Shown: piece after piece, positions 1 to 64,000 of the stretch
How the letters are laid out: every line of letters begins with the position of its first letter
Position numbering within the stretch: the stretch's first letter is position 1
Virus record (IMG/VR): IMGVR_UViG_3300030107_004732
Coordinates: 1 to 64,000 of that record
DNA: 64,000 nucleotides
Direction: 5' to 3' (one strand)
From: a virus
The notes under the pieces: model-generated
The model's database searches: none
The model's input: the letters and a program-made list of their open reading frames with translations, nothing else
What the model was told of the DNA's origin: nothing
Position numbers and translations under genes: made by a program

Positions 1-3000
1 GTACTATCTGAACTTTTAAATATTGCTACTGTATCAGATGTACTTGAATCAACGTGTAATTTTACTGAAGGACTTGTAGTACCTATACCTACTCTATTAT
101 TATCGCCTTCTACTACTAAAGTATCAGTATCAACAATAAAATCATCTCCTGCATCTGTTCCAAGAGTCACATTAATACTTGTTCCTGCATCTGAACTAAT
201 ACTATCTAATGCTATATCACCTACATTAGTAATATCATTGTCTTCAAAAGAAGCAGTACCACTACTACTTATATTAAATCTTGATGTATCACTATCAGTT
301 AAATCTCTAATATTAAAACCATTACTTCTACTACTAACCTCAAATGCTCTTTGTGTAGTTTTTAATGTTAATACTGCACCACTTGTAGTTGAAGATTCTA
401 TACCAATACCTTGACCACCCCAACCTGTTCCTTTTGCGTGAACTTTATAGTTAGGTGTAGGGTCTGTACCTATTCCTAATCTTGAATTGGAAGCATCAAA
501 CGTAAACTCAGCATTAGTATGAGGTGCTAAAGTACCTGTTGCTGTATCAACAAATAAAGGGAAACAAGTTGAATCACTATCTTCATCTGTTACTGCTAAA
601 TTGCTTGTAACAGGAAAATTATCAGTATGTGTTTGGTGTACAGTAGTACCAAAATCTGTAACAAAAGTTATATCCCAATCATCTGTATAATCATCTATAT
701 CTGAACCACCACCAATTTGCACATCTCTAACTGTTATTTGTGGATAAGACCAAGTAGAATCTACTGCTCCAATAGCAACAAACCAATCCGTATCATCGTG
801 TCCATAACTTACTGTAAAATCTCTATCTTGTTTTTTAGCAAATATCATAGCTGTTTCTGATACCCATTCGTGATCTTCAGTAGCAGTTGATTCACTACCA
901 GGCTCATTCTTATACATATATCCTTGTATATAAGCACTAAATGATTCATCTGTTGCATAATCAGTTACATCTACCCACATACTAATCCAGTCAGTTGCAT
1001 CACCTGTACCGCGAGGTATATGGATTTTTATTGCTCCTGTTACAGCATTTGTAGATGTTCTATACATACCTTTAGGTGGGATTAGTATACTACCACCAAA
1101 TCCTGTTGATGTACCTGTAGGACTTCCAAGATTTTCTACAAATATTCCACCTTCTTTACGAAGCATTAAACTACCGTTAAATGTAGCAGTATCATCAGAC
1201 TGGGTGCCTATAACAAAATCTCCTCCTAAGTCTGTATTTAATGCAGTTGCTAAATCAGCTCCACCTGAAGCCATTAAAACATTACTACCTTCTACTGAAA
1301 TTTTACCTGATGAAACTCTTGCTAATGTAGTATCAGAAGCGTGACCTAAATTTACAGCACCACTAACACCTAGATTACCTGAAGTGTCAAGTGTCATACT
1401 TTGACTACCTGCAATCTTCCATTCATAACCAAGCCAACCTGTGCTATGGGTAGAATCCCAACCTACATACTTAGTATCATCATCTACATAGTATTTACTT
1501 CTAATGTTATTAGTACCCTCACCTGCATACAATATGTAGGCAATTTCGTGGTCATTTGTAGAACTTGATAATTGTATTGCTTTGTCAGGAGTTGTTCCAA
1601 AAGATGCAGTAACATCATCTCCAACGTGTAATAAATGGTTAGGTCCTGTGTTTCCTATACCTACAAATCCATTTGTATCTAAAGTAACTAAACTATCGGT
1701 TCCACCAGCGCCAAAGTACAATTTTTTTGTTGAAGCTGCCTTGATATACATATTTCCAGCACTTGTAATGTTTGTATTATTTGTCCCATTGAAATTAAGT
1801 TCTGTAGCAGAATCATTTGTAATGTTTATACCACTACCTGATAAGTTTAATTTACCTGCATTTATAGTTGCATCTGAAGGGTTATAAGTAAAGTTACCAT
1901 CTGATTCTAAACCTAAATTACCACCATCTGTATCTGCACCTGCTGCAAATATAATAGCATTGTCTTCATCTGTGCTTTCATTATCTGTAATAGTTACTGT
2001 TGTAGCTATTGCTGCTGTACCTGTAGTGTCTTGGTTAAGAGTAGCTATATTGCCAGCAGGTATAGTATCTAATGCTGTAAATATTTGTTTAAAGTCTCCC
2101 CAATCACTTGTAGCTGAATCTCCTGGGTCTCCTGTTCTCCAAAATATACCACCATTTGTTGTTGAAGAAGCATCTGCGTGAAAAAATAATTGATGAGTAG
2201 CATCTCCTGAAGAATCTCCCCAAGGAGCAATAGTCATTAAACCACCATAAGTAGCATTTGAAACACTAGGACCACCAATAGAACTTGATTGTTTAAATTC
2301 AAATCTAACTTCTTTATTAAATATATCAGGAGCATCATACGTGCTTCTTGTGTCTTTCATTGTAATTCTTGCATCAGCAATAGTAGTAGTTCCTGTAAAT
2401 GTCTTATTTCCACTAAATGTCTGTGTGCCTGATAAATGTGCTGTATCTGAATCAAGGTAAGCACTTGCTATTGCAGTTCCTTGCCAAGTACCTGATGATA
2501 TTGTCCCTACACTTGTAAGTGATGAATTAACTACGCCACTACCTAATGTAGTAGCACTTAATACTGAAGTATTATCTATTCTATATTCGTGTCCACTTGT
2601 TAAATTAAGGATTCCATACCCTGTCATATTTCTATTAAAGTCTTGAACAAGTGCATTTCTGTTTGAGTTTGCACTTGAATAAGAAGATATGATACCTATG
2701 TTTTTAAGTCCAATAGTTTTACTTGTATCTGCATATTCAGGAAAAGTTACTGTAACTCTTATATGTTTTTCTGCATTGTGCATACCTGTTGAGTAATACA
2801 TAGCCAATCCAAAACCATTCCATATTCCTGTTGTATGCCAATTAGTAGTTATTCCACTATTAGTAGTCCAATCATTATTGGTATCATCACTTGCATCAAA
2901 ACTACCATCTAATCTTTCTACTACCATTGTAGGTGTTAAACTTCCACCTCCTGAAGCACTTGTTGTCCAAGTTCCAATAGAACTCCAAGTATTTTCTATA

Positions 3001-5204
3001 TAAAATAAATGGTCATCTGCCCAAGTAGATTCTCTTTCTATAACAAATCTAAACTTTCTTTTAGTATTAGTTAACGAATGAGAAGTAGACCTTCTACCAT
3101 CTAACAATTTTTGTAAATCTCCAACATTACTACTATCATCTACCCAAGCACTTGATGAATAATCCCAATATTCAAATGTAATAGGTGTTTGAAATCTTAT
3201 CAAATCTGTTTGTGAGCCATTAATAAACAAAGGCATAAACATATCACCTAATGGACTAAAATAACCATGAGCATTCTCAAACTCTAAACCTCTTTGAGGC
3301 ATGTTCATTCTACCATTATTACCTATTTTAAGATTGTAAGTAGATTGAGCACCTTCGCCTATTGTAACTGTTCTAGCGCTTGAATCAAGATGTAGTATAC
3401 TTTCAGCACTACTATTATGCCATTGAAAATCTATATTAGCATCAGATGATTTTGTAAGAAAAGTATTACTTGTTAACCCTGCATCTACATAGTCAGTACC
3501 ACTATCATCACTAAATCTAACTTGAGGCCACGCTCTATAAAATCTTGTTGATGCAGCATGGGTTACTCTATTGTTACTTCTATCCCATACAGTCATATCA
3601 GATTGATTGTTACTATCTACTGATAAAGTATTAGCATTACCATCATGGCTAAATTGAAAAAAGTTATTTCCATCTTCTTGTTCTGCAAACCTTAAATTAC
3701 CTGCAGAAGAAGGATTACTGCCTGGTCCTGTTATCCATAAATTAGCTGTTCCACTTGCAGAGTGTAAATGTAAATCTGCGTCAGGAGTTGAAGTGCCTAT
3801 ACCTACCCTTTCATTAGTACCATCAAATGTAACATAATTAGTAGTGCCACAAGCTATAACTAAATTATCATCAGGTCTTAAATACATATCTTCATCTGAT
3901 TCTATATATAAATCTTCAGGGTTATCAGAGTTAGTATATATTGAAGTATCTGCACTATCAAACTGTATTTTTTTCTCACCTGGTATATATAAATCCCCTG
4001 TAAATACTGCATCTCCATCATTTTCTATTCTAAATAATTCAGTAGCAGTAGAATCTGTTCCTGCTTTTAATACTTCAAATTGTCCTGTTCCATTACCATT
4101 ACCATCTACTATTAAAGCTACATTTGTTACACTACTTATTAATGTTTGATTTTCAGGACTTCCATCATCATTATCAAATTCTATAAAGTTATTAGTGCCT
4201 GTTGTATCACTTTTAATTTTATTATCAGCAGCAATTATTAAATCACCTGTCATAGTACCGCCTGCTAATGGCAGTTTAGTTGCTATACTATTAGTAACTG
4301 TAGTAGAAAAACTAGCATCATCATTAAGCGCAGCAGCGAGTTCGTTAAGTGTGTCTAAAGCGCCTGGTGCAGAATCTACAAGCCCTGATATTTCTGTATC
4401 TACATATGCTTTAACTGATTGTTGTGTAGGTATTTTAGTAGCACTATTAGAAGCCATATTGTCTTCATCTACTAAAGTAGCTCCATCTACCATATCTGCA
4501 TTTAAATTTGCAACTTTAACTGTAGAAGCTACCGTAAAAGGAGCTGATCCAGAAACAGTAGTAGCATCAGATTGAAAAGTTTGTGCTCTAAATTCATAAG
4601 CACCTATATCAGTATTAGCAGCAACACCTTCAACTATAGCTTTATTTTGAGCTGCAGAAGTGGTTAAAGTACCGCTTGATATATTAAGAGTTCCTGAAGG
4701 ATTTAAATCTACAAAATTACTAGCATGTATATTACTACTACCTTGATCACTAGTCCAATCTAATATTTCAGCACTAGTTATGCCTAAATCAGTTAAAACG
4801 TCTGCAACAGGTTTCCATTGCAATCTGTTACTAGCACCAACAGCTAAATACATTCCTGCACTACTATAACCTGTTGGAGGTAAAGTATATTCTATACTTT
4901 GGGTAGCAGCATCAGAATTTTTAAATGAACTAAAATACTTATTTGAACTGTTAAAAAGTTTTAATTCGCTTTGATTTTTTAAAGTTAAAGAATCAGTTAT
5001 TTCTAATGATGATTTAACGCTTGTATTAAAAGCGCCCTTTTTTTCAGCTTCAGAAAAAGGATACCATTCATCATTAAATTTACCATATAATATTAGCCCT
5101 TTAGGAGTTAAAAATAGCTCAATATCTCCATTTCTTCCTTCAGAGTTAGAAGGTAATCCAATATTAGGGCGTTTCCTATCTCTTTTCCTTGGATCAAAAA
5201 CCAT
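1..5204 (-). CDS. Tail fibre protein 1 (3' end outside window)
   Basis: The minus-strand frame is open from the ATG at 5204 to the window edge, 1,734 codons with no stop, so the C-terminus is missing. The start overlaps the stop of the upstream tail gene as TAATG, the junction style used throughout this operon. The N-terminus is short and basic, possibly for attachment to the tail. The middle contains the fibre motif LNELAAALNDDASFS and several GIGT(T/S)xP...LHV blocks typical of repetitive phage fibre shafts. Composition is rich in Gly, Ser, Thr, Asn and Asp. Role inferred: host receptor binding. It is paralogous to the fibre at 54819-58853, with stretches of near-identical DNA. The terminal receptor-binding or chaperone domain cannot be seen. 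Confidence 0.85.
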   Translation of the reverse strand, partial: MVFDPRKRDRKRPNIGLPSNSEGRNGDIELFLTPKGLILYGKFNDEWYPFSEAEKKGAFNTSVKSSLEITDSLTLKNQSELKLFNSSNKYFSSFKNSDAATQSIEYTLPPTGYSSAGMYLAVGASNRLQWKPVADVLTDLGITSAEILDWTSDQGSSNIHASNFVDLNPSGTLNISSGTLTTSAAQNKAIVEGVAANTDIGAYEFRAQTFQSDATTVSGSAPFTVASTVKVANLNADMVDGATLVDEDNMASNSATKIPTQQSVKAYVDTEISGLVDSAPGALDTLNELAAALNDDASFSTTVTNSIATKLPLAGGTMTGDLIIAADNKIKSDTTGTNNFIEFDNDDGSPENQTLISSVTNVALIVDGNGNGTGQFEVLKAGTDSTATELFRIENDGDAVFTGDLYIPGEKKIQFDSADTSIYTNSDNPEDLYIESDEDMYLRPDDNLVIACGTTNYVTFDGTNERVGIGTSTPDADLHLHSASGTANLWITGPGSNPSSAGNLRFAEQEDGNNFFQFSHDGNANTLSVDSNNQSDMTVWDRSNNRVTHAASTRFYRAWPQVRFSDDSGTDYVDAGLTSNTFLTKSSDANIDFQWHNSSAESILHLDSSARTVTIGEGAQSTYNLKIGNNGRMNMPQRGLEFENAHGYFSPLGDMFMPLFINGSQTDLIRFQTPITFEYWDYSSSAWVDDSSNVGDLQKLLDGRRSTSHSLTNTKRKFRFVIERESTWADDHLFYIENTWSSIGTWTTSASGGGSLTPTMVVERLDGSFDASDDTNNDWTTNSGITTNWHTTGIWNGFGLAMYYSTGMHNAEKHIRVTVTFPEYADTSKTIGLKNIGIISSYSSANSNRNALVQDFNRNMTGYGILNLTSGHEYRIDNTSVLSATTLGSGVVNSSLTSVGTISSGTWQGTAIASAYLDSDTAHLSGTQTFSGNKTFTGTTTIADARITMKDTRSTYDAPDIFNKEVRFEFKQSSSIGGPSVSNATYGGLMTIAPWGDSSGDATHQLFFHADASSTTNGGIFWRTGDPGDSATSDWGDFKQIFTALDTIPAGNIATLNQDTTGTAAIATTVTITDNESTDEDNAIIFAAGADTDGGNLGLESDGNFTYNPSDATINAGKLNLSGSGINITNDSATELNFNGTNNTNITSAGNMYIKAASTKKLYFGAGGTDSLVTLDTNGFVGIGNTGPNHLLHVGDDVTASFGTTPDKAIQLSSSTNDHEIAYILYAGEGTNNIRSKYYVDDDTKYVGWDSTHSTGWLGYEWKIAGSQSMTLDTSGNLGVSGAVNLGHASDTTLARVSSGKISVEGSNVLMASGGADLATALNTDLGGDFVIGTQSDDTATFNGSLMLRKEGGIFVENLGSPTGTSTGFGGSILIPPKGMYRTSTNAVTGAIKIHIPRGTGDATDWISMWVDVTDYATDESFSAYIQGYMYKNEPGSESTATEDHEWVSETAMIFAKKQDRDFTVSYGHDDTDWFVAIGAVDSTWSYPQITVRDVQIGGGSDIDDYTDDWDITFVTDFGTTVHQTHTDNFPVTSNLAVTDEDSDSTCFPLFVDTATGTLAPHTNAEFTFDASNSRLGIGTDPTPNYKVHAKGTGWGGQGIGIESSTTSGAVLTLKTTQRAFEVSSRSNGFNIRDLTDSDTSRFNISSSGTASFEDNDITNVGDIALDSISSDAGTSINVTLGTDAGDDFIVDTDTLVVEGDNNRVGIGTTSPSVKLHVDSSTSDTVAIFKSSDS

Positions 5205-8200
5205 TACCTTATACTCTTAACCCTATAAACTAAACTTATATCATTAACTACTAAAGAATATATCGGATTAACTGATTCTAATTTTATAGCAATAGAATAG
5301 ATACTATTAGTTGTTCCAGAGGTAAAATTAAATTCTTCTCTAGCAAATGTCTGGGTTTGAGAGTCTAATATATTATCTCCGTCATCTTTTATGGTTGCTA
5401 AGGTCCATCCAATTTCCTGGTTTACTTTATAATATATTTTTACACTTCCAGTTCCTTTGTATGTAATATACCCTCTATAAACTTTCTTTCTAACATTAGG
5501 TTGACCAAAATCAAAATCTTTTGATACCCATTTAGCGCTTTGAGATGTAGAAGTAGACCCATTAGACCATGTGTATAATTTACCAGAACTAATACTAATA
5601 TTATCTGTAACTATATCTATCTCTTCAAGATTATCAATAGCTACTGGTAAAGGTTTGAGAGTAAAATAAGTATTTAACCCTGATGATATAGCTGATCCAA
5701 TTTCAAAATATTCATCTAAAAATACTTTTTTTCCATATTGATCAGTCATAGGGTTAGATTCTAAAAATTCTCTTATATTCTTAGTTAAAGCTTCTGCATT
5801 AGTAGCATCTGTGGCCGTACAATCATCTCCATAACTAAAACCAGTACCAACTCTATTTTTATCGTATTTAGAATGCTCGCCAGTAACGTAAGTAGCACTT
5901 AAGTAAATATTTTGAGAAGCTACATCATCGTTTCTTGAAAGTAATGAAATCTTAATATTGTAAGAAACACCTTTATCTGTTTCTGAATTTCTTCTTGGAA
6001 TAAAATAATAAGTCGCATCATTAAAGTTAACACCATAAGTAGTCCCCACATTAGAAAAATTTGTAATATTTCCATGATGTATACCTGAACCATCTGTATT
6101 ATTAGTTGTGCTAAATGCTAAAGTTGAAGTTCCAAAATTTGAACCATTACCAGAAGATAAATCTTGAGCTGTACCGCCGTAAGCAGAACCTTTTTTTCTT
6201 GATCTCCATCTTATAGTAAAAAATTCAGAATCAGGATCATATGTTGTAGTAACATTAAAATTAGAATTAACGGAAAACTTTTTATTAAATTGAGCAACAG
6301 TTGATTCAGAAGCGGTTAATTTATCTTGCCAAGTTGTTCCTCTAGTAGTAATTTCTTCAGTATTTATACAAACCCATCCGCTACTATTTCTAATAAGTAA
6401 ATAATGCAAATTATCACCTGGTCTACCTATTTGTCCAGCACTATCAGTGTTTGCAAGTTTAAATTGAGCCCAACCTTCAGCTTTTCTGGGCTGATTATAT
6501 GTATCATCTTGATAGAACTCAAAATCTTCGTTATTTTGCCCTAAAACAGTACCAGTAGCATAAAGTTTATTATTAATAACTAACCCATTACTAAAATAAT
6601 CAACACTATCTTCAGCGGGATCAGTCTTAAAAAAAATACTGCCATTTTCAATTTGTAATAACAAAACATTATTAGCTTTATTTATACCATTAGGATTAGC
6701 GCAATGTATTAATAATTGCTGTTTTTCAGGATCAAAACTAATATGAGCACCATTACAATAATGTTTTTTCCAAGTTTCTAGACCTAGAGTATCTTTAAGA
6801 ATATCTAAAAGTTCACCTTCTTTAGAATAAGCATAAATACCTCTTTCGTTTAGCCAAAATATATACTCTGGAGTTTGAGTTACCATGACTGGATTCAATA
6901 CCCCTAATCCTTTGTGTGTGTTTTCTAAAAATTCAAATTCACCAGAAGCGTCAACTATAAACAAATCATCATGTTTAAATACTAATAGTTTTTGCCCAAA
7001 ACCAATAAGTTTTACTATATCTTGTCCATCTTCTGTAACAACATCTAAAAAATTAGTAATAGGCAATATATCGAACTTGTTTACTGGAGATACTAAAATC
7101 CTATCAGGTTTATGTGTTATTTTTTGCTCACCATCTACTTCTCTTATTTTATTAATTGGGAAATCAAAATAGGAAACATTACCTGCATATAATCTTCTAT
7201 TTACAATTGCACTAGTTGTATACCATGCTTGAGTAACTGTTTTATGACTATATCCATTTTTTACTTTATATGTAATATTAGGTACTGTTTTTATATGAGA
7301 TATTGTTTGACCAACTAAAGACCCAGCAGCACTATTAGCAGCATTATCTTCTCTGTTCCAACCATCTCCTTCTACACCATCATGTGATATTGCTTTTTTA
7401 TTGTGCTCAAAATCAAATGTAGCAAGCCAATAAGGATCATCAAACATACCTGTGTTATCTCCAGTAAACCAAATATTTATTCCTACAATTCTAGGGTTAT
7501 ATGAAAGTCTATTAGAATATCCTGAATTTAATGATTTTCCTCTCCATTCTCCAACTGCCCAAGATCCAATAAGTCCATAAGGATCAGAAGTTACATCTGG
7601 AATTATACCACAATCATCTATTTGAGGTTCGTCTAAGGGTAAACTATTAGGTGTGCCTCTATTTAAAACTATACTTAAATTTAATGCAGTATTATCTGCA
7701 ACCTCACCATCATCACCATCAACTCCGTCAGCATATACCCAATTTTCTAATTGAGCACTACTATTATTTACTCCAAAAGTCCATTGTCCAGATCCACTAG
7801 TTTGATGAAATCCTGCTTCTAATGGATTTATTGTTGATTCTAATTGTCTTGTAAATTCTATATTATCATACACATAAGATACTCCTAGAGCTATTTTTTG
7901 ATGATCTCCAGTTTTAAATTGCCAATCTCCAGGGATTTGATTACTTGTGTTGCCAGTTCCTATAGCAACAGCAAATCTATGTGGATAAACTGACATATAT
8001 CTTTTATCATCTCTAGAGCCACCAAAAAAATCAGTACTTGTAACAGCTGTAGGTTCAGTCCTCAAAAATCCTGCTGCCGCATCTCTATTTGTATAAGAGC
8101 CACTATTAACTGGCGCTGTACTACTATTTGTAAATGCTTCGTTTACATTTCCAAAATCAGCATCGTATTCTGGGTTCCCACTATTACTTTCTACTTTATA

Positions 8201-9250
8201 TTCTACAGGAGATAATATGTGGCTTCTTAAAGGATACCATCCTTCTGTTATTCTATGTGCGCCTTTATCTATAACGTTCGCACTAGCATGTGTTGTAAAA
8301 TCTAAATTTGTATCATTATAAAAATTAATCTTATGTTTAAAATGTATAAAACTTACAGGTCTTCTACAATGACCATAAAGCCATTTCTCGCCTGGTTTAA
8401 GTAAAACTCTAAAATTACCATTATCATAATAAGCATCAACAGCAGGCGTATTAAAATAGTCTGAAGATGTAGTTATATGAGAATTTCCTGTTTGTCTCCA
8501 ATCCCATAAATGCTCAATATCAAAAAGCCATGGATCATCATGAAAACATCCAGGATGGTCATTTCTATCTATTTCTCCGTAAAATCCAGCTCCATATGTA
8601 CCTGCATTATAAAATCCAAACATACCTGCATCATGACTTTTAATAACATATATATTATTAGACGGGCTTGTTTCTGCTGGAGCAAATTCAGATCCTATTA
8701 CTCCAGATGCATCGTATGTAGCTTCTATAGCTAAAAGGGCATAATCTTTTGCAGCATCATTAGTAATATCTAATGAATCTTTTACTTTGAATTGAGTATC
8801 AGAAACTTTTTCTATTCTACAAGAAATATTCATTGCAGATGCAATAGGTCTAACTTTTGTTACTCTTATGCCTGTAGTTAATCCATGGTTAATTGTTTCT
8901 AAACCACTTCCATCAGTTGCAGTAAAACTACTAAGACCAACTCCTTCTACTGTTGTAAAACCACCAGCACTACTAATAAATTTAACTACTAAAAATCTTC
9001 TAAAAGCATATTCTGGTTGAATAGCCCAAGTAGTATGAATCCCCACGGATAAATACTCACTATCATATCCTCCTTCGTTTTCTGATAATCCTGGAGCTGT
9101 TACAAAAGAAGATTGAAGAGAAAGTTCACCAGGATTAATACTTACAAATCCTTGAGAATCTTGACATTCATTATTTTCAAGATCTCTGGGGTTTTTGTTT
9201 TTTACAATCCCCCCAGAAAAATCTTCTATATTTAATGTAGCCTTAGGCAT
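5204..9250 (-). CDS. Tail protein, beta-propeller-like, 1,348 aa (copy 1)
   Basis: A 1,348-aa virion protein whose N-terminus (IEDFSGGIVKNKNPRDL) matches the opening of the 1,112-aa protein at 59263-62601 (LENFSGGLNNNSDPKDL). This 'F-SGG, dP-L, E' opening is common in phage tail/nozzle proteins placed before fibres. Around residues 690-840 there are repeated strand-turn segments (VNKFDILP, LIGFGQKLLVFK, IFWLNERGIYAYS) like beta-propeller blades, also shared with the paralogue. The last ~120 residues (from WSNGSTSTSQSAKW) match a separate 136-aa ORF at 58853-59263, so two genes are fused here. It starts in TAATG overlap with the 59-aa ORF upstream and is followed directly by the fibre. Likely the tail hub or nozzle carrying the fibre; exact position inferred. 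Confidence 0.75.
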   Translation of the reverse strand: MPKATLNIEDFSGGIVKNKNPRDLENNECQDSQGFVSINPGELSLQSSFVTAPGLSENEGGYDSEYLSVGIHTTWAIQPEYAFRRFLVVKFISSAGGFTTVEGVGLSSFTATDGSGLETINHGLTTGIRVTKVRPIASAMNISCRIEKVSDTQFKVKDSLDITNDAAKDYALLAIEATYDASGVIGSEFAPAETSPSNNIYVIKSHDAGMFGFYNAGTYGAGFYGEIDRNDHPGCFHDDPWLFDIEHLWDWRQTGNSHITTSSDYFNTPAVDAYYDNGNFRVLLKPGEKWLYGHCRRPVSFIHFKHKINFYNDTNLDFTTHASANVIDKGAHRITEGWYPLRSHILSPVEYKVESNSGNPEYDADFGNVNEAFTNSSTAPVNSGSYTNRDAAAGFLRTEPTAVTSTDFFGGSRDDKRYMSVYPHRFAVAIGTGNTSNQIPGDWQFKTGDHQKIALGVSYVYDNIEFTRQLESTINPLEAGFHQTSGSGQWTFGVNNSSAQLENWVYADGVDGDDGEVADNTALNLSIVLNRGTPNSLPLDEPQIDDCGIIPDVTSDPYGLIGSWAVGEWRGKSLNSGYSNRLSYNPRIVGINIWFTGDNTGMFDDPYWLATFDFEHNKKAISHDGVEGDGWNREDNAANSAAGSLVGQTISHIKTVPNITYKVKNGYSHKTVTQAWYTTSAIVNRRLYAGNVSYFDFPINKIREVDGEQKITHKPDRILVSPVNKFDILPITNFLDVVTEDGQDIVKLIGFGQKLLVFKHDDLFIVDASGEFEFLENTHKGLGVLNPVMVTQTPEYIFWLNERGIYAYSKEGELLDILKDTLGLETWKKHYCNGAHISFDPEKQQLLIHCANPNGINKANNVLLLQIENGSIFFKTDPAEDSVDYFSNGLVINNKLYATGTVLGQNNEDFEFYQDDTYNQPRKAEGWAQFKLANTDSAGQIGRPGDNLHYLLIRNSSGWVCINTEEITTRGTTWQDKLTASESTVAQFNKKFSVNSNFNVTTTYDPDSEFFTIRWRSRKKGSAYGGTAQDLSSGNGSNFGTSTLAFSTTNNTDGSGIHHGNITNFSNVGTTYGVNFNDATYYFIPRRNSETDKGVSYNIKISLLSRNDDVASQNIYLSATYVTGEHSKYDKNRVGTGFSYGDDCTATDATNAEALTKNIREFLESNPMTDQYGKKVFLDEYFEIGSAISSGLNTYFTLKPLPVAIDNLEEIDIVTDNISISSGKLYTWSNGSTSTSQSAKWVSKDFDFGQPNVRKKVYRGYITYKGTGSVKIYYKVNQEIGWTLATIKDDGDNILDSQTQTFAREEFNFTSGTTNSIYSIAIKLESVNPIYSLVVNDISLVYRVKSIR

Positions 9251-9429
9251 TATTTTAAAATAGCTTTCTTAATTACTTCCTCAACAGAATCATAAACAGC
9301 ATCTAGTATTTTACCTTCTGTCTTTTCTGAAATAAAAGGTATATCTACATTGTCATTTAATTCTTTAACAATTTTTTCTTTCATTTCATCATTAAAAATG
9401 TAATCTACTATCATTTGTTTTATATCCAT
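9250..9429 (-). CDS. Conserved 59-aa tail-cassette protein (copy 1)
   Basis: ATG at 9429 to TAA at 9250, 59 aa, too short for many ORF callers. It is acidic and helical (MDIKQMIVDYIFNDEMKEKI...) and nearly identical to the 59-aa ORF at 62601-62780. Conservation between the two tail cassettes, with only scattered substitutions, supports real coding. It overlaps both neighbours as TAATG. No recognised domain; it could be a chaperone or small virion component for the adjacent large tail protein. Confidence 0.8.
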   Translation of the reverse strand: MDIKQMIVDYIFNDEMKEKIVKELNDNVDIPFISEKTEGKILDAVYDSVEEVIKKAILK

Positions 9430-9680
9430 TATTTTCTCCTTTTAACTTTTGTAGGTTTGTTTTTCTTTTTAGCAGGCGGTCTGCCTCTTTTTTTGCCGTA
9501 TGTACCTTTACCGTATGGCATTGTTTTCTCACTTTCTAGAGTTTTTATTCTCTTTTCTAAGTTTTTTACTTTTACGTCTAATTCATTATCATCAAATACA
9601 TAAGACATTATTTTATCTAATTTAAAATGTTTTGCTAATTTGTTAGCAACAGCATTTATAACCATTTTAGTTAATATCAT
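9429..9680 (-). CDS. Small helical protein with basic C-terminal tail
   Basis: 83 aa from the ATG at 9680. An upstream in-frame ATG at 9692 exists, but GGAG lies just before 9680 and the paralogue at 62901-63113 begins at the same residue (MIVSKMIINAVA versus MILTKMVINAVA). The N-terminal ~50 residues match that paralogue, including VFDDNELD. The C-terminus (from MPYGKGTYGKKRGRPP) is very basic and resembles a separate small basic phage protein such as the 42-aa ORF at 62780-62908, so this appears to be a fusion. Function unknown. The start overlaps the stop of the 47-aa membrane ORF as ATGA. Confidence 0.7.
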   Translation of the reverse strand: MILTKMVINAVANKLAKHFKLDKIMSYVFDDNELDVKVKNLEKRIKTLESEKTMPYGKGTYGKKRGRPPAKKKNKPTKVKRRK

Positions 9681-9820
9681 ATTATACTCCATAGTTTTTT
9701 AAAAATTAACACACAGCATACTATAAACACTACACTTATTACATCAACAAAATGGTTTCCGCTATCACTTTCAATAGAGCCTATTGGTGTTTCTATTTTT
9801 ACTTTTTTAGTTTCATTCAT
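9677..9820 (-). CDS. Predicted single-pass membrane protein, 47 aa
   Basis: ATG at 9820 to TGA at 9677. It overlaps the stop of the holin-like gene by 8 nt and the start of the next gene as ATGA, filling what would otherwise be a gap. The sequence has a polar N-terminus, one hydrophobic segment (VDVISVVFIVCCVLIF, about residues 25-40) and a short basic end. Placement after a holin-like gene suggests a lysis-associated membrane protein such as a spanin or antiholin, but there is no family motif. It is absent from the second tail cassette. Confidence 0.55.
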   Translation of the reverse strand: MNETKKVKIETPIGSIESDSGNHFVDVISVVFIVCCVLIFKKLWSII

Positions 9821-10121
9821 CAGACATACCACCTTTTTCCATCATTCTTAAAAATTTGTCTTTTAGACCATTTCCACTTAATCTAGCAATAATTTCTACT
9901 TGTGCCTTAAATATACCGTTTAATTTCTTTTGTTCCATTTGCACTAATTTTTGTTGATCTATTAATTTAATAATAATACCTTCCAACCTCTTGAAATCTT
10001 GGTCTAGTTCGTTCATAAGAGTAGATTGGATGAACCGATTTTGTTTCCAAATAAAAAAGCCGAACGCCATCGCTACCGCCACAGGTATTCCAAATTGTTC
10101 CAATATTGTAAGTATGTCCAT
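9813..10121 (-). CDS. Holin-like protein (BhlA/UviB type)
   Basis: 102 aa with one N-terminal membrane segment (about residues 8-25, FGIPVAVAMAFGFFIW) followed by a charged, coiled-coil-like helix (residues 30-75). This plan matches small BhlA/UviB-type holins. It follows the metallophosphoesterase as ATG/TGA overlap and lies about 1 kb downstream of the lysozyme gene, which supports a lysis role. The second cassette near 63 kb lacks it. Assignment rests on topology and context; another small membrane protein is possible. Confidence 0.5.
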   Translation of the reverse strand: MDILTILEQFGIPVAVAMAFGFFIWKQNRFIQSTLMNELDQDFKRLEGIIIKLIDQQKLVQMEQKKLNGIFKAQVEIIARLSGNGLKDKFLRMMEKGGMSDE

Positions 10122-10906
10122 TACTTTCCTTTTTTGTTACCATCTATCAGTTCCCCCCACAATGATGTTTTCCCGTTAATAATTTGAATAATATGCACAG
10201 TAAATAATCCTCTCGCATAAAAATCAACTATTGCAAATGCATGTGCCCAATTTATTGGTCTTCCACCAAGCCAAGAGTTTGCTTCTTCCTTCATATTTTT
10301 TAAACATCCAATACTCCAAGCAGACTTAGGTCCATCCATGTGAGTGGCAGACATTTGTTGCAAATCATGCCAATGTCCATACATTACATTACATCCAAGT
10401 TTTCTAAGATGATTAGCAGTATGGTATTGACCACCATATTGATGGCCATGATAAAAGTAAAGTTTTCCCATACGAAGTTTTTTGCCCATCGGGTAGTATT
10501 TATAGCCTCGTTCATTAAGCTTGACAGCATTAGGAAATTTATACTGAGGAATATAGGGGTATTTTTCAACTGCAAAATTAAGCCAATTATCATGATTACC
10601 TTCAGTAATATACTTTTCTTTACAATTTGCTTTATCCAAAGACTCGTCAATCTGATCCATCCCTGCGTTAACATCTTTTACATCCTTATCAAAATCATCT
10701 ATTAAATATTCTAATGGTGGAGCTTTTCTTCTTTTAAATCTCCAAGCACTAAATGCGTGCCATTCTCCAACATCACCTATATCTACATAAGCATCAGGTT
10801 TTACTATTTCAATTGTTTTCTTTAAACAATTAATAGCAGGTTGGTCATGTAATGGAAAATGTTTGTCTGGAGTTACAATAACTCTTTTTACAACACCTTT
10901 ATCCAT
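10121..10906 (-). CDS. Calcineurin-like metallophosphoesterase (copy 1)
   Basis: 261 aa with the full metallophosphoesterase motif set: DKH (D14, H16), GDVGE (44-48, a GDxxD variant), GNHD (103-106), GH (154-155) and GHWH (177-180). These residues bind two metal ions and hydrolyse phosphoesters in the calcineurin-like superfamily. The substrate cannot be inferred; nucleic acid ends, cyclic nucleotides and small phosphoesters are all possible. It sits between holin-like genes in the lysis/tail region and has a highly similar paralogue at 63110-63889 with every motif conserved. SD: GAAAGGGGAAGC before the ATG. Confidence 0.85.
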   Translation of the reverse strand: MDKGVVKRVIVTPDKHFPLHDQPAINCLKKTIEIVKPDAYVDIGDVGEWHAFSAWRFKRRKAPPLEYLIDDFDKDVKDVNAGMDQIDESLDKANCKEKYITEGNHDNWLNFAVEKYPYIPQYKFPNAVKLNERGYKYYPMGKKLRMGKLYFYHGHQYGGQYHTANHLRKLGCNVMYGHWHDLQQMSATHMDGPKSAWSIGCLKNMKEEANSWLGGRPINWAHAFAIVDFYARGLFTVHIIQIINGKTSLWGELIDGNKKGK

Positions 10907-10923
10907 AGCTTCCCCTTTCTTTT

Positions 10924-11085
10924 TTATTTATTTAATTCTTTTCTGATTAAGGCAATTTTATATACAAAATATACTATAGTAATCAAACCAACGCCTAAAC
11001 GTACGATTTCAGGCAACATTTCCATAAACTGGATACTTATGCCTCCGCTACCAATTATTGCCGATTTTAGTGTATCTGCGTCCAT
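10924..11085 (-). CDS. Small membrane protein, putative holin (copy 1)
   Basis: 53 aa, ATG at 11085 placed directly after the lysozyme stop (TAAATG). It has a polar N-terminus and one hydrophobic segment (about residues 30-45, VRLGVGLITIVYFVYK) with a short basic C-terminus. Its C-terminal 35 residues are matched by the truncated ORF at the right edge of the window (63892-64000), also just before a metallophosphoesterase, so it is conserved in both cassettes. Position next to the lysozyme suggests a holin or pinholin. Confidence 0.6.
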   Translation of the reverse strand: MDADTLKSAIIGSGGISIQFMEMLPEIVRLGVGLITIVYFVYKIALIRKELNK

Positions 11086-11490
11086 TTAACCTACACTTCC
11101 TACTATTTTACTCATTTTCTTTGCTCTATTTGGAGTTTGTTTAGCCCATTTGCTATCAAGCATTTCAATAGACGCGTTTTTGAAGTCTTTATCTTTTAAA
11201 TATGTAATTGTTTTTACAAACTTAGAAAAACCTGTTACACCTAATTGGTAGCACATTTCCATAACTACATCTTGAATTACTTTAGGCATAAATGGATACC
11301 ATCCAAATTTAAGTTTAACTCTGTCTTCTAACTCTTGAATTTTACGTTCAAGGATAAGATCGCATATATCTCTGTCTAACTCTAAATCCTTAATTGCAAA
11401 ACCATATCCAATAGTATCTATACCTAAACTATCTTTATAGACAATACCTACATAACCTTCGTTTTCTTTTATACTTTCTCTTAATCCCAT
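11086..11490 (-). CDS. T4-type lysozyme (GH24 endolysin)
   Basis: 134 aa with the T4 lysozyme catalytic triad at the same numbering as T4: E11 (ENEG), D20 (YKDS) and T26 (DTIGYG). It cleaves the MurNAc-GlcNAc bond of peptidoglycan for host lysis. There is no signal peptide, so export would depend on a holin, and a holin-like ORF begins immediately after it. It is shorter than T4 lysozyme (164 aa), but the C-terminal helical region (WAKQTPNRAKKM) is present. SD: AAAGGGAAA before the ATG. Confidence 0.9.
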   Translation of the reverse strand: MGLRESIKENEGYVGIVYKDSLGIDTIGYGFAIKDLELDRDICDLILERKIQELEDRVKLKFGWYPFMPKVIQDVVMEMCYQLGVTGFSKFVKTITYLKDKDFKNASIEMLDSKWAKQTPNRAKKMSKIVGSVG

Positions 11491-11507
11491 AATATTTTCC
11501 CTTTATA

Positions 11508-12065
11508 TTAATATTCTATGTTAAGTATTATACTAAGATGATCAGAAGTATCTGCACCACCATCACTTGTATTTTGACCTGCTCTTGCAATACAACCCAT
11601 ATATACGCTTGTTGATCCTGCTGCTGCTTCAAGAAGAACTGTAGGGATAGTATTACCAACACCAGCTCCAAAGATGGCTGTTGAAAATCTAGAATTAGTT
11701 AAATCAGATGTGTAAACAGATGCGTCCATTTGCACAACTCCCAAAATTTTTGCTGCTAATGCATTTGAGTTACTTATATTAGGAGCACTATCAACAGTTC
11801 CTAAATCAGTTGCAACTTGCATAAAAACTAAATCAAAATCCCATGCTTGGTCAGCTGTATTAATTACACTACATCCAACAAGTTTAGATTTTCCACCTGG
11901 GTCTAAAACTGCATTTGTAATTTCTACTGAATTAAACAATACGTCACCACTAGCATAATCTGATGACGGTATTGTTGGAGTTGTTCTAAATATATGTTGT
12001 TGAGAAAGCTTATTAGTTGCTTCTTGGACTGTAAATTTATTAAGTCCTGGTTTGTTATTTGCCAT
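11508..12065 (-). CDS. Virion structural protein, 185 aa
   Basis: A soluble, Ala/Ser/Thr-rich, beta-predicted protein with no membrane segment, preceded by a GGAGGTAAAC ribosome site. It lies between the head-tail proteins and the lysozyme in the late operon. Composition and length resemble phage head-decoration or minor tail proteins, but I do not recognise the family. A small hairpin lies in its leader. Confidence 0.55.
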   Translation of the reverse strand: MANNKPGLNKFTVQEATNKLSQQHIFRTTPTIPSSDYASGDVLFNSVEITNAVLDPGGKSKLVGCSVINTADQAWDFDLVFMQVATDLGTVDSAPNISNSNALAAKILGVVQMDASVYTSDLTNSRFSTAIFGAGVGNTIPTVLLEAAAGSTSVYMGCIARAGQNTSDGGADTSDHLSIILNIEY

Positions 12066-12076
12066 GTTTACCTCCT

Positions 12077-12106
12077 GCCCTAAGCACTGGCTGTGCGTGA
12101 ATGGGC
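12077..12106 (-). other. Nested hairpin in leader of 185-aa gene
   Basis: GCCC/GGGC encloses a GCAC/GTGC hairpin with a 5-nt loop in the 51-nt gap between two late genes. It lies just upstream of the GGAGG ribosome site of the 185-aa gene. There is no T-run, so it is not a clear terminator; an RNA processing or mRNA-stabilising element is more likely. Confidence 0.35.
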
Positions 12107-12116
12107 TTGTTTATTG

Positions 12117-12821
12117 TTATATTATTGCATTTGAGCCAGAAGCAATTATTCTTGCTCCTGCAACTCTTGTATTATTATATTTTTCTACCATTTTATTAAA
12201 TTGAGCCATAAAATATTCTTTAGCTTCAAGATTCATCATATCTTCAGATATTTTTGCTTTTACATAATAAACTAAAGCTTTTGATAAATAATTAGATAAA
12301 TTTATATTATCATCTTCATCATTTAAAACATCTACCGCATAATATAAAGAAACTGTTTTTTCAAAGTTTGTCCAAAGAGTACTATTACCACTATATTTAG
12401 TATAAAGAGTTATTACATTATTAGTACCAGTATTGTTAGATAGTGATTTTATTTTATGTAAACCATTAAATTTTCCAGCATTTTTTAAGACTATATAATT
12501 GTCAGCAGCTAAAGAATAAGCTGTAGCATAATTAATGTAAGAAGAACTATTGTCAGCAATCTTTAAATAACCGTCAGTAGATTTATACTGAGTTATACTT
12601 ACATCAACAAGATTAGTTGATTCTATAAAATATTCAGGACTATATACATATTGTATTTCTATACCATCAGCAATACTATCTGTAGCAGATTTCCATTGAG
12701 ATCTATTAGAACCAGGTCCATAATCTCTTGAGTTAGCATCGTTATCAAAAGCAGTATCTTTTTCAACAATTGCTATTTTATTACCTTTTATATAATATCC
12801 ATATTTTCTAACTTCTGCCAT
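12117..12821 (-). CDS. Head-tail connector-region protein, 234 aa
   Basis: 234 aa, starting in TAATGG overlap with the adaptor-like gene upstream. The N-terminal half is beta-rich with aromatic strands (YGYYIKGNKIAIVEKD). The C-terminal ~60 residues are helical (SEDMMNLEAKEYFMAQFNKM). Position between the adaptor and the lysis genes fits a gatekeeper or tail-connector component. No recognised motif; function from synteny only. Confidence 0.5.
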   Translation of the reverse strand: MAEVRKYGYYIKGNKIAIVEKDTAFDNDANSRDYGPGSNRSQWKSATDSIADGIEIQYVYSPEYFIESTNLVDVSITQYKSTDGYLKIADNSSSYINYATAYSLAADNYIVLKNAGKFNGLHKIKSLSNNTGTNNVITLYTKYSGNSTLWTNFEKTVSLYYAVDVLNDEDDNINLSNYLSKALVYYVKAKISEDMMNLEAKEYFMAQFNKMVEKYNNTRVAGARIIASGSNAII

Positions 12822-13108
12822 TATACACCATCCGCATCTTTTATTCTAGGGTCATAAATTAATCTAGGAACTTGTCTATATTCGTCTTTACTATTTAAAT
12901 GATTTTTACATCTAACTTCAAGAACTTTGATTACATCATTTGGTAAATCATAGAACCTTTGATCCTTAGTAATGTCAATTTTTTCAGTAGTTACATGAGT
13001 TTCAGAAATAGTGTTTATTTCTTCTAAACCATCTTTTATATAAGCAATTACTCTACCTGTTGGTATTTCTTCTGCTCCTACTCTTTCTATTAATTCTTTA
13101 ACCTTCAT
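12821..13108 (-). CDS. Putative head-tail adaptor protein
   Basis: 95 aa from the ATG at 13108 (MKVKELIERVG), which follows the previous stop as TAATATG. An in-frame ATG at 13120 would add four residues. The helical N-terminus, 'YIKDGLEEI' and the later 'FYDLPNDVIKVLEV' segment match the pattern of small podoviral adaptor proteins sitting under the portal. Neither start has a clear ribosome site, so translational coupling is likely. Confidence 0.55.
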   Translation of the reverse strand: MKVKELIERVGAEEIPTGRVIAYIKDGLEEINTISETHVTTEKIDITKDQRFYDLPNDVIKVLEVRCKNHLNSKDEYRQVPRLIYDPRIKDADGV

Positions 13109-13109
13109 A

Positions 13110-13607
13110 TTAAGCGTCATCTATTATAGCCGCAACTGTACATCTAACTGTTCCTGATGAAGTTGCAGCATGTAAATTATTTACTGTTACATGTGAGCCA
13201 CTACTTTTAAATTTTAAAATAATAGCTTCATCTACGTCTAATTCTACAGAATCAGAATTAGCAGCTGGATCACCACCATCTAAAGTTATATAGACTTTAG
13301 AATTTGTGCTTGTAGACCCATCTGTAGTCCCACTATTTTTAACAAATAAAAATCTTACATAATCACTATTAGATACTGTTCCAGTATCTGTAAAGTTTCC
13401 AGATATTAAATCTGCATGGGAAGCTGTTACGTCAACACTTGTACTATAAAACCATCTATCATTACCATCTGCTTTAGTATACTCTAATTTACCACCTAAT
13501 GATTGTTTTATATCATGATGTATTGCATCTACTGCATCTGCATCTGAATCAGCAGCTATAGTTACGACAGGCGTTATACTTACCAAACCTCTTGCTGTGT
13601 CTGCCAT
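13110..13607 (-). CDS. Virion protein, beta-rich, 165 aa
   Basis: 165 aa, rich in Asp, Ser, Thr and Val, with alternating hydrophobic strands and no membrane segment (for example SKVYITLDGGDPAANSDS). It starts in overlap with the stop of the 454-aa gene. It looks like a small beta-sandwich virion protein, such as a decoration or tail-completion protein. Family not recognised. Confidence 0.5.
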   Translation of the reverse strand: MADTARGLVSITPVVTIAADSDADAVDAIHHDIKQSLGGKLEYTKADGNDRWFYSTSVDVTASHADLISGNFTDTGTVSNSDYVRFLFVKNSGTTDGSTSTNSKVYITLDGGDPAANSDSVELDVDEAIILKFKSSGSHVTVNNLHAATSSGTVRCTVAAIIDDA

Positions 13608-14971
13608 TATTGTTCTCCTTGTTGTTGTCTAGGTGCCATAATAGAAAAGGCTTCATTATATTGTTGAGATAACATACCTAATCTACCTTGCATCCATTCA
13701 TATTTTGTCATATTTTTTTGCACTTTATTTATATAATTTTGTACATCTGCTTGATATTTACCTATTTTTGCTGAATTAGATGCTGATGCTTTTTCAACAT
13801 TAGCAGAGAATCCAGCTAAATTATTTTGAAAATCAGTACTTGCTTTTGTTAAGTCTGATTGAAATCTATTCATATTAGCTTGTATTTCACTTTGATACTT
13901 AGTGATGTCATATCCTGTTTCAGCTTGATATGTTTGTAAAGCTTTACTTATTTTTGCTTGATAATCTTGTAATGAAGAAGTTATTCTTTGAGTTTCTTTT
14001 TGAACTTCAACTTGATATTCAGATAACTTTCCTTGATAATCTTGAGCCCATTCACCAATTTCTTTTTGGTATATTGCATTATTCTTTTCAAATTCTGATT
14101 GAGAATTAGCTAATTTAACTTCAAATTCATTTATCTTAGCAGTTATTTCTGTAATTCTTGATTCTAACATTTCTGAATCTTCTTCTGTATTAATCCAAGT
14201 ATTAGCATCTGAATAATTTAAATCTCCCATAATCGGAGCATTATATTCTAAAGTGCTAGTAGATAAAGTAGGTGCATTAAATACTGGCATCACAAACGTT
14301 TCTACTGTTCCTGCTTCAGAAAAATCAACATCTACCCCACCAGGAGGAACAGGTAAAACAAAATCTGTAGGCCCAGTATACGTAGGTAAAGATGTATCAG
14401 AAAAATCTAATATTACAGCGTTTAAATCACTAGGTAAATCATTATCTATATCAGATAAAGAGTTTTGTAATGATTTTATAGCTCCGTACAATACTACTAA
14501 ATATTCGTATTCAGCAGGGAAATCTTGTATAGATGTAGAGCTATGCCCTGTATTTGTTGCATAAGAAACTTGAGTAACAACAATATCGTTATCACTTCCA
14601 GCAGCAGTAGGAACTGAATAAATTTTACCATCTAATTCATACCATCCTGGATTGTGTTTACTTCTATAATGTAAACTATCAGTATCTGTAGCATTATATC
14701 TATCATGAGGATCAATTTGATCGCACTTTCTTAATATAGTAGTGCTATCATGTTCTCTCATTACAGATAATATTTTACCTGTTTTAGTTACATTAGTAGC
14801 AGAATTAGTAGTTATACAAAATTTAGAAGTTTCAAAAGGGTTTAAAGTTGTAATTCTATTAATTACCTCTTTAGTTCCATCTACTAAAAATTGAGATAAC
14901 TCATCATTAGTAGGTGAAGTCCCTATTGATAATCCTGTTAATCCTTCTACTTGTGTTTTAAAATCTGCCAT
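13607..14971 (-). CDS. Head-tail junction protein with long coiled coil, 454 aa
   Basis: The N-terminal ~210 residues are globular and resemble adaptor-type proteins (TNDELSQFLVDGTKEVINR). A Pro-rich linker follows (about 210-270). From about residue 275 to 430 there is a continuous coiled coil with recurring YQxEI / YQAKI / YQADV units about 11-14 residues apart. Such a rod next to portal-proximal genes suggests a fibre-like or scaffold-like element at the neck. It follows the decoration protein gene after a hairpin-bearing 89-nt gap. Confidence 0.5.
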   Translation of the reverse strand: MADFKTQVEGLTGLSIGTSPTNDELSQFLVDGTKEVINRITTLNPFETSKFCITTNSATNVTKTGKILSVMREHDSTTILRKCDQIDPHDRYNATDTDSLHYRSKHNPGWYELDGKIYSVPTAAGSDNDIVVTQVSYATNTGHSSTSIQDFPAEYEYLVVLYGAIKSLQNSLSDIDNDLPSDLNAVILDFSDTSLPTYTGPTDFVLPVPPGGVDVDFSEAGTVETFVMPVFNAPTLSTSTLEYNAPIMGDLNYSDANTWINTEEDSEMLESRITEITAKINEFEVKLANSQSEFEKNNAIYQKEIGEWAQDYQGKLSEYQVEVQKETQRITSSLQDYQAKISKALQTYQAETGYDITKYQSEIQANMNRFQSDLTKASTDFQNNLAGFSANVEKASASNSAKIGKYQADVQNYINKVQKNMTKYEWMQGRLGMLSQQYNEAFSIMAPRQQQGEQ

Positions 14972-14988
14972 ATTTCCCTTTTAATGTT

Positions 14989-15032
14989 GGGATACCTCCT
15001 TTGGGAGGGGAAGCTCACCATAGGAGGCACCC
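14989..15032 (-). other. Hairpin between decoration and 454-aa genes
   Basis: GGG-N2-CCTCC pairs with GGAGG-N2-CCC across about 20 nt, and an alternative CCTCC-TTT-GGGAGG hairpin lies inside it. It sits in the 89-nt gap, 18 nt upstream of the start at 14971, where GGAGG is sequestered in one fold. No U-run follows. It could be an mRNA processing/stability element or tune translation. Confidence 0.4.
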
Positions 15033-15060
15033 AAACTATTATTGTTACTTTATCTACTTT

Positions 15061-15510
15061 CTAGCTAGCTTTACTAGGAATGAAGTATCTAATGTAAAGG
15101 TTGCCGACTAAGCCAGCAGCACTTGCACTAAAATCTCCAGTAATCCATTGTGTAGAAGTCATTGGTTGATACATTTTTCCATTTGTACCACCATTAACTC
15201 CAGAAGTAGCCATTATAGCCGCTGAACCTACATCAGCACCATCTAACAGATTATCACTGCCTGTAGTACCGTCTGCCGCAACGCCTAAATCGATTGTAGC
15301 TGATCCTGTAGCTGCTGTTGTAACATCTAATAAAACACCTTCAACAATAATGTCCTCATTTTCTGGATTTTTCCACGCAAGACCGTGGTCACCAGCAGCA
15401 TGAGTTGTCGCAGTAACTGCAACCCCACTATTAATAGGTACTTTTACTAGTCTAGAAACACCATCAACAAGACCGTCTGCTTTATTTTGTCCATACATTG
15501 GATTTGCCAT
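15061..15510 (-). CDS. Probable head decoration protein
   Basis: 149 aa, immediately downstream of the major capsid gene (11-nt gap, GGAGATAAG ribosome site). It is beta-rich with low charge and repeated Gly/Ala/Thr segments (TTAATGSATIDLGVAADG). Size and position match decoration/cement proteins encoded next to capsid genes in many phages. Family-level homology was not checked. Confidence 0.6.
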   Translation of the reverse strand: MANPMYGQNKADGLVDGVSRLVKVPINSGVAVTATTHAAGDHGLAWKNPENEDIIVEGVLLDVTTAATGSATIDLGVAADGTTGSDNLLDGADVGSAAIMATSGVNGGTNGKMYQPMTSTQWITGDFSASAAGLVGNLYIRYFIPSKAS

Positions 15511-15521
15511 AACTTATCTCC

Positions 15522-17066
15522 TTATGTCCAAATAGCATGCGCTTCGGGCATTTCCCATTGCATACCAGCTTCAGTTAGAATCATATCTACTCTACGATCG
15601 ACACCTGAGTTCTCTAATGTTTGAACCCCTACGTAGACTGAAGTATCTCTGTTTAAACCATTACCAACAAGTGGACGATAAGCACAATGCTTCATGTTAA
15701 TACCAAGCATTTTAATTTGTGTGCTATCTAAGTGGATGTTTCTAGCCACATTCATATCACCATAAGGTGTTGCGAATGTAGTAATATCTACACCAAACAC
15801 TTTTTTCTTGCCAGTCATAGCGAAATCTGCTCTAAATTGACCAGATATGTGAACGTTGTTTTTAAAGTATCCACCTAATTTATGCATCCAGTTATAAACA
15901 GGAGTCGAAACAAAGAAAACTGTTGCTTGACTACTATTGTATCTAGGATCAACATAACTTGATAAATCATCTAAAAACATATCAGCTGTTTTAGTTCCAG
16001 TATCTAAACTAAAAGCATTACCATACTGAGTAATAAAATCAACCGCACCTTGAGTGTAGTTAACGCCATCACTATCAGTATATTGAGAACCAAATAATAA
16101 AGATTGCTCAATATCATATTTGTGCTCAACTAACTTTTCTTTCCAAACTCTAGCCCACTCATTTGGTTCATACTTCAAAATTGTTGCTCTAGACGTATTT
16201 GTCATAGCCATTGAAGTTTTCCATATTTGAGTCATGCCATAGCCTGTAGAGTATGGTTGATCTTTCCAAGTTTCTGGATAACCAGTACCTTCACCAAATG
16301 CTGTTCCAACTACATAACATCTTTTTCTTTCAAGAAAATCTGCAATTGAAAAACCTGAAACATCTATAGCATCTATAGCATTATTGTGAGCTACATAAGA
16401 TAATAACTCAGTTGCGCTAGATGTACCTTTGATTATTTTACATTTTAAGTTAGCAGCGTTTGATACTGAAGTAGTATCAACTTCCATAACTTTTGCAACT
16501 AAATAATCAGTAGGTGCAGTTGCAGTAGATGCACTTGAGTCATCCCAAGATCCACCGTTTGCACTTGTTGAGTGAGGTATTTTAATCATCTGACCTTCAA
16601 TGAAGAAAGCAGGCTGTGTGCCAGAATCTCCAGGTGAGATTTCGTTAGTAGAATTACCATATACATTCTGCAAATTACCTGCAGATTTGTAATCAGTAAT
16701 CATTGTAAAATAATAAATGTCACCAGCATCTACATCACCAGCAGTTACTAAAGCTGTTTTAGTACTACCATCTATTGATGCAGGAGCTGCTTGACCGTGA
16801 TTTGAAACATATGCATAACGCTTATGCCACGAAGGACGTTTCTCTGTGAACTTAAAAGAAGGATCATCAGTGGCTTTTTTAGATGCTTTTGCAAGAAATC
16901 TAAAAAAAGGATCTTGAGCTATTGCTAGTTCAGAAACCCTGTCACCAAAGTTAAACTTTCTTCGAAGATCGCCAGTGTCTAATCCCGTACCATGACGAGG
17001 ACCAGAAGATACACCATTCGTACTAACCGTATCTGAATATGTCTCTAGACTAAATGAGTCTGCCAT
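15522..17066 (-). CDS. Major capsid protein
   Basis: 514 aa, preceded by a scaffold-like gene and followed by a decoration-like gene, the standard position for a capsid protein. The N-terminal segment (GDRVSELAIAQDPFFRFL) resembles that of SU10-like podoviral capsid proteins. The long central beta-rich region and the later DITTFATPYGDMNVARN segment fit the P-domain/A-domain layout of HK97-fold capsids. AGGAGATGGTCC precedes the ATG. Its leader has two perfect hairpins. Identification is by context and general sequence pattern. Confidence 0.8.
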   Translation of the reverse strand: MADSFSLETYSDTVSTNGVSSGPRHGTGLDTGDLRRKFNFGDRVSELAIAQDPFFRFLAKASKKATDDPSFKFTEKRPSWHKRYAYVSNHGQAAPASIDGSTKTALVTAGDVDAGDIYYFTMITDYKSAGNLQNVYGNSTNEISPGDSGTQPAFFIEGQMIKIPHSTSANGGSWDDSSASTATAPTDYLVAKVMEVDTTSVSNAANLKCKIIKGTSSATELLSYVAHNNAIDAIDVSGFSIADFLERKRCYVVGTAFGEGTGYPETWKDQPYSTGYGMTQIWKTSMAMTNTSRATILKYEPNEWARVWKEKLVEHKYDIEQSLLFGSQYTDSDGVNYTQGAVDFITQYGNAFSLDTGTKTADMFLDDLSSYVDPRYNSSQATVFFVSTPVYNWMHKLGGYFKNNVHISGQFRADFAMTGKKKVFGVDITTFATPYGDMNVARNIHLDSTQIKMLGINMKHCAYRPLVGNGLNRDTSVYVGVQTLENSGVDRRVDMILTEAGMQWEMPEAHAIWT

Positions 17067-17099
17067 TGGACCATCTCCTTTTCTGTCGTTCCCTCAACT

Positions 17100-17155
17100 G
17101 CATATTAAATATGCCTTCGGTTCAGACTAAAGTGAAGTTCGGTAGACGGTCTACC
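17100..17155 (-). other. Tandem hairpins upstream of capsid gene
   Basis: Two perfect 6-bp, 3-nt-loop inverted repeats, at 17141-17155 (GGTAGA/TCTACC) and 17100-17114 (GCATAT/ATATGC), lie in the 93-nt gap between the scaffold stop and the capsid start. Neither is followed by a U-tract on the transcribed strand. They probably act as RNA stabilising or processing elements for the capsid mRNA. A promoter here cannot be excluded. Confidence 0.45.
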
Positions 17156-17159
17156 CAAT

Positions 17160-18038
17160 CTAACCGAACAAGTTATCTACATTACCATCAAGGCCTAATA
17201 TACCATCAAATAATTGATCATCTTTTGATTTATCAGCTGTTCCTTGACTGTTCGAATCGCTAGCAGTTGTAGGGATATTTCTTACATTTTTCATTTGAGT
17301 AAGCATATCCTGTTTAGTAGAATTGGCCACGTTTGTATTTGCTTTATCTTTGTTTAAAAGATAATAGACATCATCAATGGTTAATTTACGAGATTTTGCC
17401 TGTTCTTTAAAACTTGCAAATTCTTCTTCTGTCATCCCATGCTTTTTAACAAATTCAGCTTCCATATTTTTTTGAGCTATTTTAGCTTGCATTTTTTGAG
17501 CATTTTGCTTTTCACGGCTTAAAACACTACCAACTCTTTGCTGAACTATTCCATCTATATGAGCATTCATAACTTTAGCAGAATCCGAATCAGGATTTTC
17601 CATAGCTTCTGTAGCATCATACATAAAATCTTCAGAAAGATTTAGTTGTTCTTTAACGTCTTTAGCAGGTTGACCACCATTTTTAAAATATGATCTAACA
17701 TGGTCTACTAAACCACTGTCGCGTTTCATTGCATCGAGAACAGGTACAAATGGTTTTAAGTCTTTAAGCTGTTCATTCATTTTAATAGCTTCTCTACTTG
17801 AATCCTTATACCTTTTTTTGTATGGATTGTCCTCATTATCCCAGTTCACATTAGAGCCTTGTGATTGTTCGTGGGTTACCATTTCGGAGCCACTTTCACT
17901 TTGGGTTACTTCTGCGTTATTAACTTCCCCTTCTGCCACCATTCCATTAACGGAATTTTCAATTTGGCCAAAGAAATCGTTAGAGTCATCCATGATATTA
18001 TCTACCACTTTTGAGTTACCTTCTACTTCGTTTGACAT
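17160..18038 (-). CDS. Putative scaffolding protein
   Basis: 292 aa between portal and capsid genes, the usual scaffold position. It is acidic at the N-terminus (Asn/Glu/Asp-rich, residues 1-75). The middle is helical and Lys/Gln-rich (about 95-235, SREAIKMNEQLKDLKP), and the C-terminus is short and acidic. This low-complexity helical make-up is typical of scaffolding proteins. SD: AAAGGAGAAAG. Confidence 0.65.
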   Translation of the reverse strand: MSNEVEGNSKVVDNIMDDSNDFFGQIENSVNGMVAEGEVNNAEVTQSESGSEMVTHEQSQGSNVNWDNEDNPYKKRYKDSSREAIKMNEQLKDLKPFVPVLDAMKRDSGLVDHVRSYFKNGGQPAKDVKEQLNLSEDFMYDATEAMENPDSDSAKVMNAHIDGIVQQRVGSVLSREKQNAQKMQAKIAQKNMEAEFVKKHGMTEEEFASFKEQAKSRKLTIDDVYYLLNKDKANTNVANSTKQDMLTQMKNVRNIPTTASDSNSQGTADKSKDDQLFDGILGLDGNVDNLFG

Positions 18039-18073
18039 TCTTTCTCCTTTTCTTAAAAAAAAATTAAAGTAAT

Positions 18074-20419
18074 TTAATCATTACCATCTGTGTTTTGCAA
18101 ATCATTTTTTAAATTATTTATAGCCATTTGTGCCTGAGCATTAGTTTCTGTAATAATTTTTTGAGAATCGGCATCTAATTTTGCTGAATTTTTTTGAACT
18201 TGATTTTTCATTTCAGCTTGCATTAATTTTTGCTCACCCTCTGTTTGCAATAACTCTTTTTCAATTTCAGACTTAACTTCTTCTTTCTTTTTATTAATTT
18301 CAACTGCAGCTTGCATTACTTTATCTTTAATACCAGATTGAACAAGTTGTCTTTCTAAAGTTTCTATAGTTCCACTTAAATCTTTTATTTGTTCTTCTTG
18401 TGAACCTAACTGACTTTGCATTTGAGAATACATTGATTTTCTTTTAGCTATTTGCTCTTTATTCTTAATATCAGTTTCAGCAAGTAAAGCTATATCATCA
18501 ATAATACCTAATTGCATTAATTCTTTTAATTCTGCAACATAAGCCCATCTATTAACAGGCAATGTTGATCCAGCGACTATTCTTACATCAAATTTAGCAG
18601 CAGAATAATCCATAATTTTTCCTACAGCTTCCCCAAAGTCGTTATAAATTGGAATATTTATTTCAACTTTTCTTTCCTCTTGTAAAGCACTTGGTTGCAC
18701 AATCCTGAATACTTTTTGCGCAGTGTAAACACTTTGTGTAAATTGTTTGACTAAAGTTCCTAATTGTTTTAATGCAGGTTCTAAAGAATTTTGCATCCAT
18801 TGTTTAATCCTCCTTGTTCCATATTCATCTAAGGCTAACATGCCTCTATAAGTTTCGTTTGCTGCTCCTGAATCTCCCATCATAGAGCTGTATATACCTG
18901 CTAAGTATTCCATATCATTTTTTGCGCTTTGAACTATTTGAAAAAACGCACTATTTAATGGAGCAGGTTGTACTGGTGTTGGTGGTGTTGAGCCAGGTCT
19001 AATAGGTAACAAAGCTCCAGGAGAGCTAGAATATCTTTCCCAATAATCAGTATCTATACTTCCTTCTTCATGCATCCATCTTAAACTACTTCCTAAAGAA
19101 GCATTATGAACTAATATTTGATGTGATTTATTTATTTCTCTTTGTTTACCTATTAATGGTGATACTGCTGATATTGGAAACGGAGTACCTGTCCATTTAA
19201 AATGAAAAGGAATAATTGGATACTCTGTTATCCCTTCTGGTAACACTTTTGTATATAAAGTTTTATCTCCTACAACACAACATAATTTTATTCTTGTTCC
19301 ATAAAACTGAACATAATCAACTAAAGTTTCTGAAAAGTTTGGATCTTTTTTAATAAGATTAAATTCTTCTTCAGTAATAATAGTATTTTGAACAGTACTT
19401 GCTTTTTCTTGTAATTCAGCCATCATAGATTGAGAAGCTTGTTGAATTTCTTGCTCTATAGCTTTTTGCATATTGGCTATTTCAAGCTCATATCTTTCTG
19501 GAATCATTTTACCTTCTTGAACAGCTATTTGCATTTGTTGTTGTTGTTCTAAAAATTGAACTTGTTTTTCTGCTTGCAGTTGCTTCATTGCTTCTTCAAC
19601 TTGCATTTTTAATTGATCAAGAACTTGAGGTTCTAACTTTTGTCTATAAAAAGCATTAATATAAGAAACTTTTATTTTTTCATAATGTTCCATTAGTTCT
19701 ATTAAATCATCATGTTCTCCATCTAAAGTAACAGACTCATTAGAATCAATATCTTTATAAGAAAAATCTTTTCTATCAGAACCTGTAGACTTTTCGCTAT
19801 AATCAAAATCTTGATCATCTATACTAGAAGCCTTTTTAATTTTTGATTTATGTTCAGGAAATAATGAATACAAATGTTCTTTTGGTAGAATCTTTCTTAC
19901 AACTATATAATTAGCATCTCTAAACAACATATCTCTAGATTTTGGATCTACAAACACATCAAATGGTTCTGGGTTTTTAATAATAACTTCACCCATACCA
20001 TTATCAGCGTCTTTATCTACATTAACAAGTAAATAACCTATAGATTTAGTAACAGCATCATTTATTGCATTAGCATATAAAGTTGAGCCATCAGATTGGT
20101 CCCAAATATAATCAGCCATATCAGAAAATACTGAAGCAACATCTACATCAGACCCTTCTGCACCAACTGCTTGCCATCTAGGTTTACTAGAAGTTGCATA
20201 AAAGTTTAACATTTCTACAACAGGCATAATTCTGTTGATAGTAAAAGTAGGCATACCTTGCTCTTCTAATGCAATTCTTTCATCTTCAGTTAATTGATTA
20301 TCATGAGCAAAATCATAACCCTTTTGATTTACATATTCCCATTGAATCCTTGAAGAACTATTTGCTAAATCAAAAATATCTTTTATACGTTGTGCATTTT
20401 TATCTATTTTCTTTGCCAT
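18074..20419 (-). CDS. Portal protein (P22-type)
   Basis: 781 aa, the large size of podoviral P22-like portals. The N-terminal segment (YDFAHDNQLTEDERIAL) and the following 'FTINRIMPVVEMLNFY' and 'KNPEPFDVFVDPKSRD' segments match the conserved pattern of this family. A long Gln/Glu-rich coiled coil occupies about residues 270-350 and another the last ~110 residues, as expected for the barrel region. Located downstream of the terminase and upstream of scaffold and capsid. The start overlaps the stop of a short interrupted ORF (TAATGG). Confidence 0.85.
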   Translation of the reverse strand: MAKKIDKNAQRIKDIFDLANSSSRIQWEYVNQKGYDFAHDNQLTEDERIALEEQGMPTFTINRIMPVVEMLNFYATSSKPRWQAVGAEGSDVDVASVFSDMADYIWDQSDGSTLYANAINDAVTKSIGYLLVNVDKDADNGMGEVIIKNPEPFDVFVDPKSRDMLFRDANYIVVRKILPKEHLYSLFPEHKSKIKKASSIDDQDFDYSEKSTGSDRKDFSYKDIDSNESVTLDGEHDDLIELMEHYEKIKVSYINAFYRQKLEPQVLDQLKMQVEEAMKQLQAEKQVQFLEQQQQMQIAVQEGKMIPERYELEIANMQKAIEQEIQQASQSMMAELQEKASTVQNTIITEEEFNLIKKDPNFSETLVDYVQFYGTRIKLCCVVGDKTLYTKVLPEGITEYPIIPFHFKWTGTPFPISAVSPLIGKQREINKSHQILVHNASLGSSLRWMHEEGSIDTDYWERYSSSPGALLPIRPGSTPPTPVQPAPLNSAFFQIVQSAKNDMEYLAGIYSSMMGDSGAANETYRGMLALDEYGTRRIKQWMQNSLEPALKQLGTLVKQFTQSVYTAQKVFRIVQPSALQEERKVEINIPIYNDFGEAVGKIMDYSAAKFDVRIVAGSTLPVNRWAYVAELKELMQLGIIDDIALLAETDIKNKEQIAKRKSMYSQMQSQLGSQEEQIKDLSGTIETLERQLVQSGIKDKVMQAAVEINKKKEEVKSEIEKELLQTEGEQKLMQAEMKNQVQKNSAKLDADSQKIITETNAQAQMAINNLKNDLQNTDGND

Positions 20420-20562
20420 TATTTCCCTTGTTTATATTTATTACTTGCTACTATAAATTCACTACCTTTCCAATGTGAAGAACCTTTCGGACTTTTTTTA
20501 TGCCTTTTCCCAACTGGATGTGGCGTACCTTCTTCTGGTCATATGTGCATTTTTTTGCTCAT
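20419..20562 (-). pseudogene. 48-codon ORF with one in-frame UGA at codon 8
   Basis: The frame starts at an ATG overlapping the stop of the RG-rich gene (TAATG, 20562) and ends in a TAA overlapping the portal start (TAATGG, 20419), exactly 48 codons including the final stop. Codon 8 is TGA (20541-20539). The translation reads MSKKMHI, then stop, then PEEGTPHPVGKRHKKSPKGS..., a coherent basic peptide. Both ends use the operon's usual overlap style, suggesting a real gene. The UGA may be a sequencing or assembly error, a recent mutation, or read through. Other genes here end in UGA, so the whole genome does not use UGA as a sense codon. Confidence 0.55.
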
Positions 20563-21122
20563 TAGTACCCCGAATTATTATTATTTAATTTATTATTTCT
20601 TCTTCTACCTAATAAATTATTTTGTTGATTTCTTTGATTAGGTCTCATAAAGTTTCTACGACCCATTGAAGGTGTATTCATAACTCTAGAACCTCCACTA
20701 CCTGGTTTACGCATTTCAATATTAGGTAAACCTGCTGGTCTACGCCCTTGACCAACTCCTGTTGGGGAAAATCTTTGCCCTTGTCCTTGATTACCTATAC
20801 GTGGCGTATTTTGTGGCTGAACGTATCTAGGATCTTGTCGCCTTCCACCACCAACATTATCTTGCATACCACCTTGTCCACCAAATGTTGTATTATTATT
20901 TTGAGGTTGAACATATCTAGGGTCTTGTCTTCTTCCAGCACCAAAATTTCCAGTATTATCTGAAGTTTGGCCTGCAGGCATTGGACCTGGGTTTACTCCA
21001 AATCTTTGTGGTCCTCTAGGAGCAAACCTAGAGTTTCCAGCCCTTCTTCTGCCCATATTATTGTTCATTCCTGAGTTTCCCCCCGCTGGCATAGGTCTAC
21101 GACCTCTTCTATTAAATGCCAT
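20562..21122 (-). CDS. RG/N-rich disordered protein, 186 aa
   Basis: 186 aa dominated by Gly, Arg, Asn, Gln and Pro, with essentially no hydrophobic core, so predicted disordered. It has an internal repeat of GRRQDPRYVQPQN at about residues 64-76 and 93-105, and many RR/GRR groups. Such composition suggests nucleic acid binding or condensate-like behaviour. It lies between large terminase and portal, so a packaging or head role is possible. SD: AAGGAGAAACC. No family recognised. Confidence 0.6.
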   Translation of the reverse strand: MAFNRRGRRPMPAGGNSGMNNNMGRRRAGNSRFAPRGPQRFGVNPGPMPAGQTSDNTGNFGAGRRQDPRYVQPQNNNTTFGGQGGMQDNVGGGRRQDPRYVQPQNTPRIGNQGQGQRFSPTGVGQGRRPAGLPNIEMRKPGSGGSRVMNTPSMGRRNFMRPNQRNQQNNLLGRRRNNKLNNNNSGY

Positions 21123-21131
21123 GGTTTCTCC

Positions 21132-22700
21132 TTAAGCTACGACCCAACTTTTTGCGCTAGGTCTGTGTTTTGTCCAAACACCCTCTCTGCTTTTTTGCAT
21201 AGATTTAGGTGGATGAGCATGTTTACATGCATACGCTAATGCGTCTATAGTATCATCATGCCCCATTCTTGGACCAAATGTAAAAATTTCATGTTGTAAA
21301 TCATAATGATCTTTTCTTACAAACATACTTCTTATTGCAAATCTTTGTGCTAATATTTCTTGTATTCTATCTCTTTTACTCATTCTATTTCCTGGCTTTT
21401 CAGCACAATATTTAACACTAAAATCATTCTTTCTTCTCATTTCTGAAACCAATGCTTGAAAGACTGGTTTAGACATAGTAGTGTCTTCAATGGTAAAAAG
21501 AGAAGGGTGATAAATTTTGTTATAATCAAATAAATGATCCACAATCCCTTTTTTACCAGTTCCAGGAATCCCCAAAACAGGTAATGACCTATTACGAAGA
21601 TAGTCAAGAACATAGCAATTATTGTCACTATCAATAGCGACCATGATGATAACACTAAAGTCAGTATCTCTTCTAGCGCTATCCGTAGCTGGGTCAACGC
21701 CCGCAAAGACATTAACAGGTTTTTCAGTTCCGTCTTCAAGTATGACGTAGTTAATCCCAGTATCTTCATCATGTTTAAATCTTCCATCCCAAAACTGTAA
21801 ATGATCTCTTGTAAAAATAGCATCTTCACTATTTTGTACTTCCATCATATACTCTTGATAAAACTTTTGTGGCTGACCTGAATCGGCATAGAACTTCTTT
21901 TTACGTTCCATTTCTTTTTTTCCAAACCAACCAGGCCATAAAGATGAACCATCTGGCTGTAAAGCTTTATAACTTATCACATGCCAACTATATTTTTCAC
22001 CTTGTTTAACAGCTTTTTCTTTACCCACAAGTATATTTTGTATAAAGGAGTCAAAGTGAACAGGAGTTCCATTGATCCTAAGCCTACCCGTATGAGGCTC
22101 AAGAGCAGGGAAAACAACTGCGGTAACAAGATTCGCAATTTTAGCACGAGACTCAGACGTAATGGTATTATTTTCATCTTCAAAGTCGTCAAGAACAATG
22201 AGGTCATATCTTTTATGGAGTTTAGCTCCTCCTCTAATGCCTGACAAATTTGATTTTGATATGAGTTTACATCCATTTGTTAGCTCTATATCGTCTTCTG
22301 TCCATTTCTTACCTTTTAAATTACCGAAATAATACGAAACTTTTTCATTATATTCCAAATGGTATTTTATATAATCCAAATTAGGTACACTGATTTTAGA
22401 CGATGCGGCTACCCATCCATAAAATAAAGGGCTTGTAGCAAAACAAAAATCTCTCATAATACTACATTTAGTTAATACTGTTTTACCATGTCCTCTAGGC
22501 AGAATAACAGCTAACTGTCTTTTATCCATATCCATTAAAGAATCTGCTACCTCATAATGAAAAAAGGGAGTTTCACTTCTCATAAAATCGTCTGCTAAAA
22601 ATAATTTACCAAATGAAATCATGTCTTTTTGTGCAAGCATAAGAGCTTCTTCTGCCTTGCTAACGTTTTCTTTATTTATATTTAAGTTATATTTTGACAT
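21132..22700 (-). CDS. terL: Terminase large subunit
   Basis: 522 aa. The ATPase domain has Walker A PRGHGKT (68-74) and Walker B LIVLDD (167-172) with the catalytic acidic residue after it. The C-terminal nuclease domain shows D336 (AGVDPATD), E405/D406 (FTIEDTT) and D482/D483 (GHDDTIDALAY), the RNase H-like metal ligands. It powers DNA translocation into the procapsid and cuts the concatemer. It starts in overlap with the stop of the 383-aa gene. Confidence 0.95.
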   Translation of the reverse strand: MSKYNLNINKENVSKAEEALMLAQKDMISFGKLFLADDFMRSETPFFHYEVADSLMDMDKRQLAVILPRGHGKTVLTKCSIMRDFCFATSPLFYGWVAASSKISVPNLDYIKYHLEYNEKVSYYFGNLKGKKWTEDDIELTNGCKLISKSNLSGIRGGAKLHKRYDLIVLDDFEDENNTITSESRAKIANLVTAVVFPALEPHTGRLRINGTPVHFDSFIQNILVGKEKAVKQGEKYSWHVISYKALQPDGSSLWPGWFGKKEMERKKKFYADSGQPQKFYQEYMMEVQNSEDAIFTRDHLQFWDGRFKHDEDTGINYVILEDGTEKPVNVFAGVDPATDSARRDTDFSVIIMVAIDSDNNCYVLDYLRNRSLPVLGIPGTGKKGIVDHLFDYNKIYHPSLFTIEDTTMSKPVFQALVSEMRRKNDFSVKYCAEKPGNRMSKRDRIQEILAQRFAIRSMFVRKDHYDLQHEIFTFGPRMGHDDTIDALAYACKHAHPPKSMQKSREGVWTKHRPSAKSWVVA

Positions 22701-23851
22701 TAACGTTTATCATACATTAAATCTCTTAAAAGAGCTCCTGAAGCAGCCTTTGCATCAAATCCACCTTTATGAGAAAAAATTTGATTTTCAAATTGAACCA
22801 TATTATCAGTTTGAGGTGTAAATCTAAAAACTTTAGTTATACTATTTGGTCCAGAAATACGATTTAAATGTTCCCAACTATAAAATCTATGCTCTATACC
22901 TGATTGATGATCTCCTGCATCTTTTCCTTTCCAATGCGCATCAGTATAATTACCAGAAGCAAATAAAACACCTTTTTCTGTAACATCTAATACAATCATA
23001 GAATGTTTACCAGATTCATTTCCAGCTCTTGCTGCAAAATCACCTTCTTCTCCCATAATAACCCAATCACCTGGTTGAGCATTTTGAAAAGAATTAGAAG
23101 GGTTTCCGTCACCAACAGTTGTCCAATGTTTCCAAGATTCAGAAGGATCTCCTTTGTTACCTTTTTGAATTGCGTCAATAATATAATTATTATTACTAGA
23201 CCATTTATCTTCTGTTTTAGACCAAGGTAAATAATTAATTAGTCCAGCACCTGTATAAACTGCACATGCAGTATCAGCACATACTGAACCAGATCTTCCT
23301 TCTGGACCATCTTCACCAGGCATTAACGTAAAATGAGCTTTTCCGTCACCATAAGGAGATTCATAAATAGATTGTACCCCAGCTCTTTCTAAATAAGAGT
23401 TTACAATTTCTGCAGCATAAGGACTTGCTTCATCAAAATTAGCTACACTTGTTCCATACATGTCTTTTGCAAGTTTTATTTCTACTTGTCTTTTAATTTC
23501 ACGCATATGCACTTTATTATCTTTCATACCTTTTATAAAATAATAAAAATCATTAGTTTTGACTTGATTTAATTTTTTAGGGTTTTTTTCTAATTTGTTA
23601 TGATCTACTAAAATATTATAAGCTATATTATCAATATCAATTGAATATATTGATTTAAAGTCATTATCTGAACTATAAACAGGATAACTCCCTCCAAAAG
23701 TAAGTTCAGTTTCAGGAAACTCGTCAGGATGACGGCCTATAACCATATTAGCCATACCTAGCCCAGAAGCTACAGCAGTTGATGCTTCTGAAAGCCTCCT
23801 TCTAGCTTCAGTTGTCCCTGCTTGCATTAGTACATCAAGTAACCCAGGCAT
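22700..23851 (-). CDS. NlpC/P60- or CHAP-like cysteine hydrolase, 383 aa
   Basis: The C-terminal half has the order expected of papain-fold peptidoglycan hydrolases: Cys191 in SVCADTACAVY, 'QPGDWVIM' (about 259-266) before the histidine, and His283 in GKHSMIVLDV, followed by FASGN near 298-301. The N-terminal ~150 residues are helical with a weakly hydrophobic start. No clear signal peptide. Unusually, it lies between the small and large terminase genes. It may be a virion-associated lysin or a maturation protease. Catalytic assignment is inferred from motif order. Confidence 0.5.
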   Translation of the reverse strand: MPGLLDVLMQAGTTEARRRLSEASTAVASGLGMANMVIGRHPDEFPETELTFGGSYPVYSSDNDFKSIYSIDIDNIAYNILVDHNKLEKNPKKLNQVKTNDFYYFIKGMKDNKVHMREIKRQVEIKLAKDMYGTSVANFDEASPYAAEIVNSYLERAGVQSIYESPYGDGKAHFTLMPGEDGPEGRSGSVCADTACAVYTGAGLINYLPWSKTEDKWSSNNNYIIDAIQKGNKGDPSESWKHWTTVGDGNPSNSFQNAQPGDWVIMGEEGDFAARAGNESGKHSMIVLDVTEKGVLFASGNYTDAHWKGKDAGDHQSGIEHRFYSWEHLNRISGPNSITKVFRFTPQTDNMVQFENQIFSHKGGFDAKAASGALLRDLMYDKR

Positions 23852-24045
23852 TAATAACTCTTATCTTTTTTTAATTGAGCTAACTCTTCATCTGTTATTG
23901 ATCCATCAATTAGTCTATCAATAATATTTAATATTTGCGCTTGAGGCATGAATGCTTTTCCTACAGGTGAGTTAATAATATCAAATATTTGATCTGCAGA
24001 ACTTCTTATATACTCATCAGTAACATCTAATTTCTTTGAAGCCAT
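23851..24045 (-). CDS. Hypothetical protein, 64 aa
   Basis: 64-aa soluble helical ORF, its stop overlapping the next start (TAATG at 23851) and preceded by AGGAGAATAA. It has no recognised domain. The polar and hydrophobic pattern (QILNIIDRLIDGSITDEEL) suggests a small helical bundle. Kept as a real gene because of its tight placement between the small terminase and the hydrolase genes. Confidence 0.6.
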   Translation of the reverse strand: MASKKLDVTDEYIRSSADQIFDIINSPVGKAFMPQAQILNIIDRLIDGSITDEELAQLKKDKSY

Positions 24046-24777
24046 TTATTCTCCTATCTCTTTTGGCCTTTCAGCCTCTACTAAGTGTTTGTCTGCAAAC
24101 CCCTGAAATAATGCTCCTGATACCTGAGTAACAGTAGTTTTGTTCTTATCTTCTAAATCCATAATATCCGATAATTTAAACAATGCTTTTAGTCTAGTTT
24201 CATCTTTCTCAGATGTTAATGCAATATTGTTAATGTTTTCAAGTACAGCTTTTTCATCTATACCTATTTCTTTTAATATAGGCTTTAGTTCTTCTTTCAT
24301 AGCCGTCATAATCCTTTTTGTTTTTACAAGTTGCGCAGATTTCTGTTTAGCATAACCAGGGCTATTTGTAGGAAAAGCCTTCATATAAGCTTCCTGTGGT
24401 GATAACCCAGATACAATATACCCAACGAATAGATGCTCATGCTTACTTAGTACGGTCCGATCTAGCAGAACGTCTGCAGAGCTCTTATTCCCTCCAAAGG
24501 AATAAATATTGAGTCTGCGCGAAGTGTCCATCTTCGCCTTGGAGGTTACTGGAAAAGTCCCAGTGCACGTGCCAACGTATTCCCTAACCTTGTTCCGCCC
24601 TTTCGGCACGACCATCTTTCCTTTGCGCAATATTTGTATGTAACAGTTGTCATCAGCCTTTACCCAATCGCCTATATTAGCACTGCGCCAGTTACTTGCG
24701 ATTTTTATACTGCTAGGTATTTCGCTAATGTCATCGAATACAGTATGTTCTATTCTATTTACTTTATATACTCTCAT
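24046..24777 (-). CDS. terS: Putative terminase small subunit
   Basis: 243 aa. Residues ~105-165 (FVGYIVSGLSPQEAYMKAF...SAQLVKTKRIMTAMKEEL) follow the pattern of small-terminase helix-turn-helix domains: 'Y..G.sp.eAy..Af', then 'a..Ll....v'. A helical oligomerisation-like segment follows (about 165-210). The N-terminal ~100 residues are different, with beta strands. It is the second gene of the late unit, upstream of the large terminase. It would recognise the packaging site. Confidence 0.65.
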   Translation of the reverse strand: MRVYKVNRIEHTVFDDISEIPSSIKIASNWRSANIGDWVKADDNCYIQILRKGKMVVPKGRNKVREYVGTCTGTFPVTSKAKMDTSRRLNIYSFGGNKSSADVLLDRTVLSKHEHLFVGYIVSGLSPQEAYMKAFPTNSPGYAKQKSAQLVKTKRIMTAMKEELKPILKEIGIDEKAVLENINNIALTSEKDETRLKALFKLSDIMDLEDKNKTTVTQVSGALFQGFADKHLVEAERPKEIGE

Positions 24778-24787
24778 AATAAACAGA

Positions 24788-24802
24788 GCCCCGTCAAGGG
24801 GC
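24788..24802 (-). other. GC-rich hairpin in terS leader
   Basis: A 5-bp GCCCC/GGGGC hairpin with a 5-nt loop lies in the 33-nt gap upstream of the terS start. It ends about 10 nt before the start codon and overlaps the only purine-rich candidate ribosome site, so it may affect translation. No terminator-like T-run. Confidence 0.35.
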
Positions 24803-24810
24803 GGTAGGAA

Positions 24811-24987
24811 TCAAGCTTTAGCATAATCCTTACCTATTTTTATTAGTTGCATATCTTCTACAGTTAACTTATATACATTATCTTGAGTTATATCTATAAT
24901 ATCATCATCTTCTATTACTTCTTCCTGTATCCATTCTACAGTATCACTATCTTCATCATATTTAATAGTTAGTATGTACTTTTTCAT
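24811..24987 (-). CDS. Acidic 58-aa ORF, first of late unit
   Basis: ATG at 24987 to TGA at 24811. The product is very acidic in the middle (EEVIEDDDIIDI) with a strand-like start (MKKYILTIKYDED). There is no Shine-Dalgarno. The promoter-like element at 24996-25024 would place the transcript start about 2 nt from the ATG, consistent with a leaderless mRNA. Highly acidic small proteins in phages are often DNA mimics or host-takeover factors; that is speculation here. Confidence 0.5.
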   Translation of the reverse strand: MKKYILTIKYDEDSDTVEWIQEEVIEDDDIIDITQDNVYKLTVEDMQLIKIGKDYAKA

Positions 24988-24995
24988 ATTGAAAT

Positions 24996-25024
24996 TTATT
25001 AAATGGATTATTTAAAAGCAACAA
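24996..25024 (-). promoter_or_regulatory. Candidate late promoter (copy 1 of 2)
   Basis: Minus strand: TTGTTG (25024-25019), 17-nt spacer, TAATAA (25001-24996), close to a sigma70 -35/-10 pair. A 29-bp stretch here is 25/29 identical to 54761-54789, which precedes another minus-strand unit. The shared core TTTAAA...CCATTTAATAA is longer than a simple sigma70 promoter, so recognition by a phage polymerase is also possible. Confidence 0.6.
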
Positions 25025-25089
25025 TTATTTTAAAACGACTTTTGAAAATTGTGCAATTTTAGTGCTTGGCTATATTACGCACCCCCGCC

Positions 25090-25101
25090 CCCCTTCGGGG
25101 G
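25090..25101 (+). other. UUCG-capped GC hairpin in divergent region
   Basis: CCCC-TTCG-GGGG in the divergent intergenic region, preceded by a C-rich run. The following bases (ATTTCC) are a poor terminator tail on either strand. It would lie in the 5' leader of plus-strand transcripts started upstream. The remainder of the 24988-25168 gap is AT-rich with no ORF and is the best place for early promoters and possibly an origin. Confidence 0.4.
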
Positions 25102-25168
25102 ATTTCCAAATTTACTTTTTAGTTATTTTTGATTTATATTATTTCGTTAACTAACAAAAGGAGATCCG

Positions 25169-25537
25169 ATGGACGAGATCAAGAAAAAGATACTCGCAAT
25201 TATCTTGCGAGGTATGGAAGCGCAGACTAACTGCGGTATCCAAGCTATGCAAATGCAAGCGATTAAAGGTAGAATGCCTAACTGGCAAGCACAACAGTTC
25301 ATGACTAATAACAACCAAGCGTTGTTAGGGTTTGGAACGATGGCTCCCAACATATTAAATGGGACATTGCCTGCACAGCAAGGTAATCCTGAGTTGACTC
25401 AGCTTGTTGAGTTACTCAAGTCGTCAGACAAGGGGTCTAGCAAGACAGATAAGAAGCTAGGTTACCTATCTAATGACATTAAGAACCTTACCGCAAGTGT
25501 TAAAGCATTAGTTGATTCACAACAACCTAAGCCGTAA
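25169..25537 (+). CDS. Hypothetical first early protein, 122 aa
   Basis: 122 aa with a very strong ribosome site (AAAAGGAGATCCG) at the head of the plus-strand region, and its own terminator downstream. It is therefore probably a highly expressed monocistronic early gene. The N-terminus is helical and Met/Gln-rich (QAMQMQAIKGRMPNWQAQQF). The C-terminus is a likely coiled coil (KLGYLSNDIKNLTASVKAL). No cysteine motif or membrane segment apart from a short helix at the start. Family not recognised; a host-takeover protein is plausible by position only. Confidence 0.7.
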   Translation: MDEIKKKILAIILRGMEAQTNCGIQAMQMQAIKGRMPNWQAQQFMTNNNQALLGFGTMAPNILNGTLPAQQGNPELTQLVELLKSSDKGSSKTDKKLGYLSNDIKNLTASVKALVDSQQPKP

Positions 25538-25558
25538 GCTTAACAGTTAACAGTAATT

Positions 25559-25578
25559 GGGGTCTTCGGGCCCCTTTT
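25559..25578 (+). terminator. Rho-independent terminator
   Basis: GGGGTC-TTCG-GGCCCC (6-bp stem with one wobble and a UUCG tetraloop) followed by TTTT, 22 nt downstream of the 122-aa gene's stop. It separates that gene from the following operon. Confidence 0.85.
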
Positions 25579-25791
25579 ACCTATTTTATTACTAAAATAA
25601 CTTAATATTTATACAAATACAGGCAAATATAGTGATATATGGTATGATATAGACATACAGCAATATAGCCTGCTACAATGTATGCGTGTGTGTATGATAT
25701 ATATATAAACTTATACCACACATATAACAAGTATTTTGTTTTCTCCTAACCTATTAACGCCTAGTGTAAAAGCTAGGCAGAAAGGCATATC
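25579..25791 (+). promoter_or_regulatory. AT-rich leader/promoter region of the main early operon
   Basis: 213 nt without a gene, containing alternating TA/TG tracts (around 25630-25720) suited to promoters or DNA melting. A GCCTAG/CTAGGC hairpin (25759-25778) ends 13 nt before the GTG start at 25792. Since a terminator lies just upstream, a promoter must be within this stretch or readthrough must occur. No single -35/-10 pair is compelling. Confidence 0.4.
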
Positions 25792-26289
25792 GTGATAGAT
25801 ATTAGCAATAAAGTCATTGGTACTTCATTAGGCCAATGCATTAGGGATATATTAGTTGGACATGTCAAGTTCACTGATGTAATAATGATATATTGTGGTA
25901 CAAACATACAATCTCAAAGAGACCTTAATAAAGTAATTGATAGGTATTCTAGAGATGTATGGGCTTTTCACAATGAAGAAGTAATTAGACAAGTGATAGA
26001 TTATTTTCTATTTAGAGGTTTAATACAACAGGAAAGAGTTGGTAATAACATTTATTATGGTTCTTATCCTAATCATACTAAACTTTGGTATAAACTATCA
26101 GACTTTGATGTTAAAATTCAAAAAGCGTTTACTGTAGTATTTAGCGCTAATTTGGATAATTCTGATAAAGGTGATATACCTGACGCTGATAAAAGACGCA
26201 ATTCTTCAGTTAAAGAAGAGTTGGATGATTTAATATTAGCTAACGCAAAAATTTATGATGCTAAAAGAAGGAGGTGTTTAAATGATTAA
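25792..26289 (+). CDS. Hypothetical protein, 165 aa
   Basis: 165 aa from a GTG start with AGAAAGG upstream. The middle (about 60-105, EEVIRQVIDYFLFRGLIQQERVG) resembles a small helical, possibly winged-helix, fold. The C-terminus is charged and helical. It overlaps the next gene by 8 nt, so it is first in a translationally coupled set. No family recognised. Confidence 0.6.
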   Translation: MIDISNKVIGTSLGQCIRDILVGHVKFTDVIMIYCGTNIQSQRDLNKVIDRYSRDVWAFHNEEVIRQVIDYFLFRGLIQQERVGNNIYYGSYPNHTKLWYKLSDFDVKIQKAFTVVFSANLDNSDKGDIPDADKRRNSSVKEELDDLILANAKIYDAKRRRCLND

Positions 26290-26656
26290 TATGATACCTA
26301 TAAGAGATGATCATAAGAAAGTATTAGTGAGTGCTAAAGATATAAAAACTATCTTCACTTTTGAAAGAGAGCCACGTTCAGAGACATTAGAGCAAAGACT
26401 TGCTGCTAAAAGAAATAATGAACAAGTATATTGTATTAATATAAAATATGATAGTTATTTTGAAGAAAATGGGATTGTTCTATCATATAGAAATGAATCA
26501 ATACGAGATACGGTATTTGAGAGTATTTATAAAACATTAGACTCCCGATCTAATATAGTTGATAATAGTTCAACAAAGGCAATTGAGCCTGTGATGCGTA
26601 AAGATCCTAAGTTTACATTTTATGATGTATGTGTAGGAGGTGCTTTATATGAATGA
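26282..26656 (+). CDS. Hypothetical protein, 124 aa
   Basis: 124 aa, overlapping both neighbours by 8 nt. It has an AAGGAGG ribosome site inside the previous gene. Mixed alpha/beta, moderately charged, with a C-terminal 'FYDVCVGGALYE'. No recognised motif. Confidence 0.6.
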   Translation: MINMIPIRDDHKKVLVSAKDIKTIFTFEREPRSETLEQRLAAKRNNEQVYCINIKYDSYFEENGIVLSYRNESIRDTVFESIYKTLDSRSNIVDNSSTKAIEPVMRKDPKFTFYDVCVGGALYE

Positions 26657-26864
26657 TATTTATACAGCAACATTATTGTTCCCAGATGGTCATTTAGAGG
26701 TCTGGGAGCATATTGTTTATAATTATGCAGATGCTAGAACAGTGCATCTTTATTTAGAACTGTTTCGTCTTAATGGTGTGAAAATAGTAGATCAAACAAA
26801 TGATAAACTACTATATATACCTAAAATAGTATCATCATATCAATTAAGGGGGATGTTACAATGA
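26649..26864 (+). CDS. Hypothetical protein, 71 aa
   Basis: 71 aa. The ATG at 26649 is chosen over a GTG at 26640 because AGGAGG lies 8 nt upstream of it. A beta-hairpin-like start (IYTATLLFPDGHLEVWE) precedes a helix. It overlaps the DUF1287-type gene as ATGA. Confidence 0.55.
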   Translation: MNDIYTATLLFPDGHLEVWEHIVYNYADARTVHLYLELFRLNGVKIVDQTNDKLLYIPKIVSSYQLRGMLQ

Positions 26865-27424
26865 TAAGACTATTATTATTATTAAGTGTGTGTTATGGAT
26901 ATGTTAATCTTGACCTATTTGTAACACATGCTGCTAAACAGACTCATAGTTTTGTACAATATGATGGGTCTTATTATGATATTGATTACCCAATGGGTGA
27001 CATATCAAGAGATAAAGGTGTGTGTACTGATGTAATAATCAGAGCATATCGTGATTGTTGTGGAGTAGATCTACAAGAGTTAGTGTACGTAGATATGATA
27101 AATAATAATCATTTATATGATACACCTTATGAGGTTGATAATAATATTGACCACAGAAGAGTAAAGAACTTAAGAGTATTCTTTGAGCATAACGGATATG
27201 TTAAGCCAAATGATGATGAGTTCTATCCAGGTGATATAATTACTTGGAACCTACGCAAAAGAGGTAGTTTACCTCATATAGGAATATTATCTCATTTATA
27301 TAGTATAGATGGACATCCACTGGTTATCCACAATTCTGGTGGTGGTGTAGTTATTCAAGACATATTGTTTAAATATGATATAACTGGCCATTATGTATAT
27401 CGTGGAGAAGGGAGAATAAGATAA
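26861..27424 (+). CDS. DUF1287-family putative cysteine hydrolase, exported
   Basis: 187 aa. An N-terminal hydrophobic signal-like segment (residues 2-16, IRLLLLLSVCYGYV) precedes the domain. The order matches DUF1287 proteins of the NlpC/P60 (papain-like) superfamily: 'YPMGDISRDKGVCTDVIIRA' with candidate nucleophile C55, 'IDHRRVKNL' (96-104), 'YPGDIITWNL' (122-131), 'HIGILS' with H139, and 'VIHNSGGG' (155-162). It would act on the cell envelope. Its place in the early operon, away from the lysis genes, is unusual and suggests a role other than final lysis. Confidence 0.75.
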   Translation: MIRLLLLLSVCYGYVNLDLFVTHAAKQTHSFVQYDGSYYDIDYPMGDISRDKGVCTDVIIRAYRDCCGVDLQELVYVDMINNNHLYDTPYEVDNNIDHRRVKNLRVFFEHNGYVKPNDDEFYPGDIITWNLRKRGSLPHIGILSHLYSIDGHPLVIHNSGGGVVIQDILFKYDITGHYVYRGEGRIR

Positions 27425-27425
27425 T

Positions 27426-27677
27426 ATGTTTAATCCTAACCAATTAAAGCTAGATACTACCATATTACAGTCTAGAACTGTTGGTAATCTAGTAGAAATA
27501 TTAAGAGAAGGCTTAAAGTCTAATGATCCATTGATATTAAAAAAAATGGTAAAGTATATACTTAAAGAAAGAGATAAATCTTTACATATGTACAGCACTA
27601 GATCAAAAGGTGGCCATAGAAAAACTACTGTTAATAAAAAAATAGAAACAATACAAAGGAGTAAAGATGATAATTAA
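27426..27677 (+). CDS. Hypothetical protein, 83 aa
   Basis: 83 aa, 1 nt after the hydrolase gene with GGGAG upstream. Helical N-terminal half (VGNLVEILREGL) and a basic C-terminus (SKGGHRKTTVNKK). No family recognised; nucleic acid binding is possible from charge alone. Confidence 0.6.
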   Translation: MFNPNQLKLDTTILQSRTVGNLVEILREGLKSNDPLILKKMVKYILKERDKSLHMYSTRSKGGHRKTTVNKKIETIQRSKDDN

Positions 27678-27768
27678 TATGATAAAATTATGTGCTTATA
27701 CTTTAGCGATTGGCTTAACATTTGTTGGGGCATTTGCTATATTATTCAATGTATTTATTAACATATAG
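27667..27768 (+). CDS. Small membrane protein, 33 aa
   Basis: ATG at 27667 overlapping the previous gene by 11 nt, with AAAGGAG upstream. Almost the entire product is one hydrophobic helix (LCAYTLAIGLTFVGAFAILF). A candidate small phage membrane protein; function unknown. Confidence 0.45.
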   Translation: MIINMIKLCAYTLAIGLTFVGAFAILFNVFINI

Positions 27769-27776
27769 GAGAAACT

Positions 27777-27875
27777 ATGGATGAGGAACATGAGGCTTTT
27801 GAAGCAGCATTAGAAGATATGGGCTTAAATGATGCAATAGTATTTATATTAGCCGATGAATATTATAATTTGTAA
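27777..27875 (+). CDS. Hypothetical acidic protein, 32 aa
   Basis: ATG at 27777 with an AGGAGAAAC ribosome site. 32 aa, acidic and helical (MDEEHEAFEAALEDMGLN). The good ribosome site and 8-nt spacing from the previous stop support translation; otherwise uninformative. Confidence 0.45.
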   Translation: MDEEHEAFEAALEDMGLNDAIVFILADEYYNL

Positions 27876-27941
27876 CTAAAACAGGCTTTCTTTGTTGAGG
27901 ACAATAGTAATGATACTAAGCAAATAAACAAAGGAGGTGTT

Positions 27942-27977
27942 ATGAATTATATTCGTGATAGTAGTAGTGTGGGATAA
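27942..27977 (+). CDS. Possible 11-aa leader peptide
   Basis: A near-perfect ribosome site (AAAGGAGGTGTT) precedes an ATG whose frame runs 11 codons (MNYIRDSSSVG) to TAA. Its last codons lie in the 5' arm of a hairpin (GTAGTGT...ACAC...CTAC, ~27961-27991). Such an arrangement resembles leader peptides that control downstream RNA folding or translation. It could also be a ribosome-binding decoy. Confidence 0.35.
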   Translation: MNYIRDSSSVG

Positions 27978-28579
27978 CACTCATGCTACTGCTTGATCAA
28001 AAAATTATTAAACTTATCCTATACCAATGTTAACTTGCCCTTGGCTCATACCCAAGAAGGCGAGAGTCCTGAGATAACAACAGGTAAGGTATAGGAGCGC
28101 ATTGCACGCATTGCAATACAACAATGAATAATGAAATAAAATTGAGAGTTATGAAACAGGCCTGATCACCTGTGGATTAACGATGTGAAACCTGTAGAGC
28201 ATTCTGGTGAGGAGTGTGCAGGTAGACTGTTAGGTGTGACCGCTATAATATCAAGTGATGTTGTAGAACTAGTAGAGGCTAGAACAGTCGTAGAGCCAAT
28301 ATAAATGATAAGGGAATCCTTATCCAGTGGGTGTATATGTCTAGAGATAGACACTGAATACGGTAAGCAGGTCTTACATGAAAACAGATACACTATTTAG
28401 TCTATGGATTAACTACCCATATGTGACGACCTATCGGGGTAACCAGCCCTCATGGAGATAGGAGTAGCATACTTGATCACTCTTGTAGACGAAACACTGC
28501 CAATTAAAAATGGTATCTTGCGGGTGTCCCAAATCCCGCCACAACTCAAATACTTTTAACCTACTAATCAAGGAGAATT
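27978..28579 (+). ncRNA. Large structured non-coding region (~600 nt)
   Basis: No convincing ORF on either strand, and a base composition visibly less AT-rich than the neighbours. Many perfect stems: CCTATACC/GGTATAGG closing a 78-nt element (28018-28095); GATAAGG-GAAT-CCTTATC (28307-28324); TGTCTA-GAGA-TAGACA with a GNRA-type loop (28338-28353); CCTATC/GATAGG (28430-28462); GCGGG/CCCGC (28520-28539). This looks like one large or several small structured RNAs inside the early transcript. No T-arm (GTTCRANY) is present, so it is not a tRNA cluster. Function unknown. Confidence 0.6.
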
Positions 28580-29032
28580 ATGAATAAATTTACATGTGAT
28601 ATATGTGGAGACACATCTTATGGTCATTCACATAATACTCAACCATTATTAAATGGACAATGTTGTGCACTATGTAATATGATATTTGTTACAGCATCTA
28701 GAATTACTGGTGTTGATTCATTAGATGAACAAATAGAATATATGATGAAAATGAAAGATGAAGATGAACTACCTGATATGTTCTTAGAAGTTTTAGATAG
28801 AGTTCGTGACTATCAAGGTAAAATATTTCTAGAAGAAACAGCCAAAATATCTATAGAAGATCTAAACGCTAAATTAGATGAATTGGAAGAAGAGAAAGAA
28901 ATAGAAAAGTTAAATATGTCAAAAGAAGAGATAATATATAACTTAAAAAAAGCATTTGACAATGCAATTAAAATAGAAGCTTATGAAGCTGCTGCATTTA
29001 TTAAGAAAAGAATTGAGTCTCTAAAGAGTTGA
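28580..29032 (+). CDS. Zinc-finger phage protein with UVR-like C-terminus
   Basis: 150 aa. The N-terminus has two Cys pairs (CDICG at 5-9 and CCALCN at 28-33) with 'SHNTQPLLNGQCC' between them, a pattern common in small phage proteins and likely a treble-clef-type zinc site. The middle is a coiled coil (about 75-115). The last ~30 residues (NLKKAFDNAIKIEAYEAAAF) resemble the UVR/UvrB helical-hairpin motif used for protein interaction. SD: AAGGAGAATT. Function unknown; regulatory or DNA-associated roles are plausible. Confidence 0.65.
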   Translation: MNKFTCDICGDTSYGHSHNTQPLLNGQCCALCNMIFVTASRITGVDSLDEQIEYMMKMKDEDELPDMFLEVLDRVRDYQGKIFLEETAKISIEDLNAKLDELEEEKEIEKLNMSKEEIIYNLKKAFDNAIKIEAYEAAAFIKKRIESLKS

Positions 29033-29050
29033 TTGGTAGGAGAACAACTG

Positions 29051-29158
29051 ATCTGTAGTTGGCTTGACAAGTGCCCTATACTAAACTGCAGATATAGCAC
29101 CCATCATCGATAGGAATACCTAAGGCAAATTGCACTGCATGAGCTGTTGGTGGGTGCT
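29051..29158 (+). ncRNA. Structured intergenic RNA element, two stems
   Basis: In the 200-nt gap between genes, ATCTGTAGTT (29051-29060) pairs with AACTGCAGAT (29084-29093) with one wobble. Then AGCACCCATCA (29096-29106) pairs over 11 bp with TGGTGGGTGCT (29148-29158), also with one wobble. The wobbles are compatible with RNA-level selection. The gap holds no gene. Confidence 0.55.
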
Positions 29159-29232
29159 GAGATTTGTATATCATTTACTATAAATATAATGAAAATAAGA
29201 AAAAACATAGAAAAAATATGGAGGATATTAAA

Positions 29233-29733
29233 ATGGGCTTTGATTTAAGTGGTGTTAATCCACAAATAAATAAACCTGAATCTGAATATAAATACTTTAA
29301 AGAAGATAGTGAATTATGGATGTCAGACGACAAAAAAGAACGTGAAAAATACTTTAAAGAAATGGATGATTACCATGAAAATAATCCAGGAGTATATTTT
29401 CGCAATAATGTTTGGTGGTGGAGACCATTATGGTCTTATGTTATCAATTTATGTGACGATATACTTACAGATGATGATATGGAACATGGATCATATAATA
29501 ATGGACATGAAATATCTCAAGAAAAAGCATATAAAATAGGTTTAAGACTATTAAAAGACATAGATTCAGGTAAAACTGCTGTTTATGAAGAATTACACAC
29601 AAAAAATAATGCAGAATTAAGTCAATCTAGCGATAAAGATGCGGCATTTATGTCTAATTATCCATTTGATGTAGATAATGTAAGAAATTTTGCTAATTTC
29701 TGCTTACAATCAGGAGGTTTTACAATATGTTAA
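29233..29733 (+). CDS. Conserved phage protein (NNVWWWRPLW motif), 166 aa
   Basis: 166 aa from the ATG at 29233, preceded by GGAGG. A longer frame from a TTG at 29164 has no ribosome site and is rejected. It contains 'YFRNNVWWWRPLWSYV' (about 55-70) and 'NNGHEISQEKA' (about 92-102). I know this pattern from a widespread hypothetical phage family starting MGFDLxG. Molecular function unknown. Confidence 0.75.
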   Translation: MGFDLSGVNPQINKPESEYKYFKEDSELWMSDDKKEREKYFKEMDDYHENNPGVYFRNNVWWWRPLWSYVINLCDDILTDDDMEHGSYNNGHEISQEKAYKIGLRLLKDIDSGKTAVYEELHTKNNAELSQSSDKDAAFMSNYPFDVDNVRNFANFCLQSGGFTIC

Positions 29734-29876
29734 CATTTTACCCAGTAAAAACTGAAGAAGAACTAATAACTGAGCTTCATCATGTAAGAAATGATATTGC
29801 TTTATTAAAAATAAGGCAAAATAAGATAATTGATGAACTTGTAACATTAAAAGGAGATAAAGATGCCAAAAACTAA
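29727..29876 (+). CDS. Small coiled-coil protein, 49 aa
   Basis: ATG at 29727 overlapping the previous stop, with AGGAGG upstream. 49 aa, mostly one charged helix (TEEELITELHHVRNDIALLK). It overlaps the next gene by 14 nt. Function unknown. Confidence 0.55.
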   Translation: MLTFYPVKTEEELITELHHVRNDIALLKIRQNKIIDELVTLKGDKDAKN

Positions 29877-30039
29877 GAAAACTAGAGATCCAATAGATGA
29901 AATTGATAATATATTAAAAACTATAGATAAATTAGAAGGTAATATGGATATTTTAAACACAAATATGCAACATGCTATTGATTTACAGGAAGAAATAGGA
30001 AGAGATTTAGACAAGATTAAAAAAAGGATGGGATTATGA
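29863..30039 (+). CDS. Small coiled-coil protein, 58 aa
   Basis: ATG at 29863 with AAAAGGAG upstream. 58 aa with a basic start (MPKTKKTRDP) followed by heptad-like helix (IDNILKTIDKLEGNMDIL). Ends as ATGA overlap with the next ORF. Function unknown. Confidence 0.55.
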   Translation: MPKTKKTRDPIDEIDNILKTIDKLEGNMDILNTNMQHAIDLQEEIGRDLDKIKKRMGL

Positions 30040-30125
30040 TAAATTGGATGAATCTTTGTGTATATGGTGGAATATTTCTACTTGGAATGATAATGTGGTA
30101 TTATATAGTGAAATGGTGGTTCTAA
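30036..30125 (+). CDS. Small membrane protein, 29 aa
   Basis: 29 aa starting in ATGA overlap and ending in TAATG overlap, so coupled at both ends. The product is a single hydrophobic segment rich in Trp/Tyr/Met (CVYGGIFLLGMIMWYYIV). Candidate membrane micropeptide; function unknown. Confidence 0.45.
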   Translation: MINWMNLCVYGGIFLLGMIMWYYIVKWWF

Positions 30126-30319
30126 TGGATATATTTGAACTAGAAAAAAACAATGTAGTACTTAAAAGAACTGTAAGATACCTTGATGGTGAAATAAAAG
30201 AAATAGTAGAAAAACAAATATTAAGTAACCTAACCAAGATTGATAATTTCTTTGATGATTTAGAAAGAGAATATCAGTCTATTAACTCTTATGAAGAAGG
30301 AGGCCAAAATGGCAACTAA
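30125..30319 (+). CDS. Hypothetical helical protein, 64 aa
   Basis: 64 aa from the ATG at 30125 (TAATG overlap). A longer frame from 30044 would overlap the membrane ORF and lacks a ribosome site. Charged helical product (FELEKNNVVLKRTVRYLDGE). It overlaps the ubiquitin-like gene by 11 nt and holds that gene's AGGAGG site within its last codons, so the two are tightly coupled. Confidence 0.55.
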   Translation: MDIFELEKNNVVLKRTVRYLDGEIKEIVEKQILSNLTKIDNFFDDLEREYQSINSYEEGGQNGN

Positions 30320-30527
30320 AACAATAAAATTTCTACAAGGTGGCGGCTTTGTAGAAAGACAAACTAACGCTGATACTGTTGAGCAATTAAGAAATGAATT
30401 TCCAGATGATATTAGTAATAATGCATCTGTTGCTGTTAATGGTGTTTCTGTAACTAACACTCATGCTATTGCTGAAGGTGATATTGTTGCAGCTGTTAAT
30501 AATAATAAGTCTGGCGGTGATCAGTAA
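30309..30527 (+). CDS. Ubiquitin-like (beta-grasp, MoaD/ThiS-type) protein
   Basis: 72 aa from the ATG at 30309, chosen because GAAGGAGGCC lies directly upstream; an in-frame ATG at 30291 lacks this. The layout fits a beta-grasp fold: hairpin (KTIKFLQGGGFVERQT), helix (TVEQLRNEF), strand 'SVAVNGVSV' (40-48) and final strand 'EGDIVAAVNN' (56-65). The end is KSGG followed by two residues (DQ). A Gly-Gly near the C-terminus with a short tail is typical of Ubl precursors that need a protease to expose GG. An E1-like enzyme and JAMM protease lie in the same operon, supporting a conjugation or sulfur-transfer role. Confidence 0.7.
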   Translation: MATKTIKFLQGGGFVERQTNADTVEQLRNEFPDDISNNASVAVNGVSVTNTHAIAEGDIVAAVNNNKSGGDQ

Positions 30528-30536
30528 TTATTAACT

Positions 30537-30603
30537 TAAGGTGGTCGCTGGTCTCGAGACTAAAAGATAGATAGGCACTATTTAAAGCGCTATCTCCACC
30601 TTA
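30537..30603 (+). ncRNA. Stem-closed RNA element C
   Basis: TAAGGTGG (30537-30544) pairs with CCACCTTA (30596-30603), a perfect 8-bp closing stem for a 67-nt element. Inside are GTC-TCGA-GAC and AGATAG/CTATCT stems. Lies in the 183-nt gap after the ubiquitin-like gene, just before a second such element. Confidence 0.5.
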
Positions 30604-30608
30604 TAACT

Positions 30609-30693
30609 TATAGGGCTGTAGTGACAGGCGAGTCAATAACTGTAGCCAGCAATTGGCGTTATGTGAGACTAACGAGGGTCAATCAGCCCTATA
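30609..30693 (+). ncRNA. Stem-closed RNA element D
   Basis: TATAGGGCTG (30609-30618) pairs perfectly over 10 bp with CAGCCCTATA (30684-30693). Inside is a nested series AGTC/GACT, ATAAC/GTTAT and GCCA/TGGC ending in a 5-nt loop. It ends about 10 nt before the GGAGGG of the next gene, so it could control access to that start. A GTG frame from 30621 crosses it but has no ribosome site. Confidence 0.6.
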
Positions 30694-30710
30694 TTAAACT
30701 TGGAGGGTTT

Positions 30711-32078
30711 ATGACAGATTATAGAGATTATGATTGCATTGTAGATGGCTCAATAGAACAATGCTTAGAAGAAATAGAAGTAGGAGATCTTGAAGAACAC
30801 ATTTATTATGGTCCTCAAGCAGACATAATGGAGAAATTACAAAGATTTAATGCTAGACACAGAGCCGATTTAGAAATTACTAAAACATTTAAATGGAAAC
30901 GTGGTTCTTATGAAAGAGTTGCTGAACTTATGATGAGAGGTCTTGGATTTAGAAGAAGGCCAAGTGGTATGTATAATTATTTACATAGAGAAGATTGGTT
31001 TAGAACTCATACCTGGGATTCAATTAAAAGCCAATTACAAGATATGGATTCTGACTTGTACAGGTTAAGAAATAATGGTGAAGTATGGTTAGATGATCCT
31101 TCTGTTCTTGTAGAAAGAAAAAATTTGTATTCTAATTATTTGATAGAAAAAGTAGAACTTGCTGATGAAATAATAGAAAATGTAGATATAATGGCTGAAA
31201 TGTATCATCAGTTATTTGTTCATCCAACATCACGCTCAAGTAGAAGATATATGCTAGTAACAACACTACGTATTACTCCAGATGTAATGAAAGTTTATGT
31301 AACTGAAGGTAGAAATAGTAATGAACCTGCTAAACATATAGAAAATATAGCTTGTGATACAGATGTATACTTAAATCTTATTACATATCCATTGCAAGTT
31401 ATGACAAGACATTCTAATTATGATAGGCCTTCAATTGATGTAAGTATTCTTGGTCAAGTTGAACAACCAAGCGATAAAGGATATTTATCATTTCCTTATA
31501 TTTCTGGTAGCAGAAACTACAGAGGCGGTTATTTTGGAAATAGTGTTTGCTTTGGTGACCAATCAACAGATGTGCATAATTCATTATATAGATATGATTT
31601 ACCATCTTTTGTATTGCAATGTATACCTTGGGCTACATCATATACTAATATGACACAACCACATAGCAACATTAAAATGATGTATCATGGTGAACCTAGC
31701 AGATTATCTGATGAATACAGATCAATATTTGGTACAAATACATCTAATATGTGTACTTACATACCAGATGGTGATAATGATTATTGTGATGTAAATGAAT
31801 GTGCTCTTAGACATAGTTGTACATTATATAAAGATGCACATCCTCAACCAGTAACACCAGAACAAGCTGAACAAATGACCTTACAATGGGCTACTAGAAT
31901 GGGTGGCGTTAATCACGCTGCTCCAACTATAATACACACAACTGATAATTCAGGCAATCCTGTAACTGTAACTAGAGATAGAACGTCAATGGAACAAGCT
32001 GCAGATGCTCAAGAACCACCAATACAAGGTGATCGTGAACAGTGGCCTGATGAATCACCACAAGGTGACGAAATGTAA
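30711..32078 (+). CDS. Candidate E2-like protein with Cys cluster, 455 aa
   Basis: 455 aa from the ATG at 30711 (TTGGAGGG upstream). It lies between the ubiquitin-like gene and the JAMM/E1-like genes. The segment around residues 262-310 has 'FPYISG', then 'FGNSVCFGDQ' with C280, then 'DLPSFVLQCIPWATSYT'. This is reminiscent of the HPHI...G-x-C-LG...helix layout of E2/UBC-fold proteins. Further on is a four-Cys cluster (C348, C359, C364, C370) that could bind zinc. The C-terminal ~70 residues are acidic and low-complexity. The E2 assignment is inference from operon context and a weak motif; an unrelated phage protein remains possible. Confidence 0.45.
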   Translation: MTDYRDYDCIVDGSIEQCLEEIEVGDLEEHIYYGPQADIMEKLQRFNARHRADLEITKTFKWKRGSYERVAELMMRGLGFRRRPSGMYNYLHREDWFRTHTWDSIKSQLQDMDSDLYRLRNNGEVWLDDPSVLVERKNLYSNYLIEKVELADEIIENVDIMAEMYHQLFVHPTSRSSRRYMLVTTLRITPDVMKVYVTEGRNSNEPAKHIENIACDTDVYLNLITYPLQVMTRHSNYDRPSIDVSILGQVEQPSDKGYLSFPYISGSRNYRGGYFGNSVCFGDQSTDVHNSLYRYDLPSFVLQCIPWATSYTNMTQPHSNIKMMYHGEPSRLSDEYRSIFGTNTSNMCTYIPDGDNDYCDVNECALRHSCTLYKDAHPQPVTPEQAEQMTLQWATRMGGVNHAAPTIIHTTDNSGNPVTVTRDRTSMEQAADAQEPPIQGDREQWPDESPQGDEM

Positions 32079-32094
32079 CTTAAAAGGAGGAATA

Positions 32095-32238
32095 ATGGAC
32101 GCTAGAACTTCATACTTTAGTAATGAAATTAAAGACTTACAGTTTAAGTTTAAATCATTGCGTAATGATCATGAAACACTTAAAAAAGAATATAAAATAC
32201 TACAAAAACAAGTAAAAAAGCTCGAGGAGGGTAAATAA
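32095..32238 (+). CDS. Small coiled-coil protein, 47 aa
   Basis: ATG at 32095 with AAAAGGAGG upstream, TAATGG overlap with the JAMM gene. 47 aa, nearly all a charged coiled coil (FKSLRNDHETLKKEYKILQK). It sits between the E2 candidate and the protease and may be an accessory subunit of the module. Confidence 0.6.
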   Translation: MDARTSYFSNEIKDLQFKFKSLRNDHETLKKEYKILQKQVKKLEEGK

Positions 32239-33209
32239 TGGAAATATTAATACATAAAGAATCTTGGGATAAGATTATAAATTATGCTAAAGCTGCTTAT
32301 GTCACAGAAAAAGCTGAAATAGGTGGTATGGCTGTAGTAACACAAGATAAAGATGGTGACTGGACTATTGAAAATCCAGTTATATTACCACAAGAAATAG
32401 CAGGGACTACGTGTGACCTAGATAAAGAAGAATTGGCTACGTATTATACTCAAATGGCTATGAAATACAAAGACCAGAAGTTTAGATTTTGTTGGTGGCA
32501 CAGTCATCACACAATGAACGCATTCTGGAGTGGTACAGATTTATCTAGCATTGATGAGTATGGTGAAGGTGAATCAGACGTTTCATTTGCACTTGTTGTT
32601 AATCTAAAAGAAGAATACAAATGTAGAATATCTGTATGGAAACCAGTAGAAATACATCAAGATGTAGAAGTTAAAATATTAGATGATACACCTGAAATAG
32701 AAATACCACTTGATATAGTTACAGAAGTTAAAGCTAAATGTAGAAAACGTACTTATGTAAGTTCTTATAAATCTGGTGGATCTGTATTAGAATCGCCAAA
32801 TAAAAAGCAGTTAGTAATTGGTCAAAATGGATTTGAAAGTAGTTATAATTGGGCTAAATATAGTTGGCTTGATGATGATTTAGAAAAAATTGTTACACCA
32901 CAAGAACAAACTAACTTTGAAGCTAAATGGGAATATGCGACTAATAAAATAACAGAGTTTATTAGACAATTTAATACAGGAGCTTGGAATATGCACAAAT
33001 ATAAATCTGCTGTAACTCATACAAATAAAATATTAGAACCATATGGGATTCAAATAGAAACATTAAACAAGCGTGAGTTAACAGAGTTTATTGAAATGGA
33101 TTCTGAACCATATGAACTGTTAACAGCTGATGATAAATATCATGATATAGCAGAAAGTTTAATAGATTGCGCATCTTATAATCAATCTTATGGAGGGTAT
33201 GGAATATGA
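32238..33209 (+). CDS. JAMM/JAB-domain metalloprotease, 323 aa
   Basis: The N-terminal ~155 residues form a JAB/MPN+ domain: glutamate E27 in AEIGGM, then HSHHTMNAFWSGTD in which H88, H90, S98 and D101 satisfy H-x-H-x7-S-x2-D exactly. This zinc site hydrolyses (iso)peptide bonds after Gly-Gly in deubiquitinase-like enzymes. The C-terminal ~150 residues are helical and unrecognised, and might bind the partner proteins. It overlaps the E1-like gene by 4 nt. Likely job: trimming the Ubl precursor (GG-DQ) and/or removing it from targets. Confidence 0.88.
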   Translation: MEILIHKESWDKIINYAKAAYVTEKAEIGGMAVVTQDKDGDWTIENPVILPQEIAGTTCDLDKEELATYYTQMAMKYKDQKFRFCWWHSHHTMNAFWSGTDLSSIDEYGEGESDVSFALVVNLKEEYKCRISVWKPVEIHQDVEVKILDDTPEIEIPLDIVTEVKAKCRKRTYVSSYKSGGSVLESPNKKQLVIGQNGFESSYNWAKYSWLDDDLEKIVTPQEQTNFEAKWEYATNKITEFIRQFNTGAWNMHKYKSAVTHTNKILEPYGIQIETLNKRELTEFIEMDSEPYELLTADDKYHDIAESLIDCASYNQSYGGYGI

Positions 33210-33859
33210 TAAATACTAGAAGCCAAGATATTGCAGATATATCAGGCATTAAGTTTCACATTGTAGGTTGCGGGGCTATTGGAAGCTCCGTAGCCACACA
33301 ATTAGTAAGACTTGGTGGCAATAATTTTGTTTTATATGATTTTGATAAAGTTGAAATACCTAATGTAGGTGTAAGTCAATATAATGAACAAGATGTAGGG
33401 CTATCTAAAGTAGGTGCTCTAACAAATCATATGAAAAAAATTAATGTAATGATTGAAATAGAGGGAATTGTTGATAAATTTAAATATTATCATGGAAATA
33501 AAGATGATATATTAGTATTAGGTTTAGATAGTATGTCTGCTCGTATGGAAATAGTTAAATTGTTAGCAAAATGCCCTTATAAACCATCATTTGTAATAGA
33601 TGGTCGTATGGGTGCAGAACAATATCAACAGTATATATATGATAATATTACTGTTAAACAATATGAAAAAGATTGGTATTCTGATGAAGATTCTGATCCA
33701 GAACCATGCACTCGTAAAGCTACATCTTACTGTAGTAATATGAGTGGAAGTTTTATATCTAATTCTATTAAGAACATAGTTATGAAACAGCCTTACTTTA
33801 AGGAAATAATTTTCAACTTTTCAACATTAATACTTGATAAAAAGAAATTAGTTTCTTAA
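33206..33859 (+). CDS. E1/ThiF-like adenylyltransferase, 217 aa
   Basis: Rossmann-fold E1/ThiF/MoeB superfamily: nucleotide-binding GCGAIG (21-26), acidic D45 after the second strand, 'DKVEIPNVGVSQ' (47-58), K68 in LSKVGA, and the GLD motif (106-108). Near the end 'EPCTRKATSYCSNMSGS' (166-182) gives Cys168 and Cys176 as candidate thioester or active-site cysteines. It is shorter than canonical MoeB, like phage and plasmid ThiF proteins. It would adenylate the C-terminal glycine of the adjacent Ubl. It overlaps the JAMM gene as ATGA and ends at a hairpin-bearing gap. Confidence 0.85.
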   Translation: MINTRSQDIADISGIKFHIVGCGAIGSSVATQLVRLGGNNFVLYDFDKVEIPNVGVSQYNEQDVGLSKVGALTNHMKKINVMIEIEGIVDKFKYYHGNKDDILVLGLDSMSARMEIVKLLAKCPYKPSFVIDGRMGAEQYQQYIYDNITVKQYEKDWYSDEDSDPEPCTRKATSYCSNMSGSFISNSIKNIVMKQPYFKEIIFNFSTLILDKKKLVS

Positions 33860-33867
33860 ATTCTAAA

Positions 33868-33939
33868 CCCTTTATATCAAAGGGATCTTATGTATAGCAC
33901 ACTGAACAGGGTAGTATAACCCCTATTTCTGCCCTGTTC
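33868..33939 (+). terminator. Paired hairpins after E1 gene, weak terminator or RNA element
   Basis: CCCTTT/AAAGGG with a 5-nt loop (33868-33884), then GAACAGGG/CCCTGTTC (33904-33939). The second is followed by TCAAAATAAAA, not a U-run. They close the ubiquitin-like module and precede the ERF gene. Partial termination or processing is likely rather than strong termination. Confidence 0.4.
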
Positions 33940-33962
33940 TCAAAATAAAAAGGAGGAAGCTC

Positions 33963-34466
33963 GTGACAAATATCGATGTTTCAAAACAAACTGGTATTGC
34001 TAAAAGTGTATTAGAAGCAAAAGCCAAAAACGAATCAAATGAGAAATCTTTTGATGAATCTCATGATAGAAGACATGATGAATGGAAATCACCTCAATTA
34101 GATCAATTAGCAGCAGCATTAGCTAAAGCTCAATCTGAAATGGAAGGTGCTAAAAAAGAGAGTACAAATCCATTCTTTAAGTCTAGTTATGCAGACTTAC
34201 ATGCAGTAATTAAATCTTCATTTCCATACTTATCTAAAAATGGACTATCTGTTAGTCAAGGTAATGAAGTAATTAAAGGCGCTGTATGTGTAACAACAAC
34301 ATTAATGCACGCATCAGGTCAATGGATGAGAAGTAAAATTAAACTTCCATTAGCTAAAGTAGACGCACAAGGCGTTGGAGCTGCTGTAACTTATGGTAGA
34401 AGATATGGTTTATCTGCTATGGTAGGTATAGCTCAATACGATGATGATGCACAATCAATTTCTTAA
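33963..34466 (+). CDS. erf: ERF-family single-strand annealing protein
   Basis: 167 aa from a GTG start with AAAGGAGGAAG upstream. Residues ~60-160 carry the ERF signature: 'KKESTNPFFKSSYADLHAV', 'LSKNGLSVSQ', 'LMHASGQWM' and 'GAAVTYGRRYGLSAMVGI'. ERF proteins anneal complementary single strands for phage recombination. The C-terminus is short, lacking a long basic tail. It is followed by an SSB-like gene, the usual partner. Confidence 0.9.
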   Translation: MTNIDVSKQTGIAKSVLEAKAKNESNEKSFDESHDRRHDEWKSPQLDQLAAALAKAQSEMEGAKKESTNPFFKSSYADLHAVIKSSFPYLSKNGLSVSQGNEVIKGAVCVTTTLMHASGQWMRSKIKLPLAKVDAQGVGAAVTYGRRYGLSAMVGIAQYDDDAQSIS

Positions 34467-34479
34467 TTAAGGAGAACAT

Positions 34480-35016
34480 ATGAGAACAATGACAATAAAG
34501 TCAGGTAGTAGTAATAATCAATATTCTACTGGGTGGCATGAATTAATAGTTTCAAAAGCTAAATATGGTGATTGGAATGGAACAAAATGTATAGACATTT
34601 ACTTTGATGAATATCCAGAAAACTTTAACATGAGAGTTTATGCTAAAACAGGAACTGATGGTGAAGAATTTGCTATTGGTCAAATATATAGATTTGCTAA
34701 TGCTGGAATAAGTAGCGCATTAGAAGGCCCTGATGGCACTAAAGTTGTTAAAATGGATGATAGTGAAGAAGCTTTAATAGGTAAAAAGATGAATGTTTAC
34801 TTTTATAAAGATGGTAAATATTCTAGAATGTTATCTAAAACTGCTCCTACAGAATTTACAAATGCTGTAGAATCATTCACAACAGATGATGTTAGCTATT
34901 GGAAAGGTAAAGCTATAGATTTCTATAAGAAATATGTAGAACCTAAACTTAAAACAAGCTCAGAAGAATCCGTTTCTTCTTCCGAGACCTCCGAGAGTGA
35001 CGATATACCCTTTTAA
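34480..35016 (+). CDS. Single-stranded DNA-binding-like protein
   Basis: 178 aa. The beta-rich N-terminal ~110 residues are OB-fold-like (TGWHELIVSKAKYGDWNG). A Ser/Glu-rich linker (about 155-172) leads to the terminal SDDIPF, the classic acidic SSB tip that recruits replication proteins. Placed between ERF annealase and primase-helicase. The core does not look like bacterial SSB, so it is a phage-type analogue. SD: AAGGAGAACAT. Confidence 0.7.
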   Translation: MRTMTIKSGSSNNQYSTGWHELIVSKAKYGDWNGTKCIDIYFDEYPENFNMRVYAKTGTDGEEFAIGQIYRFANAGISSALEGPDGTKVVKMDDSEEALIGKKMNVYFYKDGKYSRMLSKTAPTEFTNAVESFTTDDVSYWKGKAIDFYKKYVEPKLKTSSEESVSSSETSESDDIPF

Positions 35017-35036
35017 GTGAGTAGGTAATCGTTAAT

Positions 35037-35120
35037 TATAGGGAGGCAACAACTGGTCCTGTAAGTCGTAAATGACCTACTGAGGAAATTTCCGCAAAGG
35101 AATATGTGAGTCTCCCTATA
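35037..35120 (+). ncRNA. Stem-closed RNA element F
   Basis: TATAGGGAG (35037-35045) pairs perfectly over 9 bp with CTCCCTATA (35112-35120), closing an 84-nt element. Inside are GGTC/GACC and a TTCC-GCAAA-GGAA hairpin. It is tRNA-sized but has no T-arm or anticodon arm. In the 275-nt gap after the SSB-like gene. Confidence 0.55.
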
Positions 35121-35126
35121 TAAAGA

Positions 35127-35275
35127 TTTGGTAACAGTATAAAAACTCCCTAGATAGTACTCAGTTTACTATCTGACATTTCAGAAATCTAAATTCCATT
35201 AGATTCCGATTATTTGTTTATGAGTATATTTCATACGTGACTATTGCCTGGCTGGAAGTTGCAGGAGTTACCAAA
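35127..35275 (+). ncRNA. Stem-closed RNA element G
   Basis: TTTGGTAAC (35127-35135) pairs perfectly over 9 bp with GTTACCAAA (35267-35275), 149 nt end to end. Inside are AGATAGTA/TACTATCT (8 bp) and AATCTAA/TTAGATT (7 bp) hairpins. It directly follows element F and ends 6 nt before the AAAGGAG of the next gene. Confidence 0.55.
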
Positions 35276-35291
35276 AAATTAAAGGAGAATT

Positions 35292-35471
35292 ATGAGAGCG
35301 ACAGAATTTATGCATTTTATGAATAGAACAGATATAGGTTTAGGACAAAATCCTAAAGAAAGAGACTATACACACTATACCCCTAGAATGCTTGCAAAAA
35401 GAGCTAGATATGAGTATCAAAAGATGCTTAGAGAACAAAAAAAATTAAAGAAATCGGAGGAAAAAAAATGA
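35292..35471 (+). CDS. Basic hypothetical protein, 59 aa
   Basis: ATG at 35292 with AAAGGAGAATT upstream. 59 aa, strongly basic C-terminal half (RMLAKRARYEYQKMLREQKK). Possibly nucleic acid binding. Overlaps the next membrane ORF as ATGA. Confidence 0.55.
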   Translation: MRATEFMHFMNRTDIGLGQNPKERDYTHYTPRMLAKRARYEYQKMLREQKKLKKSEEKK

Positions 35472-35572
35472 TAGAAATAATACTTATAAGTTTATCAATA
35501 TTTATATTAGCTGTAGGAACTTTAATACTGTTAATAAAAAGTGAAGTGGAGAATATACATGGAGATGATTAA
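35468..35572 (+). CDS. Small membrane protein, 34 aa
   Basis: Starts in ATGA overlap with GGAGG upstream. One hydrophobic segment (IEIILISLSIFILAVGTLIL) then a polar tail. It overlaps the primase-helicase start by 14 nt. Function unknown. Confidence 0.45.
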   Translation: MIEIILISLSIFILAVGTLILLIKSEVENIHGDD

Positions 35573-37322
35573 AGAAATAGCATTTGGAGTTAGTAATAGA
35601 GGTAATTTTCAATCTAAAGATGAAGTTTGTGAGTTACAAGGCACTGACACTGATCTATTTGTGTCTTTATATGACTATGATGAAACAGTTGTAGCATATT
35701 ATAGTAAAAAAGGAAGTTTATCAGGATTTGATGGTAACATATATATGCCTACAGAATTTATATTAGACGTTGATGGATCTAGTATAAGAAATGCTAGAGA
35801 TAAATTAATAGGTTTATCAGATATATTAGATGATTGCAATCTATACTATAGAATATATTTTAGCGGAACAGGTTTTCATGTTGGTATACACAATTCAGCA
35901 TTTAAATGGGAACCAAGTCCTAATTTACACGTAAGAGTAAAAGAAGAGCTAACTAAAGCTGGTATCTATAAATTTGCAGACCCCTCTGTTACTGATAAAA
36001 CAAGAATAATAAGACTAGTTAATACTAAAAATACTAAATCTGGATTATATAAAATCTGTATAGAAGATAACTTACAAATATTATCTTCGTCAGATAAAGT
36101 GTTTAAAGAAGAGCTGATTAAATTAGCATCAGAACCTAGAAACATAGATTACGAAGATATTGAATTGAGTAGCCCAGTATTTGATGTAAGAGATAAAGAA
36201 AAACCTGAAGAAAAACCTGAAATTAAGGTAAGAAATAAGCGTGATCCTGTTGCTAACACTTGTATACAGAAAATGTTAGATGGTGCTCCACACGGTAAAC
36301 GTCATATGGTCGCTCTTAGAATAGCATCTCATTTAAGATGGAACTTTCCAGAAAATATTGTAAGATTAATTATGGAAGATTGGCGCATTAGAGTTAACGA
36401 AGGTGCTAAAAGCGAGTTTAAAAAAGAAGAGATGGATGGTATAGTAGAAGGTTGTTATACTGGTCATGATGGACAAGGTTACAGATATGGTGCTGATGAT
36501 CCAGTTATACAGTTTTATTGTAACTCTAAATGTACGTTACACAGAGGTGCTAAAGCCGAAAACATGATGGATTCAAGTAGTATGGAAGATGAATTAATAA
36601 ACTTTTATGCTCAAGACTTAAAACCACTTAATTTAGGTGAGCCATATGATATGAATTTCCCTATATATCCAGGTGAAACAGTCATTATTCAAGCTCCACC
36701 TGCAAGTATGAAGACTATGTTGCTTCAAAATTGGGTAAATTATTTTAAAAGACCAACATACTTTGTTGAAATGGAAATGTCTCCAAGGCAAATATGGTCT
36801 AGATTTGTTCAGATAGAAATGGGGTGGGATGAAAATCAATTAGCTAATCATTACAAACAAATGAAAAATGGTATGGATAAAAGATTTGAATGGTTAACTG
36901 TAGACTATTCAGCTCCATATGCGCATGAATTAGAAAGAAGAATCACCAGCCTACCTGTTAAGCCAGAAATAGTAATTGTTGACCATTTGGGGCTATTTAA
37001 GAGCAAACAGAAAGATAATAACATGAAAGTTGAGGAAGCTAGCCAAGCAATTATGGAATTAGCTGTAAGACAAAATGTGATCGTCTTTGCTGTAAGCGAA
37101 GTATCTAAAGCTGCCTTTAAAGAAGGTATGGACATATCTTCATCTAGAGGTTCATTTAGAATTGCATATAATGCAAATAAATTAATATCTTTAAAGCCAT
37201 ATAAGAACAAAGAAACAGGTCTTGTTGAGCTTATAGATATTAAATCAGATAAAAACAGAGAGAAAGAACATCTGTACGCTAGATTAACAGTTAATAACGT
37301 AAGAATAGAAAAGGAGGGCTAA
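35559..37322 (+). CDS. Primase-helicase fusion (AEP-like primase + RecA-like helicase)
   Basis: 587 aa from the ATG at 35559 (GTGGAG upstream). The N-terminal ~200 residues carry archaeo-eukaryotic primase-like motifs: DVD (70-72), SGTGFHV (102-108) and TRIIRL (148-153). A middle helical region with Cys pair CNSKC (about 321-325) follows. The C-terminal ~200 residues are a RecA-like ATPase: Walker A APPASMKT (379-386) and Walker B IVIVD (471-475). The Walker A lacks its usual glycines. It would prime and unwind at the fork. No DnaG-type TOPRIM primase or DNA polymerase is present, so the host polymerase or a gene outside the window must finish replication. Confidence 0.75.
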   Translation: MEMIKEIAFGVSNRGNFQSKDEVCELQGTDTDLFVSLYDYDETVVAYYSKKGSLSGFDGNIYMPTEFILDVDGSSIRNARDKLIGLSDILDDCNLYYRIYFSGTGFHVGIHNSAFKWEPSPNLHVRVKEELTKAGIYKFADPSVTDKTRIIRLVNTKNTKSGLYKICIEDNLQILSSSDKVFKEELIKLASEPRNIDYEDIELSSPVFDVRDKEKPEEKPEIKVRNKRDPVANTCIQKMLDGAPHGKRHMVALRIASHLRWNFPENIVRLIMEDWRIRVNEGAKSEFKKEEMDGIVEGCYTGHDGQGYRYGADDPVIQFYCNSKCTLHRGAKAENMMDSSSMEDELINFYAQDLKPLNLGEPYDMNFPIYPGETVIIQAPPASMKTMLLQNWVNYFKRPTYFVEMEMSPRQIWSRFVQIEMGWDENQLANHYKQMKNGMDKRFEWLTVDYSAPYAHELERRITSLPVKPEIVIVDHLGLFKSKQKDNNMKVEEASQAIMELAVRQNVIVFAVSEVSKAAFKEGMDISSSRGSFRIAYNANKLISLKPYKNKETGLVELIDIKSDKNREKEHLYARLTVNNVRIEKEG

Positions 37323-37469
37323 ATGCCTAAGAAAAGTAAAGAAAAACTAAAATGGGAACATGCTGAAAAATTAGCTAACCTATATGAGCAAAGATCTAAT
37401 TTGGAAGTAGCTTTTATAAAATTAAACGGAGCTATTGAAGTATTGGAATCAATAAAACCTAAGGAGTAA
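37323..37469 (+). CDS. Small helical protein, 48 aa
   Basis: ATG at 37323 immediately after the primase-helicase stop, GGAGG upstream. 48 aa, basic start then a helix (LANLYEQRSNLEVAFIKLNG). Likely a real small protein by spacing; function unknown. Confidence 0.55.
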   Translation: MPKKSKEKLKWEHAEKLANLYEQRSNLEVAFIKLNGAIEVLESIKPKE

Positions 37470-37471
37470 TT

Positions 37472-37756
37472 ATGTATTACAACACTAATGATGAAACAGG
37501 GGGAACTCTGCAAAATAGTAGGAATGCTGCAATAAAACAAGAGGATCAAATTCTTGGTATATTTCGAGCATTTCCAAATGAAGGTCTTACACCATTTGAT
37601 ATTGAAGATTTTGCAAATGATCAAGATGTTCATTGGCCTATAACAAGCATTAGAAGAGCTATTACAGATTTAACTAATGCTGGTAAATTAACTAAAACCG
37701 ATATAACTAAACTAGGTAAGTACGGAAAGAAAGTACATACTTGGAAATTAGTATAA
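37472..37756 (+). CDS. Winged-helix DNA-binding-like protein, 94 aa
   Basis: 94 aa. Residues ~25-90 read as a winged helix: helix (QILGIFRAF), 'LTPFDIEDF', recognition-helix-like 'TSIRRAITDLTNAGKLTKTD' and a beta-wing ending 'KVHTWKLV'. This resembles phage proteins for replication control or transcription. AAGGAG upstream of the ATG at 37472. Confidence 0.65.
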   Translation: MYYNTNDETGGTLQNSRNAAIKQEDQILGIFRAFPNEGLTPFDIEDFANDQDVHWPITSIRRAITDLTNAGKLTKTDITKLGKYGKKVHTWKLV

Positions 37757-37772
37757 CACTCAGGAGGGAAGC

Positions 37773-37967
37773 ATGTCAAAAAATAAAAAACCTACAATGA
37801 ATGAAGTAAGAGATGCAATAGCTGTAATGATTAGAAGAATTGATGATTTATATAAAGTTATGCATCAAAGTAATTTAACCTTTACTGAATATTTAATGTT
37901 CAAAAAAGAAGGAGATAAATTTACTGAACATTTAAAGGAAAAATACGATAAAAAGGAGGATGAATAA
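37773..37967 (+). CDS. Hypothetical protein, 64 aa
   Basis: 64 aa with CAGGAGGGAAGC upstream. Basic start, helical body (NEVRDAIAVMIRRIDDLYKV), acidic end. The pattern resembles a common small phage family of unknown function. TAATG overlap with the next gene. Confidence 0.6.
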   Translation: MSKNKKPTMNEVRDAIAVMIRRIDDLYKVMHQSNLTFTEYLMFKKEGDKFTEHLKEKYDKKEDE

Positions 37968-38179
37968 TGAGTTGGTTTTGTGATACTCAAGAAGCAAAAG
38001 ATCATAAGAAAAATTGCAAGAAAAATCCTTGGAATTGTGGCAAATGTGTTTGGATAGATGAATCAGCTATCGCTATGGGAAGATATGGTAAAGTTGTAGA
38101 ATCTGAACCAGAAGCAGAAGAACTTCATCCTTTATTTGAACAGATAATGGAGACTTTTAATGGCAGAAAAATTGACTAA
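37967..38179 (+). CDS. Cys-rich small protein, 70 aa
   Basis: 70 aa, AAGGAGG upstream. N-terminal C5, C17, C24 and C27 (NCGKC) with adjacent His can form a zinc site; the C-terminus is acidic. Overlaps the next ORF by 20 nt. Function unknown. Confidence 0.6.
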   Translation: MSWFCDTQEAKDHKKNCKKNPWNCGKCVWIDESAIAMGRYGKVVESEPEAEELHPLFEQIMETFNGRKID

Positions 38180-38291
38180 AAAACAATTAAAAGCAATTAA
38201 AAAACATAGGAAAGATAATCCTAAAGAAACAAGTCATGCTCGTAGAGCTAGATTATTAAAAAATAAACCTTGGTGGATGCCTCGTGACTAA
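38160..38291 (+). CDS. Basic small protein, 43 aa
   Basis: ATG at 38160. 43 aa with many Lys/Arg (LTKKQLKAIKKHRKD) and a C-terminal PWWMPRD. No strong ribosome site beyond GGAG further upstream. Overlaps the next ORF by 8 nt. Possibly nucleic acid binding. Confidence 0.5.
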   Translation: MAEKLTKKQLKAIKKHRKDNPKETSHARRARLLKNKPWWMPRD

Positions 38292-38433
38292 TTGCAATAA
38301 ATGTAAATCAAAGTGCTTCCCTGTGTATAGTTTATCTATAGTTAACGAAATATACGTATGCAGGGATTGCGCTTTTAAAATAATGGAAGGATATTATGAT
38401 AGAAGACCTATTAAAACTGAAAAGTCAGATTGA
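38284..38433 (+). CDS. Zinc-ribbon micro-protein, 49 aa
   Basis: 49 aa from a GTG at 38284. Two CxxC pairs (C4-NK-C7 and C26-RD-C29) plus C11 fit a small zinc ribbon. It overlaps both neighbours. Real coding is supported by the paired cysteines; function unknown. Confidence 0.5.
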   Translation: MTNCNKCKSKCFPVYSLSIVNEIYVCRDCAFKIMEGYYDRRPIKTEKSD

Positions 38434-38704
38434 TAGCATGGTAGAAACATATAAAGATCTACATCCAGATGAGTTTTATGACTTAATGGATAATGGTGAA
38501 TATATTACTAAAGAAGAGTATGAAACTCATGACAGAGGTAATAATACACATCTAGACGGTATGAGTGAGTATAATCAAAAACAACAGGCACTTAAAAAAA
38601 TAAGGGAGGGGACTTATGAAAGCACGTTCCGCGAAAAACAAGGGAAGAAAACTGCAGAACATGGTGAGGGATCGCCTTCGCTCTGTGTTTTCGGAGACTC
38701 TTGA
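38396..38704 (+). CDS. Hypothetical protein, 102 aa (tail overlaps nuclease)
   Basis: 102 aa with ATGGAAGGATATT upstream of the ATG. The first ~72 residues are helical and acidic (DLLKLKSQIDSMVETYKD). The last ~30 codons overlap the nuclease gene in another frame (89 nt) and look like a shadow of it. Real gene with possibly non-functional tail. Confidence 0.5.
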   Translation: MIEDLLKLKSQIDSMVETYKDLHPDEFYDLMDNGEYITKEEYETHDRGNNTHLDGMSEYNQKQQALKKIREGTYESTFREKQGKKTAEHGEGSPSLCVFGDS

Positions 38705-38969
38705 GACGAATGATATTGAATCCCAAGTTATGGGAATGAGTGGTGAGGATATTGTATTATCCCCAGCAGCTAAAAGAGCTATAAAATACAGTTTTGAATG
38801 TAAAAATCAAGAAAGATTAAACTTGTGGAAATCTTTAGAACAAGCAGAATCTAACTGTGATAATAGACATCCTGTACTAGTATTCAAAAGAAATAGAACA
38901 AAAACATATGTAGCTATAGAGTTTGATCACTTTATAGAATTAATCGATGAAAAACAAAAGGAGATTTAA
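38616..38969 (+). CDS. PD-(D/E)XK-like nuclease
   Basis: 117 aa, AGGGAGGGG upstream. Matches a common phage nuclease layout: 'SAKNKGRKLQNMVRDRL', then 'GMSGEDIVLSPAAKRA' with catalytic-type D45, then 'YSFECKN' with the E-x-K pair, and 'WKSLEQAESN'. This is the D...ExK metal site of small resolvase-like enzymes. It may resolve recombination intermediates or act on DNA ends near the replication genes. Confidence 0.75.
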   Translation: MKARSAKNKGRKLQNMVRDRLRSVFSETLETNDIESQVMGMSGEDIVLSPAAKRAIKYSFECKNQERLNLWKSLEQAESNCDNRHPVLVFKRNRTKTYVAIEFDHFIELIDEKQKEI

Positions 38970-39133
38970 TGGAATTAAATCACATAGATAAAACAAATTT
39001 AGAATGGATTGAACAATATTTAGAAAACACATCTTATTCTGAAATACCTGAATCATTTATCAATCAAGTTGACCAATGGTTTGAAACTGTTAGTTACATT
39101 AAAAGTTTAGTAGAATTAAAAAAACAAAGCTAG
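38969..39133 (+). CDS. Hypothetical acidic protein, 54 aa, last early gene
   Basis: 54 aa from the ATG at 38969 (TAATGG overlap, AAAGGAG upstream). Acidic helical product (NLEWIEQYLENTSYSEIPES). It ends 3 nt before the stop of the convergent minus-strand 895-aa gene, with no visible terminator between. Confidence 0.6.
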   Translation: MELNHIDKTNLEWIEQYLENTSYSEIPESFINQVDQWFETVSYIKSLVELKKQS

Positions 39134-39136
39134 TGA

Positions 39137-41824
39137 CTAAAAGTCTTGTAGAGAAGAAAGTATTTGCAAGAGTTCCTCTTCTGAGTACTTCTTCTCTGCC
39201 TTTGATTTCTTAGTTTCTTTAGGGGTAAAATATGTAGATACAGGTTCTGGCATATATTTCTGAAGAGGCATTAATAAAGCATCTTTATAACCTGAAAGTT
39301 CAGGAGTGCCATATAAACCTAATTCTTGTCCTAATAATGTAGGTACACCAGTACCATTTATAGATCTAGGTACAGTTGAGTAAATAAGTCTTCCAATCTG
39401 AGTATTTAAAGTTCTTACTATTTCTTCAGTAGAGTCAGTATTGTGTCTTTCATGGAATTTGATATAACCATTTGAATAAGTTGTCCATTCAGGTCCACCC
39501 ATTTTCATAAAATTAGTAGCAGTTCCTATTCTTATTATATCACTTACAAAAGGACCACCAAATGTTCCAGTAATAGGATCTAATCCAAAAAAGGCTTTCT
39601 TTTTAGCTTCTTCATCGCCAGTTAAATATTCTCTTAACCTAATACCTCTTTCTAAAGTATCGTTTTGTACTAAATTATTAAAATTAGTATTTGTTAAAGC
39701 AGATAACCCTGTTATAAAAGTATATAACATACCCAATCTATATAATCTCCAAGCTTCAGGACTGTTCCATTCTTTAGCAAGTATATCATTACCACCTTTT
39801 TTAGCTATCTTAGCTTGATAGTTAAAGAAATTAATAGCATAAGTTGAAAACTGACCTAAAACAGAACCTACAGGGCTTTTTGTTATATTTGGTTTAGCAA
39901 ACCTATCATATTGATAGTGAAGCTCTTTAACCATTGCTGCTCCATAATTAGAAGCTTTTTTTATAATTTGCCTTTCTACTTCAGGAGTAATATCCATTTC
40001 TGAATCTTTAGATTTTTTTAAGGTCTTTCTTAATAATTCTTGATTACTTTTTAAATCTCTATATTTAGTCATAAATGCAATCTTAAATGTTAAACCCCTA
40101 TTTATTTTATTTTCAACCCACTGCATAGGTTTACCAGTTATCCTTGCAGTATTTTCCATCCAATCATTTATTTTACTAGCAGCAGTTGGACCTTTTTCTA
40201 TAACTCTACCTTCTGGAGTAACTTCTAAATGTGCCATCAAATCTCTAGGCATAGCAAGTTCTTGTATATTAACAAATTCGAAACCATGTCTTTTCATTTC
40301 ATTGTCAACAATAGTTTTCATAGATTCTGATTGCAAATCTTTCATAGCTGTATATATACCTTTATGACCAAAATATACCCAATTTTGTAAAGACTGGGTA
40401 GCATTTCTGGCAGCAGATCTTATATTTAATCCTAATTTAGACATAAATTGAAATGATGTAATAGCTTGAGAAAAATGAGCAAGTTTACTATCTCTAAATT
40501 TTGTGCCTAAAACAGCCTCATGTGTATCACCTATATAGCCTGCTAAGAACTGTAAATGTTGATCATAATCTTTTCCTTCTAATCTTCCCAACTCTTTTAA
40601 AGCATTAGTAGTTTCTTTTGTAACTCTTGCATTATAATTAAATCTTATAACATTATTTGAAAATGTATCAAGAAGACCTATAACATCTTTATTTTGAAAG
40701 TCAAACCTTCCAGATTTCTTTTCAAACGATAAACTAGGCATATTTAAATTGTCAGCTATATTTTTTATCATAGTACCCATATATCCGCTAACATCTTTAT
40801 AATTTGTATTTACTTTACCAGAAAACATATCTTGACTAAATTTAGCAAATGTAGGAGCTATATCTAATACTTGTGTTGGAAAATAATCTTTAGGTTTTTT
40901 AGGAGGGGGAATTTCTTTACCATTTTTCTTTGTATAACGAAAATAATCATTATATAAATTTTCTAATCTTTTTACCTCAAAACCTACACCATTAAACTCA
41001 TTTTTATGAGATTCTAAAACTTTTATATAATCTAATATACCATTACCTAATACTTTCCATAGTCTATCTTTTAATGGTGCTATATTTTGAGCAGGTTTAC
41101 CATTATGCCAAAGATTAACAGCTTCTACTACTTCAGGTCCATATTTTAATTTTGCTGCATCTAAATCCTGTTTTTTAAACTTACTAGGATCTAGCATCAA
41201 ATCATATAAAGCATTATTAATAGCCATTTGAGATTCAGGATCTACATTTTCAAGCCACTTTTTAGCATAAGCGTCAGCCTCTTCAACTTTGCCATCTTTC
41301 ATTAACTTTTCATGAGTAATTTGGTGTTTTTTTAACTCTTCTTGAACTTTATTTCTACCATAACCATACTTTCTCATAAACCCTGTATCACCCATAGCTC
41401 TGTTTAAAGAGTTTTTTATAATAGCTAAATCACTACCTATAGTTTGTAAATTACCATGATAGTAATTACTAGCTTGAACTAAATTATTAAAGTATTTCTT
41501 AGTAATGGGGTTTTTAGATAAAACATTTTCAGGAAGATTAAACAGTTTACCTAAAGTTGTAGGCTTTTTTTCTAATCCATTTAAAAACTTTGTTACATGC
41601 TTATCTAACTTATTTAACTCTTTAGCGTTTGGAAGTCTACTAAACTCAAAATCTAAATTAGGAAGTATTTCGTTAAATACTCTTTCAAATTCATTAGATC
41701 TACCACCAGTCATAGCTTTTATAATTTTATTATCCATCCATTTATCAACAATACCATTTAATCTATTAGCTCTATCTTGTTCACTAGCTTTGACATTTAA
41801 AGGATTTAAACATTTAACAGCCAT
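39137..41824 (-). CDS. Internal virion protein, 895 aa
   Basis: 895 aa from the ATG at 41824, chosen because GGAGGAAGAG lies directly upstream; a TTG at 41839 would add five residues. Mostly helical. The segment 'KELHYQYDRFAKPNITKSP...SVLGQFSTYAINFFNYQ' (around residues 640-690) matches a pattern I associate with large ejection/internal proteins of podovirus-like phages. A moderately hydrophobic stretch follows (YTFITGLSALTNTNF). It overlaps the 2,992-aa gene by 11 nt. Probably ejected with DNA or part of the inner core. Confidence 0.55.
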   Translation of the reverse strand: MAVKCLNPLNVKASEQDRANRLNGIVDKWMDNKIIKAMTGGRSNEFERVFNEILPNLDFEFSRLPNAKELNKLDKHVTKFLNGLEKKPTTLGKLFNLPENVLSKNPITKKYFNNLVQASNYYHGNLQTIGSDLAIIKNSLNRAMGDTGFMRKYGYGRNKVQEELKKHQITHEKLMKDGKVEEADAYAKKWLENVDPESQMAINNALYDLMLDPSKFKKQDLDAAKLKYGPEVVEAVNLWHNGKPAQNIAPLKDRLWKVLGNGILDYIKVLESHKNEFNGVGFEVKRLENLYNDYFRYTKKNGKEIPPPKKPKDYFPTQVLDIAPTFAKFSQDMFSGKVNTNYKDVSGYMGTMIKNIADNLNMPSLSFEKKSGRFDFQNKDVIGLLDTFSNNVIRFNYNARVTKETTNALKELGRLEGKDYDQHLQFLAGYIGDTHEAVLGTKFRDSKLAHFSQAITSFQFMSKLGLNIRSAARNATQSLQNWVYFGHKGIYTAMKDLQSESMKTIVDNEMKRHGFEFVNIQELAMPRDLMAHLEVTPEGRVIEKGPTAASKINDWMENTARITGKPMQWVENKINRGLTFKIAFMTKYRDLKSNQELLRKTLKKSKDSEMDITPEVERQIIKKASNYGAAMVKELHYQYDRFAKPNITKSPVGSVLGQFSTYAINFFNYQAKIAKKGGNDILAKEWNSPEAWRLYRLGMLYTFITGLSALTNTNFNNLVQNDTLERGIRLREYLTGDEEAKKKAFFGLDPITGTFGGPFVSDIIRIGTATNFMKMGGPEWTTYSNGYIKFHERHNTDSTEEIVRTLNTQIGRLIYSTVPRSINGTGVPTLLGQELGLYGTPELSGYKDALLMPLQKYMPEPVSTYFTPKETKKSKAEKKYSEEELLQILSSLQDF

Positions 41825-44800
41825 CGACTCTTCCTCCAACTTTACTATTTGTTATATTTTTTAATCTTTCAGCTCCGCCTGCAGGTGGATCTACAGGTAA
41901 ATTTTCATATGGTGCTCTTTGAGGAACTTTTCTTGGTCCTCCATAAGTTAAATTTTGTTTAGAAGCATCACCAAGCATAATTTGATAACCATTTTCTACT
42001 GCTTTTAAATAGCTTTGACCACCATTAATAGCTCCATATTTAGTAGCACCAACAAACTCAGGTATATAACCAACAGGCATATAGTGTAAGAAACTAGCTT
42101 TAGCCATTTCAGAAGCAAAACTTGGTAATAAAGGTTGAGAAGACATATAATAAGCTACATTTTTATTAGCATTTTCAAATCCAAATAAAGAAGAAACTCC
42201 AGGATTTATATGTCTTTGTTGAAAACTAGGCGACCAACTTTCAAAACTAAACTGAGCAATATCATCAACTAAAGGAAACCCTCTAAATATATCATGTTTT
42301 GCATTTGCAGCATTTGTCATAGTATTATGAACTATTGTACCTCTTTCACCAGGTAATCCATAAACTGCTCTTAATGAGTTGTTTACATGCCCTGAAAGAT
42401 GTGTAAATATCATGTCTTTTTGAAATTCTGTAATTAATTTAGAATCAGCGCTAGATATAAAGTTTAACCCTAATCTAATCATAGATAAGCTTTCTTTCTT
42501 AAAAGAAGGAGTTAAACGATCATGTAAATATGTAAATTTAAAAGGCTCTACTTCTGGAGACATAAGTTTCCATAATAATAGCTGCCCATATCCACCCTCA
42601 GATTGATATTTAGTATATAATCTTTCTAATCTATCCATAATAACAGTATTAGAACGAGTATTATCCATATACCATTCTTGCCCATTAAAGTTCTTTTTCC
42701 AAGTTTCTCTATAAAACTTTTTAAAATCTTTTACATCTTTCTCAAATTGCTTAGAAAGTTCTTTATTTGTAATATTTTCATTTATAAATATTTTGTTATA
42801 TCTATCAAAAGCATTAAACCATATAAGTCTTTCTATTTGATCTACAGAACTAACACCTTCAACACGAACAACGTTATTTTTTGAAATGTATTTATTTAAA
42901 GCATTATCGTTTCTTTTAGCCCAAGAACTTACTGTTGCATAATCAAAAGAGTCAGGTAAAGGACCTTCAGCCCAACCTTTAGGAGCTTTTCTGTCTTTAA
43001 TCATATCATCAATCAGTTTTCTTTTTGAAGCTTCTCTTATACCTTTAGCCCAAGGAACAGATTGTCCAGAACCTGATAAAACCATTTGCTTTTCTATTTC
43101 TCTTTTTTGATTTTTAAGTTGAAAAATATCCTCAGTTAAATACTCTATATATTGTTTATCACCTTTACCATAAGCATTAAATCTAGCTTTTTGTTGACTT
43201 CTTATTCTATAGTCTAAATAGTTAACGTAATTAAGATATTTGTTATTTTGATTTAATTCTTTCATAAACTCTGAAGCTACTGTACTAAAATCTTCAGAAT
43301 ACATACCTTTTTCACTAAACTTTTTAAATTCAGTAAGCATTTCCCCGCCAATTCTACCAGGGTTTTGAAGTCTCATATTATCATGATAACTAACAACAGA
43401 CATAGCTCTTTCAAATGGAAGTTGATTATCCATCCACTGAGTTGTTGCTTTGTTATCTCTAGCAAAATTTGGCCTTATAGAATTGCCATAATTACCAAAT
43501 ATATTAACAATATTATTTTGGTTATCTCTGAACATTCTATTTACTTCACCCTTATCTTGCTTACTTAGGCCCTTTGTTTTCATTGCTTTCCAATATGCAT
43601 ACTGAGAAAGATTAGCCATTTGATTATCAAAAGTAGTAGTTTGGGTTATTATATCATCATAACTTATTTTTTCTCTTTTACCACTAGAAAATTTACCAGT
43701 TGCTAATCCTAATAAATGTTGATAAGGAGCTATAACTGCTTTAATAACTGCTTTTTCTGCATTAGTAAATGTATGACCTGTATCTTCTGGTAACCATTTA
43801 TTTTTAAATTTACCAGAATCATTATAAATTGCTTTACTAAATATACCGCTATAACCATGCTCACTATCTCCAAACAAAACTCTATCAAACCACATATCAT
43901 TGTATTTTTCAGCATTATAACCTTGTCTAGAATCAGTAATGTTTTGTATATCTGTAGCTAATTTATCTATAGTCTTTTCAATTTTAACAGGATCAACATA
44001 TAACTTTCCACCACCATCAGCATTCCTTAATCTCATAGCGAAACCAGCAAAATCTGATTTTGTTTCTGGATTAAAAACACCACCAGAATTATAATGTTTT
44101 AAAGCATTTAATATCCTAGGAGTTTTAACTATTACCCCTCTTAATCTTTGAGCAGCATAATCACTAGCATAAAACTTATTCATAGAAGAAGCGTCTAAGA
44201 ATGACAGATTTTTAGGTAGACTTGTTTTTTGGTTTACTCCATCAGGATTAACTCTTATAACTCTACCAGATAAAGCATTCCATTCTCTTACAACTTCAGT
44301 AGGAGCATTCCACCAAAAATCTAATTTATCAACATCAAAATCACCTTCATGTCTCATAGCAAAATCATAAGCATTTAATTTGACTTGATTACCGTAATCT
44401 TCAGTAAGTATTTTTTTAACACCTATAGCACTTACATCACCTGGTCTTGTATGTGGGTTTCTTCTAAAGTTTGCCATAACTTGATAATTTTTATTACCTT
44501 CTATCTTTTTTACAACATCAGATAATTTGTCGCCTTTAACAATAGATTCATTACCTGTTTCTTTTATAAATTGCTTTAAATCTATAAGATCATCTTGACC
44601 TTTTGGATTTCTTTTTATAAAATGTAAATTTCCTAAATCAACTTCTTTTTGTCCAGCTCTATATGGTAGTTCAGCTTCACCATAAGTATTTACTTCTCTA
44701 CTTCCATTATCCATTTCTCTAAAAGTAGTATAAAGTAATTTTTCACCTGGACTAACAACTGATTGACCACCTAATTCAGTTTTCATACTTAGTATACCAG

Positions 44801-47800
44801 GTTTATCAATAAGATTAGATTTTAATTGATTTCTAAATTGATTAGCAAATGTTGATATTTGAGGTAATCCATTATTTTTAATCCATCTATTATAAGAAGA
44901 AGCATTATCTTGGACTTTCATATTTTCCATTAAATACTTACTATAAGCCAATCCATCAACTAAATTGTTAGAATCAAACTTTTTGTCAGACTCTTTAATT
45001 AAATTCTCTAAACTTCCCCTTAAAAGCCAATTAAACGCCTTATTTGATGCAGATCCACTTAAATGGTTTAATGCAGAATGAGATATTGTGGCGCTGTGGT
45101 CAGCGTTTACTATAGAGCCAATAGAAATATCTTCACCTTTAAGCAACTCTAAATGAGCTTCTCTAAAATCTTTTATTTTTTTACTACTACCTTTTAAATT
45201 AAGGTTGATTAAATCATCAAAAGTTTCCCAATCTTCAAATATTTTTTCTCTATTTTTTATTTTTGTTGCGCTTTCAAACATTACAGCATCAAGACCATTC
45301 TTTTTTAACATAGGATTTAATCTAGGGTCTGCTATAAATGCTGTTTTACCTATAATAACATTATTTCCAACTCTATGTACAATAGGTTTTATTCCGCCTA
45401 AACCAGGAGTATTTGCTGCTCCTGCTAAAGCGTAAAGACCTTGCATAGCTTCTGTACTAACCGCCATATAAGAATCATATTTACTTACTTCTCCGCCACC
45501 TGCCCAAGTTCTTCCACCTTCACCAAATTCATTAACAATTTTACTATCATATTTAAGTTCTGAATCAATTTGCTCTTTTAATTCTTGAAGTATATTAGCG
45601 CTTCTACCTTTTTTTAATTCTCCATTTTTAAACATTTCGTCAGCAACAACAATAATTTCTAGCCCACCATTCTTTTTGATTCTTTCTAAACCTTTCATCA
45701 TTTCAGGGTTTTGTTTTTTACTTATATTGTGGTTGTTATAAAACTCAAATGTTTCTTTTATATAATCAGTAGACATTTCTTTCATAGCAGTATTAGCTAA
45801 AAGTCTTAATCTACCAGCATATTTAGCCGTGGCTTCTGCTCCCTCTGTTTTCATATGTTCCCAAAAATTCTTACCCATATTTTTGTCCATAAACATAAAT
45901 GTAAACATAGTTTGTAATCTTTCAGACTGAATTGTAGCATCAGGTAAATCCCATTCATATTCAAATTTACCAGTTCCCTCATTTTTTTCATTTAAGATTT
46001 CTTTTTTAGATTTAGTAGACGATTTTAATAGCCCCTCTAAAGATTCAAAAACACTATTAGGTACATCAGGATTATCTTTTTTCCATTTTTCTAACTTTTT
46101 CTCAAACTTTTCAAGAATCTTAGGAATATTTTCTCTTTTAACACCTATTCCCCAAGAAAGATCAGCAAGTCTAATCATAATATGACCGCCTGTATTTTCA
46201 TGAGCGAGAACACCCCATTCATCTGTTCTAAGATTTTTGTCTATACTAGTTTTAGATAAGGCAACACGATTAATGATTTCGTTCATCATATTAGCATTAT
46301 CACGAGCATTTATAAGTTTGTTATTTTTTCCCGCAACAACCATATCAACTATAGAGAAAGAATCTTTTCCAAAAATATCTATTATTTCTCTAAATACATG
46401 GTTATCCATAACTGTATGTCTAAAATCAGTATGGACACCGTATCCTTCTGATACAGATAATCTATGAACATTTATTTGGCTTCTTGAACCTAAAATTAAT
46501 TGTTGAACATCATTCATCAACTCAAATTGTTGGTTGCTATCCATATCTTCAAACTTTAATTCTTTATTATTTTTATCATAAAGTATAGCATCATTTATAA
46601 GCTGTTCTCTAGTAGTGTTTTTTGTAAACTCATAATCTTTTTCCAAGCCATATTTTTGTTTAAATGCATCTCTTGTCACAGATTGATACATGTCAATATC
46701 AGAAGCTTTACCCATAGCGCTTCTATAATAATTTACTTGAGATTCTAAATTAGCAATTTCTACGCCTTGTGCTATATCAAATTTTGCCTTATCATAAATT
46801 TCTTGCATATCTTTTTTAAGATTTTTATTCAAAGGATCAAGAGCCAATTCATCTTTAACTATATCATAATAACCTTTTTTTCTTAAAGCTTCTATAATTT
46901 CATTAGAATTAACTGATTTATTTCCATACATCTGATATATATAGTGTATCATTTCTCTTGTTTCTGAGTCAAATTTAGAATTGTTTTTTATAGCCCCTAA
47001 TTGCTTTAAGAAATTATCATGAAGCATATTATTCATATCTTTTCTGACAGCTGTTAATTGACTTATCATTTCATGCAATTGAGAAGGTGTAACAGAAGCT
47101 ACAGTAGATGTAGTTTTTATAAAACCTGTCTGTTTCCCATCTTTCATTTGAACTAAATAGGGACTAATTAAATCTTTGTAATTTCTAAATAACTCAGCAG
47201 CTAAAAATTGTTTTTCAATACCCAATTCAACAGATAGTTGTTCAAATAGTTTATCCATAGTTGGCTCTTTATCAAAGATAGTATCTATTACTACTCTCCA
47301 GCCCTTACCCATTTTATTTTTACTATTTAAATCTAATTTTTTTAAGTCTATATTATTTACTTTAGATGACATTTGATTTATAACGCCAATTAATTCAACC
47401 ATATCCATATTAGGAGTTAACATTTTAAAATCCAAAAGCTTAGATAAAACTTTTCTATCAGTAGAGTTTAATATACTTCCATCTCTTTTTGTTGCTCCTT
47501 TAAAGAATTGATCCATAGCTCTTTCTTGATAAATAGCTTTGAACATATTAGATTCTGTCATATCTCCAGTGCTAAACATAGTTTCCATACCATTGTTTCT
47601 AAACACTCTTCTTAACTCTTTAATATCTCTTATTTGTTCTTGAGTAAATTTAACTTTAGAACCTGTATTATCTAATATTCTTTGTTCATAATTAGGATCT
47701 GTTCTTAATATAGATAATAAACTATTTACAAATCTTGCTTCTGCCCCTGATAAACCTTTTGTGCTAAATTCAGAAATTAAAACACTATCATTGCCTATAA

Positions 47801-50792
47801 ATATTTTACCAATTAAATCTTTAGCAACAATACCATCATGCTTACCAGAAAAATCTCCCCATAAAGGACTTTCTAAATCAGTCATTTTGTTATGAATCTG
47901 CCTTACTCCTCTATAGAAATTCTGATGAATAATTAAATCCATCAAATACCCTTCTTCCATTAAACCATAAGCTCTTCCAACTTCAGGGCCTTGTCTAGTA
48001 CCATTAATTAATTCATCTATTTTAGTATCAAAAGATTCAACTTTTTCTTTTAATCCTTCAAAATCTTTGTTTTTAACTTGTAAAGGTTTAGGGTGTCTTT
48101 CATTATATTTTAATTGCCTTCCATTTAAAGTCTTTACAATTCTGTTGTATTTGTCTAATATTATTCTATTAGAATCAGTAAGAGGCTCACCAGCCTGTAT
48201 TTTGATTGGTAAAAAATCAGGTAACAATTGTTTTCCTGAAGCAGTTTTTCCAGGCTCTTGAAGCATTCTATCGTAATTACCACCTAAGTGATTGTAAATT
48301 TCACTAGCAGCTAAAACGTGATGATTTACAACATCTTTCATAGCTGAATCAGCAGCATCAAATATTATATCATCTAAATGATTAGGGTTTCTTATTCCGC
48401 CTGTTGCCGCTTTAAAATTTGTTTCTGCTAATTTCGCTTCTAAAGCTTTTACTTCTTTTACGGTAAGTTCTGTTGCTCCACGCATTCTTTCACCGCTTCC
48501 AGACAAATAGCCATCAAATATCTGTTGAACTGAATCATACAAAGGATGTTCACCTTCTGCAGGACCCTTTTTGTTAGTTTTAATAGCAGAGCCATCGTCT
48601 TTTACTACCAAACCTTGATCTCTTAATATTTTAACAAGACCTTGAACATCTTCATTCATTTCTAAGTTTCTTAAATGCTTTCTTTCTAAGATTCCAGCAT
48701 TATATAAAGCTTGAGCATTATATATTTTAGGATTAACGCCTAATAAATCTAAATAAGTATTAGCATCTATAAAGTCTTTACCTACATCTTTATGTCTTTC
48801 AGCAAAAAACGTTGAAACTTTTCCATCTTTAGAAACATAATCAACTCTTTTCCCTTGTTTTGTCATAAATGCACCTAACATAAAATTAAAAACTTTATCT
48901 TCTAATGGTACATTGTCATCAAAAACCACCTCATAATTAAACACCATTGATCCTGCTAACATTCTTGGTGTTGAGCCAATTAAGTCAGAAGTAGCTTCTT
49001 TAAAAAATTCATTCTTCCACCTAGCGCCCCAATTCTTTTCTAGGTTACTTAAAGCTGATTTTATCTTTTCAGCACCAGCTTTTGTTTGCCCTAATACTTT
49101 AATATCATCTAATGTTGTAAAAGTATCATCGCTCCATTTACTTTTATTTCCTACCTTTTTAAATAAAGATCTAGCCATAGTAACTAATTGATCTCTTTGT
49201 TTTTGAGTATCCGTTAAATAAGTAGAATAAGGTTGATGTTTTTTAGAAGCATTTTGCCAACCCTTAAGTATAGACCTTCCTATTTTAAAATCTTGCCCAT
49301 CTGGCATCTTTAAACCACCAGGAATCATCTTTGCTGCACCTAATGCATTACCTAATAAGAAAGCATGTTTCCATCTTCCTGTAAAATCAAACTCTCTTTC
49401 TTGGTCTAGCGCCTGAAAAAATTCCATAGGTGTTTCTACCATAGCAAACAATAAACCTTCTTCAATAGTATGTGAAGCTATAGTAGCTATTCTTCCAGCT
49501 CCTGGAGTTCCACCTAAAGCAATTGCAATTCTTTGCTGTAAATTAGTAATAGGTTGAACAGATTTATTGCTTAAACCTAACGCTTTATCTACAATATTTT
49601 TAATTTGAGCTATATTTTGATCAGTATCTCTTAAGCCGTATTTTTTTAATTGCTCTCTTATAACTCTGTTACTATTTTCATTCCAGCCTTTTATAAATAA
49701 GTCTTTACCTTTTTTACTAGCAATACTTTGAGCAATTGCTGTCATACCTTGTGAAGATGATACTCCTTCTCCATACAAGAAGTCCATAAATTTGTTCTGT
49801 TCTTTTAAAGGTAAATTTTGAAACTTTTTATAACCTTGTGCTTTTACGCCTGCTTGTTTTCCTAAAAATTCTGCACCTTCTTGAGCAACTTTTTTAGCAA
49901 CAGCATTAGCTCCATACTTACTTAATCCTTTTATTCCTGCAGTAACTGCTGCTTTAGTGCCTCCAAAAGGTACTAAAAATCCAGCAAAACCACCAAGTCC
50001 AGCACCTACTCTACCTGCAAATGTTTCTGGCATATACTCACCAGGTTTGTCGCCATATTCTTTACCAAACACAGCTTCATCTACATCTAAATAATCTAAT
50101 AATCCAAAGGTTGATAAGTCAGCAGCGTTCCAAAGAAAATTACCTACAAAATCAGCAGCAGAACTTCTAGGTTCTGTATATCCAGCTGGTTTATATCTAG
50201 AAGCAATATCAGAAATAGCACTTAAACTAGACTGTAAATCTGAAGTAGGGGCAACTTGAGGCATATTATTTGTGTAATCGCTAATAGCTCTAGAAATATC
50301 TCCACCATAATTTCTTACAACTTGTGGATCTGAACTTCCAGAATATTCTTGAGCAAACGCTTCGCCAAATCCATTATCATTAGGTCTTAATCCAGTTTTT
50401 TTAACAACATTATTGATTACTTGATTAGTTATGAATATTGAAGCTTTTTCACCTTGTTCAAAAGTATCATATTTAGCTGTCCAATATTGACCAGATCCAC
50501 CCTCTCTATTAGGCCCAACAAAAGATTCTCCCTTTTTTGCTCCAAAATTTTCTTCAAGCTCTGGAGTCCAAATATGTCCACCTGGGTTATTATGAGATTG
50601 AGAACGTGTGCTGTCTTTATATTCCCATTTTTGTATAACATTAAAAATCTCTCCACCTAAATCACTTTGCATTATAGGTTGAGTATATCGTTTATCTTCT
50701 TGCACAGACATATAATCTAGTATCTGCTGATCAGACCAGTTTATACCTCTTTTTGCAAGACTTTCTTTGAATAGTTGAAAATCTGCGGACAT
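41814..50792 (-). CDS. Giant internal virion protein, 2,992 aa, possible RNA polymerase
   Basis: One uninterrupted 2,992-codon frame. Residues ~48-135 resemble phage lytic domains (KWEYKDS with E57, HNNPGG at 67-72, then KYDTFEQGEKA), suggesting peptidoglycan cleavage on entry. Further on are 'GLDAVMFESATK' (about 1836) and 'MKTELGGQSVVSPGEKL' (about 2005). Then 'FRRNPHTRPGDVSAIGV' leads within about 45 residues to GDFDVDKLDFWW, with D2151, D2153 and D2155. An R-x-P, later N-x-V-x-L-N, then DxDxD order is that of double-psi beta-barrel RNA polymerases, including the virion RNAP of crAss-like phages. Polymerase activity is inferred, not shown. The remainder is helical. Confidence 0.6.
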   Translation of the reverse strand: MSADFQLFKESLAKRGINWSDQQILDYMSVQEDKRYTQPIMQSDLGGEIFNVIQKWEYKDSTRSQSHNNPGGHIWTPELEENFGAKKGESFVGPNREGGSGQYWTAKYDTFEQGEKASIFITNQVINNVVKKTGLRPNDNGFGEAFAQEYSGSSDPQVVRNYGGDISRAISDYTNNMPQVAPTSDLQSSLSAISDIASRYKPAGYTEPRSSAADFVGNFLWNAADLSTFGLLDYLDVDEAVFGKEYGDKPGEYMPETFAGRVGAGLGGFAGFLVPFGGTKAAVTAGIKGLSKYGANAVAKKVAQEGAEFLGKQAGVKAQGYKKFQNLPLKEQNKFMDFLYGEGVSSSQGMTAIAQSIASKKGKDLFIKGWNENSNRVIREQLKKYGLRDTDQNIAQIKNIVDKALGLSNKSVQPITNLQQRIAIALGGTPGAGRIATIASHTIEEGLLFAMVETPMEFFQALDQEREFDFTGRWKHAFLLGNALGAAKMIPGGLKMPDGQDFKIGRSILKGWQNASKKHQPYSTYLTDTQKQRDQLVTMARSLFKKVGNKSKWSDDTFTTLDDIKVLGQTKAGAEKIKSALSNLEKNWGARWKNEFFKEATSDLIGSTPRMLAGSMVFNYEVVFDDNVPLEDKVFNFMLGAFMTKQGKRVDYVSKDGKVSTFFAERHKDVGKDFIDANTYLDLLGVNPKIYNAQALYNAGILERKHLRNLEMNEDVQGLVKILRDQGLVVKDDGSAIKTNKKGPAEGEHPLYDSVQQIFDGYLSGSGERMRGATELTVKEVKALEAKLAETNFKAATGGIRNPNHLDDIIFDAADSAMKDVVNHHVLAASEIYNHLGGNYDRMLQEPGKTASGKQLLPDFLPIKIQAGEPLTDSNRIILDKYNRIVKTLNGRQLKYNERHPKPLQVKNKDFEGLKEKVESFDTKIDELINGTRQGPEVGRAYGLMEEGYLMDLIIHQNFYRGVRQIHNKMTDLESPLWGDFSGKHDGIVAKDLIGKIFIGNDSVLISEFSTKGLSGAEARFVNSLLSILRTDPNYEQRILDNTGSKVKFTQEQIRDIKELRRVFRNNGMETMFSTGDMTESNMFKAIYQERAMDQFFKGATKRDGSILNSTDRKVLSKLLDFKMLTPNMDMVELIGVINQMSSKVNNIDLKKLDLNSKNKMGKGWRVVIDTIFDKEPTMDKLFEQLSVELGIEKQFLAAELFRNYKDLISPYLVQMKDGKQTGFIKTTSTVASVTPSQLHEMISQLTAVRKDMNNMLHDNFLKQLGAIKNNSKFDSETREMIHYIYQMYGNKSVNSNEIIEALRKKGYYDIVKDELALDPLNKNLKKDMQEIYDKAKFDIAQGVEIANLESQVNYYRSAMGKASDIDMYQSVTRDAFKQKYGLEKDYEFTKNTTREQLINDAILYDKNNKELKFEDMDSNQQFELMNDVQQLILGSRSQINVHRLSVSEGYGVHTDFRHTVMDNHVFREIIDIFGKDSFSIVDMVVAGKNNKLINARDNANMMNEIINRVALSKTSIDKNLRTDEWGVLAHENTGGHIMIRLADLSWGIGVKRENIPKILEKFEKKLEKWKKDNPDVPNSVFESLEGLLKSSTKSKKEILNEKNEGTGKFEYEWDLPDATIQSERLQTMFTFMFMDKNMGKNFWEHMKTEGAEATAKYAGRLRLLANTAMKEMSTDYIKETFEFYNNHNISKKQNPEMMKGLERIKKNGGLEIIVVADEMFKNGELKKGRSANILQELKEQIDSELKYDSKIVNEFGEGGRTWAGGGEVSKYDSYMAVSTEAMQGLYALAGAANTPGLGGIKPIVHRVGNNVIIGKTAFIADPRLNPMLKKNGLDAVMFESATKIKNREKIFEDWETFDDLINLNLKGSSKKIKDFREAHLELLKGEDISIGSIVNADHSATISHSALNHLSGSASNKAFNWLLRGSLENLIKESDKKFDSNNLVDGLAYSKYLMENMKVQDNASSYNRWIKNNGLPQISTFANQFRNQLKSNLIDKPGILSMKTELGGQSVVSPGEKLLYTTFREMDNGSREVNTYGEAELPYRAGQKEVDLGNLHFIKRNPKGQDDLIDLKQFIKETGNESIVKGDKLSDVVKKIEGNKNYQVMANFRRNPHTRPGDVSAIGVKKILTEDYGNQVKLNAYDFAMRHEGDFDVDKLDFWWNAPTEVVREWNALSGRVIRVNPDGVNQKTSLPKNLSFLDASSMNKFYASDYAAQRLRGVIVKTPRILNALKHYNSGGVFNPETKSDFAGFAMRLRNADGGGKLYVDPVKIEKTIDKLATDIQNITDSRQGYNAEKYNDMWFDRVLFGDSEHGYSGIFSKAIYNDSGKFKNKWLPEDTGHTFTNAEKAVIKAVIAPYQHLLGLATGKFSSGKREKISYDDIITQTTTFDNQMANLSQYAYWKAMKTKGLSKQDKGEVNRMFRDNQNNIVNIFGNYGNSIRPNFARDNKATTQWMDNQLPFERAMSVVSYHDNMRLQNPGRIGGEMLTEFKKFSEKGMYSEDFSTVASEFMKELNQNNKYLNYVNYLDYRIRSQQKARFNAYGKGDKQYIEYLTEDIFQLKNQKREIEKQMVLSGSGQSVPWAKGIREASKRKLIDDMIKDRKAPKGWAEGPLPDSFDYATVSSWAKRNDNALNKYISKNNVVRVEGVSSVDQIERLIWFNAFDRYNKIFINENITNKELSKQFEKDVKDFKKFYRETWKKNFNGQEWYMDNTRSNTVIMDRLERLYTKYQSEGGYGQLLLWKLMSPEVEPFKFTYLHDRLTPSFKKESLSMIRLGLNFISSADSKLITEFQKDMIFTHLSGHVNNSLRAVYGLPGERGTIVHNTMTNAANAKHDIFRGFPLVDDIAQFSFESWSPSFQQRHINPGVSSLFGFENANKNVAYYMSSQPLLPSFASEMAKASFLHYMPVGYIPEFVGATKYGAINGGQSYLKAVENGYQIMLGDASKQNLTYGGPRKVPQRAPYENLPVDPPAGGAERLKNITNSKVGGRVDGC

Positions 50793-52649
50793 TTATCCCT
50801 CTAATATTTTTTGTATATCTAACTTTTTAGCCAGCACTTCGCCTTGCTTTGCTCTAGCTTGATTTATAGATTCAATCCATTGATTGTATTCTTCAAAAGC
50901 TTTTCTTACTTTAGGAATTTCACTTGCTACACCAGAAGCGCCTTGTGGAAATAGTTGTGCTAAAAGACCAACCATTGGAATGTATTCTAAAAAACTATTA
51001 GGAACATTAGGATTTAATCTTCTAGCCTGCATTTTTATAAACCTTTCAGATATTCTTTCTAATTCTGTGTCAGTAGGAATATAATTATGTGGTCGACTAC
51101 CTGCTATACCTTTTACAGCATTATCTCCCCAAGGAAAAGGAGTACCTTGACCAAAATTAGCGGCAGCAAACTTATCTAACCCCCGTCTAACTTCTTCTTT
51201 AAGAGCTCTATCTTCATCTATTAAAGCATCTCTTTCAGCTACTTCTGTTTCTAGCTGTCCAAGTCCTTCCATAATCGAATCAACATTTAATGCTTTAGGA
51301 TCGGTTTCAGTATTTTCTTCTTGTGAAATTCTTAGATGTTCTAACCAAGCTTCATATGCAGGATTGGTTTCATTATTAAAATCTATAAATCTTTGTCCTT
51401 CTCTATCTATAAACTCTAAACTATCGTTAATAGCGTTATACCCAAAACCTTCAGCTAATAAAGCTTCTGCATTATTTGCATTTATCGTACCCAAAGAAGA
51501 TATTACATTATCTTTTGCCGCATCTATACCAGTTGCAAGTTCTAGTAAATCTATATCGTAATTACCCCCCATATCTCTAGCTAAAACACCTGCTTGTTGA
51601 TATTGTGTTACTCTATTATGTAATCCAGCATAAATTGGATCTCCCACCCATTGACCATCTTCATCAACTAAAGAAGGATCAAATACTGTTAAATATTGTT
51701 TTAAATCACCATAAGCAGAAGATAATAAAGAAACAAATCCATCATAAGGGCCAGCTACTCCATCAATAGTATCTCTTTCAATGTAGTTAGCTATTCCAGA
51801 ACCTAATGCTGTAGATATATCTGGAAAATTAGTTTGTATTGCAATATTTAAATTATTCCATTCTTCAGTAGCAACATCTACTTGATCTTTATCGCCTTTT
51901 AAATTATTTTTTATTACTGCTAATTTAGAGAAAATAGGTGAAGAATTTGTCACTTGAGCAATAATACTAGGACCTAAGTCCATTGTAGCTATATTAATCT
52001 CTTTAGTTGCTCTTTCTAAATCTAAGTTTGCTAAATGTATATGACTTTCTTTTAATTTAGCTGCAGCCCCAGCTCTGTTTAAAGCAAATTCATAAGTATT
52101 AAAAGTATCAAAACCTTCAATAAATCCTGGCATATTAGCCAAATTAGGATCAACTCCTAGCTGTTCAAAACTTTGAAACAATTTAGTTTTTTCATCTTCG
52201 CTATATCTAAAAGGATTTACACCTGTTTCTCCTTTAGTAAATGCACCAACATCTGTAATGCCATCACCATCAATATCTGCACCTGCAGCATAAGTTTCAG
52301 CTATTCTTTGACCTGTAGCAAAAGAGCTTTTAACATTACTTAAATTATTTAAGTTTACTGAAGATTGAGCATAAAGTGCATTTAAAGTATCAAGCAAAGG
52401 TTGATTTCCTGCGCTATTTACTATATCTACATAATTACTGCTTCTATATTCTTCAGGTAAATTTACGCCAGCATCTAACAGTTGATTTCTGTATTCATTT
52501 TCAAGATTCATTTGATTTTGAAATAAAGAAGCAACTATTTGTTGTTTTTGCATTAAATCATTTTCTTTTCTTTGAAAATAATGATCAAAAACTTTATTGC
52601 TTAAACTATCTAAGGCTTCCCCTATTGCTTGTTTAGCTGCTGCGCTCAT
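50793..52649 (-). CDS. Internal virion protein, 618 aa, with EF-hand-like loop
   Basis: 618 aa, Ala/Asn/Gln/Leu-rich and helical, ending directly at the start of the giant gene. A calcium-loop-like segment DIDGDGITDVGAF lies at about residues 124-136. A hydrophobic region near the C-terminus (IPMVGLLAQLF) may insert in a membrane. Size and place (between small virion proteins and giant proteins) fit a podoviral ejection protein. Family not recognised. Confidence 0.55.
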   Translation of the reverse strand: MSAAAKQAIGEALDSLSNKVFDHYFQRKENDLMQKQQIVASLFQNQMNLENEYRNQLLDAGVNLPEEYRSSNYVDIVNSAGNQPLLDTLNALYAQSSVNLNNLSNVKSSFATGQRIAETYAAGADIDGDGITDVGAFTKGETGVNPFRYSEDEKTKLFQSFEQLGVDPNLANMPGFIEGFDTFNTYEFALNRAGAAAKLKESHIHLANLDLERATKEINIATMDLGPSIIAQVTNSSPIFSKLAVIKNNLKGDKDQVDVATEEWNNLNIAIQTNFPDISTALGSGIANYIERDTIDGVAGPYDGFVSLLSSAYGDLKQYLTVFDPSLVDEDGQWVGDPIYAGLHNRVTQYQQAGVLARDMGGNYDIDLLELATGIDAAKDNVISSLGTINANNAEALLAEGFGYNAINDSLEFIDREGQRFIDFNNETNPAYEAWLEHLRISQEENTETDPKALNVDSIMEGLGQLETEVAERDALIDEDRALKEEVRRGLDKFAAANFGQGTPFPWGDNAVKGIAGSRPHNYIPTDTELERISERFIKMQARRLNPNVPNSFLEYIPMVGLLAQLFPQGASGVASEIPKVRKAFEEYNQWIESINQARAKQGEVLAKKLDIQKILEG

Positions 52650-52669
52650 TTACTACCTTTCTATCCTTA

Positions 52670-53452
52670 CTATGCTTGGTCTGGATCTAGCAGACCTGGG
52701 TCTTGTTCTGCTATCTCCATTATACTACCATAAAAATTTCTTTTGTAAGCTTCTCTAAGATTAGATATACCCATATCTTCTGCTAGGTTTGCTTTTTTAA
52801 TTTGTAAATCTAAACCTTGTTTAACATCCCCCCATATATTTTTTGCTCTTCCTGAATCTAAATTTAAACGTCCAATACTTGATTGAGTTTTCATAAGCGT
52901 ATCTCCAAATTGAGATGTAAAGTTTTCTATATCAAGTTTAGTATCTTGTTTTAAATAACCTTCTTTTTTTGCATCGTAAGGACTAACATATTTAGAATAT
53001 TTATCTTTCCAAGGTTGATATTCTTCATATACTTCAATCCAAAGGTCCGAAATATTATCCATATCATGCATAATTCCGTGATTTATCTGGTCTTCCAACT
53101 TAAGACCCAAAGCATATAACACTGAATCGCCATGACTATCAAGATCTAACAACATATCTCTTGCTGTTTCCATATCTGAATTATATATTTGTGCAAAGAA
53201 GTCAGAATCTTCTCCTAGAACCTGAGATAATTCTTCATAATAACTTGAAGGAGTTTGAACCCATTCACATTCACCGTTTTCACAAATCTGTACGCCGTTA
53301 GCCATAACCTGCGTCCAATGATCTTCAGTTCCACTGTTTGGGTTTCCATAATCTCCAAGATACCAATATTCATCTGCTACACTCGATGTATAATCTGAAA
53401 CTTCGAAAACACTTTCCCATAAATCTTCCATAAAATCAAAATTTTCGTCCAT
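52670..53452 (-). CDS. Virion-associated protein, 260 aa
   Basis: 260 aa, acidic and aromatic (Trp/Tyr-rich), with a likely helical C-terminal half (LDIENFTSQFGDTLMKTQSS). A pair of cysteines (ENGEC, about 78) stands out in an otherwise Cys-poor set. It lies in a run of three small genes between a promoter-like site and the giant proteins. Function unknown. Confidence 0.5.
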   Translation of the reverse strand: MDENFDFMEDLWESVFEVSDYTSSVADEYWYLGDYGNPNSGTEDHWTQVMANGVQICENGECEWVQTPSSYYEELSQVLGEDSDFFAQIYNSDMETARDMLLDLDSHGDSVLYALGLKLEDQINHGIMHDMDNISDLWIEVYEEYQPWKDKYSKYVSPYDAKKEGYLKQDTKLDIENFTSQFGDTLMKTQSSIGRLNLDSGRAKNIWGDVKQGLDLQIKKANLAEDMGISNLREAYKRNFYGSIMEIAEQDPGLLDPDQA

Positions 53453-53460
53453 AAATCTCC

Positions 53461-53958
53461 TTAATCAGGGTCTTCGCTAAATGCGCCCATTGACATTAAA
53501 TTAGTAAACATATCAAGATAACTTTGTCCATAATTAGCCCAAGCAGATTCTTGACTTCTTTGAAACTTTGTATTTATAGGTTGATAACCTGCATTGTAAT
53601 CTTCAACAAAATTTGAATCACCACCCATGCTACTTGTAGTGCCTATATTAGCTGCTTCAGCAAATCCTGTTGCACCCATTTTTTCTTCTGGAGGCATAAA
53701 TCCTAATTGAAATTCTTCAGTTTCAAGATCTCTTAACTGTTCAATAAAATCAAAACTTTCTTGATCCCATGTACTTCCAATATTTTCTACAAAAGAACCA
53801 TATTCCATCCACCAAACATCAGGATCATCAGTCCAAGAATCTTCAAGCCACCCCTGTTCAGTTAGAAAGTTCGTAAAATAATCTTGTATACTTCCACCAC
53901 TTCGTTCCCAAGAATAAAGTTCTTCACCTATAGTAGCTGCATCATAACCATTTGACAT
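53461..53958 (-). CDS. Virion-associated protein, 165 aa
   Basis: 165 aa, acidic, Trp/Tyr/Gly-rich, in TAATG overlap with the 258-aa gene. The composition is like its 260-aa neighbour (for example WWMEYGSFVENIG), hinting that both belong to one complex. No known domain. Confidence 0.5.
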   Translation of the reverse strand: MSNGYDAATIGEELYSWERSGGSIQDYFTNFLTEQGWLEDSWTDDPDVWWMEYGSFVENIGSTWDQESFDFIEQLRDLETEEFQLGFMPPEEKMGATGFAEAANIGTTSSMGGDSNFVEDYNAGYQPINTKFQRSQESAWANYGQSYLDMFTNLMSMGAFSEDPD

Positions 53959-54734
53959 TAATTATTTTCCCTTTGAAAATTTAATAAATCATATAAAGTT
54001 TTACCTTTTTCATATCCTGGCATCACTTCTTCAAATAAGCTTTGTCTCCAAACCTTCCCTTCTTTAGAAAAAAAGCCTGGAGTTGAAATTTCTCCAGTTA
54101 TAGGATCAAACATTCTTCCAGTAGATAAAGTTTGAGGATCCCATCCATAACCTGCCATAGGAGTTAGATCTGTATTTAAACCCATACCTGCTAATTCTTG
54201 TTCTGAAACATGAAAACCTGCCTCATCATAAACAACTCCATCTTCAATAGTCCAATCTGCAATAGATTGCCCAGCAGTTTCAGCGCCTTCTCGTATTGCT
54301 ACATCAGTAGCGTACTTTCCCGCACTATATAGACTGGTTACAATACTAAAAAGATCAGTCCCAATGCCAATAAGATTTGCTGTTTTTTCACCTTCAAGCC
54401 TAGCTTCTTCATCATCAAGCATCTTCTGGCCTTCTACTTTATTCCATCTACCATAACCAATATCAGGTGTATCGTAACCTGGTTCGTAACCCGTCCATTC
54501 TGTAACTTCTTGTCCAACTCTGTTTCCAGCAGTATAAGCTGCAGAAGCTAAGTAAGGGTTACCTGTGGCCATAAAAGTTCCAACACCTGCAACAATACCA
54601 GTAATTGACCCCCAAAAACTTTGATTAGCAGCATCAGCAGCTATTCTTTCTTGGTATTCTTTCCACTCTTGATATTCATCCCAAGCTTCAACTTGTTGAT
54701 CTTTTAGTAAACTTATATATGCTAAATTACTCAT
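53958..54734 (-). CDS. Virion protein with Gly/Ala-rich hydrophobic segment, 258 aa
   Basis: 258 aa, first gene after the second promoter-like element (AAAGGAATTAG ribosome site). A helical start is followed by a Gly/Ala-rich hydrophobic stretch (about 39-75, GSITGIVAGVGTFMATG) and a second at about 118-135. Such segments are typical of internal virion proteins that interact with membranes during DNA ejection. Family not recognised. Confidence 0.5.
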   Translation of the reverse strand: MSNLAYISLLKDQQVEAWDEYQEWKEYQERIAADAANQSFWGSITGIVAGVGTFMATGNPYLASAAYTAGNRVGQEVTEWTGYEPGYDTPDIGYGRWNKVEGQKMLDDEEARLEGEKTANLIGIGTDLFSIVTSLYSAGKYATDVAIREGAETAGQSIADWTIEDGVVYDEAGFHVSEQELAGMGLNTDLTPMAGYGWDPQTLSTGRMFDPITGEISTPGFFSKEGKVWRQSLFEEVMPGYEKGKTLYDLLNFQRENN

Positions 54735-54760
54735 AACTAATTCCTTTTCATCAAGTTAAT

Positions 54761-54789
54761 TTATTAAATGGTTTTTTAAAAAACAACAA
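54761..54789 (-). promoter_or_regulatory. Candidate late promoter (copy 2 of 2)
   Basis: Minus strand: TTGTTG (54789-54784), 17-nt spacer, TAATAA (54766-54761). The element is 25/29 identical to 24996-25024. It lies in the 84-nt gap between the fibre stop and the 258-aa gene and would give a leader of about 20 nt with an AAAGGA site. It probably gives the ejection-protein genes their own transcription. Confidence 0.6.
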
Positions 54790-54818
54790 CTTTTTTTTCT
54801 TTATTATCTTGTTACCAT

Positions 54819-57800
54819 TTATCCTGAATCTGCGTTTCCAGTTGGATTACTTAATGAATACCAATTTGTTCCATTACAATAAAGTGTATATCCACCATAA
54901 CCTACAACTCTTTCATCAGACCCTGTTGTTAAAAAAATCTTTTGATGTGTTCCTACTGCAGGACTTTCATTGTGTTCTAATTGTATAAAGTTTGTAGTAT
55001 CTGTTTTAACTATATATAAAATCTGTCCTGCTACACCACCACTAAATCCACCTATAGTTACATTATTACTTGAAGTATCTACTTCTAATACTGTAGTATC
55101 TGATACATCAATACTATCTGTAGGCCCTGCAGTACTAAATACAGTATGTTTATACGACACAGTACCTTCTACGTCAAGTGTAGTAGTAGGAGCAGTAAGA
55201 CCTATACCTATTTTACCATTAGAATCTATATTTAAATTTCCTGCGTGTGTTGTGTTATTAGCACCTAATGATAAAGTTGAGTTATTTGATACTATATGAT
55301 TAGTAGTATCATCATCTTGTATTTGTATTCTTGCTGTACTATCTGAACTTTTAAATATTGCTACTGTATCAGATGTACTTGAATCAACGTGTAATTTTAC
55401 TGAAGGACTTGTAGTACCTATACCTACATTACCTGCATTTATAAAGTTATCTGTTCCATCTGTATATAAGGATACTTTTAAAGTACCACCATCATACATA
55501 TGTAATCTACCACCATCAGTAGACTTTTCGCCAATCTGTACAACAGGATTTGTATTAGAATTATCCATAAGAGTAAATCCACTATTGGCTGAACTTGTGC
55601 TATTAGATTTAATAGTTAATGGAGCAACAGTAGTTGTAGTACCTATACCTACATTACCATCAACGTGTAAATATCCATTTGCTTGTATATTACCTGAACT
55701 ATCTAATGTAGAACCTGAAGAACCATATCCACCCCCTACATTTAAATATGTGCCAGTTATATTAGTAATACCACTAACATCTAATCTTCCTGACATTTTT
55801 ACTTTTTCAGAAGAGTTTGTAGTTACTATTTCTAGTATTCCAGCTTTACCAGAAGAATCAAATGATAAAGCACTTGCATTATTATCTGTTAAATCAATAT
55901 CAATAGCAGCATTAGTTAAATCTATATCACCATCATTTCTAAAACCCCCTTGGATTTGAACAGTACCAGTCATAGTAACATCATCTAAATTAGATGTTCC
56001 ATCAATATCAATGTCTCCACTAAAATCACCATCTACTGCTTTTACATTACCATCTACATGAAGTGTTTCAGTAGGATTAGTAAGTCCAATACCTACATTT
56101 TGTGTTGAATGAGCAATAACTAAAGCTGGAGTATGACTATCAGATACGTCTTCAATTCCCCAGTAACTTGCAGGTATATTTGAATTTGTTGAACTTCCTC
56201 CGCCTACTCCTGCTCTCCAACTATAGGATGTACCTCTTTGGTATCTTATAGTACCACCATAACTAGCGTGACCTTCAACCAATATAGCTTCACCATCAGC
56301 ATTGTCTCCATCTAAATGAAGAAGATGAGTAGGACTTGTTGTGCCTATACCAACCGTTCCATCTGTATTTAACGTAACTAAACTATCGGTTCCACCAGCA
56401 CCAAAGTACAATTTTTTTGTTGAAGCTGCCTTGAGATACATATGTCCAGCACTTGTAATGTTTGTGTTATCTCCTCCATTAAAATTAAGTTCTGTAGCAG
56501 AATCACTTGTAATGTTTATACCACTACCTGATAAGTTTAATTTACCTGCATTTATAGTTGCGTCTGAAGGATTATAAGTAAAGTTACCATCTGATTCTAA
56601 ACCTAAATTACCACCATCTGTATCTGCACCTGCTGCAAATATAATAGCATTGTTTTCATCTGTGCTTTCATTATCTGTAATAGTTACTGTTGTAGCTATT
56701 GCTGCTGTACCTGTAGTGTCTTGGTTAAGAGTGGCTACATATGAAGCTCCTATTGCAGTTCCTTGCCAAACTCCTGTACTTATTGTACCTACGCTTGTAA
56801 GTGAAGAATTAAGTACACCACTACCTAATGTAGTAGCACTTAATACTGAACTTGCATTTATTTTATAACTATGTCCTGTTGGTATATTGACATCTCCATA
56901 TCCATCTGCATTTCTATCCCAATCAGTAGTCCATGGTCCTGTATTTCTATCACTTACATAGGTATTTAGTATACCAATATTTTTAATATTAACTCTATCG
57001 TTACCACCTGCAGAGGCATCCCAAGCAGGAAATTCTATTGTTATTCTAACGTGAGTATCATTACTGTGAACACCGCTATTTTTATAATACATTAAAAGAC
57101 CCCATTGGTCTGATATTCCTGTAGTATGCCAATCTGTTGAAAAAGGTGTATGTGTAGTCCAATCGTTAGCACTATCATCACTATCATTAAAAGTTCCATC
57201 AAGCATTTCTACAGTCATAGTAGGACACATAGAGCCACCTGCAGAACTACCAGATGAATATGATGTAGAAGACCAAGTTGTGTCTACATAAAAGCATTGG
57301 TCGTCTGCCCAAGTAGATTCTCTTTCTATAACAAATCTAAATTTTCTCCACTCATCATCTAACTGCCAAGCAGTATTTCTTTCTCCATCTAATGTATTTT
57401 TAAGTCCTGTTAAATTAGTAGTAGGATTATTTTCACTTGTTGTTCCTGATATAGCATCTACCCAAGCACTGCCATTCCATCTTTCTAATGTTAATGGTGT
57501 TTGATGTCTAATTAAATCTTGATGTGATGTTCTTAACATATGTGTTAAGCCCATTTTACCAAAACTACCAAAATATCCATGGTCATTTTCCATTTCAAGA
57601 CCACCAACAGGCATATTCATTCTACCGTTATCACCTATTTTTAATCTAAAAGTAGTTTGATTACTGTCGGCTATAGTAAGGCATTTATCACCTACATCAA
57701 GGTCAAGTATATTATTACTTGCATTATCTCTCCAGCCAAAATTAATATCTGCATCTGATGTTTTCCAGACAAAAGTATTTCCTGTTAAACCTACTTCAGT

Positions 57801-58853
57801 ATAGTCAGTATTGCTATCATCTGTAAATTTAACTTGTGGAAATGCTCTATTAAATGTTTTCTGACCTGTGATTGTTTCATTGCCTGTTAAAGATACTTTA
57901 GTTGCTAAACTATTAGTAACTGTAGTAGAAAAACTTGCATCATCATTTAGTGCAGCAGCAAGTTCATTAAGTGTATCTAAAGCACCTGGCGCACCATTTA
58001 CAAGAGCGCTTATTTCTGTAGCTATTTCAGTATCTACATATGCTTTTACTGATTGTTGTGTAGGTACTTTTGTTGCCGAGTTTGAAGACATATTATCTTC
58101 ATCTACTAAATCAGCACCATCTAATTTATCTGCATTTAAATTTGTAACTACTGTTGTAGAAGCTACAGTAAAAGGAGCTGTTCCTGTTGATACATCTGAT
58201 TCAAAAGTTTGCGCTCTAAATTCATAAGCTCCTATATCAGTATTAGCACCAACACCTTCAACTATTGCCTTTTTTTGAGCAGCTGAAGTAGTTAATGTTC
58301 CGCCTGATATATCTAAAGTTCCTGTACTTGTAATATTTGCAAAAGTAGTTAAATCATTATTAAATGCACTTAGTTTTATTTCATTTATAGCTTTTCTTTT
58401 ATGCTGTTTAGGGTCTGCATCTTTATATTCTAAAACAAATAGTTCATCACCAGCTCCAATATCTGCTGTTAAATCTGCTAGAGTATCAAATTCTATATTA
58501 TCAGGATGAATACCTTCATCAGGAGAAACATTACTTACAGAATGTTGATGAATATTCCAATCAGGAATTGACAAAATATTATTTGCTGATGTCTTTATTT
58601 TTAATTTACTTGAATATAAAGTTATTTCACCAGGAGTTAATGGGATTTTACCTAAAGGAAGTTTAACTATTGTGTTATTTTCTTCATCAGTTGGTTTGTA
58701 TCTACTTAATCTTGAAGAATACCAAATACCATTCATTTTGTATAAAAAAAACGTCCCTCTTCCTGGAACCCTTCTTACAGTTGTATCACCATCTTTTCCT
58801 TCTCTTTTAGATGGCCATCCTGTTTGATATGATATGGCTTTTTGTTTTTTCAT
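54819..58853 (-). CDS. Tail fibre protein 2, 1,344 aa
   Basis: Complete fibre of 1,344 aa, starting in TAATG overlap with the 136-aa gene. The N-terminus is basic (SKREGKDGDTTVRRVPG). 'LNELAAALNDDASFS' lies near residue 300, and GIGTTxP...LHV repeats occur across the shaft. The C-terminus ends with strand-rich residues (VGYGGYTLYCNGTNWYS). Several blocks are nearly identical in DNA to fibre 1, for example ~360 bp at 56370-56735 against 1675-2035. The two fibres may recognise different receptors or form a hetero-complex. Confidence 0.85.
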   Translation of the reverse strand: MKKQKAISYQTGWPSKREGKDGDTTVRRVPGRGTFFLYKMNGIWYSSRLSRYKPTDEENNTIVKLPLGKIPLTPGEITLYSSKLKIKTSANNILSIPDWNIHQHSVSNVSPDEGIHPDNIEFDTLADLTADIGAGDELFVLEYKDADPKQHKRKAINEIKLSAFNNDLTTFANITSTGTLDISGGTLTTSAAQKKAIVEGVGANTDIGAYEFRAQTFESDVSTGTAPFTVASTTVVTNLNADKLDGADLVDEDNMSSNSATKVPTQQSVKAYVDTEIATEISALVNGAPGALDTLNELAAALNDDASFSTTVTNSLATKVSLTGNETITGQKTFNRAFPQVKFTDDSNTDYTEVGLTGNTFVWKTSDADINFGWRDNASNNILDLDVGDKCLTIADSNQTTFRLKIGDNGRMNMPVGGLEMENDHGYFGSFGKMGLTHMLRTSHQDLIRHQTPLTLERWNGSAWVDAISGTTSENNPTTNLTGLKNTLDGERNTAWQLDDEWRKFRFVIERESTWADDQCFYVDTTWSSTSYSSGSSAGGSMCPTMTVEMLDGTFNDSDDSANDWTTHTPFSTDWHTTGISDQWGLLMYYKNSGVHSNDTHVRITIEFPAWDASAGGNDRVNIKNIGILNTYVSDRNTGPWTTDWDRNADGYGDVNIPTGHSYKINASSVLSATTLGSGVLNSSLTSVGTISTGVWQGTAIGASYVATLNQDTTGTAAIATTVTITDNESTDENNAIIFAAGADTDGGNLGLESDGNFTYNPSDATINAGKLNLSGSGINITSDSATELNFNGGDNTNITSAGHMYLKAASTKKLYFGAGGTDSLVTLNTDGTVGIGTTSPTHLLHLDGDNADGEAILVEGHASYGGTIRYQRGTSYSWRAGVGGGSSTNSNIPASYWGIEDVSDSHTPALVIAHSTQNVGIGLTNPTETLHVDGNVKAVDGDFSGDIDIDGTSNLDDVTMTGTVQIQGGFRNDGDIDLTNAAIDIDLTDNNASALSFDSSGKAGILEIVTTNSSEKVKMSGRLDVSGITNITGTYLNVGGGYGSSGSTLDSSGNIQANGYLHVDGNVGIGTTTTVAPLTIKSNSTSSANSGFTLMDNSNTNPVVQIGEKSTDGGRLHMYDGGTLKVSLYTDGTDNFINAGNVGIGTTSPSVKLHVDSSTSDTVAIFKSSDSTARIQIQDDDTTNHIVSNNSTLSLGANNTTHAGNLNIDSNGKIGIGLTAPTTTLDVEGTVSYKHTVFSTAGPTDSIDVSDTTVLEVDTSSNNVTIGGFSGGVAGQILYIVKTDTTNFIQLEHNESPAVGTHQKIFLTTGSDERVVGYGGYTLYCNGTNWYSLSNPTGNADSG

Positions 58854-59263
58854 TATTCAAAAGTATTTGAACTAACTTGTCGCTTTAATCTATAAATAAT
58901 AGATATATCATTAATACCAATTTCACCATTCATGCTTCCCCATAATTTTAATTGAAATCCAGTAATATTAGAAATAGGACTACCAAAATAAAATCTGTAT
59001 TCTTGAGATTTTAAGTTAGTATTTGTAGATACATTATATATTGAACCAGGTAATGGAAACCAAGTTCCGTTTTCAGAAGTTCTATAAGCAAATCTTAAAT
59101 TGTAAAATGAAGCACTTTTTGATTCAGTCATATTAATTATATATCCTAATATACTTTTTTTAGCATAAGTATTATCAAAGTCTTGCAACTTTGTTACCAT
59201 AACAAACTCATTAAGAGGTTGAGGGTTTGATGTCCATTGTTTTGAGTAAATTTGATTAGCCAT
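58853..59263 (-). CDS. Tail accessory protein, 136 aa (C-terminal domain split off)
   Basis: 136 aa whose pattern, ending 'INDISIIYRLKRQ', matches the last ~120 residues of the 1,348-aa tail protein of cassette 1 ('VNDISLVYRVKSI'). Here it is a separate gene in TAATGG overlap with the 1,112-aa protein. Beta-rich with aromatic strands. It probably links the tail protein and the fibre. Confidence 0.7.
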   Translation of the reverse strand: MANQIYSKQWTSNPQPLNEFVMVTKLQDFDNTYAKKSILGYIINMTESKSASFYNLRFAYRTSENGTWFPLPGSIYNVSTNTNLKSQEYRFYFGSPISNITGFQLKLWGSMNGEIGINDISIIYRLKRQVSSNTFE

Positions 59264-62200
59264 TATTGAGGCTCATTTCCAAGAGATTCATCATCTAATC
59301 CTTCATCTCCTTTAGCTAAATAAGTTAAAGTTCCATTACTACCAAAATTTATAATATTTGTCATATTTTTATTAGTCCCATTATAAAAAATCCTTTTTCC
59401 AAAAGTCCAAAAATCTCCACGTATATTATAAACATAAGCGTTTCCTGAATTAATAGAAGCACCAGTACTTGATTTAATTACGAATATTTCTTTATTTTCA
59501 GGATTATATCCACATATACTTGCATCACTTACATGGTTTTTCCAATCTGTTTTATTTATTCTTAATTTAGTATTTTCCTCTCCTACTGAAGTTTCTAACA
59601 AGTCTGTAATTTCTGAAGAATCTTCTCCTTCTCTATACATATAAGCTGAATTTTTGTTAAACCAAAAAACTCCACCATCAACTTCTATTGAGTGATTTTT
59701 ACTAGTTATGCCTTTAAATTTATTTCTAGATTCAACAAAAAACTGGTCAGGAGTTCCAGATGATATATCTATAACATATAATACATTTGTTTTAAACTGA
59801 AAGATTTTATCACCAATACTAAACAAAGCAACTATTTCATCACCATCAGATATATCTAAATCTAAGACATTTTGAGGATATGGAAATACATCTAAAGAAT
59901 TAACTGGGCTATATACCATTCTATCATTATATCTAGTTTTTGCATTACCTTCTGTAACTTCAATATTACCTATAAAAGCTCTTCTACCACCAATACATGC
60001 TGTTTTATATCTTATATTAGATGTTGTTGAAACATCATAAGGATTATATCCTGCAAAATCAACATATTCTTTTAATTTTGGAGCAGCATACCAACTTATT
60101 ATATCTGTTGTGCCATTGTGTAATTGAACAATATCAGAACCTTGAGTTAAAGATTTCCATTCATAAGTAGCTGTATTACCTTCAGTAGAATCTAAAGTTG
60201 TAATTTCACCACCTTTAATAAAACCTACTTGAAAGTCAATAATTCCTAAATCCCAAAATATTTCATGGTCGTCTTTTAAATCTGTAAAATATAAATGCAA
60301 TCCTTTTATTCTTCTGTCAGGAAAACATAATTCTCCTGCAGAATTTTCAGGCCTCATATATATTTGTGCTTGCAAATGTCTAAATTGTCCTTCTGTACCC
60401 ATATCAAATATGTGAGAACTACCACTACTTTGAAATGCGTGCCCAGGTAAAGACTCTGAACCATCCTTATACATAGCAGATGCATAAATTTTTATATCTG
60501 ACTCATCCCAATCTAAACCTGAATCAGTATCAACTACATCAAACTCTATTCTTACCATTGCTTCATCGGCAGACCATTCCATAGAACTAATTGTATCAGT
60601 ATAAGCATTTTTTTGAACACCTAAATTGTCTTTGTTATCTCCGTAATTACTATCTCCATTAGTATATTTCCATTCTTTAGAATTATCATCACAAAAGAAT
60701 CCAAGAAGATTTTCAGATTCCATAAATTGAAATTGTTGTTCTCCTTCACTATTTTTAAAAAATGAAGTATTATCTATAAAGCCATAATATTTGTTTTTAT
60801 TAGGTAACAAAAAATTACCTTCAATCATTCTCATTATTCCTGCTTCATTATAAAATACAGGTTTTGATTTATAATTATTTTCACTACCATAAACCCAATC
60901 AAAATTTTGTCCCTTATTTACATTAATATGTTCTCCATTAAATTTATCAACCCAACTAGATATATCTTTAGAATATACATCTAAATCAAGTTTTTTTATT
61001 GTTCCTCCACCTTCAACAGTAGTATCACTAGTTGAAACTGCTTCCGAAATTAATAAAACCTGCTCATCTGCTGCACTTGTATTATAAGCGGCAGATTGAA
61101 AATCAATATAAAAAGAAACTTTAAATCCTGCACTTTGCCCTGCTGCATCTGCTGTTAAAACTAAAGTTTTTCCACTATTTTCTTCTGTACAAGTAATATA
61201 TCCGCTAAATTGTGTATTTATCAAAGCTCTAAGATTATCTACTACATCTTCTATTGTTGCAAAATTATCTGTTAAAAATGACCTTGACCATTCTGAACCG
61301 TCTGAATTTCTAGTAATTTTAATATTTACTCTTCCTGCAACATCTAACCCTCCATCAAAAGCTAATTTCCAAACTCCTGTTATTGCATTAACTCCTCCTG
61401 ACGTTGTTTTATCTCCAGCTATTCTAAGTAAACAATTGTCTCCTGCTTCACTAACAAAACCATTTCGCCATATAGTACCTAAATTTTCCATTTGGCCTGG
61501 AACAATTTTTGAGTTAGTAAAATCACTACTATCATATAAATCATCTATAAGAGTTACACTATTTCCTAAAGTAGTCGAAACAGTTACATGAGGTCTAATA
61601 GCTTTATTATTATCTGATGTTCCAACTACATTCTTTGTTAATCTTATTTCATATCCTGCGTTATATAAAGGATTACCTAAATCATTAGTTTGATTTCCTA
61701 ATAAAGATTCTTGAGTTAATTCTGCTGTCCATCCTGATGTTGAGGTGTAATCATTAATTTCTTTTACTAACCATTGAGCAAATGAGTATTTAGAATGAGT
61801 ATAAGCTAAATAATTTTGATTAGATATATCAAAGTTATCATTATCATTATAATTATACCAAGGTAATGCAAAGTTCCAATTATCTCCAGGTTTATCTTGT
61901 ATAAGTATTTCAAAAAATCCAATACATCTTCTTGATTCATTGCCAGCTCCAAAAAATTGAGTATCATTAAAAATAGTTGAATCATTTTGTGATACATACC
62001 AAGAAATAGTATTCTTTGCAAATATAGGACCACCACCATCATAATAAATGTCAAAATCACTTCCATCCGCATCATATAAACTATTATCAAATATATCGCC
62101 TGCTTCTTGGTCTGAATCTGTATCATCAGCTGAAGAAAAATCAATAATTCTAGAACCTGCATCATCAGGCATTAAATATTCTGATGCTCCTAATTTTAAT

Positions 62201-62601
62201 CTGAACCTTAGTCTTCCAGTACTACCAGGGTCACCACTCATCATTACAACTAAATCTTCTATTGTAAATCTAGCACTTGCCTTTTCACCATTAGTAGCAA
62301 TTGCATGCTCTGTTAAAGTAAATTGTAGATTTTCATCTGAAACTAAGCCCTGCCAAGAATTATCGCTTCTTAAATAACCTAAACCTTCTCCACTAATCAA
62401 TTCACCAGCTATAGTGTTTCCTGGAATATTATTATCAACATCTTTATTACGAATAGCACTTCCTGAACCTTTAATTTGACCAAATTTATTTAAATCAAGG
62501 TTTATTGCTTCTGCTAATTCATCAGCATCTAAATCTTTGGGGTCTGAATTATTGTTCAAACCCCCAGAAAAGTTCTCTAATCTCCAAACTTCTTTAGCCA
62601 T
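59263..62601 (-). CDS. Tail protein, beta-propeller-like, 1,112 aa (copy 2)
   Basis: Paralogue of the 1,348-aa protein at 5204-9250: same opening (WRLENFSGGLNNNSDPKDL) and the same late blade-like segments (NVLDLDISDGDEIVALFSIG, VFWFNKNSAYMYREG). The middle differs widely. It lacks the C-terminal domain, which is the next gene. Starts in TAATGG overlap with the 59-aa ORF. Likely a tail hub or nozzle component; which copy is used in the virion, or whether both are, cannot be told. Confidence 0.75.
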   Translation of the reverse strand: MAKEVWRLENFSGGLNNNSDPKDLDADELAEAINLDLNKFGQIKGSGSAIRNKDVDNNIPGNTIAGELISGEGLGYLRSDNSWQGLVSDENLQFTLTEHAIATNGEKASARFTIEDLVVMMSGDPGSTGRLRFRLKLGASEYLMPDDAGSRIIDFSSADDTDSDQEAGDIFDNSLYDADGSDFDIYYDGGGPIFAKNTISWYVSQNDSTIFNDTQFFGAGNESRRCIGFFEILIQDKPGDNWNFALPWYNYNDNDNFDISNQNYLAYTHSKYSFAQWLVKEINDYTSTSGWTAELTQESLLGNQTNDLGNPLYNAGYEIRLTKNVVGTSDNNKAIRPHVTVSTTLGNSVTLIDDLYDSSDFTNSKIVPGQMENLGTIWRNGFVSEAGDNCLLRIAGDKTTSGGVNAITGVWKLAFDGGLDVAGRVNIKITRNSDGSEWSRSFLTDNFATIEDVVDNLRALINTQFSGYITCTEENSGKTLVLTADAAGQSAGFKVSFYIDFQSAAYNTSAADEQVLLISEAVSTSDTTVEGGGTIKKLDLDVYSKDISSWVDKFNGEHINVNKGQNFDWVYGSENNYKSKPVFYNEAGIMRMIEGNFLLPNKNKYYGFIDNTSFFKNSEGEQQFQFMESENLLGFFCDDNSKEWKYTNGDSNYGDNKDNLGVQKNAYTDTISSMEWSADEAMVRIEFDVVDTDSGLDWDESDIKIYASAMYKDGSESLPGHAFQSSGSSHIFDMGTEGQFRHLQAQIYMRPENSAGELCFPDRRIKGLHLYFTDLKDDHEIFWDLGIIDFQVGFIKGGEITTLDSTEGNTATYEWKSLTQGSDIVQLHNGTTDIISWYAAPKLKEYVDFAGYNPYDVSTTSNIRYKTACIGGRRAFIGNIEVTEGNAKTRYNDRMVYSPVNSLDVFPYPQNVLDLDISDGDEIVALFSIGDKIFQFKTNVLYVIDISSGTPDQFFVESRNKFKGITSKNHSIEVDGGVFWFNKNSAYMYREGEDSSEITDLLETSVGEENTKLRINKTDWKNHVSDASICGYNPENKEIFVIKSSTGASINSGNAYVYNIRGDFWTFGKRIFYNGTNKNMTNIINFGSNGTLTYLAKGDEGLDDESLGNEPQ

Positions 62602-62780
62602 TATTTTAGAATAGCTTTCTTGATTACTTCTTCAACAGAATCATAAATAGCAGTAAGTATTTTTTCTTCTGTTTTTTCAGAAATAATAGGAATATCAACA
62701 TTTTCATTTAACTCTTTAACAATTTTTTCTTTCATTTCTTCGTTAAAGATATATTCTACTATCATTTGCTTTATATCCAT
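62601..62780 (-). CDS. Conserved 59-aa tail-cassette protein (copy 2)
   Basis: 59 aa, ATG at 62780, differing from the copy at 9250-9429 only at scattered positions (for example V/F in VDIPxISEKTE). It overlaps both neighbours as TAATG. Its retention in both cassettes implies a needed role with the large tail protein. Confidence 0.8.
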   Translation of the reverse strand: MDIKQMIVEYIFNEEMKEKIVKELNENVDIPIISEKTEEKILTAIYDSVEEVIKKAILK

Positions 62781-62908
62781 TAGTAACTCCTTCTTCTTCT
62801 TGTTGTTGTTTTTTTGTTCATTCTTTTGCCAGTTCTACCAGCATAAGCCTTAGCGGCTGCTTTACCTTTTTTTGTATAAGGGAATTTCTTACCTCCAACT
62901 TTAGGCAT
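62780..62908 (-). CDS. Small basic protein, 42 aa
   Basis: 42 aa from the ATG at 62908, very basic (KKFPYTKKGKAAAKAYAGRT...TTTRRRRSY). A ribosome site GGAGG lies upstream. It resembles the basic C-terminal part of the 83-aa fused ORF at 9429-9680. Such small basic phage proteins are widespread with unknown function; DNA binding is plausible. Confidence 0.65.
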   Translation of the reverse strand: MPKVGGKKFPYTKKGKAAAKAYAGRTGKRMNKKTTTRRRRSY

Positions 62909-63113
62909 TTTTACCTCCTTTTGTTTTACAGTTACACTTAAAATTTTTAGGTGGATGTGCCATTTTTTCTAATAAATTAAGGCGTTTATCCATATCTTTA
63001 ACTTTATCGTCTAACTCATTATCATCAAATACATAAGCCATCATTTTGTCTAATTTAAAATGTTTAGTCAATCTGCTAGCTACTGCATTTATTATCATTT
63101 TAGAAACTATCAT
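62901..63113 (-). CDS. Small helical protein, 70 aa
   Basis: 70 aa, in ATGA overlap with the metallophosphoesterase stop. The first ~50 residues match the 83-aa ORF of cassette 1 (MIVSKMIINAVA...VFDDNELD). The C-terminus contains CNCK within a basic end. In cassette 1 the holin-like and 47-aa genes lie between the phosphoesterase and this gene; here they are missing. Confidence 0.65.
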   Translation of the reverse strand: MIVSKMIINAVASRLTKHFKLDKMMAYVFDDNELDDKVKDMDKRLNLLEKMAHPPKNFKCNCKTKGGKNA

Positions 63114-63889
63114 TTTTTGTTTCCATCAATTAAATTACCCCATAGGGATGTTTTACCATTTATTATTTGTATTATATGCACTGTAAATAACCCTTTAGCA
63201 TAATAATCTACTATTGCAAATGCATGTGCCCAATTTATAGGTCTTCCTGCAAGCCATTCATTTGACTTTGGTCCCATATCTTTTAAGCATCCAATACTCC
63301 AAGCTGACTTTGGTCCATCCATATGAGTAGCAGACATTTGCTGTAAATCATGCCAATGCCCATACATTATATTGCAACCAAATTTCCGAATATGGTTAGC
63401 AGTATGATATTGACCACCATATTGATGGCCATGATAAAAGTATAATTTTCCCAATTTAAGATGTTTTCCGAATTTGTAATATTTATAGCCACGAACATCC
63501 AACTTAACAGCATTAGCAAATTTATACTGAGGAATATAGGGATATTTTTCAACTGCCATATTACACCAATTGTCATGATTACCCTCAGTAAAGTACTTTT
63601 CTTTACAATTAGCCTTATCGAGAGACTCATCAATTTGGTCCATTCCACGGTTAACATCTTTCACATCCTTATCAAAATCATTTATTAAATATTCTAATGG
63701 CGGTGCCTTTTTTCTCTTAAATCTCCAAGCACTAAATGCATGCCATTCACCAACGTCACCCAAATCTACATAAGCATCTGGTTTAACTATTTCAATTGTC
63801 TTTTTGAGACAGTTAATTGCAGGTTGGTCATGAAGAGGAAAGTGTTTATCTGGCGTTACTATTACTCTTTTAACCACACCTTTATCCAT
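63110..63889 (-). CDS. Calcineurin-like metallophosphoesterase (copy 2)
   Basis: 259 aa, highly similar to the copy at 10121-10906, with all metal-binding motifs kept (DKH, GDVGE, GNHD, GH, GHWH). Keeping a second intact enzyme copy suggests that both are functional or that the duplication is recent. Substrate unknown. SD: AAAGGAGTAGTT. Confidence 0.85.
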   Translation of the reverse strand: MDKGVVKRVIVTPDKHFPLHDQPAINCLKKTIEIVKPDAYVDLGDVGEWHAFSAWRFKRKKAPPLEYLINDFDKDVKDVNRGMDQIDESLDKANCKEKYFTEGNHDNWCNMAVEKYPYIPQYKFANAVKLDVRGYKYYKFGKHLKLGKLYFYHGHQYGGQYHTANHIRKFGCNIMYGHWHDLQQMSATHMDGPKSAWSIGCLKDMGPKSNEWLAGRPINWAHAFAIVDYYAKGLFTVHIIQIINGKTSLWGNLIDGNKK

Positions 63890-63891
63890 AA

Positions 63892-64000
63892 CTACTCCTT
63901 TAGTTGTTTCTTAATTAACATTATTTTGTAAACAAAATAGACAATAGTAACTATTCCCACACCCATTTTTACTAATTCAGGTAAAAAATCCATAAATTGA
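63892..64000 (-). CDS. Small membrane protein, putative holin (copy 2, 5' end outside window)
   Basis: Stop at 63892; the frame is open to the right edge. The visible 36 residues (QFMDFLPELVKMGVGIVTIV...) match the C-terminal part of the 53-aa ORF at 10924-11085. It shows that the duplicated cassette extends beyond the window. Confidence 0.6.
   Translation of the reverse strand, partial: QFMDFLPELVKMGVGIVTIVYFVYKIMLIKKQLKE

Follow-up and report, generated by a model that had tools for sequence, protein, structure and literature searches.

Stem-closed elements in the early operon

The window analysed here, a 64,000-nucleotide stretch of viral DNA (positions 1 to 64,000 of IMG/VR record IMGVR_UViG_3300030107_004732), contains an early operon in which gaps between genes carry elements closed by long stems (Table 1). 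The bordering genes include those for ubiquitin-like (Ub), E2-like, E1-like, ERF and SSB-like proteins. A preliminary description of this DNA had assigned six such elements to at least five gaps; all six stems are present where it placed them, but they occupy four gaps. It also regarded the elements as similar in architecture without sequence identity. This was partly right: 35037-35120 and 30609-30693 have a common core, CAAYAACTG...TATGTGAG, and there are sequence families across phages.

Table 1. Features of the early-operon gaps. Fold z is followed by the number of shuffles (dinucleotide shuffles for the six elements with a stem length) that fold equally well.
Positions	Strand	Feature	Stem	Fold z (shuffles)	Relatives and remarks
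28018..28095	+	Stem-closed element CCTATACC/GGTATAGG	8 bp	-3.15 (1/200)	
28139..28560	+	Conserved noncoding region of ~420 nt beyond 28018-28095			Homologs L108, L296, L297; mean column identity 82%
29051..29093	+	Hairpin ATCTGTAGTT/AACTGCAGAT		-3.04 (2/200)	Overlooked by the preliminary description
29095..29159	+	Element closed by TAGCACCCATCA/TGGTGGGTGCTG	11 bp	-3.03 (1/200)	15 loci at E 0.01, several across only 26-29 nt
30537..30603	+	Element closed by TAAGGTGG/CCACCTTA	8 bp	-2.36 (3/200)	Four loci match
30609..30693	+	Scaffold-III element, ubiquitin-like gene/E2-like gene gap	10 bp	-3.58 (0/200)	63 distinct copies, P1 and cassettes changing
30631..30670	+	Mini scaffold-I core in the cassette position of scaffold III (nested)			Covariance model match only E 0.37
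33904..33939	+	Intercistronic hairpin GAACAGGGTAG/CTGCCCTGTTC, E1-like/ERF gap		-5.82 (0/200)	Overlooked by the preliminary description
35037..35120	+	Scaffold-I element (P1 closes it around a conserved internal loop, P2 and the insert), gap between SSB-like gene and gene 35292-35471	10-11 bp	-3.87 (0/200)	
35037..35046	+	P1 5' arm UAUAGGGAGG, rich in purines; partner strand 35111-35120			Two-sided changes at 10/10 P1 pairs, 43 aligned relatives
35047..35060	+	Conserved 5' core CAACAACTG and P2 5' arm GTCCT			Single non-invariant column in alignment A1
35061..35097	+	Exchangeable insert: RTAAGYC module and hairpin cassette			
35098..35110	+	Conserved 3' core: P2 3' arm AGGA and ATATGTGAG			Columns (nearly) invariant
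35111..35120	+	P1 3' arm, pyrimidine-rich			
35127..35275	+	Second element of the SSB-side gap, closed by TTTGGTAAC/GTTACCAAA	8 bp	-1.60 (13/200)	Matches in 18 loci

The elements had been expected to exceed shuffled sequence and to be conserved in relatives. Conservation holds for five of the six, which have counterparts in other phages, but not for 28018-28095. This is the least certain element, because no fetched locus matches it at E 0.01; it is missing from L108 at the corresponding place, and the best stem of the gap 27877-28579 is 27960-27993 rather than 28018-28095 (p 0.12, 50 letter shuffles). By energy, 35127-35275 is ordinary, and 50 letter shuffles of the whole gap around 30537 often yield a stem as good as the one there (p 0.28).

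The relatives of these elements vary in informative ways. Full-length matches to 35127-35275 at 84-93% identity occur in five loci (L015, L020, L096, L099, L112), and its 3' part recurs elsewhere; by eye, paired changes are seen among these relatives. Among the relatives of 30537-30603, L293 has a compensated P1, L284 and L229 have other P1 stems, and L218 carries the element nested in a scaffold-III-like frame. In the distinct surroundings inspected, copies of 29095-29159 have a P1 that is changed yet paired (e.g., ACACCC/GGGTGT) and a different interior. At the position of the neighbouring hairpin, 29051-29093, relatives with stems such as GATCTATAG/CTATAGATC can be recognised by eye.

The scaffold-I family and its closing stem

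The family of 35037-35120 comprises at least 121 distinct copies, almost all from IMG/VR contigs. These were defined by CAAYAACTG and [AT]TATGTGAG within 260 nt, while a viral 22-mer scan gave at least 119 stretches. The 121 exclude copies whose 3' strand is altered (e.g., L052, L188, L159, L206, L181), the truncated L189, L001-L003 and a chance match among genome contigs (L227). Alignment A1 contains 43 of 47 listed references. Since the 5' half of the core (35047-35060) was in the search pattern, its conservation partly reflects how copies were selected; the 3' core lay outside the 22-mer pattern, although TATGTGAG was required for collecting copies. A covariance model built without the window sequence recovers 35037-35120 with E 3.4e-20 and 80.7 bits; one covariance model search covered 75 loci.

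Each of the P1 pairs 1-7 is present in 120 or 121 of the 121 distinct copies, and six pair types occur at pair 1. In A1, 97.7% of P1 cells are paired, and the covariation score is 0.366 against 0.113 in shuffled alignments (0/500). Over 968 pair cells, this stem has 46 G.U and only one A.C, and the element therefore works as sense RNA. The RNA signature of scaffold III is weaker, because 312 cells (52 of 63 copies) hold, besides 11 G.U, six A.C, all at one position.

Position between genes

Scaffold-I copies occupy gaps between co-directed genes, called here by simple ORF rules. In 98/121 copies the element starts no more than 25 nt from the upstream stop codon, and in 77/121 an SD-led start follows its end by 11-40 nt, against 14/121 in an antisense control. 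The upstream genes are diverse, with 30 families among 114 peptides. In ten distinct copies, the next gene takes both its SD and its start from the element's own 3' strand. End-to-end stems are found in 152 of 461 gaps, compared with 2.6% of shuffles, and in 98 of the 381 gaps that lack the core.

Three gaps could be matched across relatives: after SSB, from Ub to E2-like, and from E1 to ERF. After SSB, a strong stem is present in 63/70 gaps with contents of 5 to ~150 nt, and 7/70 have no clear stem by letter shuffles. A strong stem closes seven of the nine Ub gaps, five of them better than all 30 letter shuffles; three of the Ub gap sequences (L004, L015, L023) begin inside the Ub gene because the match is partial. 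Counting near-duplicates such as L021/L022 separately, 18 of the 26 listed E1-ERF gaps, including that of the window, have a stem with letter-shuffle p <=0.04, and 8/26 have no clear stem. At these three gaps the closing stem usually persists and the contents differ, so the proposal that the elements share an architecture and a role is well supported.

Modules and cassette exchange

The elements contain internal-loop modules that are conserved, together with a hairpin cassette. Comparison with related viruses, needed to see nesting and exchange, shows that the outer frame persists while the inner pieces are swapped. The insert at 35061-35097, for example, is identical in L095 on a different P1 and unrelated in L101 at 82% identity of the upstream flank. 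A core and inner hairpin near-identical to the nested 30631-30670 are closed directly by P1 in L028.

Inserts are less than 60% identical in 113 of 124 copy pairs whose upstream coding flanks have 75% identity or more; these pairs come largely from a few sites and are not independent. Inserts differ even at 94-98% flank identity (L190/L193, L147/L212, L153/L167). Conversely, 24 of 6,420 pairs with unrelated flanks have common inserts, and one 27-nt cassette was found in at least eight surroundings. Inserts of scaffolds I and III gave 28 matches, at least one of which is the window's nested copy against itself, against 0, 0 and 0 after shuffling. The cassettes are also maintained as folds: in eight equal-length cassette pairs, one per cluster, seven compensatory pairs were counted, compared with 1.04 expected and a maximum of four in 300.

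A spacer-like origin of cassettes from genes was considered and rejected. A search with 131 cassettes gave 800 matches, 301 of them outside scaffold I/III contexts, and the best 60 of these 301 look noncoding. Five of the 60 (in L131 and L243) have an open-frame flag; by eye, they look like other stem-closed elements.

Comparison with known RNAs, phages and hosts

With Rfam 15 at the gathering cut-off, the sole match in the window and 28 loci is a tRNA-Cys in L158; in 27900-35400, up to E 5, there are three weak matches to unrelated families. The suggestion that the elements mimic host RNAs therefore finds no backing in these searches, and no Rfam ribozyme family matches in them either. The absence of tRNA hallmarks is borne out, as neither ARAGORN nor the Rfam tRNA model finds a tRNA or tRNA-like gene in the window. 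A tRNA array was likewise rejected: the elements are rarely near tRNAs, with three called in 60 element-bearing loci, and ten further such loci have two, both in L297 and away from the elements.

No near isolate was found in INPHARED, where the helicase matches one record at 24% identity. The terminase matches 479 records, all below 60% identity and the 12 listed at 24-26%. Of two element copies searched there, one gave nothing and the other four chance-level matches at E 8. A contig of a Flavobacteriales MAG that carries an element (L228) encodes a 50% identical ERF relative and a distant helicase relative (24%), and therefore looks like phage DNA rather than evidence for a host. The match in L227 (Actinomycetota) lacks the 3' core and is attributed to chance in GC-rich sequence.

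Processing or stabilising intercistronic hairpins of bacterial and phage operons resemble the elements in that a stem lies between co-transcribed cistrons beside a stop codon and an SD; the stems described here do lie between co-directed genes, near both. To our knowledge, however, such hairpins are plain, without conserved internal-loop modules, nesting or cassette exchange. Decay of T4 mRNA is the subject of a review (PMC3014915). The manA and wcaG motifs of marine phages are, similarly, structured RNAs that emerged from comparative analysis of phages and metagenomes (PMC2864571, PMC9964418). They are described as motifs potentially located in the 5' UTRs of genes for sugar and nucleotide metabolism, chaperones, exopolysaccharide, and photosynthesis or high light (PMC2864571, PMC9964418). 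Cassettes are unmentioned in the available excerpts of these papers (PMC2864571, PMC9964418), and no Rfam model matches the present elements. Polymorphic toxin cassettes also combine a constant frame with a tip varied by cassette recombination, but they are bacterial protein genes (PMC3482391), whereas what is exchanged here is folded RNA, tens of nucleotides long.

At the level of shape, two further systems are comparable, although their closing stems differ from the present one, which is free in sequence and constrained as RNA. The integron attC site is an imperfect hairpin with a variable tip, defined by conserved sequence boxes in its basal stem, and the retron msr-msd RNA is closed by inverted repeats and has a variable hairpin. 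The basal stem here, being free in sequence, lacks such boxes. A Pfam scan of nine early proteins revealed no reverse transcriptase or integrase domain. GOLLD and ROOL are large ornate RNAs (PMC12286853). These large structured noncoding RNAs occur in phages and may be a parallel only for 28139-28560; the elements are much shorter, with swappable contents and no Rfam match. We found no published description of nested, cassette-swapping intergenic RNA elements in phages.

A proposed role between cistrons

The reading we prefer, with a probability of roughly 0.4, is that the elements are cis-acting intercistronic RNA insulators made of exchangeable modules. Their pairing, RNA character, position, modularity and exchange are observed, and the function is proposed from these. 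They would be transcribed together with the early operon. Their strong stem, with its purine-rich 5' arm, begins shortly past the stop codon and finishes shortly ahead of the next ribosome-binding site, so that the gap folds on itself. Such an insulator would punctuate the polycistronic mRNA, shield it from nucleases and prevent mispairing of neighbouring cistrons. The loop of P1 hosts interchangeable RNA modules. Each consists of an internal loop, conserved in bases of either strand, between stems of free sequence, so that modules are stacked or nested with a hairpin cassette at the end. Modules and cassettes travel between phages and frames, probably via recombination across the short identical cores (about 22 and 18 bp), perhaps performed by the phage's own ERF annealing protein. 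If the frame is needed and the folded content matters little, rapid replacement of the contents would follow, as would differences between elements of a single genome. That the elements are RNA processing sites, as suggested earlier, is possible and close to the insulator reading.

Several observations fit the insulator less well. The two strands of about nine internal-loop bases are invariant in more than 100 copies, more than a simple insulator would require, which suggests a specific partner. The near-total swap of inserts between close relatives could reflect selection for change, and the ten copies from which the next gene takes its SD and start resemble regulation. The weaker RNA signature of scaffold III, the SSB and E1-ERF gaps without a clear stem, and the copies with T-rich tails, part of which might be terminators, also weigh against it.

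Alternative explanations

A broader possibility, which we regard as less likely, is a combinatorial RNA system, in which the operons of a phage group share a library of autonomous nested modules traded between phages, with tips under selection for change; it would be an RNA counterpart of antigenic variation against host or rival-phage factors. Much the same standing, still on the unlikely side, belongs to a trans-acting arms race, with the elements excised, or active from the mRNA, against a host or rival-phage factor (candidates are a nuclease, RNA-sensing defence, an sRNA or superinfection control). Tip cassettes would be swapped because targets or sensors change. The divergent inserts beside nearly identical upstream genes recall antigenic variation, and the invariant core columns and the occurrence in many phage contigs agree with it. 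However, the positions are tied to gene ends and are not those of free-standing genes, relatives may have a plain 5-6 nt hairpin at the matching site, and the best 60 cassette matches outside scaffold I/III contexts look noncoding.

It is unlikely that the elements are cis-acting translation switches, in which P1 or P2 competes with the ribosome-binding site and folding, a ligand or a protein sets translation of the next gene. The P1 5' arm is 82% purine, an SD-like AGGA is hidden in the P2 pairing UCCU/AGGA, and in 87 copies the P1 3' arm can pair with the downstream SD region at a mean of -5.6 kcal/mol, against -4.3 for shuffled letters; P1 nevertheless outweighs this pairing in 86/87. Behind the helicase gene, the ten distinct copies have a GTG of their own (L052 has ATG) that shares the reading frame of MSPHCINCKYL. 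Elsewhere the frame opened by GTG is usually short (median 7 codons to a stop over all 121, with 20 reaching >=40), and a general leader peptide is unsupported. One scaffold follows 30 gene families, and the conserved 3' strand of scaffold III has no ATG or GTG, both of which argue against a switch. For the copies downstream of the helicase, the idea that they interrupt a gene or resemble an intron was rejected, because the element sits between the helicase stop and a self-supplied start.

Selfish or neutral passengers seem rather improbable. Here the loop of an intercistronic hairpin would be a harmless landing place for modules spread by recombination, which persist because the surroundings are undisturbed. 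Russian-doll nesting, cassettes in many surroundings, and one stem whose loop is 6 nt in L032 but a module of 31 nt in L033 are what such passengers would leave; stems and cassettes are, however, maintained by compensatory change and are not decaying.

Hairpins acting as DNA (integron-like recombination, replication or packaging signals) or as transcription terminators are very improbable. The excess of G.U over A.C in the scaffold-I stem is a mark of RNA, and the free stem sequence is unlike a protein-recognised site, despite the recombining modules and the A.C cells at one pair of scaffold III. Most tails are not T-rich, and a terminator scan marks 0/6 elements, although it accepts loops of 3-8 only and cannot score long-loop stems. 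The distant relatives L062, L064 and L068 do have a hairpin and then a T-run after SSB, and a T-rich tail (6+ T in 8) follows 11/121 scaffold-I copies (5+ in 38), counts made without a control, so part might act as terminators. Chance stems in AT-rich gaps can practically be discarded: compared with shuffles, 35127-35275 is weak in energy and the stems at 30537 and 28018 are weak in stem score, but all conservation and exchange data contradict chance and refute it except for 28018-28095.

Significance

Shuffling is known for protein modules; here, many phages appear to shuffle and nest structured RNA modules, mostly of a few tens of nucleotides, whose folds compensatory change preserves. These modules form a class of structured RNA overlooked by Rfam-based annotation. 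If our reading is right, they would amount to a naturally occurring set of RNA parts that fold independently, and to a phage trait that evolves very fast; they also raise a testable question: why relatives with near-identical genes bear different RNA tips at one site.

Genomic setting of the elements

The virus record containing the window comprises 85,245 bases, and the stem-closed elements are located in its rightward early operon (table). The labels 'E2-like' and 'SSB-like' are presumptive names; the former protein gave no match in a Pfam search, and the latter gave none in Pfam or PHROG. The preliminary description had reported six elements in at least five gaps; all six stems were found, but they occupy four gaps. 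In folding, five of the elements surpass nearly all dinucleotide shuffles, whereas 35127-35275 does not.

Features of the window, with positions where assigned
Feature	Position	Location	Remark
Ubiquitin-like protein gene		early operon, rightward	weak ThiS match
E2-like protein gene		early operon, rightward	conserved
JAB-type protease gene		early operon, rightward	weak matches
ThiF/E1-like protein gene		early operon, rightward	
ERF recombinase gene		early operon, rightward	
SSB-like protein gene		early operon, rightward	
DnaB-type helicase gene		early operon, rightward	
Ubiquitin-like, E2-like, JAB and ThiF/E1 set	30310-33859	early operon	kept in relatives
Stem-closed element	28018-28095	early operon	isolated, no counterpart among fetched loci
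Stem-closed element	29096-29158	early operon	
Stem-closed element	30537-30603	early operon	
Stem-closed element	30609-30693	early operon	scaffold III
Nested core	30631-30670		
Hairpin	33904-33939	E1/ERF gap	
Stem-closed element	35037-35120	early operon	scaffold I
Stem-closed element	35127-35275	early operon	
11-codon ORF MNYIRDSSSVG	27942-27977		strong SD (AAAGGAGG)
Long hairpin	27960-27993		overlaps the ORF
Conserved noncoding region, ~420 nt	28139-28560		no Rfam match
Phosphoesterase-like genes, two, very similar	10121-10906; 63110-63889		

The 11-codon ORF, whose counterpart in L108 reads MNYIRDSSSVR by eye, looks, together with its hairpin, like a leader peptide or attenuator. The conserved noncoding region has homologs in three related loci (L108, L296 and L297; mean column identity 82%) and is a candidate large structured RNA. 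Just before this region, the close relative L297 carries tRNA-Met (CAT) and a 'tRNA-Stop' (TTA) at 8237-8309 and 8648-8736, the latter with an apparent hairpin insertion in the D loop. A second set of 29233-29733-family, ERF, SSB and helicase genes lies near the end of the 85-kb record (L115 17663-20000). Like the two phosphoesterase-like genes, this second set may mean that the record either fuses the genomes of two related phages or was misassembled.

Relatives and their distribution

Relatives were collected by protein search of IMG/VR (11 loci, the best 80 of 187 relatives, and 28 loci). The gap behind the SSB gene contains a stem, e.g., TATAGGGAG/CTCCCTATA, followed in most close relatives by a constant core, CAAYAACTGGTCCT...AGGAATATGTGAG, and the insert between the core halves varies from phage to phage. 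The 22-mer CAAYAACTGGTCCTRTAAGYCC was found by pattern scan in at least 119 IMG/VR stretches and twice in a bacterial and archaeal genome collection, where the GC-rich match was dismissed as chance; the MAG contig with this 22-mer looks like phage DNA because ERF and helicase relatives occur on it. Recruitment by sequence pattern biases the sample toward copies with an intact core. In INPHARED, the early region of the window has no match, and of two copies of the scaffold-I element (the frame type of 35037-35120) tried, the first gave none and the second only four rows at E 8. A near isolate is absent from that database: the helicase finds one record at 24% identity, and the terminase reaches 24-26% among the matches listed.

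Conservation of the fold at the RNA level

Pairs 1-7 of the closing stem (P1) are formed in 120-121 of the 121 distinct scaffold-I copies, and six different pair types occupy pair 1. In an alignment of 43 sequences, from which the window copies were left out (row L115 derives from the same record but from beyond the window), double changes occur at all ten P1 pairs, 97.7% of cells are paired, and the covariation score was reached by none of 500 shuffles. The core columns, being mostly invariant, are neutral on their own pairings, and the 5' half of the core belonged to the search pattern; in RNA letters, the internal loop strands are CAAYAACUG / AUAUGUGAG. P1 pairs 1-8 comprise 912 Watson-Crick, 46 G.U, 1 A.C and 9 other combinations. 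Because G.U so outnumbers A.C, wobble is accepted on the sense strand only, and the scaffold-I element acts as RNA. Scaffold III (the frame type of 30609-30693) shows a weaker RNA signature: its P1 has 295 Watson-Crick, 11 G.U and 6 A.C combinations, every A.C at one pair. A covariance model built without window sequences recovers 35037-35120 at E 3.4e-20; it scores the nested core only at E 0.37, and this core was accepted because L028 carries a near-identical core and inner hairpin with P1 closing directly.

Position between genes

The upstream stop codon lies at most 25 nt before the element in 98 of 121 scaffold-I copies, and 77 of the 121 end 11-40 nt ahead of a co-directed SD-led start; as a control, any antisense start within 80 nt was found in 14. 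The upstream genes represent 30 families among 114 peptides. Purines make up 82% of the P1 5' arm and 66% in 98 non-core stems. Ten copies lie behind the helicase gene (L137, L141, L147, L182, L190, L193, L090, L212, L052 and L264), where the 3' strand AAGGAATAT-GTG (ATG in L052) supplies a Zn-ribbon-like gene, whose product begins MSPHCINCKYL, with its SD and start codon; here the P1 3' arm is coding. In L158 (5291-5454), a tRNA-Cys gene directly follows the element.

The stem is not confined to scaffold I. The loci collected to that point contain 461 non-redundant gaps between co-directed genes that are 45-420 nt long. A strong stem links both gap ends in 152 (33%) of them, versus 2.6% of shuffles; without the scaffold-I core, this holds for 98 of 381. 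The contents listed include many other frames, some of them plain terminator-like hairpins.

Retention of the site and replacement of its content

Strong stems occur in 63 of 70 non-redundant post-SSB gaps (56 surpass all 30 letter shuffles). What they enclose may be as small as a loop of 5-6 nt (L114, L032, L048) or as large as a nested module of ~150 nt. In the ubiquitin-like/E2-like gap, the window and close relatives share the scaffold-III frame GUAGUGACAGGCGAG...CUAACGAGGGUCAAUC with differing cassettes, and other relatives have quite different frames. The scaffold-III pattern occurs in 67 IMG/VR stretches; with a wider gap allowed, 63 distinct copies were found in the loci fetched by then, and P1 is readable at a fixed register in 52, its pairs changing. 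Of 26 E1/ERF gaps, 18 contain a stem that reaches shuffle p <=0.04, among them the window's with its hairpin at 33904-33939, and eight do not.

Of 6,786 scaffold-I copy pairs, 124 share at least 75% identity in their upstream coding flanks; the inserts of these pairs are <60% identical in 113 and at least 80% identical in 5. Conversely, with flanks <60% identical, 24 of 6,420 pairs have inserts at least 85% identical, up to 43 nt fully identical. The inserts of 104 standard copies form 74 clusters, 21 of them with at least two copies, and scaffold-I and scaffold-III inserts share 28 matches (0, 0 and 0 for shuffled inserts). The cassette GCCTCAYGGGCAAGTCCCRTGGACGAR, present in 16 IMG/VR stretches, is hosted by scaffolds I and III, by a form of scaffold I that differs in its 3' strand, and by five or more additional contexts. 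The window's 30537 element is nested within a scaffold-III-like frame in L218, whereas in L284/L229 and in L293 it is closed by different stems. Judging from a small sample and predicted folds, cassettes appear to drift while pairing stays constrained: 8 cassette pairs with 37 substitutions contain 7 compensatory pairs, where 1.04 would be expected and the maximum in 300 was 4, whereas broken pairs number 6 against an expectation of 11.2.

In a scaffold-I variant (L213, L159, L206, L290), UGUGAG gives way to a longer sequence that recurs among copies, TTATATAAAACAGGTAGAGCTGA or one much like it, which would represent another module level. The long cassette in L131 (locus position ~2805) includes GGGAAUGGUGCAAAUCCAUC, which we take to be reminiscent of a cobalamin-box sequence; the locus has no Rfam match.

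Possible functions

The shared function suspected earlier could be a general cis role in polycistronic mRNA (punctuation, shielding or insulation), with the folded modules as filling. We tentatively favor this reading, at a probability of about 0.42, because the closing stem, and not the interchangeable content, is the common denominator of a site. Recombination across the identical core flanking both sides of the insert would explain the rapid turnover of content. An arms race, with inserts replaced as counter-adaptation, accounts equally well for insert replacement among near-identical phages, and we regard it as rather unlikely. That the element sets the translation of the next gene is improbable as a general role: the P1 3' arm has anti-SD character and ten distinct copies supply their own GTG or ATG to that gene, but the 30 upstream gene contexts, the short reading frames outside the helicase-downstream copies, and the strength of P1, which exceeds that of the SD pairing in 86 of 87 copies, speak against it. 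Termination by some scaffold-I copies is possible, since 11 of 121 have a T-rich tail.

The elements fit no Rfam family, and no description of them was found in the open-access literature searched, so a prior description may exist elsewhere. The closing hairpin taken alone would be ordinary; it is the modular, nested and exchanged RNA architecture that would be new.

Follow-up and report, generated by a model that had tools for sequence, protein, structure and literature searches.

An original prediction for this DNA had placed five consecutive coupled genes at 30309-33859: a ubiquitin-like protein (Ubl), a candidate E2, a coiled-coil protein, a JAMM protease and an E1. We analysed the window, by which we mean the whole stretch of 64,000 nt from IMGVR_UViG_3300030107_004732, and found all five open reading frames in that interval. 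The features of the region, with the genes that follow it, are:

30309..30527, + strand: Ubl, 72 aa, beta-grasp; K67-S-G-G70 followed by a D-Q tail (ends KSGGDQ)
30610..30692, + strand: hairpin RNA/DNA element between the Ubl and E2 genes, with conserved halves and a variable tip
30711..32078, + strand: E2-like conjugating enzyme candidate, 455 aa, RBS ggagg; Cys280 and a C-terminal CX10CX4CX5C cluster
32095..32238, + strand: small coiled-coil ORF, 47 aa; present in few relatives only and variable there
32238..33209, + strand: JAMM/JAB metallopeptidase, 323 aa; E27, H88-x-H90, S98, D101
33206..33859, + strand: E1/ThiF-family activating enzyme, 217 aa; a UBA5-like minimal E1 with Cys168
33963..34466, + strand: ERF-family ssDNA-annealing protein (Pfam ERF, 6e-23), directly after E1 and outside the module
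34480..35016, + strand: putative ssDNA-binding protein with an acidic ESDDIPF tail, recognised by sequence inspection only, with no Pfam match; in 33/42 loci
35541..37322, + strand: primase-helicase (PHROG DnaB-like helicase and primase, DnaB_C); in 41/42 loci

The predicted order held, but 'five coupled genes' was too strong, since only the coiled coil-JAB and JAB-E1 pairs overlap and a 183-nt gap with a structured element separates the Ubl and E2 genes. That element, the hairpin, has halves conserved across 14 distinct sequences, is also located elsewhere in relatives, and had no match in an Rfam search at E<=1; it is probably separate from the Ubl module. No tRNAs were found within the 64-kb window. 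For the E2 candidate, the start at 30711 with its ggagg RBS was taken, and a 485-aa GTG ORF at 30621 was judged to be an over-extension. The coiled-coil ORF was rejected as a module component because it is replaced, variable or absent in relatives. The module therefore comprises four conserved genes, in the order Ubl-E2-JAB-E1.

This order was kept in 38/38 IMG/VR E1 loci with enough upstream sequence (at least 5 kb), and clustering in related phages, which had been set beforehand as a test of the prediction, was thereby confirmed. The order is constant over divergent families, in which E1 is ~48-84% identical to the window protein and the E2 candidate down to 18%. Purifying selection acts on each of the four genes (dN < dS, dN/dS <1). 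The E2 candidate evolves fastest, with a dN of 0.18-0.52 over the same branches that gave 0.03-0.10 for Ubl and 0.11-0.15 for E1.

Structure prediction bore out the beta-grasp assignment of the 72-aa protein. Its AlphaFold2 model (pLDDT 84) has a strand-strand-helix-strand order, and comparison with PDB using Foldseek returned MoaD, Caldiarchaeum (archaeal) ubiquitin, ubiquitin and SUMO at probability 1.00. As a single sequence it matched Pfam ThiS at E 9e-4 (20.2 bits against a cut-off of 22.5); tblastn of Ubl in named phages gave no match. The K-[S/T/V]-G-G end was invariant in 40/40 and is followed by 0-9 residues, so that this beta-grasp Ubl carries a conserved C-terminal glycine, as in prokaryotic Ubl-conjugation operons. 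KxGG is the actual C-terminus in 13 of the 40, and JAB is still present there; the peptidase is therefore not a maturase only.

The JAMM motif of the peptidase was as exact as predicted, its residues being invariant in 41/41, crAss phages included. The closest PDB relative by profile was a Caldiarchaeum Rpn11-like protein (E 2e-7), and the single sequence matched Pfam Prok-JAB at E 2e-4, below the curated cut-off. The E1/ThiF-like assignment was upheld by a match to Pfam ThiF over the cut-off (E 5e-19) and a profile match to UBA5 in PDB (2e-15). Residues D45, D47, N53, K68 and D108 of the nucleotide site, and C168, were invariant in 44/44. An intact JAMM motif on a JAB peptidase, and nucleotide-site residues with a catalytic-type Cys on E1, are again features of prokaryotic Ubl-conjugation operons.

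The ThiS and ThiF family matches, and the presence of MoaD among the top folds, would also fit a sulfur-carrier pathway in which E1 thiolates a ThiS/MoaD-like Ubl to modify tRNA, nucleotides or cofactors, JAB being the processing enzyme. We consider this very improbable. A ThiS/ThiF or MoaD/MoeB carrier was rejected on the ThiS score given above and on the curated moaD (14 against 66 bits) and thiF (50.5 against 275 bits) cut-offs, and the E2-like protein, with its invariant Cys, is never missing. Rhodanese, ThiG, MoaE and cysteine-desulfurase genes were not seen among the recurrent neighbours, the sequence clusters of which were partly identified.

The original prediction had seen a possible E2-type Cys context in the 455-aa protein. 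Cys280 was invariant in 53/53 members, in the context HP[YF]IS...VC-x-G-D, and C348/C359/C364/C370 were kept in at least 90%. A profile of the family matched a planctomycete E2+zinc-finger family (P 1.4e-5), scoring 50.5, whereas the highest-scoring of 40 column-shuffled decoys reached 30.2 and the reversed decoy 16.1. The planctomycete 'E2' was, for its part, assigned from a sequence motif (HPHV...LCEGD and zinc fingers), not from a solved structure. The Cys context thus stood, but no UBC fold was recognised when the structure model (pLDDT 84) was compared with PDB using Foldseek (best E 0.36). None of the 53 members matched a Pfam E2 family, a PDB profile search returned helical noise and no E2, and tblastn in named phages gave no match. 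Beyond its own family, the model matched crAss-like proteins and a 420-aa entry in BFVD. One crAss-like match, cr128_1, is 435 aa long and by both phage and length fits the gene that immediately precedes JAB-E1 there; the 420-aa entry agrees in length with a Flavobacterium phage (Fpv) gene and is probably that protein. The sequence profile compared with crAss gp78 alone was not significant, although the Cys aligned.

A protein that matches neither a UBC fold in PDB nor a Pfam E2 could instead be a target, adaptor or scaffold, with E1 transferring Ubl directly in the E2-independent manner of SAMP/Urm1-like modifiers. We regard this as unlikely, given that the Cys is invariant and sits in an E2-like HPxI...C-x-G-D context, and given the decoy-controlled homology to the planctomycete family. 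On the same sequence features, although no UBC fold was recognised in PDB, the reading of the 455-aa protein as a candidate E2 has gained support.

A first, stricter genome scan with E1 found nothing; a second, with looser patterns, identified two planctomycete operons (MAG contigs MHXZ01000008.1 and JANQFY010000469.1) and two contigs of crAss-like phage type. The planctomycete operons have the same Ubl, E2+zinc-finger, JAB, E1 order and homologous components, with a Ubl profile match of P 7e-6, the E2 match described above, an E1 28-30% identical and a JAB present. The planctomycete E2 ends in a long RING/FYVE-like CxxC run, whereas the phage candidate lacks this multi-CxxC zinc-finger tail, carries the single four-Cys cluster and has a long N-terminal helical region. 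Unlike the phage Ubl, planctomycete Ubl tails have no KxGG end.

These operons substantiate the predicted parallel to bacterial Ubl operons, but the parallel did not extend to PRTRC membership. Like the phage module, operons of the PRTRC and type 6d kinds bring Ubl and JAB together with E1-like and E2-like genes (Iyer et al. 2006, PMC1779556). PRTRC membership was rejected on curated cut-offs (PRTRC_ThiF, 30.7 bits against 144.75; PRTRC_A, 12.9 against 101.8), and the neighbourhood of a Vibrio plasmid 'PRTRC ThiF' had no annotated PRTRC protein B for comparison. Lambda/T1 tail proteins I (Ubl) and K (JAB+NlpC) are a phage-encoded Ubl with a JAB peptidase (PMC1779556); they have no E1 or E2 and a tail-assembly location, whereas the window module lies in the early replication region.

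The same E1, E2 and JAB logic is found in Bil, Bub and type II CBASS Cap2-Cap3, and the E1 profile matched Cap2 and Citrobacter BubCD in PDB. The window module differs from these systems in its phage genome, its divergent E2 candidate and its stand-alone 217-aa E1, on which the E2-E1 fusion of type II CBASS was rejected; moreover, no CD-NTase was noticed among the recurrent neighbour clusters, part of which were compared with families. A PADLOC scan returned no Bil model.

The Crassvirales (crAss001 gp79-gp76, DAC15, Kolpuevirus) and Flavobacterium phage FpV4 (gp53-gp50) encode, consecutively, a Ubl-like N-terminal domain, a structural match to the E2 candidate (a probable one in FpV4), a JAB and an E1, adjoining primase, UDG and exonuclease genes. 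In these phages the Ubl domain runs on past KSG[A/G] into a C-terminal extension, and the crAss Ubl has no classical terminal GG; the E2 candidate lacks the four-Cys tail of the window protein, E1 often has an N-terminal extension, and an extra gene follows E1. Annotation of these genes in crAss-like gut phages goes no further than 'thiamine biosynthesis protein', 'metalloprotease' or 'hypothetical protein'. The claim that the function is undescribed in this kind of phage agrees with our literature searches (phage E1/E2/Ubl; crAss with ubiquitin/ThiF), which turned up no account of a phage system of this kind in open-access papers, but the set is common to Crassvirales and Fipvunavirus, and the module is therefore not unique to the window's virus.

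In 41/42 loci the next gene after E1 is a recombination gene (ERF or AAA_24/Sak4-type), and even very divergent phages, as well as the Crassvirales, retain the slot beside recombination and primase genes. In some relatives carrying the same ERF-primase block the module is missing from the syntenic slot, so it is dispensable for replication as such. This accessory distribution would suit host takeover or counter-defence, in which the same chemistry tags host defence or control proteins, or JAB strips host Ubl (Bil/CBASS type) from phage proteins. The dN of the E2 candidate, far above that of Ubl and E1, is what would be expected of a substrate-choosing part under changing pressure, and the E1-E2 models of the defence library (PADLOC) recognise the window E1, matching their E1 part only. 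We hold this explanation to be possible, at roughly one chance in three, set against the constant place beside recombination and primase genes; a pure anti-Ubl-defence role would call for neither a Ubl nor an E1 of its own.

Bacterial Bil tags phage tail fibres with Ubl. This precedent, and the presence or absence of the module among related co-occurring phages, would also allow an inter-phage weapon, by which an infected cell tags virion proteins of a competing phage. The genes lie in an early-gene location and not in a superinfection-exclusion or lysogeny neighbourhood, and we think such a role highly unlikely.

We conclude, with a probability of about 0.74, that the four genes encode a phage ubiquitin-like conjugation/deconjugation system. 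Direct support comes from the fold or family assigned to Ubl, JAB and E1, the invariance of catalytic residues, the constant gene order and the homology that links the E2 candidate with a family of bacterial E2+zinc-finger proteins. For conjugation itself, including thioester chemistry, E2 activity, zinc binding and substrates, we infer the following course. The JAMM peptidase would cut the precursor of Ubl behind KSGG and so take off DQ; E1 would adenylate the C-terminal glycine and then hold Ubl as a thioester on Cys168, from which it would pass to Cys280 of the E2-like protein. The C-terminal zinc-type Cys cluster of that protein may replace an E3 and help to select the substrate. Ubl would then be joined to an amine on target proteins, from which the JAMM peptidase could remove it again. 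The weakest step concerns the substrate: proteins of the phage replication/recombination complex are a plausible choice, at somewhat under even odds, since at nearly every locus the gene right behind E1 is a recombination gene, and remains one where a different family has taken its place.

More tentatively, and with the odds against it, the module may be an old virus-borne Ubl system with a combined E2/E3 (fused E2 and zinc domain), common to unclassified environmental, crAss-like gut and Flavobacterium phages, in which reversible tagging governs the recombination and replication of phage DNA. By analogy, and as doubtfully, such control might be the viral counterpart of eukaryotic SUMO/ubiquitin control of replication forks.

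In bacteria, Ubl conjugation is known chiefly from operons on chromosomes or mobile elements, several of which are anti-phage. The full set in phages, arranged alike at every locus that could be checked, would show that phages themselves use protein tagging, and it ties an E2-like family of viruses to one of bacterial E2+zinc-finger proteins. For abundant gut phages, what had been annotated as 'thiamine biosynthesis protein' and 'metalloprotease' becomes a testable pathway, and cultivable crAss-like phages with a recognisable set (crAss001, DAC15) offer material for finding the first substrates.

All five genes of the original prediction, a ubiquitin-like (Ubl), E2, coiled-coil, JAMM protease and E1 set called from sequence alone, were found in the window. 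They are given here with the other elements considered below:

26861-27424, +, early-region DUF1287 protein (Pfam, 3e-50) with a hydrophobic stretch at the N-terminus
30309-30527, +, Ubl
30610-30692, +, hairpin element; halves TAGTGACAGGCGAG ... ACTAACGAGGGTCAA conserved, tip variable
30711-32078, +, E2 candidate
32095-32238, +, small coiled-coil ORF
32238-33209, +, JAMM/JAB protease
33206-33859, +, E1/ThiF-like enzyme
33963-34466, +, ERF gene
34480-35016, +, probable phage ssDNA-binding protein with an acidic DDIPF tail

A longer GTG ORF for the E2 candidate reaches into the intergenic element; the ATG at 30711, preceded by a ggagg site, was preferred, and the predicted length of 455 aa stands. 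Coupling of all five genes was borne out only in part: JAB shares one base or a few with the stop of the coiled-coil ORF and with the start of E1, but a gap of 183 nt separates Ubl from the E2 candidate. The coiled-coil ORF is not conserved among relatives, and its proposed place in the set was not upheld.

Two protein scans of IMG/VR recovered 20 loci with the E2 candidate and 28 with JAB; scans with alignments gave 37 loci for the E2 candidate and 402 stretches encoding E1 relatives, the best 80 of which were used. Gene order was scored by running profiles of the four proteins on all ORFs of the scanned loci. The order Ubl-E2-JAB-E1 on one strand, the clustering by which the prediction was to be judged, was found in 38/38 loci with at least 5 kb upstream of E1, a number that includes close relatives and so represents fewer independent events. 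Where at least 1.1 kb upstream of E1 was available (69 loci), JAB lies immediately 5’ of it in 65. Identity to the window protein falls within this phage group to ~18% (E2 candidate), 29% (Ubl) and 48% (E1), and dN is well under dS (~0.2-1.2) for Ubl (0.03-0.10), E1 (0.11-0.15), JAB (0.11-0.26) and the E2 candidate (0.18-0.52).

In several relatives a spore-photoproduct-lyase-like radical SAM gene, possibly for phage repair of UV damage, separates E2 from JAB or Ubl from E2; similar ORFs lie at L129:1564 and L144:987 (L-numbers denote collected loci or contigs):

L012:2023-2901 (Pfam SPL, 3e-21), radical SAM gene
L013:2699-3577, radical SAM gene
L017:7309-8187, radical SAM gene

The location of the hairpin also differs among relatives (L113:492, L113:1237, L117:1707, L156:2934, L052:4174, L054:4414, L079:2024), and its outer stem, GGGCTG/CAGCCC, is replaced by GGGG/CCCC in other phages. 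It had no match in Rfam and is a candidate structured RNA of a new type.

As predicted, the AlphaFold2 model of Ubl is a confident beta-grasp (pLDDT 84.2; strands 4-10, 13-19, 40-43, 46-48 and 59-63, helix 24-30) with a disordered tail. Its best PDB matches were MoaD, Mth1743, Caldiarchaeum ubiquitin, ubiquitin and SUMO (E ~2e-3, probability 1.00). All 40 sequences keep the K-[S/T/V]-G-G motif unchanged; GG is the actual C-terminus in 13/40, and 1-9 residues follow it in all the others. Longer fusions, with extra domains or a long tail after KxGG, occur at L122:671-1111, L129:1075-1515 and L074:5493-5840 and are possible Ubl fusion precursors. An invariant GG with a freely varying tail is the pattern of a trimmed, activated modifier, and the presence of JAB where Ubl needs no trimming argues for a deconjugating role as well.

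The E1 belongs to the ThiF family (5e-19), as had been proposed, and its best PDB relatives by profile are UBA5 (2e-15), MccB, UBA6, bacterial Cap2 and BubCD. All 44 sequences, those of crAss and Fpv phages among them, share R5, G21-x-G23, D45, D47, N53, K68, D108, R113 and C168; from its invariance and place in the domain, C168 is the predicted catalytic Cys. The exact JAMM motif of the prediction (E27, H88-x-H90-x7-S98-x2-D101) is invariant in 41/41 JAB sequences, crAss phages included; the best PDB relative is a Caldiarchaeum Rpn11-like protein (2e-7), followed by eukaryotic Rpn11.

Neither Pfam nor a profile search of PDB named an E2 family for the E2 candidate, which is already in UniProt (A0A516L9P6, 100% identical). 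Its confident model (pLDDT 84.4, pTM 0.75) has a long helix, a five-strand stretch, a Cys right behind a short strand, then helices, and found no match in PDB (best E 0.36). C280 is invariant in 53/53 sequences, within HP[YF]IS...(10-20)...VC-[FLWT]-G-[DN]; W307 and TxP (315-317) vary little or not at all, and the tail has a conserved cluster made up of C348, C359, C364 and C370. Profile comparison matched a family encoded on planctomycete chromosomes (probability 76-80%, P 1.4e-5 to 2.2e-5), pairing HPHVS with HPYIS and C-E-G-D with C-F-G-D, plus the helices behind. The score of 50.5 compares with at most 30.2 for 40 column shuffles, 16.1 for the reversed profile and at most 18.5 for six other families, and was still 47.3 with the zinc-finger part taken out. 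The operons that carry this planctomycete family have the phage order, and the profile of the phage Ubl also matched the Ubl encoded there (P 7e-6). This profile match, the shared operon structure and the constant presence of all four partners in the phage system support an E2 role, with a UBC-type fold as a candidate.

We scanned 84,980 species genomes twice with short peptide patterns, an approach that sets a lower bound; the only finds were two operons in planctomycetes and, within Spirochaetia MAGs, two contigs of the crAss-like phage type. The E2+zinc-finger family occurs in 10/294 planctomycete genomes, with five copies in one and six in another. Five paralogous E2+zinc-finger genes in planctomycete genome G009 (L176, L183, L194, L198, L200, L202) are expanded bacterial Ubl systems.

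By tblastn, E1 matched 76 named phage records, mostly crAss-like or Flavobacterium phages, at 29-33% identity among the best matches. In crAss001, DAC15, Kolpuevirus, cr128_1, cr106_1, cr111_1, bajarodcaudo virus 1 and FpV4, JAB and E1 are preceded by a 390-445 aa protein that has an invariant Cys of its own, in Y[ML]HSH...C-x-G. The gene 5’ of it has a Ubl-like N-terminus with KSGA or KSGG (RSGA in cr111_1), except in cr106_1, where it is short and has none; this domain matched the window Ubl profile (P ~1e-4, score 27-28; shuffled maximum 15.7). Sequence profiles gave no link between the 390-445 aa protein and the E2 candidate. Foldseek against viral models returned the E2 candidate’s own family plus, among others, A0A7M1RZ27 (cr128_1, 435 aa) and A0A1B0WLX5 (420 aa), at probability 0.93-1.00 and E 2e-3 to 6e-3. 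Both have the lengths of the genes 5’ of JAB in cr128_1 and FpV4; on length alone, we infer that A0A1B0WLX5 is the FpV4 gene. The sets of two cultivable phages look like Ubl-E2-JAB-E1:

crAss001 (L048) 4232-8642, annotated as thiamine biosynthesis protein, metalloprotease and hypothetical protein
FpV4 (L047) 4595-8606, annotated in the same terms

In crAss phages the set is flanked by primase on one side and by UDG/exonuclease genes on the other.

RING-type E3s and fused E2s have been proposed for bacterial operons, and the Bil/Bub/CBASS systems have been tested. Bacterial operons of this kind were described by Iyer et al. 2006 (PMC1779556), as were phage tail Ubl+JAB pairs, which, unlike the window set, have no E1/E2. 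Our search of the open-access literature turned up no paper describing a phage with the whole Ubl/E2/JAB/E1 set.

Across 42 loci picked for diversity, the gene 3’ of E1 encodes an ERF annealing protein (26/42), an AAA_24 (Sak4-type) ATPase (15/42) or an unclassified protein (1/42): the recombination family is swapped, the position constant. A primase-helicase lies downstream in 41/42, and the probable ssDNA-binding protein, which had no match in Pfam, is present in 33/42. The 85,245-bp record also holds part of a second related phage genome (TerL 70%, portal 61%, MCP 63% identical), with two non-identical MCP/portal/TerL sets (window 15522-22700 and record 68479-75304) and two early regions; assembly has probably fused two related phages into one record. 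The 104-kb IMG/VR relative 3300030451_002683 has two ERF genes too. In the second genome part the slot 5’ of ERF is empty (record 82175-82758, L050, versus window 29733-33963), a natural case of close relatives with and without the module, and records L169 (51.6 kb) and L174 (54.8 kb) lack E1 throughout. These absences make the module accessory.

In the mechanism we propose, JAB would trim the Ubl precursor, E1 would adenylate and then thioesterify Ubl and hand it to Cys280 of the E2 candidate, whose four-Cys tail may make an E3-like choice of substrate, and JAB would undo the attachment. The substrates are its weakest point. Accessory distribution and the fast evolution of the E2 candidate would both suit host-facing or defence-facing targets, a reading we hold tentatively and keep close to our preferred one. 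Because the set keeps a fixed position beside recombination genes, we favor replication and recombination proteins as the substrates, with a probability of roughly 0.4.

Follow-up and report, generated by a model that had tools for sequence, protein, structure and literature searches.

A predicted two-barrel RNA polymerase core in a giant protein of an uncultured phage and its distant relationship to crAss-like virion polymerases

In an uncultured phage, presumably short-tailed, a giant protein of 2,992 aa contains what profile comparison and structural modelling indicate is a two-barrel RNA polymerase (RNAP) core distantly related to the virion RNAP of crAss-like phages, because an aspartate triad is kept in 23/23 family members, the family profile matches that of crAss-like RNAPs and the modelled core matches PDB entry 6VR4 and QDE-1. 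We give a probability of about 0.8 to the reading that this protein is a two-barrel RNAP which is packaged, ejected and used to transcribe early genes. The open reading frame, its conservation, the profile homology, the predicted fold and the gene order come directly from computation, while catalysis, type of template, late expression, ejection and early transcription are assigned by analogy; virion packaging is likely, judging from the position of the gene and from precedent. The gene (41814-50792, minus strand) lies in the window, i.e. the whole stretch of 64,000 nucleotides that was analysed (positions 1 to 64,000 of IMG/VR record IMGVR_UViG_3300030107_004732), and reads from an ATG start with zero internal stops. 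The motif GDFDVDKLD occupies G2150 to D2158, its DFDVD part (44328-44342, minus strand) carrying D2151, D2153 and D2155, the predicted Mg2+ ligands; these aspartates, as well as the FRRNPHTRPGDVSAIG and GNQVKLN stretches upstream of them, stand in the translation exactly where the sequence-only reading had placed them.

Relatives of the protein were found on 22 further viral contigs, making a family of 23 contigs with the window. It comprises 20 uncut giant ORFs (2,773-3,116 aa, measured between stops), two that are cut at the 5' end (L072 and L090) and one that is in pieces (L032, L003, L073; L003 was omitted from the motif-centred sets). Conservation of the aspartates had been set out beforehand as decisive for the polymerase claim, and all three are kept in every one of the 23 homologues, as they are in 18/18 relatives retrieved by motif-free searches, a count that leaves out L050-L053, whose search patterns could include the motif. 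A scan with the neighbouring 900-aa partner gene alone (39137-41839, minus strand), which overlaps the 3' end of the RNAP gene, returned 25 loci; L003, which was already known, and L086 (849 bases) were left out, and in 20 of the 23 loci examined a giant ORF lies directly upstream, L076, L092 and L096 being without an upstream gene. DxDxD is present in all 20 of these ORFs, of which ten come from contigs not retrieved before (over the stretch shown, L084 and L088 are almost the same). The partner is a conserved neighbour: 12/12 further members that were compared have a homologue of it, at E 3e-22 or below. It gave no detectable match to phi14:2 gp076 or crAss001 gp49, crAss001 gp49 and DAC15_62 being cut fragments in this comparison.

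Identity to the window protein ranges from 16 to 77% in the set without the ten last contigs. Among 12 near-full members 51 of the 2,992 positions were counted as invariant, and these include the three aspartates, R2111, P2113, K1802, K1816, S1841 and K1844. In the whole family R2111-x-P2113 (44454-44462, minus strand) is invariant in 23/23, K1802 is kept in 23/23 and K1816 in 22/23 (45345-45389, minus strand). The second barrel (DPBB-B) of two-barrel RNAPs is described in PMC7824862 as contributing two basic residues, and we propose K1802 and K1816 as a candidate catalytic basic pair of that barrel. Motif variants occur in the family (GDYDIDT, ADFDVDA and DMDGD), hence the aspartates are kept while their neighbours change. 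The DMDGD form, found in L090 (ORF 1-9372), is close to the DFDGD form of Thermus phage P23-45 gp96. The strong divergence outside a few positions, with 16-18% identity between the window protein and L050-L053, could be taken as a sign of a decayed, inactive polymerase that is retained as a structural or ejection protein; yet the catalytic residues that one would expect are among those that resist change, and even L090 with its DMDGD retains all three aspartates, making such decay very improbable.

The general libraries are silent on the protein. Searched at full length it gave nothing significant in Pfam (best E 0.075), zero matches up to E 0.1 in PHROGs, just two weak matches to PDB sequences by phmmer (E 0.28 and 0.53) and none at E 0.01 among 50,697 phage records by tblastn, and a profile search of PDB sequences returned three weak, irrelevant matches and missed 6VR4. 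The solved phi14:2 gp66 is likewise without a Pfam or PHROG match, and therefore we do not count this silence against the RNAP assignment. In the genome collection 595 stretches fitted one of two short patterns and 0 were confirmed as relatives, so that this search, limited to those two patterns, provides no prophage or host clue.

A more sensitive comparison was made with a profile of seven crAss-type RNAPs (phi14:2, crAss001, cr55_1, cr50_1, cr118_1, DAC15 and Fpv1), from records picked by similarity to gp66 and cut into pieces centred on their own DxDxD; seven of nine loci entered the profile, LMMB and crAss002 having given no motif-matching ORF. In hhalign the 13-member family profile matched it with a score of 77.6 over 295 columns and E 2e-7, a value that refers to one comparison. 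Masking of the motif left the register of the alignment unchanged (score 59.9, E 2.3e-5), whereas the best of 60 column shuffles reached 26.0 in full and 23.9 masked, and the reversed profile 17.5. A smaller family set of nine gave E 1.3e-8 against the same crAss-type profile; with a motif-selected crAss-type set the value went from E 9.5e-10 for the smaller family to 2.9e-5, over 74 columns, for the enlarged one. The part upstream of the catalytic barrel (DPBB-A) gave no more than a weak match when aligned alone (probability 12%, E 0.0024), in the area of the F.SA.K block (residues 1839-1844; 45261-45278, minus strand), which is in register with crAss-like RNAPs; cr50_1 and cr118_1 have the same layout, KP...K...F(D/E)SAVKVG. 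Therefore the resemblance to crAss-like RNAPs that had been suspected from the motif is borne out as homology at the level of sequence profiles.

Sequence homology is confined to the ~300 residues from the end of DPBB-B through DxDxD. No homology was found between the N-terminal 1,450 residues and phi14:2 gp078 or gp077 1-900, nor between the C-terminal part and the C-termini of crAss RNAPs, and outside the family no relatives were detected either for the C-terminal part or for the ~1,400 residues of the long N-terminal one. P23-45 gp96 and gp64, compared with the family as single sequences, gave hhalign scores within noise (20.0 and 18.2).

We also asked what the bare DNA pattern for GDFDVDK[LF] retrieves from the viral collection. 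It returned 38 stretches: 33 carry ORFs, 578-4,122 aa long, with BLASTP matches to phi14:2 gp66 at E 5e-6 or below, many of these ORFs being truncated where the stretch ends and some matching briefly and near the motif only; three belong to the window protein's own family (L017, L030, L032); and the remaining two, L015 and L044, are short, unrelated ORFs. The occurrence of gp66-type giant ORFs, of up to 4,122 aa, on 33 viral contigs (within L009-L046) makes single-chain two-barrel RNAPs look common in uncultured phages.

For the structure, residues 1655-2345 (43758-45830, minus strand) were modelled with AlphaFold2 without templates from 14 sequences, with mean pLDDT 66.9 and pTM 0.61. The double-psi barrel core expected by the sequence-only reading is present in this model. 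Foldseek against the PDB placed 6VR4 first (E 6e-8, probability 1.00), followed by nine QDE-1 chains. In VIA-align the core matched QDE-1 with Z 16.2 over 317 residues (rmsd 6.0), in an alignment running from model residue 12 to 534 and spanning both barrels, maize RDR2 with Z 14.8, the gp64/gp62 entries 8f72 and 8f5m with Z 11.1 and P23-45 gp96 (8h2m) with Z 10.4; 6VR4, though first in Foldseek, is not among the best 50 VIA-align matches listed. The catalytic, beta-prime-like barrel is assigned to residues 2001-2186 (DPBB-A; 44235-44792, minus strand) from structural matches to RPB1-type chains, which reach Z ~10 over model residues 347-532, the part that holds the aspartate triad. Residues 1671-1898 (45099-45782, minus strand) are the candidate beta-like barrel, DPBB-B; they align to 6VR4 residues 903-1105 with Z 7.7 (133 aligned, rmsd 3.6), a match that is weak when taken alone. 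The predicted long helix that follows DPBB-A (residues 2268-2286; 43935-43991, minus strand), with a conserved Q2283 and D2287 adjacent to it, is a candidate bridge helix. An earlier, longer model (residues 1431-2580, 10 sequences) had a pLDDT of 49.6; its leading Foldseek matches were RNA polymerase entries, but its best VIA-align matches, with Z 8-9, were unrelated proteins of helical structure. The confidence of the core model is moderate, and folds like that of the core may have been in the training of AlphaFold2. A search of viral models gave as first match A0A516L9L2, 100% identical over 690 columns, which means that this protein sequence was already public; other matches include crAss-like phage proteins.

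These comparisons bear on two further readings. One is that the motif arose by chance in a large structural protein, as the want of a significant family-library match for the full protein could suggest; conservation, the masked-profile match and the fold match all speak against it, gp66 is equally without Pfam or PHROG match, and the profile comparison with its shuffles together with the Foldseek match to 6VR4 lead us to regard a chance motif as refuted, at a probability close to nil. The other is a two-barrel polymerase of a different template or product, either an RNA-dependent RNA polymerase like QDE-1 or a DNA polymerase built on a PolD-like core. The best structural matches do include QDE-1 and plant RDR2, but the first Foldseek match and the profile match are both to crAss-like DNA-dependent RNAPs, and a tailed dsDNA phage would need early transcription and not RNA copying; hence we hold this reading to be improbable. 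A DNA-dependent RNAP is preferred, in which residues ~1671-1898 would form the beta-like barrel with its two conserved lysines and residues ~2001-2186 the beta-prime-like barrel, whose D2151, D2153 and D2155 would hold the catalytic Mg2+.

The closest known system is phi14:2 gp66 (GenBank gp077, PDB 6VR4), which is, like the window protein, a single chain with two barrels encoded in the structural block. The motif reads GSDFDIDK in gp66 and GDFDVDK in the window protein, and both have an upstream K...K...(S/D).(A/G).K block. Nevertheless, gp66, the first structural match of the window core, is only ~11% identical to it in the structural alignment; it has 2,180 aa against 2,992, with N- and C-terminal homology undetected, and phi14:2 has a crassvirus capsid whereas the window phage has an SU10-type capsid gene. 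A structural protein of Flavobacterium phage Fpv1, whose record is not placed in Crassvirales, is a relative of gp66 by tblastn, so gp66-type RNAPs are not confined to Crassvirales; the Fpv1 protein is recognisable by BLAST as a gp66 relative and the window protein is not. QDE-1 and RDR2 share the single-chain two-barrel core (Z 16.2 and 14.8, as above) but are eukaryotic cellular enzymes of RNA silencing and not virion proteins, unlike the RNAP proposed here. P23-45 gp96, a virion RNAP fused to a tape measure, resembles the window protein in having a two-barrel core within a giant virion protein, and the entries that gave Z 11.1 to the window core are titled P32 gp64 (8f72) and P74 gp62 (8f5m). 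According to PMC10770324, the RNAP is N-terminal in gp96, whereas in the window protein it is far from the N-terminus, and P23-45 is long-tailed, unlike the window phage. The virion RNAPs of N4 type (Schitoviridae) are of similar size (3,398 aa for DEV vRNAP, PMC10925440) and have a role like that inferred here, and the terminases of N4-like and ICP2-like podoviruses resemble that of the window (~24% identity); the N4 enzyme, however, is of the T7 palm-fold class and not two-barrel (PMC7824862). The fold matches listed for the window core are two-barrel enzymes, and PHROG and Pfam gave no RNAP match for the protein.

The remaining genes help to define the phage. The strand of the RNAP gene also carries a tail-fibre-like gene, an SU10-type capsid (E 5e-20), a P22-type portal (E 6e-59) and the large terminase (E 3e-68). 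SU10_MCP was the sole Pfam family that the capsid protein matched up to E 0.01, and the Crassvirus major capsid (PF23898) was absent from it, while phi14:2 as positive control matched Crass_capsid at 8e-200. Portal and capsid agree with the description of the genome as podovirus-like, at the level of genes and not of morphology. The opposite strand has Erf-like annealing protein, primase-helicase, SSB-like and RusA-like genes, a block that we take as the early genes. No promoter-like repeated word stood out in this block, where no word of 10, 12 or 14 bases exceeded the top word of 20 resampled sequences. A 593-aa protein (35541-37322, plus strand) has a primase match in its N-terminal half and a DnaB-like helicase match in its C-terminal half. 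A JAB-like protein below the Pfam cut-off (32238-33209, plus strand) adjoins a ThiF/E1-like one (33206-33859, plus strand; E 5e-19), possibly as a ubiquitin-like deconjugation and activation pair; crAss001 likewise has a ThiF beside a metalloprotease. That no T7-type RNAP is encoded, another claim made from the sequence, holds for the 39 of the 62 window ORFs that were searched, none of which matched an RNA polymerase-named PHROGs family, many of the 39 having no match or matches of unknown function. A search of the record for PF00940 was empty, but its control gave no signal either. In phiA008, which was taken for its portal, the large ORFs showed no D[FYLI]DxD.

The 85,245-base record itself appears to be composite. 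Its bases 1-92 recur unchanged at 55336-55427, copies of many ORFs of 1-38 kb are found, at 28-97% identity, in 54.8-85.2 kb (1-38000 versus 54800-85245), and the six longest relative contigs measure 51.7-57.3 kb. The simplest reading is a circularly permuted genome of ~55.3 kb to which the assembly attached ~30 kb from another, related phage, and therefore head genes occur twice in the record; a natural duplication is possible instead. Metallophosphoesterase-like proteins (PHROG 221) are found in the structural block of each unit (10121-10906 and 63110-63889, both minus strand), and the structural block of phi14:2 also has one. The RNAP gene is not a product of the assembly, since it falls within the first unit and a relative of 77% identity matches it over the full length. 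In L002 the sizes of the genes around the RNAP gene follow the same order as in the window. A 618-aa gene (50793-52649, minus strand) abuts the RNAP start codon, and relatives have a gene at the same position; among 10 tested, BLASTP matched its product to the L002 counterpart only (58%).

Gene context also weighs on whether the RNAP travels in the virion. The phi14:2 RNAP gene and those around it carry a structural annotation based on MS/MS, and the RNAP-associated gp47, gp49 and gp50 of crAss001 were detected in virions (PMC10172136). The enzyme could instead be a two-barrel RNAP that is left unpackaged and made during infection for middle or late genes, like P23-45 gp64. Such a course would sit well with the P23-45 two-barrel RNAP not having been detected in virions, as stated in PMC10770324, and packaging of the window RNAP is something that we infer; the gene nevertheless lies on the virion-gene strand, adjoining tail-side genes and a conserved partner as in phi14:2, and the 20 uncut members have 2,773-3,116 aa where the compact gp64 has 639 aa from stop to stop. 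We thus consider an unpackaged RNAP unlikely, although the least improbable of the rival readings. According to the preferred reading, of a packaged enzyme, the RNAP would be made late, alongside the virion proteins, packaged in the virion, perhaps with the 900-aa partner, and ejected into the host together with the DNA, where it would transcribe the early genes ahead of any phage protein synthesis.

The N-terminal region was less informative. The segment with NNPGG (residues 44-175; 50268-50663, minus strand) had been called lytic-like; it has no database match and NNPGG occurs in just two of 11 members with a complete N-terminus, so this part of the sequence-only reading was not confirmed. 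A Gly-rich hydrophobic segment (residues 258-300; 49893-50021, minus strand) may be a membrane or ejection segment, and 17/22 members have a comparable N-terminal stretch that ranks within their three most hydrophobic windows; this fits a possible ejection role and proves nothing. It is tempting to speculate, as a tentative and rather doubtful extension, on a separate clade of two-barrel virion RNAPs, represented by the 23 contigs, in SU10/P22-headed phages, fused behind an ejection-type N-terminal region; the polymerase, together with the 900-aa partner, would remain close to the channel of entry and could assist in drawing the genome into the cell by transcription. If so, a polymerase fused to a giant virion protein would be a recurrent solution (crAss-like phages, P23-45 and the window clade), and N4 would represent the same solution with another fold.

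No description of this RNAP family was found in the literature searched, which covered freely available articles without their supplements, the 23 RNAP families of PMC10770324 entering as text rather than as alignments; we call the family new in the sense of absent from that literature. Its members are so divergent that standard libraries miss the window RNAP, as they do gp66. Two-barrel virion RNAPs would thereby reach beyond crAss-like phages and their BLAST-recognisable relatives, to uncultured phages with a different head. Whether phage two-barrel RNAPs come from cells or from ancient single-chain enzymes is an open question raised in PMC10770324, on which a deep set of single-chain RNAPs bears. 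Since the giant protein has a crAss-related RNAP core, the phage probably supplies the cell that it enters with a transcription apparatus of its own, and the window RNAP would give these uncultured phages a concrete mechanism of early transcription.
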